From: Ignavibacteriota bacterium
GTDB lineage: Bacteria; Bacteroidota; Ignavibacteria; Tepidaquicellales; Tepidaquicellaceae
Length of the DNA stretch: 42,680 nt
Direction: 5' to 3'
Assembly (NCBI GenBank): GCA_003158365.1
Contig: PMIW01000235.1
Location: 8,173 to 50,852, forward strand
A program made the translations under genes and the position numbers. This document shows, piece after piece, positions 1-42,680 of the stretch (positions within the stretch are counted from its first letter, which is position 1; every line of letters begins with the position of its first letter). The notes below the pieces were generated by a model. The model saw nothing but the letters and a program-made list of their open reading frames with translations. It had not been told where the DNA came from and did no database searches.

Positions 1-1
1 G

Positions 2-664
2 GAAGGATTCATAGATGACACTGTCGGCTCTGTTGCCTGCAAGATGATGAATTATTACAACAGGAATATTATTGATGATGCCGGGGATTTTATTAAACTG
101 ATAGGGTCACCCTATGCAAGAGGCCACGCTGAAGAGGACAAAGGTCAGTACGATACCCCCGAATATATTTTCGGTGCATGTGCCGGAGCGGCTTTGTACA
201 GGAAAGAAATTTTTAATAAGATTGGATTTTTTGATGAGGACTTTTTTGCATATTACGAAGATGTTGATTTTAGTCTAAGGTCACAGCTTGCAGGTTTTAA
301 GTGTTACTATAATCCGAAGGCAGTTTGCTATCACAAGCGCGGTGCAACTTCAGGTTATACATCGGGCTGGCAGACGATGCTATGCGAAAAAAATCTCGTA
401 GCGCTAAGAATAAAAAATTATCCGCTTTCACTTTATATAAAGCTGAATCCTCTTTTTCTTGTCGGCAGGTTAAAAAGGTACTATGGATTATTAAGGGCAG
501 GAAATTATAAAGTTTTTAGAAGTTCAATAAAAGGGTATTTGCTTGGATTGCTGCAATATCCAAGATCGCTTTTAAAAAGAAGAAAAGTTCAGTCTCTGAA
601 AAAAATGGATAATAAATATATAAATTCTATTTTTACTTACAGAAAAGATAAATATAATAATTGA
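2..664 (+). CDS. GT2 family glycosyltransferase (rhamnosyltransferase-like), 5' truncated by window edge
   Basis: Open frame continues upstream of the ATG at 44 to the window edge (EGFIDDTVGSVACKMMN...). C-terminal GT2 motifs GACAGAALYRKEIFNKIGFFDEDFFAYYEDVDFSLR and YHKRGATS. Confidence 0.85.
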   Translation, partial: EGFIDDTVGSVACKMMNYYNRNIIDDAGDFIKLIGSPYARGHAEEDKGQYDTPEYIFGACAGAALYRKEIFNKIGFFDEDFFAYYEDVDFSLRSQLAGFKCYYNPKAVCYHKRGATSGYTSGWQTMLCEKNLVALRIKNYPLSLYIKLNPLFLVGRLKRYYGLLRAGNYKVFRSSIKGYLLGLLQYPRSLLKRRKVQSLKKMDNKYINSIFTYRKDKYNN

Positions 665-1698
665 AAATATCCGTCATCATATTAAATTATAACGGAAAAA
701 AACATCTGTATGACTGCCTGAAATCAGTTCTGGTGCAGACTTTCACTGATTTCGAAGTTATCTTTGTCGACAATAGCTCGGAAGACGGGAGCGTGGATTT
801 CATAAAGCAGAATTTCGAAGATGAAAGAATAATAATTGTAACATCAGAAAAAAACCTTGGCTTTGCAGGCGGAAATAATCTTGGGCTTAAACATTCAGGA
901 GGGGAATATATAGTATTACTTAATAATGACACGGTTGTTGATAAAGACTGGCTGAAATATTTATATGATATCATTAATCCCGATGAAAATATCGGGATAG
1001 CACAATCACTCGTGCGGACAGAAGGAGTTCCGGAAAAATATTACCTGAAAAACGGTACTCTTAATTTACTCGGACATAATATAATGGAGGTATTTGATAT
1101 AAATGAGGATGGCACCGGCGAAATATTTCAGGCGAATGGTTGCTCGATGATTATCAGAAAAGAATTGCTTGATTCTTTTGGCGGACTTTTTTTGGATGAA
1201 TATTTTGCTTATGCAGAGGATTCATACCTCTCTTTTAAAGTGAAGTTTGCAGGACTGAAAATTATGCACACGTCCAAATCAATCGTAATCCATAAGGGAA
1301 GTGCAACAACTAAAAAATATAAATCTTCATTCCGGACTTTCCTTCAGGAAAGAAACAGGCTGCTGAATTTTCTTATATTTTTTTCAAGGAGTTTCAGGCT
1401 TAAATATTTTCCCATACTTGTTTTTAACCTGAAATTAAAACTTATTATGTCGCTATTTTCCGGGAAATACTCGTTCTCAGGGGTTTGCAGGGCATACTGG
1501 TGGCTTATAAAAAACAGAAAATGGATAAAAGAACAAAGGGAAAAAGAAGATATGATAAAAAGGATTAACGAAAAGGATGTAATAAAATTATTAAGCGGGA
1601 AAGTGTTTAACGGGGAACACATTGTTGGAAGGTTTTTTAACTTTTTCTCGTTACTCTATTGCAGAATAGTAAATATAAAAGTGATTGAAATAAAATGA
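661..1698 (+). CDS. GT2 family glycosyltransferase
   Basis: ISVIILNYNGKKHLYDCLKSVLVQTFTDFEVIFVDNSSEDGS, GGEYIVLLNNDTVVDKDW, YAEDSYLSFK. TTG start overlaps the upstream TGA stop. Confidence 0.92.
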   Translation: MKISVIILNYNGKKHLYDCLKSVLVQTFTDFEVIFVDNSSEDGSVDFIKQNFEDERIIIVTSEKNLGFAGGNNLGLKHSGGEYIVLLNNDTVVDKDWLKYLYDIINPDENIGIAQSLVRTEGVPEKYYLKNGTLNLLGHNIMEVFDINEDGTGEIFQANGCSMIIRKELLDSFGGLFLDEYFAYAEDSYLSFKVKFAGLKIMHTSKSIVIHKGSATTKKYKSSFRTFLQERNRLLNFLIFFSRSFRLKYFPILVFNLKLKLIMSLFSGKYSFSGVCRAYWWLIKNRKWIKEQREKEDMIKRINEKDVIKLLSGKVFNGEHIVGRFFNFFSLLYCRIVNIKVIEIK

Positions 1699-2576
1699 TA
1701 AAATACTCGATAATAATAATTAACTACAAACAGGAAGAGCTTGTAAAGAATTGTATAAGTTCGGTTTACAATACTTTTAAATCATCTTCTTTTGAGGTGA
1801 TACTTATAAATAACTCCCCTGATAATTTATTGCCGAAATTTAACCTGCCGAATTTTAAATTAATTGAAACCAAAAACTACGGTTTTGCAAATGCGAACAA
1901 TATAGGCGCTGAAAATGCCAACGGAGAATATTTGTTTTTTCTGAATGGCGACACAATAGTAAAGTCTGATTTCCTCGAAGATTTCGATAATGAGTTTTCG
2001 GGAAAAGAATTCGGGGCTGTCGGACTGAAATTATTTTTTAATGACGGCACATTCCAGCCGTCCTGTTATCTCGAAAATAATTTTTTCAATGAGATAAAAA
2101 ATAAAAAACTGGAAAAATTTTATAAATCAGGTAATACTGCGAAAAGACTCGAAATAGAAAAAAAATATTCAATCGTTCAAAAGGAAGACTGGGTAAGCGG
2201 TGCGGCTATGATAATAAAAAAAGATGTTTTTTTTAAAATCGGCGGTTTCGATGAAAGATTTTTCCTCTTTTATGAAGATGCTGATATATGCAAGCGGCTG
2301 AATGATTCGGGGAATCCTGTTTATTTCTATCCGAAAAGCAATATTGTGCATTTAAAGGGGGAAAATGTTAACAGAGAATTTAATAATATTACTTATTATT
2401 TTTCGAAGAAATCGCAATTGCTGTATTATAAACTGCATAACAGTTTTATGCAGAGGTTATTGATAAGAGCATATTTGATTCTGAAGTTTTCAGGGAAATG
2501 TCTTGTTAATCCGGTTAGAATGAATGTTCTTATTTTAAAACTTTTATTGGGTAAAAAAAATGATAAAAGTACTTGA
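1695..2576 (+). CDS. GT2 family glycosyltransferase
   Basis: YSIIIINYKQEELVKNCISSVYN, YLFFLNGDTIVKSDF, GGFDERFFLFYEDADICKR. ATGA overlap with previous gene. Confidence 0.92.
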   Translation: MIKYSIIIINYKQEELVKNCISSVYNTFKSSSFEVILINNSPDNLLPKFNLPNFKLIETKNYGFANANNIGAENANGEYLFFLNGDTIVKSDFLEDFDNEFSGKEFGAVGLKLFFNDGTFQPSCYLENNFFNEIKNKKLEKFYKSGNTAKRLEIEKKYSIVQKEDWVSGAAMIIKKDVFFKIGGFDERFFLFYEDADICKRLNDSGNPVYFYPKSNIVHLKGENVNREFNNITYYFSKKSQLLYYKLHNSFMQRLLIRAYLILKFSGKCLVNPVRMNVLILKLLLGKKNDKST

Positions 2577-3681
2577 GCTGATTGACGGCGGCTTTATCGG
2601 CGGAGGACAGATTCATACTCTTTCCCTTTCAAAAGGTTTGAATAAAACACTTTTCAATCCTGTAATAGCGGCTATGGGAGGAGGTGTGTTCGAAGAAATA
2701 GTAAACGACAGCGGAATACCGTTTAAAAGTATTTACCAGCCGAAAATATTAAGGAAAAAATATCTGAATCCCCTGCTTGAATTCTGCAAAGAAGAAAAAT
2801 TTGATATTGTTCATTCTCACGGCGGCGTTTCGGGTTTTTACGGGAGACTTGTGAAAAAATATTACCCTGAAATTAAAACCGTCCACTCCATTCACGGAAT
2901 ACACTATATAAACACGAAGAATTATATCCGTAAATTTGTTTCGCAATCAATCGAGCAGTATCTTGTTAAGTTCACGGACTATTCTATCTGTGAAACAAAT
3001 TCAGACTTCAGAAATGCAAAAAAACTAAAAATAATAAACACGGATAAGACCTTCATTATTCCTAACGGAATAAATCTGGGTAAATATCATAATCTGAAAA
3101 AAAAGAATCCGGATTTTCTGGCAAAGTTAAATCTGAAACCTGAAGATTTTATCGTTGGCAATATTTCCAGATTTGATGTGCAAAAAAATCAGAATTTAAT
3201 AATAAAAACAGCAGTTAGGTTGAAGGATAAATATCCCGAAATGAAATTTATTCTTGTCGGGAACGGTAAGCTTCTCGAACAATCAAAAAAACTTGCTGAA
3301 GAATTAAATCTCGGCAGCAGCCTGTTATTTACAGGTGAGCAGTTAAATCTTTTGGATTACTATTCTATTTTTGATACGTTTGTTTTCCCGACTTTTTGGG
3401 AAGGAATGCCGTACGTTTTACTTGAAGCAATGGCTTGCAGACTGCCGGTTATATGTTCCGATATCCCGTCTTTAAAGGAGATTGTGAAAGACAATTATTC
3501 TGCGCTGTTAATAAACCCGCAAAGCGAGTCAGAGCTTTATGACGCTATTATAAAACTTTTTACCGATAGAAAGTTGATGAACGAAATATCAAGGAATGCT
3601 CACGAAGCCGTGAAAAATTACAGCGAGTATTTTACGATTAAGAAAATCGAAGAAATTTATACAGGGGTGATGTCTGAATGA
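2560..3681 (+). CDS. GT4 family glycosyltransferase
   Basis: N-terminal GGGQIHTLSLSKGL, IVHSHGG; C-terminal IPNGINLGKY, GNISRFDVQKNQ, FPTFWEGMPYVLLEAMACRLPVICSDIPSLKEIV. Confidence 0.92.
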   Translation: MIKVLELIDGGFIGGGQIHTLSLSKGLNKTLFNPVIAAMGGGVFEEIVNDSGIPFKSIYQPKILRKKYLNPLLEFCKEEKFDIVHSHGGVSGFYGRLVKKYYPEIKTVHSIHGIHYINTKNYIRKFVSQSIEQYLVKFTDYSICETNSDFRNAKKLKIINTDKTFIIPNGINLGKYHNLKKKNPDFLAKLNLKPEDFIVGNISRFDVQKNQNLIIKTAVRLKDKYPEMKFILVGNGKLLEQSKKLAEELNLGSSLLFTGEQLNLLDYYSIFDTFVFPTFWEGMPYVLLEAMACRLPVICSDIPSLKEIVKDNYSALLINPQSESELYDAIIKLFTDRKLMNEISRNAHEAVKNYSEYFTIKKIEEIYTGVMSE

Positions 3682-4268
3682 AAAGGTATGGTATCTTCGG
3701 CGGGACATTTAATCCTCCTCATTTAGCGCATTCTGTACTTGCGGAAAAAGTGAGAAAAGAATTAAATCTTGATAAAGTGATTTTCATACCTTCAGCAGTA
3801 CCTCCTTTGAAAGATGAAAAAGAAGTCCTTGAAATCAGGCACAGGCTCGAGATGGCCAAAATTGCATTCGGTAATAATCCTGATTATGAGGTGAGCGAAA
3901 TTGAAATTAACAATTTAAACGGAAAATCTTATACAGTTGACACATTGCTGTGTTTGCACGAATTATATAAGAAAGAACAGGTAAAATTTTACCTGATTAT
4001 CGGAGCGGATAGTCTTATTGATTTTCCGAAATGGAAGAATCCTGAAAAAATATTCGAGCTTGCAGAAGTAGTGATTCTTAACAGGCCCGGGTTTTCAAAA
4101 GAAAAAATTAAACCCGGATATTTGGAAAAAGTCAGGTTCATAGATACAGAGTTACTGGATATTTCTTCAACTATGATTCGTGAAAAAGTAAGAAATAATA
4201 AGTCAATTAAATCTCTTGTTTTACCCGAAATAGAAAAATATATTACACAAAATAACCTTTACAAATAA
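3678..4268 (+). CDS. nadD: Nicotinate-nucleotide adenylyltransferase
   Basis: YGIFGGTFNPPHLAHSVLAE (GTFNPPHxxH nucleotidyltransferase motif), FYLIIGADSLIDFPKWKNPEKIFELAEVVILNRPG, ISSTMIREKV. Confidence 0.95.
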   Translation: MKRYGIFGGTFNPPHLAHSVLAEKVRKELNLDKVIFIPSAVPPLKDEKEVLEIRHRLEMAKIAFGNNPDYEVSEIEINNLNGKSYTVDTLLCLHELYKKEQVKFYLIIGADSLIDFPKWKNPEKIFELAEVVILNRPGFSKEKIKPGYLEKVRFIDTELLDISSTMIREKVRNNKSIKSLVLPEIEKYITQNNLYK

Positions 4269-4277
4269 TTAAATCAT

Positions 4278-5048
4278 ATGGAAGAACAAAATATTATTGC
4301 CGAAGAACCGCAGGAATTATCGCAGATGGATGCAATTTCAGGTGTATTTACCGAACCCGGAAACACATTCGAAACGATTATGAAATTTCCAAAAAAGAAT
4401 TTCTGGCTATTGCCGGTTTTAATACTGGTTATTACCAGCGTAGTTTCGTCTTTTCTCTTTTTTTCTGATGCTGAACTTGTCGGGAAAATGATGGATAAGC
4501 AGAAAACAAAATTGAGGGAAAGAATGATGGAAAACGTGAAGCAGGGTAAAATGTCCCAGGAACAGGCAAATGACGCAATTGAAAAAGCCGAAAAATTTAT
4601 GGATCCGAACGGATTATTCTTTAAGATTACCGGATTTGCGGGAGCTGTTGTTGCCCCGTTCATAATGCTTTTTGTTCTTGCAGTAATTTATATGCTTATG
4701 CTGAAAATGTTTAAAGTAAATTTTGAATTTACGAACATCTTAAATGTGGTCGGGCTGGCTCTCACAATAAGCGCGGTAGGCGGTGTTTTGGGTATAGTGC
4801 TTTCGATTATTATGGGAGACCTTACATCAGTCGGTCTTGCACTTTTCCTGAAAGCAGATGTAGTAGGGGAAACTCTGCACGGACTGATAATGAAACTCGA
4901 TGTGTTTTCCGTCTGGTTTTATATTTTAGTCGCAATCGGGCTTGTAAAAGTGGCAAAAATAAAACCCGCAATTTCATATTCTGTTGTATTCGGATTGTGG
5001 ATAGCGTGGCTGCTTCTTACAACCTTTGTATTCAGCATGTTCACGTAA
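4278..5048 (+). CDS. Yip1-domain integral membrane protein
   Basis: Acidic N-terminus, MDAISGVFTEPGNTFETI..FPKKNFWLLPVLILV, then several hydrophobic segments typical of the YIP1 family. Confidence 0.7.
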   Translation: MEEQNIIAEEPQELSQMDAISGVFTEPGNTFETIMKFPKKNFWLLPVLILVITSVVSSFLFFSDAELVGKMMDKQKTKLRERMMENVKQGKMSQEQANDAIEKAEKFMDPNGLFFKITGFAGAVVAPFIMLFVLAVIYMLMLKMFKVNFEFTNILNVVGLALTISAVGGVLGIVLSIIMGDLTSVGLALFLKADVVGETLHGLIMKLDVFSVWFYILVAIGLVKVAKIKPAISYSVVFGLWIAWLLLTTFVFSMFT

Positions 5049-5081
5049 TAAACTGCAGATGACTTTGCAATTTAATTTTAT

Positions 5082-5130
5082 ATGGATTTGTGGCATTGCT
5101 ATAATGCCGCAAATCTATTTTTATTTTATA
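5082..5130 (+). terminator. Intrinsic terminator downstream of the Yip1-like gene
   Basis: GGATTTGTGGCAT (5084-5096) / ATGCCGCAAATCT (5104-5116), 13 bp including two G-T wobbles, 7-nt loop, followed by ATTTTTATTTTAT on the + strand. Confidence 0.75.
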
Positions 5131-6053
5131 AGGGCGATTTTCTGAACTCCCCTGAATCCTTCGGTCTGCATCATTACAATGTAAATTCCGCTAGGGAGCC
5201 CTGATGCATCAAAAAAAGTTTCGTATTCACCTTCTTTTAAAATCTGTTTGACTAATACTGATAAAAGCTTTCCGGTTATGTCAAAAATCTTTAATTCTAC
5301 ATAATTCTTTGACGGTATCTGAAACCTGATTTTAGTGACCGGGTTAAACGGATTCGGATAATTGTTCAGTAGTTTACAGGATGATGGAATTTCAGATGAA
5401 ATCAAATTAATTCCCGTCGTTCTTATTCTGAAATTAGAAATTAATGACCAGTCACTTGTTCCGAGCTGATTTTTCGCATTGACTCTCCAGAAATATTTCA
5501 TTCCAAGCTGAAGAAAATCAGGACGCATTTGCAGAGGTGTATTTGAAACAACGGTATCGAACATAAAAGCAGGATTCGAAAATAAAGAGTCATCCGAAAC
5601 CTGCACCTCGAAAGTATTTGCATATGCATTACTGTCCCATACTAATGTCACGTTTTGTAATTGATTTGTAGCATTTTTTGGCGGAAGAATTAAAACCGGA
5701 ACAACGGGAATTGTTAAAAGAACTCTCATTGCACTGTCTTTTCCATAAACATTCGAAAACCTGTCCAGAACAAAAACAGCTCTTGGAATCGTAACTGCTT
5801 TGCCGTTAATATGTACAGTTGCAGTCAGAGTCGTGTCATTTACCAGTGCATTGAAATTTGCTGTTACACCTGTTGAATCAAAAAATATTTGAAAATATGG
5901 TGATACCAGCCACTGAGTACCATCCCCTATAATTGTAACGGGAAAATTTGTTCCCTGGTAACCGCTGTCCGGATAAACCTGCTTGACAGACTGGGACAGA
6001 GAAGTTGAAGAGATAATAAAAATTGCAAAAAAACTAATGAGACTTTTTTTCAT
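5121..6053 (-). CDS. Secreted IPT/Ig- and FN3-like protein with T9SS type A C-terminal sorting domain
   Basis: Signal peptide MKKSLISFFAIFIISSTSLSQ; FEVQVSDDSLF..YFWRVNAKN FN3-like repeat; C-terminal LLNNYPNPFNPVTKIRFQIPSKNYVELKIFDITGKLL...QKIALIK. Confidence 0.85.
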   Translation of the reverse strand: MKKSLISFFAIFIISSTSLSQSVKQVYPDSGYQGTNFPVTIIGDGTQWLVSPYFQIFFDSTGVTANFNALVNDTTLTATVHINGKAVTIPRAVFVLDRFSNVYGKDSAMRVLLTIPVVPVLILPPKNATNQLQNVTLVWDSNAYANTFEVQVSDDSLFSNPAFMFDTVVSNTPLQMRPDFLQLGMKYFWRVNAKNQLGTSDWSLISNFRIRTTGINLISSEIPSSCKLLNNYPNPFNPVTKIRFQIPSKNYVELKIFDITGKLLSVLVKQILKEGEYETFFDASGLPSGIYIVMMQTEGFRGVQKIALIK

Positions 6054-7911
6054 TATAGTAATCTTTTATTTTTCCCAGAACATTATAGTTTTTAATATAT
6101 TGATGCTCGGCGGTTTTATGTTCTATTTCTTCCAACAGTATCATTGCAAGTGAGTCCTGTCCCGAATTCGAATATATTGAAAGTAAATTAATCTGTGATT
6201 CAATCAAAAAAGGATTTCTGGTTTTTAAATCAAGAAGTAATTTAACCGCATTTTCGGTATCGTTCAACATATAAAAGGAAGATGCTTTGTTGTTCAGAAT
6301 GGCAGGAGAAGTAGGCGTTAATTCAAGGGCATTATTAAAAGATTTCATAGCTTCAGTGTAATTCTTTAATTCGAAATACCCGATTCCGCGGTAATATTCT
6401 ACGGGCATGCAGTTTGCATCAACAGGATAAATGTCATCATTTATATCGTTTATTTTATCGAGCATCGAATTGTAATTCCCGGAGATTTTATCTTTTATGG
6501 CATTTAAATATGTTACCTCATACCTGTACCTGTAAAAGCAAAAGACAGTCGATGCCGTTAAAACAATTGTTGCTATTCCCAATATAGCTGTCTTAATTTT
6601 ATTGACATTTAAATTAATTAATTCCGCTTCCTTTCCTTCATCTTTTTTCGTAAAGGAAATTCCGATTGCCGTTCCGGCTAAAGTCATTATGGCAATATTA
6701 TCCCTGGGGAAAGAGAATAAAGATATTATTAAAAATCCCGCAAAAGACAATAATACCGGAAAGATTATCAAATCATCACGGGTTTCATAAAATAAATTTT
6801 TCCCGATTAGGAAAAGGAAGAATACAAAGAAAACAAATCCGAATATACCATTTTCGCTTAATACTTCCAGATAATCATTGTGCGGATTTAATTCGGATGT
6901 TTTTAAGATATTCTCGTCATTGTATATATTCCCGTTATATATCGGATAAATCCCGAACCAGCTTCCTGTTCCGATTCCTGTTATGGGTACATCCCTGAAT
7001 ATTTTAAGGGAAGTTTTCCAGTAGTTAATCCGGGCTTCGTTTTCGGGATAATTTTTGTCAACAATGGTTGTAATTGTTTTTACAAGGCTTGCCCTTTCCC
7101 TGTCTATATTGGGGGCCGTGAAGTTTCCGATTATAAAAGATATAACCAGTATAAAAATGAAACTTAAATAAGCTCTTTTTAAATATTGTTCATAGAAAAA
7201 CCTGTTGTAAAAAAAATATGCCGAAACAGACAGCAGGTAAAATAAAATAATTACGAATGAAGATCTTGTTCTGCAAAAAAAGATGAATGAAAGAATAATC
7301 ATCAATGAAACATAAGAAAATATTTTCACGGCTATACCGTTTTTTCTGAGGTAAAACATTAAAACGAAGGGTATTGCCGTTACCGAATACTCTGAAGCGA
7401 AATTTCTTATACTCAATGTGGAACCCGGCCTGGAGTTTATATGAAAATTAAGTAAGAATATATTAAAGAACTCGAATAACCCGAGTAAAGAAACCAATGT
7501 GCAGATTATTGTGATTGTAAAAGAAATATAATATATCAGTTTTTCCCTGTCAAATAACCGGAAACAGAGAAATAACAGATAAGAAAACACAAAAACATTT
7601 ATATATATTGCTATGTGCTCTAATGCCAGCAGAAACCTGTTGTTTACCGATGAAGTAATAAAGATAAATAATATAAATAATGCAAATGTTCCGAATAATA
7701 TTTTAACCCTGGAATTGTAGGTATAAGAAAACTTATAAAAGAAAAAGCTTAAGCACAGTAAAAGGGATAGTGCCGAAAACAAAAAAAAGTGAATAATATT
7801 TACGTTAATAAGATTATTATCGAAGAAAAGCGGGATAGTGTAAACGGATAATAAAATAATTACAGGAATAATATTTTTCCTTGTTTTTTCCATATCCTTG
7901 GTTTTAAACAA
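6034..7911 (-). CDS. O-antigen ligase/polymerase (Wzy_C)-like membrane protein with C-terminal TPR repeats
   Basis: Many TM segments, GIGTGSWFGIYPIYNG...NPHNDYLEVLSENGIFGFVFF signature; C-terminal GIGYFELKNYTEAMKSFNNALELTPTSPAILNNKASSFYML (TPR). Confidence 0.85.
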   Translation of the reverse strand: MFKTKDMEKTRKNIIPVIILLSVYTIPLFFDNNLINVNIIHFFLFSALSLLLCLSFFFYKFSYTYNSRVKILFGTFALFILFIFITSSVNNRFLLALEHIAIYINVFVFSYLLFLCFRLFDREKLIYYISFTITIICTLVSLLGLFEFFNIFLLNFHINSRPGSTLSIRNFASEYSVTAIPFVLMFYLRKNGIAVKIFSYVSLMIILSFIFFCRTRSSFVIILFYLLSVSAYFFYNRFFYEQYLKRAYLSFIFILVISFIIGNFTAPNIDRERASLVKTITTIVDKNYPENEARINYWKTSLKIFRDVPITGIGTGSWFGIYPIYNGNIYNDENILKTSELNPHNDYLEVLSENGIFGFVFFVFFLFLIGKNLFYETRDDLIIFPVLLSFAGFLIISLFSFPRDNIAIMTLAGTAIGISFTKKDEGKEAELINLNVNKIKTAILGIATIVLTASTVFCFYRYRYEVTYLNAIKDKISGNYNSMLDKINDINDDIYPVDANCMPVEYYRGIGYFELKNYTEAMKSFNNALELTPTSPAILNNKASSFYMLNDTENAVKLLLDLKTRNPFLIESQINLLSIYSNSGQDSLAMILLEEIEHKTAEHQYIKNYNVLGKIKDYYNEKKSH

Positions 7912-8016
7912 ATTAATATAATATTAGCCTCATTTCAATATAATAAATACATTCTTGCCTTAAATAATCTACTTATTTTTTTGTAATAAAATATTAACTT
8001 ATCAATAATTTTTCCT

Positions 8017-9261
8017 TTGACGCCAAAACTAACATATAATTTCGGGTTTTTAAAAGAAAGCAGGTATTTGCTTCTTCTTAATGTCACGGAACAGCTTTTT
8101 TTCTTCACAGTGTTTTTGGTTTTTGCGAGGAAATTTTCTGTCGAATCATACGGACAGTTAATTACACTTTTCACTCTTGCGAACGTTTTTATCACTCTTT
8201 TTAATTTAGGTCTGCCGGTTTATCTTCAGAGGGAAGTCTCGATATCAAATGAAAATCCCACGCTATTGCTAAGCCGCATTCTTTCCTTGAATATACTTGT
8301 ACTGTTTTTTTATTTAATTCTGACATTATTATATTATAAACTTTTTTACGGCTCTGTTTCCTTTAAGCTTTACATGGTTACTGTAATACCGGTATATTTA
8401 TATTCAAATATCAATTTACTTAACTCTGTTTTATCGGGTTTGCGGAAATATAAAGTGCAGTTTAAATTATTGCTGAACTCACGTGTAATTACTATTCTGG
8501 CGTTTCTTGTTTTTACGGTTTTCTATAATTCTTCGTTAAAATTACTTTTAGTAATATACTCTCTCGGATTTCTGTACCACGTAATATTGCTGGCAGTGAA
8601 TATAGTGAAAGCAGACGGGAAATTTGCGTTTTCGTTTAATTTAAAAGTTCTAACCGGTATTATTAAAATATCATTACCGCTTGGTTTGGCAGTGATTTTT
8701 AATTTTCTGTACGATAAAATTGACATTCTTCTGATTTCCAAATTCACGGATTTTTCTCAGGTAGGTTATTATAACATTGGTTACGGAATTTACAAGGCCT
8801 CTTCCTTTGCATTTTCTTTTTTACTGATCAGCGGACTTACACACGTGTCTTATTTAAGCCGTAGAAACAGTGCTGTTAAATTGTTTTTTAAAAAGTATGC
8901 ATTATGGTTTTTGTTTATCGGGATAATACTAAATGTAATTTTATTCTTTGCTTCTGATTTCATGATAAAATTGATTTATACTGATAAATTTTCAAATTCT
9001 GTTTTTATACTGAAGATTGTATCTTTCGCAGTAATCGGACTGGCTCTGAATAACCTTACGGGTATGATTTTAAACGGACTGGGGTTATTCAGGGAAAATA
9101 TGTATGTTACTTTTACGGGGTTAATTATTAATATTATTCTGAATATAATTTTTATACCGCTTTACGGTATTGTTGCAGCGGCTGTAATTTCAGTTATTAC
9201 CGAATACTTTATTTTTTATGGTGACTATTATTTCATTAAAATATTTCTGAATCCCGAATAA
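8017..9261 (+). CDS. Oligosaccharide flippase (Wzx / polysaccharide biosynthesis MATE-like)
   Basis: ~12 TM polytopic protein; VFARKFSVESYGQLITLFTLANVFITLFNLGLPVYLQREVS, ISLPLGLAVIFNFLYDKIDILLISKFTDFSQVGYYNIGYGIY. TTG start. Confidence 0.88.
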   Translation: MTPKLTYNFGFLKESRYLLLLNVTEQLFFFTVFLVFARKFSVESYGQLITLFTLANVFITLFNLGLPVYLQREVSISNENPTLLLSRILSLNILVLFFYLILTLLYYKLFYGSVSFKLYMVTVIPVYLYSNINLLNSVLSGLRKYKVQFKLLLNSRVITILAFLVFTVFYNSSLKLLLVIYSLGFLYHVILLAVNIVKADGKFAFSFNLKVLTGIIKISLPLGLAVIFNFLYDKIDILLISKFTDFSQVGYYNIGYGIYKASSFAFSFLLISGLTHVSYLSRRNSAVKLFFKKYALWFLFIGIILNVILFFASDFMIKLIYTDKFSNSVFILKIVSFAVIGLALNNLTGMILNGLGLFRENMYVTFTGLIINIILNIIFIPLYGIVAAAVISVITEYFIFYGDYYFIKIFLNPE

Positions 9262-9262
9262 T

Positions 9263-9937
9263 ATGGGAACTTCAAACTGGCAAAATATTTCATATTGCAT
9301 TGAGTTAATCAGAAGGATTAATCCGAATTCCATACTCGATGTTGGCGCGGGCTTCGGCAGGTGGGGAATTCTTGGCAGGGAATTCCTTGAAATCTGGGAT
9401 GACAGTAATTATTCGGATAAATGGAACAGGAAAATCGATGCTGTCGAGATTTTCGAGGATTATGTGAAGCCATATCACAGCTATTTTTATGATAACGTTT
9501 ATATAGAAAATGCAGCCGATTTTTTTAAAAACAATGAAAGTAAATATGATTTGATTGTATGCGGAGACGTGATTGAACACTTTGAAAAAGAAAAGGGAGA
9601 AAAATTCATTGAAGACTGCCTGAAACACAGCAGGTATCTGATGATTAATATTCCCATAGGAAAGAACTGGGAACAAGGGGTAATAAACAACAATGAATTC
9701 GAAGTTCACAAAAGCATTTGGTATAATTCCGATTTTAGAAAATATCCTAACAGAAAGATTAAAAAATTCAGGGATTATATTTCAAGAAAATTCAGCGTGA
9801 TATTGATATCAAACGGTAAAATTGATTTAATATCCGAATACAAGAAAAAGTACGGCAAATATATTTTTGTAAAGAATTATTTGTCGGGCAAATTGAATCT
9901 CGGGTGGCTTGTAAAAATGCTGTCAGGAAATAAATAA
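9263..9937 (+). CDS. Class I SAM-dependent methyltransferase
   Basis: SILDVGAGFGRWGILGREF (motif I), DAVEIFEDYVKPYHSYFYDNVYIENAADFF, YDLIVCGDVIEHFEKE. Confidence 0.85.
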   Translation: MGTSNWQNISYCIELIRRINPNSILDVGAGFGRWGILGREFLEIWDDSNYSDKWNRKIDAVEIFEDYVKPYHSYFYDNVYIENAADFFKNNESKYDLIVCGDVIEHFEKEKGEKFIEDCLKHSRYLMINIPIGKNWEQGVINNNEFEVHKSIWYNSDFRKYPNRKIKKFRDYISRKFSVILISNGKIDLISEYKKKYGKYIFVKNYLSGKLNLGWLVKMLSGNK

Positions 9938-9943
9938 TTTAAG

Positions 9944-11056
9944 ATGGATTTAATATATATCGGAAGATATTGCAAAGATGAAATATTGAAGGGACCCGAA
10001 AAGGTCGCTAAAAGAATATTTAATAATTACACCGTAAATCATAAGTCTTTATTTATTGAATATTATTTTGACGGGAAAAAATACGGAATATTGAAAAAAT
10101 TATTTGGTAAAGAAACTGTTGAAACCATTAATGGAAGCGATGTTTGCAGAATGGGTATATTTTCTCTGTTTTTTGCACTTTTTAAGCTAAAACCAAAGAT
10201 AATACATCTTATTACATTTGAAAGATTTGCATTTGCCGCATATTTTTATAAAATGTTTTTTAAAACAAAAATAATTTACAGCCTGCACGGACTGATTGTT
10301 CACGAGAATAAATTTTTCAGGAAAGTAAACCGGTTTTTTAATTTAAAAGATAAAATTGCTGAAAGAATATTTGTAAAATATTCTAATGCGCTCATTTTGC
10401 TGTCAGGAAATTTCGGAAAATTACTTGAGAATTATTACACGGTTAATGATTCAAGGATAAGATATATAAAAAACGGTATAGACCCTGAATTTGCAGAAGC
10501 CGGAAAATTAAGAAAACCCTGTAAGAATAATCAGTTAAAAATTGTTTATATAGCAGATACAGACAGAAAAGAAAAAGGCTTCTCTTTTCTGAAGGATGCA
10601 CTGGAAACGATAAATATTGATATAGAGCTATACATTATTGATAAAAGCGAGCCCGTTCAAAATGAATTATTTATTAATAAACGCATAAAAACGTTTTATG
10701 TCGGGAAAATGAAGCCGGATGAACTTGCAGGGTATTTAACAGATAAAGATGTATTTATTTCATCGGGCAGCTATGAGCCCTTCAGCATAACAACCGTGGA
10801 ATGCATGGCCGCCGGCGTGATTCCCGTTGTTACAAAAGAAACCGGCGCATCTGAATCAATTGAACAAGGTAGAAACGGCTTTGTGTTTGACTACGGAGAT
10901 TGCGGAAAATTAAAGAGTATTTTAATTGAACTGAATAATGATAACGAATTAAAAGAAAATGTATCTGCAAGAGCTAAATACATTTATAATATTTTAAACT
11001 GGGATAAAATAACCGGGGATTATATTAACATTTATAAGTCATTGCAGCAAAAATAA
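9944..11056 (+). CDS. GT4-like glycosyltransferase
   Basis: IYSLHGLIVHE, RYIKNGIDPEFAEAG, KIVYIADTDRKEKGFSFL, VFISSGSYEPFSITTVECMAAGVIPVVTKETGASESI. Confidence 0.88.
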   Translation: MDLIYIGRYCKDEILKGPEKVAKRIFNNYTVNHKSLFIEYYFDGKKYGILKKLFGKETVETINGSDVCRMGIFSLFFALFKLKPKIIHLITFERFAFAAYFYKMFFKTKIIYSLHGLIVHENKFFRKVNRFFNLKDKIAERIFVKYSNALILLSGNFGKLLENYYTVNDSRIRYIKNGIDPEFAEAGKLRKPCKNNQLKIVYIADTDRKEKGFSFLKDALETINIDIELYIIDKSEPVQNELFINKRIKTFYVGKMKPDELAGYLTDKDVFISSGSYEPFSITTVECMAAGVIPVVTKETGASESIEQGRNGFVFDYGDCGKLKSILIELNNDNELKENVSARAKYIYNILNWDKITGDYINIYKSLQQK

Positions 11057-11057
11057 T

Positions 11058-12023
11058 ATGCCTGAAAATTTGATTTCAATAATAATGCCAATTAAGAATG
11101 CGGAAAAATATATCCGTGATTCTATACAGAGCATATTAAACCAGACATATAAAAATTTTGAATTTATAATTATAGATGATGGCTCGACTGACGGTTCTCA
11201 AAAAATAATCGAATCAATAAAAGATGACAGGATTAAATTTTATAAAAAAGAAAGTGCAGGATTAATTGAACAGCTTAATTTCGGACTTGGCGAAGCAAAA
11301 GGTGAATTCGTAGCAAGGATGGACGCAGACGATACTGTAAGTCCGGAAAAACTTGAAATGCAGATTAATTATTTGCTGAATAATAAAGATATTCAGCTTG
11401 TCGGAACAAATTTTACTTTTATTGATGAGAACGGAAAATCAATTATGCCTAAAAAACTTCCCGAAGAACACAGGGATATTGAATTTATGATGCCGTTTAT
11501 AGATTCTGTTTTGCATTCTTCAATATTGACATATAAGAGTGTACTTATCGATTCCGGAGGATATGATAAAGAATATTATTCTGCGGAAGATGATGAACTG
11601 TTTTTGAGGTTGCTTTCTCTCGGATATAAAATGCATAATATTCAAAGGTCGCTTTATAGATACAGGCTGGTTGAGCGTCCGTCCGAATATTACGATATGC
11701 AAAAAATCAATTACTATAAATGCAGCATAAAATATCTTGATAATCATTACACTGAAAAAACAGGTGAGTATTACCTGAGGATGGGGCTGCTGGAATATTA
11801 CAGGGGTAGTATTAATAAATCAAGGGAACATCTCCTGAAATCACTTAAGTATAAGGGTATAAAAAGGAAATATTTTTTCCGTTATATTCCTGTCACTTTT
11901 TTGGGTGATAAAATCGTGAATTTCCTGAGAAAGAAAAAAATTTCTTCAAAGGTTAATTCCTATTTTAATAAAAAATTCAAATACGATACTTATAATATTT
12001 CGGGTTCGGATGTGAAAAAATGA
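11058..12023 (+). CDS. GT2 family glycosyltransferase
   Basis: LISIIMPIKNAEKYIRDSIQSILNQTYKNFEFIIIDDGSTDGS, GEFVARMDADDTVSPEKLEMQ. Confidence 0.93.
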   Translation: MPENLISIIMPIKNAEKYIRDSIQSILNQTYKNFEFIIIDDGSTDGSQKIIESIKDDRIKFYKKESAGLIEQLNFGLGEAKGEFVARMDADDTVSPEKLEMQINYLLNNKDIQLVGTNFTFIDENGKSIMPKKLPEEHRDIEFMMPFIDSVLHSSILTYKSVLIDSGGYDKEYYSAEDDELFLRLLSLGYKMHNIQRSLYRYRLVERPSEYYDMQKINYYKCSIKYLDNHYTEKTGEYYLRMGLLEYYRGSINKSREHLLKSLKYKGIKRKYFFRYIPVTFLGDKIVNFLRKKKISSKVNSYFNKKFKYDTYNISGSDVKK

Positions 12024-13126
12024 TTTCAAATGTGAAAAATATTATTTCCCTGCTTATTTTCTTTTTCCTGAAATTGTTTTTCGGAAAAAGAAACAATCCC
12101 GAATTTAAAAACATATTGTTTTTTAACTCCGAAAAAATAGGGGACCTTGTAGTTTCTTCCATGATACTTGAAAATGATTCGGTTTTTCCCGATGATACCG
12201 GTGTTTATTTCCTGATAAAGAAAAAATTCTTCACGCTTTTTGAAAATTATAAGGGAAAAATAAAAATCCTAAAATATAATTATGAATTATATAAATGGTT
12301 TTTACCATACCGGTTTAAACTACTGGGAAGTATAAGAAAATTAAGATTAAATAAACTATATAATCTTACACCGGCAAGGGGAATGCTGAATGACGAAATA
12401 TCCCTGTTAAGCGGAGCAAATAATATATATGCAGTGAGTGGTGACAGGAAATACTTAAAAAGAGTTGCGGGCAATATTACTGATAAGGGCTATACGGAAA
12501 TTATGTTTAATAATATTAAGAACGAATATGAAAAGCATAAGGAATTATTGAAAGTATTTTCAGGCGGAAAAGAAATATTGTTAGATAACAATAAAACATT
12601 TATTGTGCAGGGAGACAATGTACTTATTAATAAAGATTTAGTACAGAAAGATGAATATATCGTTGTGTCACCGCTTTCCACGGAATTGGACAGAACATGG
12701 GGAGTGGAAAATTTTACCCGCCTGAGCACCGAATTGGCAGAGAAATATAAAATTGTTTTAATTGGTTCTCCGAAGGAGAAAACTCTGCTAGAAGAAATAA
12801 GAAATGGAAACGTAAATATAATTATAGATACATCACCACTGAATAAATTGCCCGGAATAATTAATCACTGCAGGCTATTTATCGGCGGGGATTCCGGACT
12901 GACACACATTGCTTTGAAGCTCGGAAAGCCGCTGCTCGCTGTACTTGACGGCGGATATTTCAACAGGTATTTCCCTTATAAAACCGAAGACAGTAAAAAC
13001 AATTATATTTTTAACCTGATGGATTGCTTTGAATGCGGTTTCGACTGCATATATGATAAAAAATATTGCCTGCTGAATATTACGTACGAAAGCGTATTAA
13101 ATAAAGTAAATGAAATATTAAAATAA
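12020..13126 (+). CDS. GT9 (heptosyltransferase-like) family glycosyltransferase
   Basis: NILFFNSEKIGDLVVSSMIL; C-terminal half VVSPLSTELDRTWGVENFTRLSTELAEKYKIVLIGSPKE, CRLFIGGDSGLTHIALKLGKPLLAVL. Confidence 0.88.
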   Translation: MISNVKNIISLLIFFFLKLFFGKRNNPEFKNILFFNSEKIGDLVVSSMILENDSVFPDDTGVYFLIKKKFFTLFENYKGKIKILKYNYELYKWFLPYRFKLLGSIRKLRLNKLYNLTPARGMLNDEISLLSGANNIYAVSGDRKYLKRVAGNITDKGYTEIMFNNIKNEYEKHKELLKVFSGGKEILLDNNKTFIVQGDNVLINKDLVQKDEYIVVSPLSTELDRTWGVENFTRLSTELAEKYKIVLIGSPKEKTLLEEIRNGNVNIIIDTSPLNKLPGIINHCRLFIGGDSGLTHIALKLGKPLLAVLDGGYFNRYFPYKTEDSKNNYIFNLMDCFECGFDCIYDKKYCLLNITYESVLNKVNEILK

Positions 13127-13130
13127 TAAT

Positions 13131-13853
13131 TTGATTTTTTTAAGTATAATAATACCGGTTTACAATAATTCGGATGTACTGAAATATAATCTTCCATATC
13201 TCGCAGGTTATCTTTCAAAAAAAGATTATGATTATGAAATTATTATTGTTGATGACGGAAGTTCTAATGGAAGCGAAGTTAAAAATATTTCCGATAATTT
13301 CAACTGCAGATATATTGTAAATGGAAAAAACTTCGGTAAGGGTTATTCAATAAAACAAGGAATGCTTAATTCGGATGGAAAGTACAGAGTCTTTACCGAT
13401 GCGGATATTCCCTATGAAATCGAAGACCTTGAAAAAATCATTGAGACTCTTGATAAGGAAAAATATGACATGGTTATCGGTGACAGGACACTGAATGCCT
13501 CTTCATATTTTAAGGATGTTTCAATTCTGCGTTCTTTCGGAAGCAAGTTTTTTTCACTCATTATCGGTGGAATTACTTCGGGGAATTTCAGCGATACGCA
13601 GTGCGGCTTAAAGGGTTTCACTGCTGAAACAGCTGTTGATTTATTTAACAGGACTAAAATAAACGGTTTTGCGATTGATGTTGAGCTGATATATCTCGCT
13701 TTTAAAAGAAATTATAAAATCGGTAAGATTCCCGTAAAGCTGAGAAAGCAGGGGGTTAGCACGGTGATGATTTTTAAACACGGTATATTAATGCTTTTTG
13801 ATTTATTTAAAATTAAATATTATCAACTAAGTAAAAAATATGAAAAAAAATAA
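13131..13853 (+). CDS. GT2 polyprenyl/dolichyl-phosphate sugar synthase-like glycosyltransferase
   Basis: LSIIIPVYNNSDVLKYNLPYLAGYL, YEIIIVDDGSSNGS, NFGKGYSIKQGMLNSDGKYRVFTDADIPYEIEDLEKII, DTQCGLKGF. TTG start. Confidence 0.87.
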   Translation: MIFLSIIIPVYNNSDVLKYNLPYLAGYLSKKDYDYEIIIVDDGSSNGSEVKNISDNFNCRYIVNGKNFGKGYSIKQGMLNSDGKYRVFTDADIPYEIEDLEKIIETLDKEKYDMVIGDRTLNASSYFKDVSILRSFGSKFFSLIIGGITSGNFSDTQCGLKGFTAETAVDLFNRTKINGFAIDVELIYLAFKRNYKIGKIPVKLRKQGVSTVMIFKHGILMLFDLFKIKYYQLSKKYEKK

Positions 13854-15456
13854 ATTCTATATTTATTCGTTTCTATTGTTTGCAATTTTTATAATTGCAG
13901 TTTCTTCGTTGGGAATATTCAAAACAGGTATCCTGTCGGATACTTTCGGAGATGCTTACACTGCCGTGAATTCAACTTTCTCCGACAAGTTAACGAATAA
14001 CCTGCAATATATTGACCGGTACAGGTACAGGCCTGTTCTTTTTCTGACTTTAAAGGGTATCGTGAATATTCAGAAATCTCTTGGAATATCTTATGATAAT
14101 TTTGTTTTTTATAAATTAATTAATCTGTTCTTATATATCTTGTTCGCCTTCATAGCAGGGATTATAATTTTCAGAATCTCAAAAGACATTATTTTGTCTG
14201 TATTTTCCGAAGCTGTGATTTTATTTTATCCTAACAACCTTCATAATTTATGCTGGTCTGCTGCTTATTTCGAAATATTGTGCGGAATATTTTTTCTTTT
14301 TTCATTTTTATATACATTGAAATACATAGCAGATAAAAAAACAATACTTCTGATAATATCGCTTGTATCATTTGCCTTTGCTTTGCTGACAAAGGAAATG
14401 GCAGTATCTTTTCCGTTTATATGTATATTACTGGTTTATATAATTTACGGGAAAGAAACCGTAGTAAAAAATAAAAATGTATTTATTCTGCAATTTGCGG
14501 TTTTACTGATATATTTTGTCTCGAAAATGTTTTTAATCAGAAGCATACCCGTGTTTTTGGGTAAATTTTTTCAGGGTGAATTCTGGGCAAATTCAGCACA
14601 AATAATTTTTAAAGGAATTATAGCATCGCTGATTCCGTATGATTTTTCCGTATTGAGAAATGAGCTGAAAGAGTATAATATCCTGGTCTTAATATATCTT
14701 ATTTTTACTGCTGTCTTTGTCGTGTTTTCAGTTATAGAGTTTGTAAAACAAAAGCAGGTAAAAAATATTTTATTTCTAATACTTGTATTTCTTTTTTCTC
14801 TGTCTCCGTTGATTTATGCAGGATATTTGCGTCCCCAGCTTATATTAATAACCTTTACAGTTATGATTGTCGGGACAATATGCACTGTGAAATTAAATTC
14901 GAAAATGATTCTGTACAGTTTGATGTTCATATTTGAAATCTGGCTTTTTCTGGATTATGGAGTAATCGACGGCTGGAAAACAGCATACGCAGAGGGAAAT
15001 GCGAGAATGGGAAATGTGATTAAAACCGACTTCAATTCTTCAAAGAAAAATATTATAATCGGTAATCCCGCAAGAATGCAGCAGTATTTTATGTACGATA
15101 ATATTATGTTCCCGTATAATTACTTTAAATATCATAGTTTTGTTATTAAGGATACAATTTTGGATTTGGTAAGAACTGTTTCACTTGATAAGAACTCATT
15201 AATTTCTGATATAATAGTAAATAAAACAGGTGAAAAGGAATATGAATTAATCTGTACGGGAAAAACACAATTCTTTTATCTTGACGGTGACGAAAAAGAA
15301 ATAAAAAATAATAACGGAATTAAAAATGATTTTATGTCTGTGCAATATCTTGAATTTAATAATTTAGGTAAACCCGTAATGGTATTGCTGAAAATATTAT
15401 CCGGTAACTGCGATTTCTATATTTTCCGTGGAAATAATCTGGTAAAACTAGATTGA
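13840..15456 (+). CDS. Polytopic membrane protein, putative GT-C fold glycosyltransferase
   Basis: About 10+ TM segments; early loop FGDAYTAVNSTFSDKLTNNLQYIDRYRYRPVLF resembling GT-C first-loop D..YRP motifs; co-directional with a polyprenyl-P GT. Confidence 0.6.
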   Translation: MKKNKFYIYSFLLFAIFIIAVSSLGIFKTGILSDTFGDAYTAVNSTFSDKLTNNLQYIDRYRYRPVLFLTLKGIVNIQKSLGISYDNFVFYKLINLFLYILFAFIAGIIIFRISKDIILSVFSEAVILFYPNNLHNLCWSAAYFEILCGIFFLFSFLYTLKYIADKKTILLIISLVSFAFALLTKEMAVSFPFICILLVYIIYGKETVVKNKNVFILQFAVLLIYFVSKMFLIRSIPVFLGKFFQGEFWANSAQIIFKGIIASLIPYDFSVLRNELKEYNILVLIYLIFTAVFVVFSVIEFVKQKQVKNILFLILVFLFSLSPLIYAGYLRPQLILITFTVMIVGTICTVKLNSKMILYSLMFIFEIWLFLDYGVIDGWKTAYAEGNARMGNVIKTDFNSSKKNIIIGNPARMQQYFMYDNIMFPYNYFKYHSFVIKDTILDLVRTVSLDKNSLISDIIVNKTGEKEYELICTGKTQFFYLDGDEKEIKNNNGIKNDFMSVQYLEFNNLGKPVMVLLKILSGNCDFYIFRGNNLVKLD

Positions 15457-16499
15457 ACATATTACACTTACATACAGGTCTGAATTTAACGGACGGAATT
15501 TCGAAAACCATTTATTTGATTGCGGGAAATAAGTCCGAAAAAAATAAGCATTTCGTAATTGCACTAGATGGTGATGCGGAAAGCAAGTTTACTGAAGCGG
15601 GTATAACGGTAAATTTTCTGAATCTTAAAAAGGATTATTTACCCGGAGTGATAAAATCCGTTAAAAACTATATCAGGGAAAATGACATCCGGATTCTTCA
15701 TTCGCATCACAGGTATTTTGACCTGATTTCTTACCTAGTTTCTTTTTCCTGCAAAGTAAAAAGAATAACATCCGTGCAGAGTTTTGTTTACGGGAAGAAA
15801 TTTTTCAGTTATAAATCACCCCTGCTGCTTGCAGCAGGGGAATCGGTGAAAAAACATTTAATTGAATATTTCGGAGTAAATGAAAATAGAATTAAGGTAT
15901 TTAATAATTTTATCGATGCAGAAGAAATTCCAAAAAACGATAATTCGGAAAATCTTAAGGCTAAGCTTAAAATCCCTCAAAATGCCTACCTGATTGGATA
16001 TATAGGCAGGTTCTCCGTTAAAGAAAAAGGAATAGATATACTTATAAATGCTTTCAAGTCATTCAATGAAAAACATCCTGATGCTTATTTACTGATGATT
16101 GGGGGCGGTGATGATATAAAATATTTTTCAAACCTTCCTGAGAATGTAATTATTCTGAGTTCGCAAAAAAACATTTTTGATTTTTACAGGATATTCTATT
16201 GCCTCGTCCTTCCTTCGAGAGTTGACCCGTTTCCGCTCACAGTTCTTGAAGCGGGAATGATGGAAGTTCCATTTATAGGCTCGGATGTAAACGGAATATC
16301 CGAAATTATTGAAGATGGAAAAGACGGTCTTTTATTCGAAAAAGAAAATATAAGTATGCTTTTGCAAAAGATGGAAAAATATTATAATGAAAAAGAATTC
16401 GCAAAAACATGTGCGCAAAATTTATATAAAAAGGTAGTGAGCAAATATAACGTAAAATCCGCTCTGGAAATTCTAAACAAAATATACGAAGAACTTTAG
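15453..16499 (+). CDS. GT4 family glycosyltransferase
   Basis: ILHLHTGLNLTDGISKTIYLIA, RILHSHHRYFDL, IGYIGRFSVKEKGIDILINAF, VLPSRVDPFPLTVLEAGMMEVPFIGSDVNGISEII. TTG start overlapping the previous stop. Confidence 0.9.
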   Translation: MNILHLHTGLNLTDGISKTIYLIAGNKSEKNKHFVIALDGDAESKFTEAGITVNFLNLKKDYLPGVIKSVKNYIRENDIRILHSHHRYFDLISYLVSFSCKVKRITSVQSFVYGKKFFSYKSPLLLAAGESVKKHLIEYFGVNENRIKVFNNFIDAEEIPKNDNSENLKAKLKIPQNAYLIGYIGRFSVKEKGIDILINAFKSFNEKHPDAYLLMIGGGDDIKYFSNLPENVIILSSQKNIFDFYRIFYCLVLPSRVDPFPLTVLEAGMMEVPFIGSDVNGISEIIEDGKDGLLFEKENISMLLQKMEKYYNEKEFAKTCAQNLYKKVVSKYNVKSALEILNKIYEEL

Positions 16500-16500
16500 C

Positions 16501-18018
16501 GTGAATATGAGAAAATATGTATATATATTTTTTTTTCTTGCCGCATTATGCGCTTTCTTACTGCCGTTTCAGTTCCTGCTTAACTTTGCCCATGATGACT
16601 CATTTTTTTATATAAAGACTGCAGGTAATTTTGCAAAAGGCCTGGGCTCTACATTCGACGGGATAAATCTCACGGACGGTTATCATCCGTTGTATTTTAT
16701 TTCACTGGTTCTGCTTTTCTTTATTCCCGAATTTCTGTTCAGAACGTCACCTGAATTTTTATACAGGCTTGTAGTATTGTATCATCTTATACTGATATTC
16801 GGGATTCAGTATTTTGTTTTCAGGTCTCTGAAAAATATATTTAAAAAAGAAACAAATAATATTTATGTTTTAATTTTACCTGTTCTTTTTTCGTCGTTTA
16901 TTTTTATAAGGGATTTCGGTCTGGAAAGCCATCTTGCCTGTCTTCTCGTGTCCGTATTTATATCTGTTAAATCAAAAGAATTAAATACCGGTGAGAATAA
17001 TATTTATTTGAAATCAATAATATTAATTTTATTATTCCTTACGCGGACTGATTATTTATACACTTTCATTCCGTTTGTACTTATTGCTGACTATTATACA
17101 AGTCCCGGTAAGAAGAAATATATTTTATTCTCACTTTCGTTTTTATTTGTAACTGCAGTTTTATATTATTTGGGTAATTATCTTTTTTTTGGACACATAG
17201 ATACTGTATCCGGAAGAATACTGAATAATTTCCCCGATATAATATTTTTAAGCAACATTAATACTTTGCTTACAGACCCCGCTAAATTTTACAACCAGTT
17301 TGCAAAAATAGTAATTGTTTTTGCCGCATTTATTTTTTTTGCTGTGTATTATTTTAGATTTAAGGGTAAGGAAAGCACAATATCAAAGTTTTATTTAATA
17401 ATCCTGAGTCTTGGAGCGGGAAGCATCCTATTTACACTGTTGCACCTGCTGTTCAATAATTACAGCATGCGCGAATGGTATATGACTATGCCTGTTATGC
17501 TTGCAATAATAATGTTATTTTTGGCAATCCGAAAGAATAAATTTGTTTTGAATATTTCACTGATTTTATCATTAATTCTTCTGATTTATGTGTTCTACGG
17601 TTCGAGGATTAAAAATTATAAATATGTTTCCAGTTATGAATATGCTAAAACATTGAATTATCTTGTAAACATAAATGAAAGTATTTACCAGGTTGACTAT
17701 TGCGGCGTGGCGGGATTTTTTTCGGAAAGAAATGTAATAGACGGTGACGGACTGATAAACAGTTTTGAATATCTGGATTGTTTAAAGTCAGGAAGAATAG
17801 ATTCCTACCTGGCAAAGTATAATGTGAAATATTATTCTACTTATTCGACCAATAATTTATTGAAAGACTCGGTTTATACGGATAATAATTTTTCCGATAA
17901 GATAAACGGAAAGGAATTCATTTTTCCGAAATCTTCGCTTGTAACCGAGCAGCCGTTTAACTGGAATCACATTGCGTTTGATTTGACCGGAAAATGGTAT
18001 TTGTTCAAATTAAAATAA
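16501..18018 (+). CDS. Polytopic membrane protein, putative GT-C fold glycosyltransferase
   Basis: LNFAHDDSFFYIKTAGNFAKGLGSTFDGINLTDGYHPLYFISLVLLFF first-loop DD motif typical of GT-C/PMT-like enzymes, followed by many TM segments. GTG start (alternative ATG at 16507). Confidence 0.72.
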   Translation: MNMRKYVYIFFFLAALCAFLLPFQFLLNFAHDDSFFYIKTAGNFAKGLGSTFDGINLTDGYHPLYFISLVLLFFIPEFLFRTSPEFLYRLVVLYHLILIFGIQYFVFRSLKNIFKKETNNIYVLILPVLFSSFIFIRDFGLESHLACLLVSVFISVKSKELNTGENNIYLKSIILILLFLTRTDYLYTFIPFVLIADYYTSPGKKKYILFSLSFLFVTAVLYYLGNYLFFGHIDTVSGRILNNFPDIIFLSNINTLLTDPAKFYNQFAKIVIVFAAFIFFAVYYFRFKGKESTISKFYLIILSLGAGSILFTLLHLLFNNYSMREWYMTMPVMLAIIMLFLAIRKNKFVLNISLILSLILLIYVFYGSRIKNYKYVSSYEYAKTLNYLVNINESIYQVDYCGVAGFFSERNVIDGDGLINSFEYLDCLKSGRIDSYLAKYNVKYYSTYSTNNLLKDSVYTDNNFSDKINGKEFIFPKSSLVTEQPFNWNHIAFDLTGKWYLFKLK

Positions 18019-18036
18019 CACACATTAATTTATTTG

Positions 18037-18780
18037 ATGGAAACCGTAAATATACTTGATGTAAATATACTTAATACATCCTACGACGAGATTTCAACTC
18101 TGGTCGAAACCAAAGTAAATAAAAGGGAGAAATTTTCATTTCATAATGTCAACGCAAGTATTTTGCTGGAGTATTGTAAAAATGATGCTTTTAAGAAAAA
18201 TCTAAAATCATTTTCTGCATTACTTGGTGATGGAATAGGAATTTACTGGGCATCAAGGATATTATACGGCAAAAACGGATTAAAGAAAAGAATTACTGGC
18301 ACGGATTTATACTATTATATCTTAACTCTGGCAGATAAAGACAAATTGAACTGTTTTTTCTTCGGTGGAAGCAGTGATGCGGTAAAGATATTACCCGAAA
18401 CTCTTCAAAAAAAATTCCCAAACTTACGTATTTCAGGAATATTACCCCGTGAAACTGAATTCAGCGCTGAAACCCTCGAAACAATAAAAAATTCTAATTC
18501 CGATATTTTATTTATAGGGCTTGGAACACCTCTTCAGGAAGAATGGATTGCCTCACACTTTGACTCGGTTGATATTCCCGTTCAAATTGCAATTGGGAGC
18601 GGTATTGAGTTTATTTCAGGTGTAAAAAAAAGGGCGCCTGAATTTTTCCGAAATTACGGGCTGGAATGGCTTTACAGGGTGTACCTTGAACCTGAAAGAC
18701 TATGGAAAAGATACGTTTTTGGTATTCCTATTTTTATGTTTAAAATCATTGTATTAAAAGTTAAATTACTTCTTAAATAG
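18037..18780 (+). CDS. WecG/TagA/CpsF (GT26) family glycosyltransferase
   Basis: FSFHNVNASILLEYCKND, ALLGDGIGIYWASRILYGKNGLKKRITGTDLYYYIL, FFFGGSSDAVKILPETLQKKFPNL, DILFIGLGTPLQEEWIASH, PEFFRNYGLEWLYRVYLEPERLWKRY. ORF track starts at TTG 18034; the adjacent ATG at 18037 is the likelier start. Confidence 0.95.
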   Translation: METVNILDVNILNTSYDEISTLVETKVNKREKFSFHNVNASILLEYCKNDAFKKNLKSFSALLGDGIGIYWASRILYGKNGLKKRITGTDLYYYILTLADKDKLNCFFFGGSSDAVKILPETLQKKFPNLRISGILPRETEFSAETLETIKNSNSDILFIGLGTPLQEEWIASHFDSVDIPVQIAIGSGIEFISGVKKRAPEFFRNYGLEWLYRVYLEPERLWKRYVFGIPIFMFKIIVLKVKLLLK

Positions 18781-18794
18781 TTCAAAAAATAATA

Positions 18795-21700
18795 ATGAAA
18801 AAGTTAATACTCGTTTTCATTTTTTTGGGATTTAACTTTTCCCTTGCACAAAATTACAACTGGATAACTCCCAATAAAGACTATCTTAAATTGTATGTAA
18901 TACAGGACGGTATTTACAGAATAAATAAAATCGATTTTGTAAATGCAGGCGTGAATCCCGCAAGTATTGACCCCCGCACAGTCAAAGTCTTTTCCAAAGG
19001 AAATCAAATTCCCGTTTTCTTCTATGGTGAAAGCGACGGCGTATTTAACGATACAGATTATTTCGATTTCTACGGACAGAGAAATTACGGCGGTTTGACA
19101 AATACTTATAAGGAGCAATCGGGCGCATCGGTTGTAGATTATGTTACGGATGAGTATTATAATATGTATTCCGATACAGGTGTTTACTGGGTAGGGTGGG
19201 ATGGTGCTCAGGGGCTCAGATATTCAGATTATACTTTTTCATCTAACGTTAATTTTCCCCAGAACTATTTTACACAAAACCTGCATTTTGAAAAAGATTC
19301 CATTTATTCGATGGGGATTACAGTAGATGCAGGGTCGGATTTCAGGTATTTCAATACGGAAAAAGTTACTCAGGAAGGTTGGTACTGGAGACAATTTGAA
19401 TCGTTTAACTATGTCTCGGACACTTTCAGTTTGCCTAATTTATCCGCAGTTCCGCAAACTTGCTCTATAAAGCTATTTGCTTATCCGAATTCATATCAGA
19501 GCAGCGGGCATTGCCTTATAATAAAAATTAATTCTACCAGATTAGATACAATCATCAGAACCGATTATAATAAATTCGATACGACAATTAACTTCCCGGG
19601 TTCATTGCTGTCTTCGACTTCTGTTAACAGAATTACAATTTCTTATACAACAAGAGATTTAAATAGCGGATATCTTTATTTTGATTACTACGCTTTAAAT
19701 TACCCGAATACATTTACATTTGTAAATAACCTGTTAAGTTTTAAAACAGGCATCGCCGACAGTACATCTAAAAAATTCAGAATTAACGGATTCGTAAATA
19801 ATGAAATAAATATCTATGATACAAAAAATAATCTGAGGATAGTTAATTATGTTACTTCAGCCGATACACTTGCTTTTACCGGCAAGGGGAATGGAAATTA
19901 CGAGTTAGTTAATAAATACAATACAACCAAACCATACAGGATAAAAAGAAAGCAGGTACCGAACCTTGCATCGGGTGCGAATGGGGCCGATTATCTTATA
20001 GTATATAATAAGCTGTTTGAATCATCCGCCGAGCAGTTAAGAGCTTACAGAAATTCACATGATAATTTCAGAAGTGTAAAAGCAGAAATCGAGGATGTCT
20101 ATGATATATTTAATTACGGGATGGAAGACCCTGTCGCAGTCAGGAATTTTGTGAGATATGCAAACGCAAACTGGCAGTCGCCTGCATTAAAATATCTCTG
20201 CCTGTTCGGAAGGGGTTCCGTAGATCCAAAGCAGATATTCGGTAATTCTGTTTACTATCAGAATTATGTTCCCGTTTACGGTAATCCCGCATCGGACGGA
20301 TATTTTGCAACTTTGAATCCGGGTACTTTTGTTTACTGTCCGCAGATTTCAGTCGGCAGAATTCCCGCTTACACATCTCAGGAAGCGCAGGATATTGTTA
20401 ATAAAATAATCGGTTACGAAAGCAATCCGCTGGATGTGTGGATAAAAAAAACAACATTGATTACAGGCGGATTTACATTTTCCGACCAGGTTCAGTTTAT
20501 TACGGCATCGAATAATCTTATAAATTCATATATTGCAGTTCCTCCGCCTGTCAGTTTTCCGCAAAGGATATACCGAACGGATACTTCGGGACAGGTTTCT
20601 TATAACTTCGAAGATTCAATAAAAAATACAATTAACAGGGGAACGCTGATTCTCAACTATATCGGTCACGCCGCCACATCAACCTGGGATAACGGTATAA
20701 GAGACCTGAATATTTTAAGCAACGGAAATAAAAATCCGTTAATATTCAGCATGACCTGTTTTACGGGCAAGAATGCATCGACTGATCCTGTTGACGGCAG
20801 GGGATTCGGTGAAAAGTTTTTGTATCTTCCCGGTAAAGGTGCAATAGGATTTATCGGAACAACAGGCTGGAGCTTCTTTCCCGGCGGCGGAAATACTTTA
20901 AACAGTTTTCTTTTTAAAAGTTTCGGAGCCGATAGTTTAAGGCGTATTGGCGATATACTGAAATCTGCCGAGACATATATGAAACTTCTCGATACGACTT
21001 CCTTTGTTAATAAAAACACTATAAACAGTTATAATCTTCTCGGTGACCCCGCATCGAAATTGAATATGCCCCCATATCCCGAATTTGATATTCAAATGAC
21101 CGATTATCAGCTGCTGCCGATATTTCCGTCTCTGCGCGAACCAATTACGCTTAAGCTCTTCCCGAAGAATCTCGGCACGAGAGCGGATTCCTGTAAAATC
21201 AGGTTCCAGCTTTTAAAAAATAATATCAGCAACAGGATAACGGATACGGTTGTAAGAAATTTTGATTTTGTAGATTCAATTAATTATAATTTTAGAATTG
21301 ATTCTGCGGGAATATATGTTATGAAAGTAATTCTCGATGTGGATAACTGGTATACAAGAGAGATTGAACAGAATAATACTATCTTTGTTCCGATACCCCT
21401 TAAAAACGTGGCATTTATTCCACTTAAGCCGGTCGATAATTCCGTCATACAGGGTGATTCGGTAACATTTGTTGGAATAAATCCGAACATAGACCCGAAG
21501 AAATATAATTTGAAAGTTTATGTTCAGTTCGATACGAGTATTTATTTCAATTCACCGTTGAACCGTATATTCTATAAAACCTGCGACTCGGGAGTGATTA
21601 CAAAATTCAAAGTTATACTGCCTGTTCTTGATACAAACAGGGTGTATTTCTGGAGAACAAATTCTGTAATAAATAATACCGATACGTCGGGTTGGACAAC

Positions 21701-23651
21701 TGCAAGCAGATTTCTTTATTTACCTTCTTTTATTTTTAGTGATAAAAGACCGCTGAAAAGTATTTCCGATTCTTCGGTTACGATTTATAAAAAATATGCT
21801 TCCCAATACAGTGTAACTGATTTGGGAAATACAATTACTGCACCCGACGGAATTAAATTAAGAAATTTTACAGGCGACCTGTTTGCTCAGTCCTGGGGAG
21901 GTGACCCGTGGGATGCTTCATTTTTCAGGGTAAACGGAAATGAAATATTTTTACTTGACCCGGTACTTCACTGGGGAGGGCTAAATATTATTAAGGTACG
22001 GAAGAATAACGGTGCCTATGTGGAATATAAACATTTTAAATTTACCGACCCTATTTCATCGGATTCAGTTATAAATTATTTAAATACTTTTAACAGCAAT
22101 TATATTCTTATGGTTGTTAAAAATGTGCAGAACGGTGTTACGGATTCAATTCGTCCGGCTCTGGTAAACAGGTTTCATGATTTTGGAAGTACAAAAATTG
22201 ATTCTGTGCATCTTATTTCTTATGACAGATGGAGTTTTATAAGTTATCCGACAAATACAGGAAACACTGTTGCTGAAAGTTTTCTTGCAAGCGGTACTCC
22301 AGATGCCCCGGCAATTTCCGCTATGGCGCCGCAGTTCCAATATGACAGCGGATATGTATTCCATAATTTTGGACCTGCATCGTTTTACAGGAATTTCTCA
22401 TGGAACCAGTTCCTGTTTCCATTCAGTTCACTCAGGTTCGATGTTTACGGAATTAACAGAGATAATCAGAACATATTGTTGTATTCCAATATAACATCAA
22501 ATAATAATTTCAGTCTTGATTCGCTGAAATCTTATATTTACCCGAATCTTCTGCTTAAAACGAAATTTAATATCGATTCAATAAACGGAACAACATCACC
22601 TGTATTACAGTCTCTAAAATTTAACTACGTACCGCCTGCGGAGCTTATTTCGGATAATTATTCATTTGTGAAAAGCGATACTGTCGTTCAGGAAGGCGAT
22701 TCCGTGCGGGTCAGCGTGAAATATTATAACGTGGGTTTTATTGGTGCTACTGCTTCCATAAATACATGGTCGGTCAGTTCTCCTACGGGTGTAAAGGTAT
22801 TAAGAACCGATACGGTAAATTTATATATGCCGGTTGACAGTTCGCTTCGTTCAGGTATTTTAATTAACACTTCGAGACTGAGAAATATTCAAAAGCCAAG
22901 AGACACCGTTTATATATTTTTTGAAACGAAACTGAAAAGCACAGAGAACGAATTTTATACTTATAACAACACCGCCATTACATCCGTTGTCGTTACGAGT
23001 GATTCGATAAATCCCTCGCTGGATGTGACTTATGACGGATTGAAAGTCCTTACGGGTGATTTTATCCAGTCTAAACCTGTAATAGTAGCAAAATTTCTCG
23101 ACGACAGCAAAATGCAGATAAGGGATACTTCCAATATCAGGGTTTATCTCGATACTCACTATGTGCCTTATTATTTAGGCGGGTTAAAAAATCCTGAAAT
23201 AGAAATAATATTCCCTGCAAATAAATTTCTTCAGGCGACAGTAGTTTATAAACCCACACTTTCAGATGGCGTGCACGATTTTATGTATGTTGCATACGAT
23301 TTATCTAATAATTATGCCGATACAATAAGATATTTCTTATCGGTGAACCCGGATTTGAAAATATATGATTTGAATACTTATCCTAACCCGATGAAAAACC
23401 AGACTAACTTTATGTTTAATTTATCAGGGAGTAATATACCTAATAATTCCAGGATTAAAATATATACTGTCGCAGGCAGACTGGTAAAGACTATCAGCTT
23501 TGTACCAAATATAGGATATAACCAGATTCAGTGGGACGGAAGAGATAATGACGGTGATTATATGGCAAACGGTGTGTACTTATATAAGCTTATAATCGAA
23601 GGAAACTCCAAAAAGGAAACTTCCATTCAAAAGCTTGTTATTTTGAAATAA
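18795..23651 (+). CDS. C25 (gingipain-fold) peptidase, PorU/PorU2-like type IX secretion sortase homologue (copy 1)
   Basis: Signal peptide MKKLILVFIFLGFNFSLAQ; PorU-like N-terminus YLKLYVIQDGIYRINKIDFVNAGV..VKVFSKGNQIPVFFYGE; C25 core with putative His (20667-20669, NYIGHAA) and Cys (20757-20759, FSMTCFTGKN); C-terminal FlgD-Ig-like QIQWDGRDNDGDYMANGVYLYKL. Confidence 0.85.
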   Translation: MKKLILVFIFLGFNFSLAQNYNWITPNKDYLKLYVIQDGIYRINKIDFVNAGVNPASIDPRTVKVFSKGNQIPVFFYGESDGVFNDTDYFDFYGQRNYGGLTNTYKEQSGASVVDYVTDEYYNMYSDTGVYWVGWDGAQGLRYSDYTFSSNVNFPQNYFTQNLHFEKDSIYSMGITVDAGSDFRYFNTEKVTQEGWYWRQFESFNYVSDTFSLPNLSAVPQTCSIKLFAYPNSYQSSGHCLIIKINSTRLDTIIRTDYNKFDTTINFPGSLLSSTSVNRITISYTTRDLNSGYLYFDYYALNYPNTFTFVNNLLSFKTGIADSTSKKFRINGFVNNEINIYDTKNNLRIVNYVTSADTLAFTGKGNGNYELVNKYNTTKPYRIKRKQVPNLASGANGADYLIVYNKLFESSAEQLRAYRNSHDNFRSVKAEIEDVYDIFNYGMEDPVAVRNFVRYANANWQSPALKYLCLFGRGSVDPKQIFGNSVYYQNYVPVYGNPASDGYFATLNPGTFVYCPQISVGRIPAYTSQEAQDIVNKIIGYESNPLDVWIKKTTLITGGFTFSDQVQFITASNNLINSYIAVPPPVSFPQRIYRTDTSGQVSYNFEDSIKNTINRGTLILNYIGHAATSTWDNGIRDLNILSNGNKNPLIFSMTCFTGKNASTDPVDGRGFGEKFLYLPGKGAIGFIGTTGWSFFPGGGNTLNSFLFKSFGADSLRRIGDILKSAETYMKLLDTTSFVNKNTINSYNLLGDPASKLNMPPYPEFDIQMTDYQLLPIFPSLREPITLKLFPKNLGTRADSCKIRFQLLKNNISNRITDTVVRNFDFVDSINYNFRIDSAGIYVMKVILDVDNWYTREIEQNNTIFVPIPLKNVAFIPLKPVDNSVIQGDSVTFVGINPNIDPKKYNLKVYVQFDTSIYFNSPLNRIFYKTCDSGVITKFKVILPVLDTNRVYFWRTNSVINNTDTSGWTTASRFLYLPSFIFSDKRPLKSISDSSVTIYKKYASQYSVTDLGNTITAPDGIKLRNFTGDLFAQSWGGDPWDASFFRVNGNEIFLLDPVLHWGGLNIIKVRKNNGAYVEYKHFKFTDPISSDSVINYLNTFNSNYILMVVKNVQNGVTDSIRPALVNRFHDFGSTKIDSVHLISYDRWSFISYPTNTGNTVAESFLASGTPDAPAISAMAPQFQYDSGYVFHNFGPASFYRNFSWNQFLFPFSSLRFDVYGINRDNQNILLYSNITSNNNFSLDSLKSYIYPNLLLKTKFNIDSINGTTSPVLQSLKFNYVPPAELISDNYSFVKSDTVVQEGDSVRVSVKYYNVGFIGATASINTWSVSSPTGVKVLRTDTVNLYMPVDSSLRSGILINTSRLRNIQKPRDTVYIFFETKLKSTENEFYTYNNTAITSVVVTSDSINPSLDVTYDGLKVLTGDFIQSKPVIVAKFLDDSKMQIRDTSNIRVYLDTHYVPYYLGGLKNPEIEIIFPANKFLQATVVYKPTLSDGVHDFMYVAYDLSNNYADTIRYFLSVNPDLKIYDLNTYPNPMKNQTNFMFNLSGSNIPNNSRIKIYTVAGRLVKTISFVPNIGYNQIQWDGRDNDGDYMANGVYLYKLIIEGNSKKETSIQKLVILK

Positions 23652-23711
23652 AAGGACTTTTATACCGAAACTAGATATATGAAATTTGAGTTTTAAAGTT
23701 TATATTATAAT

Positions 23712-26700
23712 ATGAATCAAAAATTTTACTTTTTTATAATTCTTCTTATTGCTAATGTAACTTTCTCCCAGAATTACAACTGGATTACTCCCAATCAGCC
23801 GTACCTGAAAATGTATGTGGTTGATGACGGAATTTACAGAATCAATAAAATTGATTTTACTAATGCAGGCATAAACACCGCTGCAATCGACCCGAGAACC
23901 GTGAAAGTATATTACAAGGGAAACCAGATACCGATATTTTTTAACGGTGAGCAGGACGGGGTTATTGACGATACCGACTTTTTTGATTTTTACGGACAGA
24001 GAAATTACGGCGGTCTGACAAATACTTATAACAGTAATAACCAGGTAGTATATGTTACTGATGAATATAATGATTTATATTCCGACACAAGTGCATACTG
24101 GGTAGGATGGGGCGGAGCATACGGTACAAGATTTCAGAATTATAATTACACTTCCTATACTCTTTACCCGCTTGATTATTTTTACAAAAAATTACGCTAC
24201 GAAAAAGATTTAATTTATTCATACGGTGAGCAGATTAATGACCAGGACTACAGGAATTTTAACAACGAAAAATTTCAGGGTGAAGGCTGGTTCTGGATGG
24301 ATATGCTGTGGCAGAATACAATCTCGCAGACATTTACATCACCGCTGCTGTCAACTTCTCAGCCGTGTAAAGTTAAAATTTTTGCTTATCCGAAAAACCA
24401 GAGCTCGACCATTACAAATGAACATATGGTTGTGCTAAGCTTTAATAATAATCTGTTAGACACGCTTAAGGTAAATCATTTTGCAAGGTTCGATACTACA
24501 CTTTATTTTCCGTCTTCTTACCTGAATCCTTCTTCAAACAATACGGCAAAGGTTAAATATGCTCCGCCCGCAACATTTACCGAAGGTGAATTGTATTTTG
24601 ATATGTTCGAAATTTCCTATCCGAAGAGATTCGAATTTGATACTAATAAGGTAAGCTTTTCGACCGGCTCTGCCGATTCCACATCGAAGATTTTTAAAAT
24701 AAAAGGGTTTAATAACTCAAATCCAATCAGCATATATGATGTAAAGTACGGATACAGGATAACAAATTTCAATCTTTCTGCAGATACGCTTGTGTTTACA
24801 GGTAAAGGCGATGGTATATATGAAATCTTAAATAAATATATCACTAAAAAACCATTTAGGATTAAACAACGCCAGGTTCCTGCTTTAGCTTCTTCATCAA
24901 ACGGAGTTGATTACCTGGTCATCTATAATAAACTTTTCGAAACACAGGCGGAACAACTGAGAGCTTACAGAAACAGTCACGACGGTTTCAGGTCGGTAAA
25001 ATCAGAGATGGAAGATATTTATGATATATTTAATTATGGAATTGAAAATCCTGTAGCTGTCAGAAATTTTGTAAAATATGTTTATGATAACTGGACTCAG
25101 CCGAGAATATCTTATGTTTGCCTGTTTGGCAGAGGTTCTCTGGACCCGAAGAAAAATGCCGCAACATCTGTTTTCTACCAGAACTACGTTCCTGTATTCG
25201 GGAACCCGCCAACAGACGGGTATTTCGCGAATATGATTCCCGGAACTTTTTCTTATTATCATCAGCTTGGTATTGGCAGGCTTCCCGCTTTTACAATACA
25301 GGAAGCTCAGGATATGGTTAATAAAATTATTTCATATGAAAGCCAGCCGTTCGATACATGGTTTAAAAAATCCGTATTCGTTTCAGGAGGCTATAATGCA
25401 ACAGACCAGGGACAGTTCACGACACAATCGAATACATATCTTAATACGTATATTAATGTTCCTCCCTTGTCAATGGATGCTACAAAAATATTCCTGAAGG
25501 ATTCATCCGGACTGGTGACATTTAATTATTCGGATTCAATTAAAAATTCAATTAACAGGGGTGCATTGCTTGTAAGTTATATAGGGCATTCGGGAAATGG
25601 TTACTGGGATTATGCATATTCGGACCCCAATATATTAACAAACGGAAACAAACTTCCGCTTTTATTCAGCATGACCTGTTTCACGGGAAAGAATTCGGAA
25701 GCCAATGCACGGGGATTTGGAGAACAGTATTTAACCGCTCCCGGAAAAGGAGCAATAGGTTTTATCAGCACGACAGGCTGGAGTTTCTTCCCCGGCGGAG
25801 GAAATATTTTTGAACAGTTTTTCTTGACGGGTTTAAGTACGAACAATCTAAGAAGATTAGGTGATTTAATGAAATACGCTTCCACGACAATGGCACCCGA
25901 GTCGTTATATTTTGCTCAAAGAAATACCATAAACTGCTATAACCTTCTTGGTGACCCGGCATTGAAACTTTTGCTTCCGACCCATCCTGAATTTGACATT
26001 CAATTGACAGATTATATTTTATCAAACCCGTATTCTGTTGTAAGGGAAAATATTGTATTGAAAACATTTCCGAAAAATCTCGGTACTTATGCAGACTCCT
26101 GCAAAATAAGATTTCAGGTTTTGAGAAGTAACCAGAACCACAGCATAAAAGATACGATAATCCGGGGCTGGAGTTTCGTGGATACCGTTGTTTATAATTT
26201 TAAGCTGGATACAGTGGGAATTTACGGGATGAAAATAACGCTCGATGTTGATAACTGGTACCCTGCGGAATCAAAGCTGAATAACGTTATTACGTTTCCC
26301 CTTAATATAAAAAATACCGCATTTGTCCCGATTAAACCGATCGATAATATGATTATTAAAAGGGATACTGTTGAATTTGTCGGAATAAATCCTAACATTA
26401 ATACTTCGTCAAATACAGTCAGATTAATTGCACAAATAGATACATCGGTAACATTTACTTCTGCAATGACTCAGACTTATTTTAACAATAACATGACAGG
26501 GGCAGCCACAAAGTTTAAGGTCAGAATCCCTGTGCTCGATTCAAACATTGTTTATTACTGGAGGCTGAATGCAATCGTAAACAATGCCGATACACTGGGC
26601 TGGTCCGAAATCAGGAGGTTTAAATATAACACAACTCTGCCTCCGTCATTTTCTTCCAAAGGCAGTACAAAAATTAATTTGACCGATAACAGTTATGCTG

Positions 26701-28595
26701 ATTTACCGGGTGATTCAAATATTACTGTTTACAAAAATAAATTCGGACAGTATAATAATTATGAATTATCTTATATTGGCGGTGATAACAACGGGTTGAA
26801 AATTGTAAATTTGCAGGGTAGCCTTATTGCGAGTTCCTGGCAGGGCGATCCCTGGGCTCCGACTTATTATGCAGTTAATAATAATTATACATATCTCGTA
26901 AGGTCGCAAATAGATTGGAGCGGATTGGTTTTGGTTAAGGTGAATAAAACAAACGGATTCGTAATCGACACAAAACATATTTATATGTCTGACGCATCTT
27001 CATCGGATTCTGTATTAAACTTTTTAAATACTTTTGATGCAACGCATATACTTATGGCGGTAAAATTGATTCCAACTGCTTTAACGGTAAGTAATTTTAA
27101 TATTAACACAAAAAATAAATTCGTACAGTTCGGTAGTATTAAAGTTGATTCGGTGGAATTTTTAGCGTGGGACAGATGGAGCTTTATCAGCTATCCCAAT
27201 ACCCCGAATCCGGTTACGTCGGAAGGATACGACAATTCGAACGATATCCCCGTAAACAGCACTATGCAGCCTACATTCAAATTCATAAGCGGAAAAATTT
27301 ACCAGACATTCGGACCTGCTAAAACCTGGAAGAATTTTTCCTGGCAGCAGACTCTTTATCCCGGCACGACTATAAAATTCGACGTGTATGGCATAGACAG
27401 GTTTAACGCGGAAAATCTTGTAATGTCCGATATTGCTACAAACAGTAATGTTGACCTGCAGTCAATCAACGCATATACATATCCGAAATTAAAACTTGTT
27501 GCAAAATTAAATATAGATTCTATTACGGGTTCTCAGTCACCCGTGTTCCAGTCCTTAAAATTCAACTATGTCGCACCATCTGAGCTTGCACTGGATTATA
27601 ATACATTTATAAAATCCGATTCGCTGCTCAACGGCGGAGACAGCCTTGGCATTGCACTGGCATACTATAATGTCGGATATGTTGATTTATACGGCTATAC
27701 AAGGGATATATATTCATTCGATAATAACGGGCAGAGGGTACTTCTTAAATCCGAAACCAGCACGGCAACTCTAAAAATCGACAGCGTGAATTATGTAAAA
27801 ACAAATGTAAAGTTATCGGGTTTGCCTAATCTGAAAAAATACAATAATTATATTGTTCTGTATGTCGAAGCGACTCCTCTTATTCCTCAAAATGATTTAT
27901 ATGCATATAATAATATCACGACAACCAACATAGTTGTAAAAGGAACTTCACAAGTATACAGCCTCGAAATGTATTCCGACGGAACTAAAGTGAACGGTGG
28001 TGAATTCGTAAGAAATAAACCCGAAATGGAAGTTAAAATAAAAAATAAATCGGGAGTAAATGTAAATGCTTTCGATACATCCGATTTTAAATTATTTATA
28101 AATAATATTTACCAGCCGTATAATTCAAGAACAGCAAGCGGGATAAGAGTCGAGGGAAGCGATTTAAAATCGGGCGGTATATCGATAAGATTCAATCCGT
28201 CTTTGCCGATGGGAGAGAGCATTTTTAAACTGGTATCCAGAAAAAGTAACGGAGAGGATTTTGATACTTTAAAATATTCCGTCTTTGTCTCCAACCAGCT
28301 CTTGATTAAAGATTTATATAATTATCCGAACCCGATGAGAAACCAAACCGGATTTATTTTCAATCTCGGGGGAAATAATCCGCCGAGCGCCTGCAGAATA
28401 AAAATTTATACTGTATCCGGAAGACTTGTAAAGTTAATAAACTCGGCAGTGAACATCGGATTTAACCAGATTAACTGGGATGGACGCGATAACGAAGGCG
28501 ACTACATGGCAAACGGAGTTTACTTCTATATAATGACTATCGAAGGTGAAACAAAAATAGATTCACCAATACAAAAACTTGTAATATTAAAATAA
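23712..28595 (+). CDS. C25 (gingipain-fold) peptidase, PorU/PorU2-like type IX secretion sortase homologue (copy 2)
   Basis: Full-length paralogue of the preceding gene; signal peptide MNQKFYFFIILLIANVTFSQ; putative His (25587-25589, SYIGHSG) and Cys (25677-25679, FSMTCFTGKN); C-terminal QINWDGRDNEGDYMANGVYFYIM. Confidence 0.85.
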   Translation: MNQKFYFFIILLIANVTFSQNYNWITPNQPYLKMYVVDDGIYRINKIDFTNAGINTAAIDPRTVKVYYKGNQIPIFFNGEQDGVIDDTDFFDFYGQRNYGGLTNTYNSNNQVVYVTDEYNDLYSDTSAYWVGWGGAYGTRFQNYNYTSYTLYPLDYFYKKLRYEKDLIYSYGEQINDQDYRNFNNEKFQGEGWFWMDMLWQNTISQTFTSPLLSTSQPCKVKIFAYPKNQSSTITNEHMVVLSFNNNLLDTLKVNHFARFDTTLYFPSSYLNPSSNNTAKVKYAPPATFTEGELYFDMFEISYPKRFEFDTNKVSFSTGSADSTSKIFKIKGFNNSNPISIYDVKYGYRITNFNLSADTLVFTGKGDGIYEILNKYITKKPFRIKQRQVPALASSSNGVDYLVIYNKLFETQAEQLRAYRNSHDGFRSVKSEMEDIYDIFNYGIENPVAVRNFVKYVYDNWTQPRISYVCLFGRGSLDPKKNAATSVFYQNYVPVFGNPPTDGYFANMIPGTFSYYHQLGIGRLPAFTIQEAQDMVNKIISYESQPFDTWFKKSVFVSGGYNATDQGQFTTQSNTYLNTYINVPPLSMDATKIFLKDSSGLVTFNYSDSIKNSINRGALLVSYIGHSGNGYWDYAYSDPNILTNGNKLPLLFSMTCFTGKNSEANARGFGEQYLTAPGKGAIGFISTTGWSFFPGGGNIFEQFFLTGLSTNNLRRLGDLMKYASTTMAPESLYFAQRNTINCYNLLGDPALKLLLPTHPEFDIQLTDYILSNPYSVVRENIVLKTFPKNLGTYADSCKIRFQVLRSNQNHSIKDTIIRGWSFVDTVVYNFKLDTVGIYGMKITLDVDNWYPAESKLNNVITFPLNIKNTAFVPIKPIDNMIIKRDTVEFVGINPNINTSSNTVRLIAQIDTSVTFTSAMTQTYFNNNMTGAATKFKVRIPVLDSNIVYYWRLNAIVNNADTLGWSEIRRFKYNTTLPPSFSSKGSTKINLTDNSYADLPGDSNITVYKNKFGQYNNYELSYIGGDNNGLKIVNLQGSLIASSWQGDPWAPTYYAVNNNYTYLVRSQIDWSGLVLVKVNKTNGFVIDTKHIYMSDASSSDSVLNFLNTFDATHILMAVKLIPTALTVSNFNINTKNKFVQFGSIKVDSVEFLAWDRWSFISYPNTPNPVTSEGYDNSNDIPVNSTMQPTFKFISGKIYQTFGPAKTWKNFSWQQTLYPGTTIKFDVYGIDRFNAENLVMSDIATNSNVDLQSINAYTYPKLKLVAKLNIDSITGSQSPVFQSLKFNYVAPSELALDYNTFIKSDSLLNGGDSLGIALAYYNVGYVDLYGYTRDIYSFDNNGQRVLLKSETSTATLKIDSVNYVKTNVKLSGLPNLKKYNNYIVLYVEATPLIPQNDLYAYNNITTTNIVVKGTSQVYSLEMYSDGTKVNGGEFVRNKPEMEVKIKNKSGVNVNAFDTSDFKLFINNIYQPYNSRTASGIRVEGSDLKSGGISIRFNPSLPMGESIFKLVSRKSNGEDFDTLKYSVFVSNQLLIKDLYNYPNPMRNQTGFIFNLGGNNPPSACRIKIYTVSGRLVKLINSAVNIGFNQINWDGRDNEGDYMANGVYFYIMTIEGETKIDSPIQKLVILK

Positions 28596-28612
28596 GAAAA
28601 ATCTACCTTTAT

Positions 28613-28650
28613 ACTTCTTACTATATAATCAGCAATTTATAGTGAGAAGT
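28613..28650 (+). terminator. Putative hairpin terminator after the C25 pair
   Basis: ACTTCTTACTATA (28613-28625) / TATAGTGAGAAGT (28638-28650), 13-bp stem with one G-T, 12-nt loop, followed by CTCATTTTTA. Confidence 0.5.
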
Positions 28651-28822
28651 CTCATTTTTACACATCACTTATTTTGTAAGCATATCTGCTTAAATCATAG
28701 TTAGTTAACTATGAGACAAACTTTAAAAAGTTCAATTTCACTGTAATTTCGAAGAAAAATTACGGTATGTTATTTGCAATAATAAGTTTAATTGAATAAA
28801 AAATTGAACAACAACAACAAAT

Positions 28823-30868
28823 ATGGTAAAAAAAGTAATGCTCTTCGCAATTGTAATTGTATTATTACAATTTTTACCTGCTGACTCGCAAACGACCAAT
28901 AACGCAATATTTTTAAATAACACAAACTTATCGACCAATAATGGATTTGTGTATCTCGGAGCTCCCGATTATCAACTAACTGATAAAATTACAATTTCAG
29001 TCTGGATAAAATGGAACGGTGATCCTCATATTTATACCGATATGAATGCTAATTATAAATGGGGAACTATTATTACAATGGACTGGGGTTATTATCCGTA
29101 TCATGATAACGGCATGTTCTGGTTACAACATTCAAGTGATAATAAAAAAATTGAATGGGCTGTTAAATCATCTACAAAAGGAAGATATTTCCTGCAGTCG
29201 AATACAACCCCCCTGAAGGATAAATGGTACTATATCACGGGTATATATGATGGTAATTCATCTGATACAACTATGAAATTATACATCAACGGTGTTCTTG
29301 AAAGCTTTGCATTAAACAATGCAGTTTCGGGAACTATTGTTCCAATGACATCTAATTACCGCCTGAATATCGGCAGAATTGCAGATGGTTATAGATTATT
29401 TTCGGGAAATATGGATGAACTCAGAATCTGGAAACGTGCATTAAGTTTTGGAGAAATTAATCAGCAAATGTATTCTAAATCAACAGTCAATCCGGCTAAT
29501 TTATTAAGCTATTATGATTTTGACCAGTCAACAGGTTCTACATTAGTCGATAAAGGTCCGGCGGGTGTTAACGGAAAATTTTATAACCAGTTACTCCAGG
29601 TTAATTCGATGAGCGGTTCACCTTCAATAAGTATTACCGACACTTCAAAATCCTGGACAACAGATGCTCTAAAAAACAGAACAATTAAAATCGTATCTGG
29701 TACAGGAATAGATGCAGGTTATATTATTGCAGGTAACACAAGTAACACAATTACTTTGACCATACCTTTTGCATCGGCTCCGACTATAAGCGGAAATACG
29801 AATATGACTCTGATTGGTGTTGAAGCTTCGCCCTCTGATGATTCGCTATGGTTAAGCTCGACGGCCCCGTTAAATACGGGAAACCTGAACGGCTATTCGA
29901 ATCTAAAAGGTGTGTGGAATGCGAATTCCGCAAATACTTCTTCGCTGGTTTCGATTTCTAATACAAATATTGGCGTTGATGAATATTTGCTTTTTGGAAA
30001 TGATGATGGTGCCCTGGCTTTTTCTGGACTTGATGTACCCGACAGCATTAACGGCAGGGTTACACGGGTATGGAAATTCCAGACAAATAAAATCGGCGGA
30101 GTTACGGGAAAAATCAGTATAGATTTTACTAATTTGAATATAGCTGACGCATCTAAACTTAGAATACTTGTTTCGCAGACAGGTACATTTGCAGCATCAG
30201 CATTATATATCGGAACCGTTGCAGGAACTACGGTGTCTATTAACAATATTTTAATACCCAATAATTCTTTCATAACTCTCGGCTCTAAAGAAGGGACTTT
30301 ACCTGTTGAACTGATTTCCTTTACGTCGGTTGTTAAAGACAGAAACGTAACTTTAAACTGGAAAACATCAAAGGAAATAAATAATAAAGGATTCGAAATT
30401 GAAAGAGCTTCTGAAAAAAATTCATCATACTGGGAAAAAATAGGCTATGTCAGCGGAAAAGGTACAACAAATGAATCCAGTCTTTATTTCTTTACAGACA
30501 GTAAATTAAATTCAGGAAAATATCATTTCAGGTTAAAACAAATCGATTACAACGGAATATTCACTTATTATAATTTAAATTCATTTGCGGAAATTGCTTT
30601 ACCCGGTAAATTTGAATTGCTGCAGAATTATCCGAACCCGTTCAACCCGGCAACGAAAATCGAATTTCAGATTTCAAATCAATCAGATGTAAGTATGACC
30701 ATTTGCGATATGTCAGGAAGACTTGTTTCCACACTTGTAAATAAAAACTTGCAGGCAGGGTATTATAAAATAGATTATAACGGCTCGAATCTATCAAGCG
30801 GTACATACTTCTGCATATTAAAAGCAGGCAATAATGTTAGTGTGAAGAAAATGGTTTTAGTAAAATAA
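28823..30868 (+). CDS. Secreted LamG/concanavalin-like domain protein with T9SS C-terminal sorting domain
   Basis: Signal peptide MVKKVMLFAIVIVLLQFLPADSQ; LamG-like ISVWIKWNG...MKLYINGVLESF..LNIGRIADGYRLFSGNMDELRIWKRALSFGEI; C-terminal LLQNYPNPFNPATKIEFQIS...SVKKMVLVK. Confidence 0.88.
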   Translation: MVKKVMLFAIVIVLLQFLPADSQTTNNAIFLNNTNLSTNNGFVYLGAPDYQLTDKITISVWIKWNGDPHIYTDMNANYKWGTIITMDWGYYPYHDNGMFWLQHSSDNKKIEWAVKSSTKGRYFLQSNTTPLKDKWYYITGIYDGNSSDTTMKLYINGVLESFALNNAVSGTIVPMTSNYRLNIGRIADGYRLFSGNMDELRIWKRALSFGEINQQMYSKSTVNPANLLSYYDFDQSTGSTLVDKGPAGVNGKFYNQLLQVNSMSGSPSISITDTSKSWTTDALKNRTIKIVSGTGIDAGYIIAGNTSNTITLTIPFASAPTISGNTNMTLIGVEASPSDDSLWLSSTAPLNTGNLNGYSNLKGVWNANSANTSSLVSISNTNIGVDEYLLFGNDDGALAFSGLDVPDSINGRVTRVWKFQTNKIGGVTGKISIDFTNLNIADASKLRILVSQTGTFAASALYIGTVAGTTVSINNILIPNNSFITLGSKEGTLPVELISFTSVVKDRNVTLNWKTSKEINNKGFEIERASEKNSSYWEKIGYVSGKGTTNESSLYFFTDSKLNSGKYHFRLKQIDYNGIFTYYNLNSFAEIALPGKFELLQNYPNPFNPATKIEFQISNQSDVSMTICDMSGRLVSTLVNKNLQAGYYKIDYNGSNLSSGTYFCILKAGNNVSVKKMVLVK

Positions 30869-31041
30869 AACCGCAGCATTCTCATTATGATACTAAACGG
30901 AATTGATAATATTGAAGATCAAAAACGGAGTATAAAAACTATGAGACAAATTAGAAAAAGCCTCATATTGAGCTATTATTCAACATTAATTACGGTATAG
31001 TAATTGTAATATATATTGTACAACAAACAACAACAACAATT

Positions 31042-33813
31042 ATGATTAACAGGAACAACTCAAACAACACAAGTAAAAATAATCTTGTAATAACAGTTTT
31101 ATTATTAGTATTATTAACAATCTCATCGAACGCTTTTTCACAAACAACAGGTGATTACAGGTCAAACGGAAATGTTAATTTCACTTCGGCAAGTAACTGG
31201 CAGATGTATAACGGTTCGCAATGGGTAAACGCAGCAACGGTACCCCCGTTAAGCAGCGGAGTTACCACAGTCACAAATTATACAGTTATCGATGCAAGCA
31301 TAAATATTGCAGGAACACTGAATATAGGAGCCACGGTAAATTCAAGTAATAATCCAACAATAAATGTTACAGGAAATCTTAATATTTATAACGGCAGCGG
31401 TTTGTACTTAACAGGTAATGTAAATGTATTATCAGCAGGCACTATGACAATCAATGGTCAGTTTAATTTCTCCGGCGGGAATTTAAATATTTCAGGTAAT
31501 TTCATAGTCTCGGCGACAGGACAGAATTATTGCAGTGGAAATGTAATCGTTTTGGCTGGCGGAATACTTGCAAATAATAATATTTTTCAGTCGGGTACTT
31601 ATCTTGAAATCAATGGGACTCTCCAGACAAACGGAACCAGTTTTTATAACGGCGGCAATACAATAGTTAAAAACGGCGGATTGTTGGATTATAATCAGGA
31701 TGGTAATTCAGGCAGCATTCCTGTTGCAACATGGAATACAGGTTCTACTTTAAAGATTTCCGGAATTGTTGGTACAGTTCCTCAATATCTGAACCAGTCA
31801 TTTTATAATTTAACGTGGGACTGCGCATCACAGGGACAGGATTTTAATCTATATGATGTAATTACTAATATTAACGGAAGCCTTAGCATTTCAAATACAA
31901 ACGGAAAAAATCTACAGTTTTTTAACTATAACTCCAATACTTTAAATGTCAGCGGAGATTTAAACATATCTGGTAATTCTAAAGTAGTACTCGGCGGCGG
32001 AGGTACAAACAAAGTTGTGTTAAACGTATCAGGAAATTACACACAGTCTAATGGAACTCTTGATATTGGTTATAGTAACAACGGGTTTAATTTAAAGGGA
32101 AACTTTACTTCTTCAGGCGGAAAAGTAATCAGGTCTTTGGGTTCGGGAAAAATAAATTTTAATGGAGTTGCAACACAGTACTTTACATCTACAAATCCGG
32201 GCGAAACATCAAACGGTGTTAATTTTGAAGTAGCAAGAAATTCCACACTTGTATTAAATACTGATATGAAAGTTCTTGGAAATAATGCGAATACAAATTC
32301 ATATATTTATGGCAAACTTGATTTGAATAATCATAATATTTCTATGAGTTTTTATATGGAAATTTATACAACGGGAATTTTAAAAACGGGTACCGGAATA
32401 ATCTCCACTCCCGATGCATCTTTAAACGATTTTAAACTCGATGACGGCGGAACAATTTATATTGGTTCACCAAACGGCATTACAACATCGGGACAAACAG
32501 GAAATATTCAGCTTAAAGGAAATAGAACTTTCGGTACAGGCGCTAATTATATTTATAACGGAACCGCAAACCAGGTAACCGGTAACGGCTTACCTTCGGT
32601 AATAAGCGGAAACCTTACAATACAGAGCGGGCAGGAGCTTGCCTTCAGCACTAACGAAACAGTAAGTGGTACAATTAACCTGACAAGCGGTTTGATTAAT
32701 ATGGGAGCAAATACTCTTATACTTTCTAATTCCGCAATAAATTCTCTTGCTTTCACTTCCGGTTATGTCAGCGGAAAATTCCAGAGAGCTATTGCAGGCA
32801 ATACAACAGGACAATATTTATTCCCGCTTGGCGTCAGCAGTTCTTTGAGCAGAGTATTAACCCTGAATATATTAACAGGCACTTCGACTGCTGGGAATAT
32901 TACTACGGAATTCAACTCGTCCGATGCAGGCGGTTTTTCAGTACCTTTAAATGATAACGGTTATACCGTCGATACATACAGCAAGGAAGGATACTGGAAA
33001 TTAACACCTGTTACAATTACAGGAATGAATTACAAACTTTCACTTGAAGCAAAATCAATTGGCGGTGTCCAGAACCCGGCATCATTAAGAATTCTTGAAC
33101 GCATAGCATCGGTGTGGTCGGTACAGGGAACACATGTTAACGGAACCGGCATCGTTTCCGACCCTACGGCAAACAGAACAGGATTAACATTATTCGGTGA
33201 TTATGTAATAGCAGGTAATTCCTCGGAAAATACACTTACAGGTACTTTACCTGTTGAAATGAAATCTTTCACTTCAGGTGTAAAAGACAATTCTGTGAAT
33301 TTGAACTGGAGCACAACAAGTGAAATTAACAACCTTGGATTTGATATAGAGCGCACTGATAACATAAATACAAGTTGGTCGAAAATCGGGTTTGTAAAAG
33401 GTAACGGAACTTCGACTCATATCAATAATTATAATTTCTCTGATACAAAACTTCAGACAGGAAAATATCATTACCGCCTGAAACAGGTAGATTTTAACGG
33501 CAACTTCGAATATTACAATCTGCAGAACGAGATATCAATTTCTACTCCCGATAAATTTAATCTTTCACAGAATTTTCCGAACCCGTTCAACCCTGCAACG
33601 AAGATAGAATTCCAGATCTCAAATCAGTCTGATGTAAACCTGACAGTCTTCGATATATCGGGAAGACTGGTTTCCACATTGGTTAACAAAAATCTACAGG
33701 CAGGATATTACAAAATAGAATTTGACGGCTCGAAACTCTCGAGCGGTACATATTTCTACACACTTAAGGCAGATAATAATGTAAGCGTAAAAAAAATGGT
33801 ATTAGTAAAATAA
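31042..33813 (+). CDS. Secreted beta-helix-like repetitive surface protein with T9SS C-terminal sorting domain
   Basis: Signal peptide ending SSNAFSQTTG; GDYRSNGNVNFTSASNWQMYNGSQWV then Asn/Gly-rich repeats (NINVTGNLNIYNGSGLYLTGNVNVLSAGTMTINGQF); C-terminal LSQNFPNPFNPATKIEFQIS...SVKKMVLVK. Confidence 0.88.
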   Translation: MINRNNSNNTSKNNLVITVLLLVLLTISSNAFSQTTGDYRSNGNVNFTSASNWQMYNGSQWVNAATVPPLSSGVTTVTNYTVIDASINIAGTLNIGATVNSSNNPTINVTGNLNIYNGSGLYLTGNVNVLSAGTMTINGQFNFSGGNLNISGNFIVSATGQNYCSGNVIVLAGGILANNNIFQSGTYLEINGTLQTNGTSFYNGGNTIVKNGGLLDYNQDGNSGSIPVATWNTGSTLKISGIVGTVPQYLNQSFYNLTWDCASQGQDFNLYDVITNINGSLSISNTNGKNLQFFNYNSNTLNVSGDLNISGNSKVVLGGGGTNKVVLNVSGNYTQSNGTLDIGYSNNGFNLKGNFTSSGGKVIRSLGSGKINFNGVATQYFTSTNPGETSNGVNFEVARNSTLVLNTDMKVLGNNANTNSYIYGKLDLNNHNISMSFYMEIYTTGILKTGTGIISTPDASLNDFKLDDGGTIYIGSPNGITTSGQTGNIQLKGNRTFGTGANYIYNGTANQVTGNGLPSVISGNLTIQSGQELAFSTNETVSGTINLTSGLINMGANTLILSNSAINSLAFTSGYVSGKFQRAIAGNTTGQYLFPLGVSSSLSRVLTLNILTGTSTAGNITTEFNSSDAGGFSVPLNDNGYTVDTYSKEGYWKLTPVTITGMNYKLSLEAKSIGGVQNPASLRILERIASVWSVQGTHVNGTGIVSDPTANRTGLTLFGDYVIAGNSSENTLTGTLPVEMKSFTSGVKDNSVNLNWSTTSEINNLGFDIERTDNINTSWSKIGFVKGNGTSTHINNYNFSDTKLQTGKYHYRLKQVDFNGNFEYYNLQNEISISTPDKFNLSQNFPNPFNPATKIEFQISNQSDVNLTVFDISGRLVSTLVNKNLQAGYYKIEFDGSKLSSGTYFYTLKADNNVSVKKMVLVK

Positions 33814-33842
33814 ATTTTAGAAAGCCCTCTCTTCAATCAAAT

Positions 33843-33875
33843 ACGGGATGGAAACATCCCGTTTTTATTTTTCCC
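33843..33875 (+). terminator. Intrinsic terminator
   Basis: ACGGGATG-GAAA-CATCCCGT followed by TTTTATTTTT. Confidence 0.9.
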
Positions 33876-33876
33876 C

Positions 33877-33907
33877 TTGACAAAACCCCTTTTTCTCTTT
33901 ATTTTTG
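33877..33907 (+). promoter_or_regulatory. Bacteroidota-type promoter of the TetR/efflux operon
   Basis: TTG(ACA) at 33877, 20-nt spacer, TATTTTTG at 33900-33907: exact match to the -7 consensus TAnnTTTG with a -33 TTG. It also fits TTGACA-N17-TATTTT. Confidence 0.7.
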
Positions 33908-33909
33908 CA

Positions 33910-33947
33910 TTAACTAAACAGTTGGTTAACCTATTTAGTTAAACTAA
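33910..33947. promoter_or_regulatory. Nested inverted repeats, candidate TetR autoregulatory operator
   Basis: TTAACTAAA (33910-33918) / TTTAGTTAA (33934-33942); inner palindrome GGTTAACC (33924-33931); second TTAGTT-A-AACTAA (33935-33947). Between the promoter and the TetR start. Confidence 0.65.
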
Positions 33948-33960
33948 ATAATTTAATCGT

Positions 33961-34584
33961 ATGGATAACAAAGAAAAAATAATAGATTCTAACACAGAAA
34001 AAAGAATTCTCGAAGCCGCAAGAAGTGTTTTTCATATTAAAGGACTTGCTGGTGCCAGAATGCAGGAAATTGCAGACGAGGCAAAAATAAACAAGGCAAT
34101 GCTAAACTATTATTACAGGAGTAAGGATAAACTTTTTGAAGCGGTGTTTAAAGAAGCTGCTCAGAATTTCTTTCCTGAAGTATTTCAAATGGTAAATTCC
34201 GATTTGCCGCTCTTTGAAAAAATTGAATCCTTCGTCAGTGGTTATTTGACTTTCCTTCAAAGTAATATGTGTGTCCCCGGATTTATCATAAACGAACTTG
34301 CACAGAACCCGCAGAGATTAAAGGATTTTTTTATCGAGCACAAAATAAGACCTCCTGAAAAGTTTCTTCAGGAAATAAGAGACGCTGTAGATTCAAAAGA
34401 AATTATTCCAATCGAACCGATGACACTGGTTCTGAATATATTATCGCTGTGCATTTTTCCCGTGGTTGCAAAACCAATTATTGAAACCGTATTTAATTTA
34501 TCGGAAGAACAGTATGCGGATATGATTGAAGCGAGAAAAAAACTTGCAGCTCAATTTATTATTAATGCAATAAAAATCAAATAA
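33961..34584 (+). CDS. TetR/AcrR family transcriptional regulator
   Basis: RILEAARSVFHIKGLAGARMQEIADEAKINKAMLNYYYRSKDKLFEAVFKEA (TetR HTH). Confidence 0.95.
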   Translation: MDNKEKIIDSNTEKRILEAARSVFHIKGLAGARMQEIADEAKINKAMLNYYYRSKDKLFEAVFKEAAQNFFPEVFQMVNSDLPLFEKIESFVSGYLTFLQSNMCVPGFIINELAQNPQRLKDFFIEHKIRPPEKFLQEIRDAVDSKEIIPIEPMTLVLNILSLCIFPVVAKPIIETVFNLSEEQYADMIEARKKLAAQFIINAIKIK

Positions 34585-34585
34585 T

Positions 34586-35848
34586 ATGAATTTAATAATT
34601 TTATTTTTAATGCTTTTTACTCAAAAGCAGGATACGCTGAAGCTGAACGACTGCTACGACAGGGTTTACGAGAAGTATCCTAATGCTTATCAGAAGACTC
34701 TTTATGAATCCTCATCGGGATTGAAATTAAAAAACCTCGATGTGAATTATCTTCCGCAGATTTCATTTAAGGGACAGGCAACATACCAGTCCGATGTTCC
34801 GGGAATCAGTCTCCCTATTCCCACTATCAAAATTCCCGAAACAAGCAAAGACAGGTATCAGCTTTTGCTCGATGTAAAGCAGTTGATATATGACGGAGGA
34901 AGTACAAGCTCACAGAAAGATGTGGAAGAATCACAGCTTTATTCGGATAAGCAGAAAGTGGAAGTCGAGCTTTACGGCCTGAAGCAAAGAGTAAACGATT
35001 TGTATTTTTCTGTTCTGCTTCTTCAGGAAAAGAAAAATATTTATACGGCTTACTACAACGATGTACAGTCGAAGATTAAAGAGATGACTTCGAAAGTGGA
35101 GAATGGTGTAACCCAGAAAAGCAATCTCTATATACTGCAGGCGCAGCTTCTGCAGATTGAACAGGACCTCGAGAGTACAGAAACGGACAAGACTGCATCA
35201 ATAAAAATGCTTGGTGAACTGATGGATAAAAATCTGGACAAAGATATCGCATTGAAATTGCCTGACCCGCAGGTAAATAATTATGAGATTACCCCGGGCG
35301 ACAGGCCCGAATATAAGCTTTTCGAATTCCAGAGAAACCAGTTTGATGCAATGAAGAGTTCGGTTAATACAAGGGTCCTTCCCAAGCTGAATATATTCGG
35401 CCAGGCAGGTTACGGAAGACCCGGGCTGAATATACTTGATAACTCATTCCAGCCGTTTTACACGGTAGGGATTAACGTTTCGTGGAATCCGATTAACTGG
35501 AATTCGAACAGCAATGAAATTCAGATTTATGAAGCAAATAAAAATATGATTGATAAGCAGAAAGAAACTTTCGATAAAAACCTGAAAGTTTCGCTTGAAA
35601 AATATAAATCCGAAATACAGAAATACGAATCGCTGATAAAAAAAGACGAAGAGCTGATAACATTAAGGGATAAGATAGTCGAGAGCACTGCTTCGCAATT
35701 GTTAAACGGAACAATTACATCTACAGTATACTTAACAGAACTTAACAATAAAAATCAGGTTTTACTGACATATAAAACACATATCGTGCAACTGATTCAG
35801 TCAAAAATAAATTTTTTAACTACAAAAGGAAGCAAAATTTATGAATAA
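34586..35848 (+). CDS. TolC family outer membrane efflux protein
   Basis: LNDCYDRVYEKYPNAYQKTLYESSSGLKLKNLDVNYLPQISFKGQATYQSDVP..., coiled-coil hairpin repeats, NGTITSTVYLTELNNKNQVLLTYKTHIVQLIQSKINFLTTKG. Confidence 0.88.
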   Translation: MNLIILFLMLFTQKQDTLKLNDCYDRVYEKYPNAYQKTLYESSSGLKLKNLDVNYLPQISFKGQATYQSDVPGISLPIPTIKIPETSKDRYQLLLDVKQLIYDGGSTSSQKDVEESQLYSDKQKVEVELYGLKQRVNDLYFSVLLLQEKKNIYTAYYNDVQSKIKEMTSKVENGVTQKSNLYILQAQLLQIEQDLESTETDKTASIKMLGELMDKNLDKDIALKLPDPQVNNYEITPGDRPEYKLFEFQRNQFDAMKSSVNTRVLPKLNIFGQAGYGRPGLNILDNSFQPFYTVGINVSWNPINWNSNSNEIQIYEANKNMIDKQKETFDKNLKVSLEKYKSEIQKYESLIKKDEELITLRDKIVESTASQLLNGTITSTVYLTELNNKNQVLLTYKTHIVQLIQSKINFLTTKGSKIYE

Positions 35849-36728
35849 AATATATTTATACCTGCTCTTGTCGCTTATATTTTTTATTTCATCCTGCGGG
35901 AAGAACGAAAAACGCTCTGATGCATACGGAAATTTCGAAGCTGTCGAAACCATTGTATCTGCTGAGGCGACAGGGAAACTTATTGATTTCAATATCGAAG
36001 AAGGCCAGCTTCTCGAAAAGGATGCAACTATAGGGAATATAGATGCTGACCAGCTTTCATTAAAAAAGCAGCAGCTCGAAGCGCAGAAAAATACGATTAA
36101 GACAAAATTTAAAAATGTCTTTTCACAGATCAACGTTTATCAGGAACAGAAAAAAGTAAACCAGACCGAGAAGAATAGAATAGAAAGACTGTTAAAAGAT
36201 GAAGCCGCAACCACAAAACAGCTCGATGATGTTAACGGAAACCTTAATGTTCTCGACAAGCAGATTGCCTCGATTGAATCACAGAATTCGACCACAATAC
36301 AGGAAATGAAAGGTATAGATGCCCAGATAGATCAGATTCAGGACCAGATAAACAAAAGTGCAGTGATAAATCCCGTGAAAGGAACTGTGCTGATGAAACT
36401 TGCCGAGCAATCGGAAATTGTAAATTACGGAAAGCCGTTATACAAGATTGCGGATATAAGTGTAATGGAACTGAGAGTATATGTAAGCGGAGAGCAGTTA
36501 CCCGGAATAAAACTGGGACAAATTGTAAGGGTGTTAATTGATTCGGGTAACGGCGGGTTCAGGGAACTCGAAGGAACAATAAGCTGGATATCATCTAAAT
36601 CCGAATTTACTCCGAAAATAATTCAGACTAAAGAAGAAAGAGTAAATCTTGTTTATGCGGTAAAAGTAAGAGTTGCAAATGACGGCTCACTGAAAATAGG
36701 TATGCCGGGAGAAATCGTCTTTAAATAA
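35841..36728 (+). CDS. HlyD/YbhG-like periplasmic adaptor (membrane fusion) lipoprotein
   Basis: Lipobox-like FFISSCGKNE; GNFEAVETIVSAEATGKLIDFNIEEGQLLEKDATIGNIDADQL (biotinyl-lipoyl-like), long coiled coil, INPVKGTVLMKLAEQSEIVNYGKPLYKIADISVMELRVYVSGEQL. Confidence 0.9.
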   Translation: MNKIYLYLLLSLIFFISSCGKNEKRSDAYGNFEAVETIVSAEATGKLIDFNIEEGQLLEKDATIGNIDADQLSLKKQQLEAQKNTIKTKFKNVFSQINVYQEQKKVNQTEKNRIERLLKDEAATTKQLDDVNGNLNVLDKQIASIESQNSTTIQEMKGIDAQIDQIQDQINKSAVINPVKGTVLMKLAEQSEIVNYGKPLYKIADISVMELRVYVSGEQLPGIKLGQIVRVLIDSGNGGFRELEGTISWISSKSEFTPKIIQTKEERVNLVYAVKVRVANDGSLKIGMPGEIVFK

Positions 36729-36737
36729 TGCTGAATT

Positions 36738-37649
36738 ATGAAAATTGTTGAAGTTAAAAATATAGTAAAGACGTTTGATAAAACAACCGCAGTCGATGAT
36801 GTATCGTTCGAAGTTGAACAGGGTGAAATCTTCGGTCTGATAGGACCCGACGGTGCAGGAAAGACAACGCTTTTCAGGATGCTGACTACTTTATTAAAAC
36901 CCGTTAAAGGTAATGCAAAAGTATTGGGTCTTGATGTGGTGAAAAATTATAAGCAAATCAGGAAAAAAGTCGGGTACATGCCGGGAAGATTTTCTCTTTA
37001 CCAGGATTTATCCGTGGAAGAAAATCTTAAATTCTTTGCAACGATTTTCGGAACTACAGTCGAAGAAAATTATAATTTGATAAAAGATATTTATATTCTG
37101 CTCGAGCCGTTTAAAAAACGCAAGGCGGGAAAGCTTTCAGGCGGAATGAAACAGAAGCTTGCATTGTGCTGTGCGCTGATACATAAACCCGATGTGCTTT
37201 TTCTCGACGAACCGACAACGGGAGTCGACCCGGTGTCCAGAAATGAATTCTGGGATATGCTGCGTAAATTAAAAGAGCAAGGAATCACGATTCTTGTATC
37301 CACTCCTTATATGGATGAAGCATCGCTCTGCGACAGAGTTGCACTTATGCAGAAAGGCAAGACATTGAGCATCGATACTCCGGATAATATTATCCGGCAA
37401 TTTAAAAAATCCCTGTTTGCAATTCATTCCGAAAATCAATATGAATTATTTCAGACTTTAATGAAATATGAACACCGTAATACTGTGTTCCCGTTCGGTG
37501 AGTTTTTACATTATACAGATAAAAGAGAAAATATCAGTGAAGATGAAATTAAAAACTATCTCGAAACATTGAACCTGAAAGGATTAAAAATAAAATCTGT
37601 TAAACCGAATATAGAAGACTGCTTCATGGCATTAATGGAGGAGAAATAA
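36738..37649 (+). CDS. ABC transporter ATP-binding protein (YbhF N-half-like)
   Basis: Walker A GPDGAGKTT, signature KLSGGMKQKLALCCALIHKP, Walker B VLFLDEPTTGVDP. Confidence 0.95.
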   Translation: MKIVEVKNIVKTFDKTTAVDDVSFEVEQGEIFGLIGPDGAGKTTLFRMLTTLLKPVKGNAKVLGLDVVKNYKQIRKKVGYMPGRFSLYQDLSVEENLKFFATIFGTTVEENYNLIKDIYILLEPFKKRKAGKLSGGMKQKLALCCALIHKPDVLFLDEPTTGVDPVSRNEFWDMLRKLKEQGITILVSTPYMDEASLCDRVALMQKGKTLSIDTPDNIIRQFKKSLFAIHSENQYELFQTLMKYEHRNTVFPFGEFLHYTDKRENISEDEIKNYLETLNLKGLKIKSVKPNIEDCFMALMEEK

Positions 37650-38374
37650 TGGAAAACGAAAACATTATTTATGCTGAAAACCTGACTAAAAAATTCGGAA
37701 GCTTTGTTGCAGTTAATTCAATATCGTTTTCAGTTAAGAAGGGTGAAATATACGGATTCCTCGGTGCAAACGGAGCAGGAAAAACTACAGCCATCAGGAT
37801 GCTTTGCGGGCTTTCGACTCCTTCTTCGGGTAAAGCCACGGTAGCTGGTTTTGACGTGTATAAGCAGACTGAAAACATAAAAAAGAACATAGGCTATATG
37901 AGCCAGAAATTTTCCCTTTATGAAGATTTAACGGTTAAAGAGAATATTACTTTTTATGGCGGCATTTACGGATTATCCGATAAAGAGATAAAAGAAAAAA
38001 CAGAATACCTTCTTGATATTTTAAAAATAGGTGATGCAAAAGATAAACTAATTAAATCTCTGCCTCTCGGATGGAAACAGAAGCTCGCTTTCTCGGTTGC
38101 CGTTATACATAATCCGAAAATAGTTTTTCTCGATGAACCTACAGGCGGAGTTGACCCTCTTACAAGACGGCAATTTTGGAATATGATATACGAGGAAGCA
38201 TCGAGGGGTATTACCGTTTTTGTTACAACGCACTATATGGACGAGGCTGAATATTGCAACAGGGTTTCGATTATGTCCGACGGAATAATTGCGGCGCTGG
38301 ATACTCCAAGCAAACTTAAAGAAAAATATAATGCAAACACTATGCACGAAGTGTTCGTGAAAATAGCTCGCTGA
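37649..38374 (+). CDS. ABC transporter ATP-binding protein (YbhF C-half-like, degenerate signature motif)
   Basis: Walker A GANGAGKTT, degenerate signature SLPLGWKQKLAFSVAVIHNP, Walker B IVFLDEPTGGVDP. Confidence 0.95.
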   Translation: MENENIIYAENLTKKFGSFVAVNSISFSVKKGEIYGFLGANGAGKTTAIRMLCGLSTPSSGKATVAGFDVYKQTENIKKNIGYMSQKFSLYEDLTVKENITFYGGIYGLSDKEIKEKTEYLLDILKIGDAKDKLIKSLPLGWKQKLAFSVAVIHNPKIVFLDEPTGGVDPLTRRQFWNMIYEEASRGITVFVTTHYMDEAEYCNRVSIMSDGIIAALDTPSKLKEKYNANTMHEVFVKIAR

Positions 38375-38500
38375 ATCACTGATTTCGCTGAGAAAACAGA
38401 AAACAGAAAATGAAAAGAGAAAACCACAAATTTTATATTAATTTTTGCCCCATGAAATCAAAGAAATCAGTGAAATCAGCGATTTCAGAGGAATCAATGA
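38371..38500. repeat. Degenerate 9-bp tandem repeat with a partial inverted copy, between ABC ATPase and permease genes
   Basis: 38454-38507 reads GAAATCAAA GAAATCAGT GAAATCAGC GATTTCAGA GGAATCAAT GATATGAAA; CTGAATCACTGATTTCGCTGA at 38371-38391 is close to an inverted copy. Confidence 0.6.
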
Positions 38501-38501
38501 T

Positions 38502-39608
38502 ATGAAACGCTTTATCGGATTTTTAATAAAAGAGTTTTATCACATATTCCGTGACTTCAGGACACTGCTGATTTTGTTCGGTATGCCCGTTGCCCAGATA
38601 TTGTTATTCGGATTCGCAATCACAAATGAAATTAAAGATGTTAAAATTGCAATACTCGATGAATCAAAAGACAATGTGACACGGGAAATCAGCGATAAGC
38701 TTCTTTCTTCGGGATATTTTTTGCTTTACGATAATCTGCAGTCCGTAAAAGATATCGAACCCGAATTCAGAAAAGGAATTATAAAAGAAGTGATAATATT
38801 CGAACCAAATTTTTCGGATAATTTATTCAAAACAGGCAGCGCAAATATTCAGCTTATTGCCGATGCATCGGAACCGAACCTTGCAAATATGATTGTAGCA
38901 TATACAACTTCGATAATAACGAATTACCGAAGCGAAATTACAAAATCGGAAGATGTATTACCTTCGATTAATACCGAAATAAAAATGAGATTTAATCCGA
39001 ATCTCAAAAGTGTTTTTATGTTCGTTCCCGGCTTGATGGCAGTAATTCTGCTGCTTGTATCTGCACTTATGACTTCAATTTCAATTACAAAAGAAAAAGA
39101 AATGGGTACAATGGAAGTTCTGCTTGTATCTCCCCTTAAACCATTTCAGATTATTATAGGAAAAGTAATTCCGTATCTTCTTCTTGCTTTTGTAAACGCA
39201 TTTGTGATTCTCGGACTCGCGCAGTTTATATTCGGTGTGCCGATTGTTGGCAATACAATCTTACTTGTTCTGGAAAGCGCGCTGTTTGTTATTGTTGCTC
39301 TTTCACTTGGAATTTTAATTTCAACGATCAGCAATAACCAGCAGACCGCTATGATGATTTCGCTCGGCGGACTGATGCTGCCGACGATTATTTTATCGGG
39401 ATACATTTTCCCGATTGAAAATATGCCTATAGTTTTGCAGATAATCAGCAACGCCGTTCCTGCAAGATGGTTCATAGCAATCGTTAAAGGAATAATGCTG
39501 AAAGGCAGCAGCTTCGGATATATTATGAAAGAAACATTTGTGCTAATAGGTATGGCAGTATTTTTTATCTTCCTCAGCATTATTAAATTCAAAACGAGGC
39601 TGGAATAA
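38502..39608 (+). CDS. ABC-2 type permease (YbhS/YbhR-like)
   Basis: FIGFLIKEFYHIFRDFRTLLILFGMPVAQILLFGFAITNEIKDVKIAILDESKD; SISITKEKEMGTMEVLLVSPLKPFQIIIGKVIPY; ABC2 membrane core. Start reassigned from 38445 to ATG 38502, where the family N-terminus begins. Confidence 0.92.
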   Translation: MKRFIGFLIKEFYHIFRDFRTLLILFGMPVAQILLFGFAITNEIKDVKIAILDESKDNVTREISDKLLSSGYFLLYDNLQSVKDIEPEFRKGIIKEVIIFEPNFSDNLFKTGSANIQLIADASEPNLANMIVAYTTSIITNYRSEITKSEDVLPSINTEIKMRFNPNLKSVFMFVPGLMAVILLLVSALMTSISITKEKEMGTMEVLLVSPLKPFQIIIGKVIPYLLLAFVNAFVILGLAQFIFGVPIVGNTILLVLESALFVIVALSLGILISTISNNQQTAMMISLGGLMLPTIILSGYIFPIENMPIVLQIISNAVPARWFIAIVKGIMLKGSSFGYIMKETFVLIGMAVFFIFLSIIKFKTRLE

Positions 39609-39611
39609 TAT

Positions 39612-40733
39612 ATGAGAATAATAAGGTTTATATTGAAAAAAGAATTCCTGCAGATATTCCGCAACAAGGCTATGATACCTTTAATCTTTTTTATGCCTTT
39701 GGTACAGCTGCTTATCCTGTCTAATGCCGCCACGTATGAAATCAAGAATATAAAATTTTCAGTTGTGGATTTTGACCAGAGCAAGTTTTCAAGAGAGCTG
39801 ATTTCAAAATTCACTTCGACCGGATATTTTATTTTAACCGAAAATTCATTTTCCGTTGCTGAAGCAGAAGAAGGATTTAAAAAGAATACTACGAAATTAG
39901 TTTTAAATATACCTGAGGATTTTGAAAAAGATTACAGAAAAAACGGCACAGCGAAAATTCACGCAATCATAAACGCCGAAGACGGCTCGGCAGCGGGAAT
40001 AATAAATAATTACACGATGAATATTGTTCAGCAGTTTGCAGGCGGAGTGAAAACAGAATGGTCGGGTATTGCTGCTTTGGATAATTCCCCTGTGATAAAT
40101 ATAAATTATTCCAACTGGTTCAATCCCGAACTCGATTATAAAACCTATATGGTGCCGGGAATCCTTGTGGCACTTGTATCTATGATAGGTATGTTTTTAA
40201 CGGGAATGAATATAGTCAGGGAAAAAGAAATAGGAACAATAGAACAGCTCAACGTAACCCCGATTAAAAAAATGCATTTCATAATCGGCAAGCTTCTGCC
40301 TTTCTGGATAATCGGAATATTCGAACTTGCTTTTGGCACTACTCTCGGTATGCTTATATTTAATATTCCAATGCTCGGCAGTCCGTTTTTAATTTTATTG
40401 GTCGCATCCATCTATCTTCTTGTTATACTCGGAATGGGATTGTTCATTTCAACATTCACAAACACGCAGCAGCAGGCGATGTTTATTGCCTGGTTTTTTC
40501 TTGTCATATTTATGCTTATGGGCGGAATATTCACTCCCGTCGAGAGCATGCCCGACTGGGCGCAGAAAGTTACATTCTTCAATCCTATCTCTCACTTTAG
40601 CCGTACTTTGAGAATGATTATGCTCAAAGGCAGTGGGTTCTATGACGTCCTGAATACAATTTATGTCCTTGCTGGCTATGCCGCAGTGATGCTTACTTTC
40701 GCTATATTCAGGTACAAGAAAGTTGAAGGGTAA
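39612..40733 (+). CDS. ABC-2 type permease (YbhR/YbhS-like)
   Basis: RFILKKEFLQIFRNKAMIPLIFFMPLVQLLILSNAATYEIKNIKFSVVDFDQSKFSRELI; GMNIVREKEIGTIEQLNVTPIKKMHFIIGKLLPFW. Confidence 0.92.
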   Translation: MRIIRFILKKEFLQIFRNKAMIPLIFFMPLVQLLILSNAATYEIKNIKFSVVDFDQSKFSRELISKFTSTGYFILTENSFSVAEAEEGFKKNTTKLVLNIPEDFEKDYRKNGTAKIHAIINAEDGSAAGIINNYTMNIVQQFAGGVKTEWSGIAALDNSPVININYSNWFNPELDYKTYMVPGILVALVSMIGMFLTGMNIVREKEIGTIEQLNVTPIKKMHFIIGKLLPFWIIGIFELAFGTTLGMLIFNIPMLGSPFLILLVASIYLLVILGMGLFISTFTNTQQQAMFIAWFFLVIFMLMGGIFTPVESMPDWAQKVTFFNPISHFSRTLRMIMLKGSGFYDVLNTIYVLAGYAAVMLTFAIFRYKKVEG

Positions 40734-40815
40734 AAAATTTATATTTCGTTTTCTTGTAAAAAAGATTGGAATTTAACTGCACACAAAAATTATAAATCAT
40801 TAAATTTAATTTCTC

Positions 40816-40845
40816 TTGACATTATTTGAAAAGATTTTTAATTTG
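40816..40845 (+). promoter_or_regulatory. Putative promoter of the YCF48/BNR-like T9SS gene
   Basis: TTG(ACA) at 40816, 19-nt spacer, TTAATTTG at 40838-40845 (one mismatch to TAnnTTTG), 22 bp before the ATG. Confidence 0.4.
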
Positions 40846-40866
40846 AATTAATAAATTACCGGGTCT

Positions 40867-42180
40867 ATGAAAAAGTTTACATTTTTCATTATAGCTATTC
40901 TATTCTTTATCATTGTACATTGCACATTGAAAACTGAAAATTGTATGTGCCAGTGGTATCAAATCACTCTTCCTGTATCAGGCATAGTTGATAAAATGCA
41001 ATTCATAAATCAAAATTCAGGATGGGCTACTGTATATCAAAATAGTTATGTTTATGCTCTGATAAGAACAACTAACAAAGGACTAAATTGGACTATAATT
41101 TATTCTGACTCTGCAAAAGTAAAAAAATTTCAATTTATAAACGATACTATAGGTTATTCAACCGGTAAATCGAACGGAAATTATTTAATTTCTAAGACAA
41201 CAAATAAAGGATATAACTGGACAATAATAAGAAGTTCAGTTTCTGATGTAGATAATGGATTTTATATGATAAATAAAGATACTGGATGGGTAAGTATATT
41301 TAGATATCCGAATAGTTATATACTAAGAACAAATAATGGATTTCAGACTCTTGATGAAATTTCTACAGGGTTTGGAAATGGACCATCAACATTATATTTC
41401 TTTAAAGAAAAATATAATGGAGAATATTGTGGATACGTTTTAAACCCGTTAAATTTATACAAGACAACAAACAGTGGATATAACTGGCAATATATTTCCT
41501 GTAATGAAGACGGTAATACAAAAAGTTTTAGTTTTATTAATAAGGATACAGGATGGGTGGTTTTTAATTCCTCAACCGGAAATAATTCGAAGATATTGTT
41601 TACAACAAACAGCGGGATAAACTGGACATTGCAATATAGTTATCCAATGTTTTACGGTTTAGGTAATTTACAGGCATTGAACAAAAATATAATATATTGC
41701 GGTGCAATTCTGTTTTATAACATAATTTTGAAAACAACAAATTCGGGGTTAAATTGGGGAAGTCAAACAAGTCAAATAAATTCAAATGATAATTTATATT
41801 TAGTGGATACTGCGTTGGGTTTTTCCTGGTCAAATAGTGAAGTAGCGAGAACGTATAATGGGGGAGGTATAATTAATTCAATCGTAAATATATCTGATAG
41901 TAAATTAAACTCATATCTTTTAAAACAGAACTATCCAAACCCTTTTAACCCTGTAACCCAAATAAATTTCGAACTTCCAAAAGATGGGAGAGTAAAACTC
42001 GTAATTTACGACATACTTGGAAGAGAAATAAATACCCTCGTTAACGAATTAAAACAAGCAGGTCGTTATACTGTAGAATTTAATGGAACGCAGTATGCAA
42101 GCGGTATTTATTTCTATAGAATACAGGTTGAGGACGGAAAGAGCTTTACTTCTGTAAAGAAAATGGTTTTGTTAAAATAA
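40867..42180 (+). CDS. Secreted YCF48/BNR-like beta-propeller protein with T9SS C-terminal sorting domain
   Basis: Repeats of TTNKGLNWTIIYSDS / TTNKGYNWTIIRSS / TTNSGYNWQYISC alternating with F(I/M)N.DTGW; C-terminal LLKQNYPNPFNPVTQINFELPKDGRVKLVIYDILGREINTLV...SVKKMVLLK. Confidence 0.88.
   Translation: MKKFTFFIIAILFFIIVHCTLKTENCMCQWYQITLPVSGIVDKMQFINQNSGWATVYQNSYVYALIRTTNKGLNWTIIYSDSAKVKKFQFINDTIGYSTGKSNGNYLISKTTNKGYNWTIIRSSVSDVDNGFYMINKDTGWVSIFRYPNSYILRTNNGFQTLDEISTGFGNGPSTLYFFKEKYNGEYCGYVLNPLNLYKTTNSGYNWQYISCNEDGNTKSFSFINKDTGWVVFNSSTGNNSKILFTTNSGINWTLQYSYPMFYGLGNLQALNKNIIYCGAILFYNIILKTTNSGLNWGSQTSQINSNDNLYLVDTALGFSWSNSEVARTYNGGGIINSIVNISDSKLNSYLLKQNYPNPFNPVTQINFELPKDGRVKLVIYDILGREINTLVNELKQAGRYTVEFNGTQYASGIYFYRIQVEDGKSFTSVKKMVLLK
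40911..40945. repeat. Heptameric degenerate tandem repeat inside the 5' coding region
   Basis: CATTGTA CATTGCA CATTGAA AACTGAA AATTGTA, 5 units of 7 bp, encoding IVHCTLKTENC. Confidence 0.6.
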
Positions 42181-42212
42181 AAATATCTGATATCAATAAT
42201 AATTTTTATAAA

Positions 42213-42240
42213 GACTACAAGAAATCGTAGTCTTTTTTTT
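42213..42240 (+). terminator. Intrinsic terminator
   Basis: GACTAC-AAGAAATC-GTAGTC followed by TTTTTTTT. Confidence 0.88.
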
Positions 42241-42296
42241 ATTAGATTATTTTTGATTTGAATTTTATTTATTTTACTAAAATTAATAAAAACAAT

Positions 42297-42680
42297 ATGA
42301 ATTACGGAATAACAAAAACAATAGAGCTTTCTTACGAGCAGGCAATCGAAAAGGTAACCGAAGAATTAAAGAAAGAAGGCTTCGGCGTGCTGACTACGAT
42401 TGATGTGAAAGAAACTCTGAAGAAGAAACTTGATGTGGATTTTCAGAAATACATTATTCTCGGTGCCTGCAATCCGCCCTTTGCTTATGAAGCCCTGAAA
42501 GCCGAAGAGCAAATTGGACTTCTGCTGCCATGCAATTTCATAATTTATGAAAAAGAAGGAAAGACATTTGTGTCAGCTTTCAATCCTTCTGTAATTTCTT
42601 CAATTTCGAATAATGAGAAGCTGAAAGAAATTTCTGTAAAGTTAAATGAGAAAATAAATAAGGTATTAGATAGTATATAA
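42297..42680 (+). CDS. DUF302 family protein
   Basis: MNYGITKTIELSYEQAIEKVTEELKKEGFGVLTTIDVKETLKKKLDVDFQKYIILGACNPPFAYEALKAEEQIGLLLPCNFIIYE. Start reassigned from TTG 42258 to ATG 42297. Confidence 0.9.
   Translation: MNYGITKTIELSYEQAIEKVTEELKKEGFGVLTTIDVKETLKKKLDVDFQKYIILGACNPPFAYEALKAEEQIGLLLPCNFIIYEKEGKTFVSAFNPSVISSISNNEKLKEISVKLNEKINKVLDSI

Follow-up and report, generated by a model that had tools for sequence, protein, structure and literature searches.

A tandem pair of PorU2-like C25 proteins linked to a WecG-containing glycan cluster in Ignavibacteria

Two large PorU2-like proteins of the C25 family, hereafter A and B, are encoded in tandem directly behind a glycan cluster of an Ignavibacteriota bacterium, within a window (the whole stretch of DNA analysed) of 42,680 nucleotides. 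With moderate confidence, we favour their being sortase-like transpeptidases of the type IX secretion system (T9SS), a pair dedicated to one glycan and additional to the canonical set. The sequence-only reading had proposed that glycan synthesis is paired here with a dedicated, duplicated PorU-like set. The proposal gains from a conserved linkage and from another glycan locus that carries a pair of its own, whereas its argument from cargo carrying C-terminal domains (CTDs), the formal PorU2 status of the proteins and their status as sole sortase did not stand.

The mechanism that we envisage starts with the Wzx flippase and the glycosyltransferases, WecG being the last, which would assemble an oligosaccharide and flip it. 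PorU2A and PorU2B (proteins A and B) would leave the cell via Sec and then T9SS, and an uncleaved PorU-type CTD would hold them at the surface. Their Cys/His dyad would cut the C-terminal signal off T9SS cargo and the acyl group would be handed to an amine on the glycan of the cluster, a transfer that a FAM3/POMGnT1-stem-like module, missing in canonical PorU, may assist. Both glycan binding by the proteins and cooperation between A and B are presumed.

Table 1. Features of the C25 protein pair and of the upstream glycan cluster (positions within the window)
Feature	Position	Strand	Details
O-antigen ligase/polymerase-like (Wzy_C) with TPR	6034..7911	-	PF04932 E 8e-21; divergent from cluster
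Wzx-type flippase, first gene of glycan cluster	8017..9261	+	PF01943 E 1.8e-14; conserved in order
SAM methyltransferase-like	9263..9937	+	PF13489 E 7.5e-5, weak, below cut-off; conserved in cluster
GT4 glycosyltransferase	9944..11056	+	PF00534 E 3.5e-19
GT2 glycosyltransferase	11058..12023	+	PF00535 E 6.8e-35
GT9 (heptosyltransferase-like)	12020..13126	+	PF01075 E 1.2e-14
GT2 glycosyltransferase	13131..13853	+	PF00535 E 1e-23
Conserved hydrophobic, probably membrane protein	13840..15456	+	538 aa; no Pfam match
GT4-like glycosyltransferase	15453..16499	+	by reading of sequence; homologues in cluster
Conserved hydrophobic, probably membrane protein	16501..18018	+	505 aa; no Pfam match
WecG/TagA/CpsF glycosyltransferase, last cluster gene	18034..18780	+	248 aa; PF03808 E 3.4e-47; TIGR00696 above cut-off; conserved partner of A
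PorU2-like C25 protein A	18795..23651	+	1618 aa; WecG-adjacent a paralogue; Peptidase_C25 E 3.7e-69
C25 catalytic domain, A	19992..21062	+	residues 400-756
Candidate catalytic His codon, A	20667..20669	+	H625; motif YIGHAATSTW
Candidate catalytic Cys codon, A	20757..20759	+	C655; motif FSMTCFTG
FAM3/POMGnT1-stem-like (ILEI) domain, A	21978..22247	+	PF15711 30.9 bits, cut-off 27
PorU-type C-terminal domain, A	23379..23642	+	PorU-CTD HMM 83.9 vs cargo-CTD HMM 62.1 bits
PorU2-like C25 protein B	23712..28595	+	1627 aa; tandem b paralogue; Peptidase_C25 E 2.3e-70
C25 catalytic domain, B	24912..25970	+	residues 401-753
Candidate catalytic His codon, B	25587..25589	+	H626; motif YIGHSGNGYW
Candidate catalytic Cys codon, B	25677..25679	+	C656; motif FSMTCFTG
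FAM3/POMGnT1-stem-like domain, B	26922..27194	+	weak alone: PF15711 20.3 bits, E 8e-4, below cut-off; within profile A5
PorU-type C-terminal domain, B	28323..28592	+	PorU-CTD HMM 72.3 vs cargo-CTD HMM 61.0 bits

Catalytic core and place among PorU-type proteins

A and B are two intact Peptidase_C25 paralogues in tandem, and the coordinates, lengths and start codons assigned to them by the sequence-only reading are all exact. In both, a signal peptide precedes the N-terminal block YNWITPN..YLK.YV..DGIYRINKIDF, and the FlgD-like C-terminal Ig domain reported earlier is recovered (FlgD_ig, 29.0 bits in A and 27.1 in B, for a cut-off of 27). In a tree of nine genomes, the PorU2-like paralogues form mirrored a and b subtrees. 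The PF01364 profile agrees with the C25 assignment, as it scores 234 and 238 bits (cut-off 23) with its full 374 positions covered. The His/Cys candidates, proposed from conservation, fall in the GHG and C columns of PorU and RgpB upon profile alignment with P. gingivalis PorU (6za2) and gingipain R RgpB (1cvr). AlphaFold2 models were discarded as too poor, both for a 3D view of the active site in the catalytic half (six sequences, pLDDT 37) and for the FAM3-like region (four sequences, pLDDT 41).

With PorU, the enzyme that fixes secreted proteins to sugars in gum-disease bacteria, the pair shares the C25 domain with aligned His and Cys, about 730 co-linear residues and a PorU-type CTD, but the NCBIfam PorU model (NF033707) gives 358.6 bits for A and 349.4 for B, short of its curated cut-off of 420. 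Other differences concern the N-terminal Propeptide_C25 domain, which is seen in each of the three canonical PorUs examined and in just 2 of 23 PorU2-like proteins, A and B not among them, and the motifs, GHA/TCFTG in PorU2-like proteins versus GHGS/ASC in PorU. PorU2-like proteins also carry the FAM3-like domain and about 250 extra residues. Furthermore, canonical PorU is a separate gene of the same genome, adjoining PorV.

The NCBIfam model of PorU2 (NF052324), a putative second T9SS sortase, is matched end to end (positions 7-879 by A and 4-879 by B, of 879), and length and architecture are similar. Formal membership, implied by the name PorU2 in the sequence-only reading, nevertheless fails, with 361.2 bits for A and 372.0 for B against a curated cut-off of 450, whereas a member from another class reaches 911; such relatives lie outside glycan loci. 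A genome-wide search, suggested beforehand, located canonical PorU and PorV away from the window, together with a PorZ scoring above its cut-off. The pair is thus an additional set and not the only sortase of the genome.

Gingipain R (RgpB, 1cvr/4ief) has the same fold and an aligned dyad, but its similarity to A and B is far weaker, and it bears a cargo-type CTD and has no glycan operon. A role of A and B as proteases secreted as T9SS cargo, exoenzymes of the gingipain kind directed at outside proteins, is quite unlikely. The C25 fold combined with a signal peptide and a C-terminal domain would suit such enzymes, as would weak Por_Secre_tail/TIGR04183 matches: the type A sorting domain PF18962 gives 19.2 bits in A (cut-off 27) and no match in B, and TIGR04183 gives 28.5 and 29.3 bits, both above its cut-off of 23. 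However, PorU2-like proteins are nearer to PorU (6za2, E 1e-49) than to gingipain (1cvr, E 1e-15), their CTD is of the PorU type in 66 of 66 cases, the PorU-CTD HMM outscoring the cargo-CTD HMM each time, and their genes are near-universal, vertically inherited and operonic, which exoenzyme genes are not.

This PorU-like rather than cargo-like CTD was not part of the sequence-only reading. The CTDs of PorU and PorZ are not removed upon secretion (PMC11285876).

A FAM3-like domain in the PorU2-like proteins

A FAM3/ILEI-like domain, absent from the earlier description, occupies about residues 1062-1161 of the PorU2-like protein. The family profile A5, which includes protein B, matches FAM3B (E 7e-16) and the POMGnT1 stem (E 4e-13). 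The domain is present in 22 of 23 PorU2-like members, and none is seen in the three canonical PorUs scanned. Its animal relatives bind sugars (PMC9802357). The POMGnT1 sugar-contact residues R129, D179 and R207 have no equivalents at the corresponding sites of the FAM3-like domains of A and B; two members that branch deeply, G045 and G051, do match them.

Such a domain might indicate that one or both proteins act mainly as a PorZ-like scaffold or glycan handler, the glycan being held at the surface or passed to canonical PorU. The C-terminus of one protein (L074) weakly matches PorZ, and one second copy (G005b) has lost its His. Nonetheless, this role is decidedly unlikely for the pair, as both catalytic residues are retained in 61 of 62 PorU2-like proteins from two families of the order, and the genome already has its own PorZ.

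Linkage of the pair to glycan loci

As the sequence-only reading had it, the first C25 gene begins 14 nt behind WecG/TagA, with no terminator-like site in the gap. Across the region, such sites are about as numerous as expected by chance (8 against 7.1) and are uninformative, as is a consensus promoter scan, also at chance level. The pair and the glycan cluster apparently form one operon.

In 39 of 44 genomes from the family of the window and a second family of the order, the gene immediately upstream of a PorU2-like gene, on the same strand, is WecG; of the remaining five, one has a methyltransferase in between, and four are truncated at contig ends or incomplete. Exactly 4 nt overlap at 7 of the 27 junctions measured, and the gap is at most 18 nt at 19 of them. 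These overlaps are of the translational-coupling kind. In the wider class, WecG and PorU2 are within 3.1 kb in 24 of the 28 genomes having both and within 10 kb in 26, as compared with none of 12 genomes outside the class. The coupling to glycan loci is thus not general in the wider family, and a general link was discarded, PorU2-like genes outside the class not being found in glycan loci. Joint loss of WecG and PorU2 in G016 and G003 was also rejected as evidence, the Wzx gene of G016 running off a contig end and G003 being 77% complete. Relatives with a C25 pair unlinked from glycan genes had been named as contrary evidence; the linkage held in two families and much of the class.

A second, unrelated glycan locus, rich in GT2 and devoid of WecG, has its own PorU2 tandem pair in genera g2, g9, g10, g12 and g13, and includes a giant five-domain GT2 protein. 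That the WecG-PorU2 linkage is simply inherited gene order devoid of functional meaning is highly improbable. Every linked case does belong to one class, but the pairing persists while strand and neighbouring genes change, 4-nt overlaps recur, and the GT2-rich locus is independent. The WecG-PorU2 pairing, kept throughout the class, points to a sortase that serves one specific glycan.

Surface peptidases that only trim sorting signals or mature certain surface proteins, placed in the operon through co-expression for envelope assembly and transferring no glycan, represent a somewhat unlikely alternative. The C25 family includes plain endopeptidases, the gingipains; moreover, the cleavage dyad is intact while acceptor-binding residues are not identifiable, and the FAM3-like domains of the window are without the known sugar-contact residues. 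Yet these proteins are paired throughout the class, and exclusively, with one glycosyltransferase, which exceeds the needs of general co-expression, as does the presence of another glycan locus carrying a pair of its own.

The glycan-dedicated reading itself has to accommodate scores below the PorU and PorU2 cut-offs, the missing POMGnT1 contact residues in A and B, and two observations on cargo and sugar. First, four CTD proteins are indeed counted beside the pair, as claimed, but they reflect background density: at least 150 TIGR04183 matches in the 3.0 Mb genome lead to 2-3 expected per 42.7 kb. Cargo genes are thus not concentrated here, and the idea that the four mark a dedicated cargo set was rejected. 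Second, the Wbp pathway makes the cargo-linking sugar of P. gingivalis (PMC7468200), and Wbp-like genes A, B, D and S, a likeness to the Wbp/Vim pathway for A-LPS, lie inside the cluster of genus g7, which speaks for the reading, but of that genus only. They are missing from the cluster of the window, a WbpB-like query has no match at E 1e-60 in its genome, and linking-sugar genes were dismissed as a general part of the cluster.

Significance for T9SS glycans

In exosortase/PEP-CTERM systems, the putative transpeptidase EpsH is encoded alongside exopolysaccharide genes (PMC1569441), an association that resembles the PorU2 locus. EpsH differs by its unrelated membrane-protein fold, its inner-membrane location and another sorting signal. 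The PorU2-glycan link would be the T9SS counterpart of this exosortase/exopolysaccharide link, on an unrelated fold. No mention of PorU2 or of a WecG-T9SS pairing was found in the literature searched, most subscription papers being outside the search.

More tentatively, Ignavibacteria may follow a rule of one glycan locus, one sortase pair, in which the WecG-type and GT2-rich clusters would each possess a tandem, probably heteromeric PorU2 pair decorating T9SS proteins with its own glycan, in parallel to canonical PorU/PorV/PorZ.

To our knowledge, only in a few oral Bacteroidota has the glycan used as acceptor by T9SS sortases been described in detail. With a sortase-like gene tied class-wide to one glycosyltransferase and a glycan cluster, a candidate acceptor pathway and a candidate enzyme are named together, and the sugar bound to T9SS cargo outside Bacteroidia thereby becomes a directly testable question.

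The tandem C25 proteins

The sequence-only reading had placed two full-length tandem C25 genes, each ending in a FlgD-like domain, at 18795-28595. Both are intact, with exactly the coordinates and lengths described, Peptidase_C25 is matched across its entire model (E 3.7e-69 in protein A, 2.3e-70 in protein B), and a FlgD_ig match lies at each C-terminus. The PorU2 model NF052324 (putative second T9SS sortase) gives 361 bits for A and 372 for B, missing its curated cut-off of 450, and the PorU model NF033707 gives 359 and 349 bits, missing that of 420. By these family tests, A and B are C25 proteins of the PorU/PorU2 branch, under both curated cut-offs. Profile alignment with Porphyromonas gingivalis PorU (6za2, E 1.2e-49) and gingipain R (1cvr, E 1e-15) places the His/Cys candidates H625/C655 of A and H626/C656 of B in the GHG and C columns of both enzymes. 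This candidate catalytic dyad is kept in 61 of 62 PorU2-like proteins from two families of the order, the window's own and one other, the exception being the B copy of genome G005 (G005b), where Lys replaces His. The A copy of G005 is split into two ORFs, and these anomalies reflect either decay or an assembly error. After signal peptide cleavage, the predicted mature N-termini of A and B would start with Gln, resembling the Q-rule described for Bacteroidetes. In appearance and gene arrangement A and B resemble sortases, and they are candidates for that role.

In the tree, A and B fall into sister clades (99 and 100% SH-aLRT) whose branching is repeated over nine genomes, as explained by a single old duplication with both copies retained in tandem; the WecG-adjacent copy is of the A type in all nine. 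Separately from the pair, contig C200 carries another C25 gene, the genome's third, which encodes the canonical sortase and adjoins a PorV/PorQ-family gene (NF033709, 90.6 bits, cut-off 90), and a PorZ gene is found on contig C116 (324 bits, above the cut-off of 260). Thus, the window's pair is an addition to the standard attachment set.

Features of the PorU2 locus and of related loci
Feature	Location	Strand	Remarks
Protein A (PorU2A, P0001), 1618 aa	18795-23651	+	intact ORF
Protein B (PorU2B, P0002), 1627 aa	23712-28595	+	intact ORF
Regions of predicted signal peptide cleavage, A and B	18795-18860; 23712-23780		LAQ/FSQ
Glycan cluster	8017-18780
Hydrophobic glycan-cluster proteins	13840-15456; 16501-18018
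Wzy_C ligase/polymerase with TPR and overlapping T9SS cargo gene	5121-7911
Export cassette	33961-40733
PorU2-like copies of G005 (B with Lys for His, A reading as two ORFs)	L077:36-4937; L077:5776-9882
Repeat protein, ~895 aa (second family)	L069:198-2885 and equivalents
Wbp-like genes, genus g7	L053:8556-16016; L066		upstream of WecG-PorU2; acetyltransferase, UDP-GlcNAc 3-dehydrogenase-like, NDP-sugar dehydrogenase, eps_aminotran_1 amidotransferase
Giant protein in a GT2 cluster beside PorU2 tandem pair	L142:3405-10775		also in L138, L140, L145

Linkage of PorU2 to glycan genes

WecG ends at 18780 and A starts at 18795, which bears out the 14-nt gap noted earlier. The 59 related genomes searched with the PorU2-like protein and with PF03808 include 44 from the two families, and in 39 of these WecG is immediately followed by a PorU2-like gene in the same orientation. 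The C25-glycan link proposed from the window is kept across both families. The five without direct adjacency include G006 and G039 (locus cut at contig ends), G003 (77% complete) and G016 (cluster running off the contig end); in G012, one methyltransferase gene separates the two. A binomial null of ~1e-136 is crude and far too strong given the kinship of the genomes, so phylogenetic breadth is the better argument. Junctions overlap by exactly 4 nt in 7 of 27 measured, and the gap is at most 18 nt in 19 of 27, as expected for translationally coupled genes. Across the order, the cluster repeatedly carries genes for a flippase, a methyltransferase, GT4 and GT2, but the gene immediately upstream of WecG differs; the constant element is WecG-PorU2.

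In an even sample of the phylum (297 genomes), 28 genomes of the class Ignavibacteria carry a long PorU2-like gene and WecG, within 3.1 kb of each other in 24 and within 10 kb in 26; outside the class, proximity was found in none of 12 genomes having both. Stretches from ten class genomes all include glycosyltransferase-like genes near PorU2, with a WecG match in eight. Around ten PorU2-like loci outside the class, no such cluster was found; three have one to three neighbours with weak glycosyltransferase similarity. WecG is adjacent on the opposite strand in several class genomes (G051, G074, G099, G273, G317).

A second PorU2 pair (x1/x2), of separate origin in the tree, occurs in genera g2, g9, g10, g12 and g13. 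At the loci read (L138, L140, L142, L145, L146), this pair adjoins another kind of glycan cluster, one that contains multiple GT2 genes and, where complete, holds a 1954-2474 aa protein; the single one scanned (2456 aa) has five GT2 domains. Thus, the pairing of a PorU2 tandem with glycan genes has occurred at two locus types. Support for the link between glycan genes and sortase-like genes, taken as a conserved association of genes, is strong.

Other genes surround the locus. The Wzy_C ligase/polymerase gene, divergent from the glycan cluster, overlaps a T9SS cargo gene, an arrangement repeated in several relatives. The export cassette (TetR-TolC-HlyD-ABC-ABC-permease-permease) directly follows the locus, is 74-88% identical in G001 and also adjoins PorU2B in genus g8. 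Two conserved hydrophobic glycan-cluster proteins without Pfam match, probably multi-span membrane proteins, are perhaps GT-C-like enzymes.

Probable surface retention and candidate ligation

PorA, PorU and PorZ keep their CTDs after secretion (PMC11285876). Of two HMMs built for this analysis, the PorU-CTD model outscores the cargo-CTD model in all 66 PorU2-like CTDs tested (medians 78.7 vs 58.1 bits); the cargo model is preferred by 43 of 46 cargo CTDs, a set that also trained it, so the PorU2-like result is the informative figure. By analogy, a PorU-type CTD favours A and B as retained surface components, although TIGR04183 (type A sorting domain) is above its low cut-off in both. The four CTD proteins of the window, previously taken as evidence, lose their weight, since the 3.0-Mb genome has at least 150 type A sorting-domain matches, i.e. 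two to three per 43 kb. Such a number represents a very large secreted repertoire. In the second family, the next gene after PorU2 is conserved; its product, a repeat protein that carries a type A sorting domain, is a candidate dedicated substrate.

An ILEI (FAM3-like) domain, above cut-off at residues 1062-1151 of A and weaker in B, is present in 22 of 23 related PorU2-like proteins; scans of three canonical PorUs did not report it. Its family profile matches FAM3B (7e-16), FAM3C, FAM3A and the POMGnT1 stem domain (4e-13), in which R129, D179 and R207 contact GlcNAc; FAM3C and FAM3A also bind sugar (PMC9802357). At the aligned sites, two deep-branching members, G045 and G051, carry R, D and R, whereas A and B do not match; sugar binding by A and B is therefore only a suggestion.

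In P. gingivalis, PorZ hands A-LPS to PorU (PMC8545088), which cleaves the CTD and amide-bonds cargo to an aminoacylated Wbp/Vim-pathway sugar on A-LPS (PMC7468200, PMC13086638). By analogy, the glycan made by the window's cluster would be the acceptor and PorU2A/B the transpeptidases. Support comes from one genus, g7 (G007, G019), whose cluster carries genes resembling WbpA, WbpB, WbpD and WbpS, the last in the WbpS family TIGR03108. No Wbp-like genes occur in the window's cluster and a WbpB-like query is unmatched in its genome at 1e-60, so the linking chemistry here may differ from the Wbp pathway. On balance, it is slightly more likely than not that PorU2A/B link cargo to the cluster's glycan.
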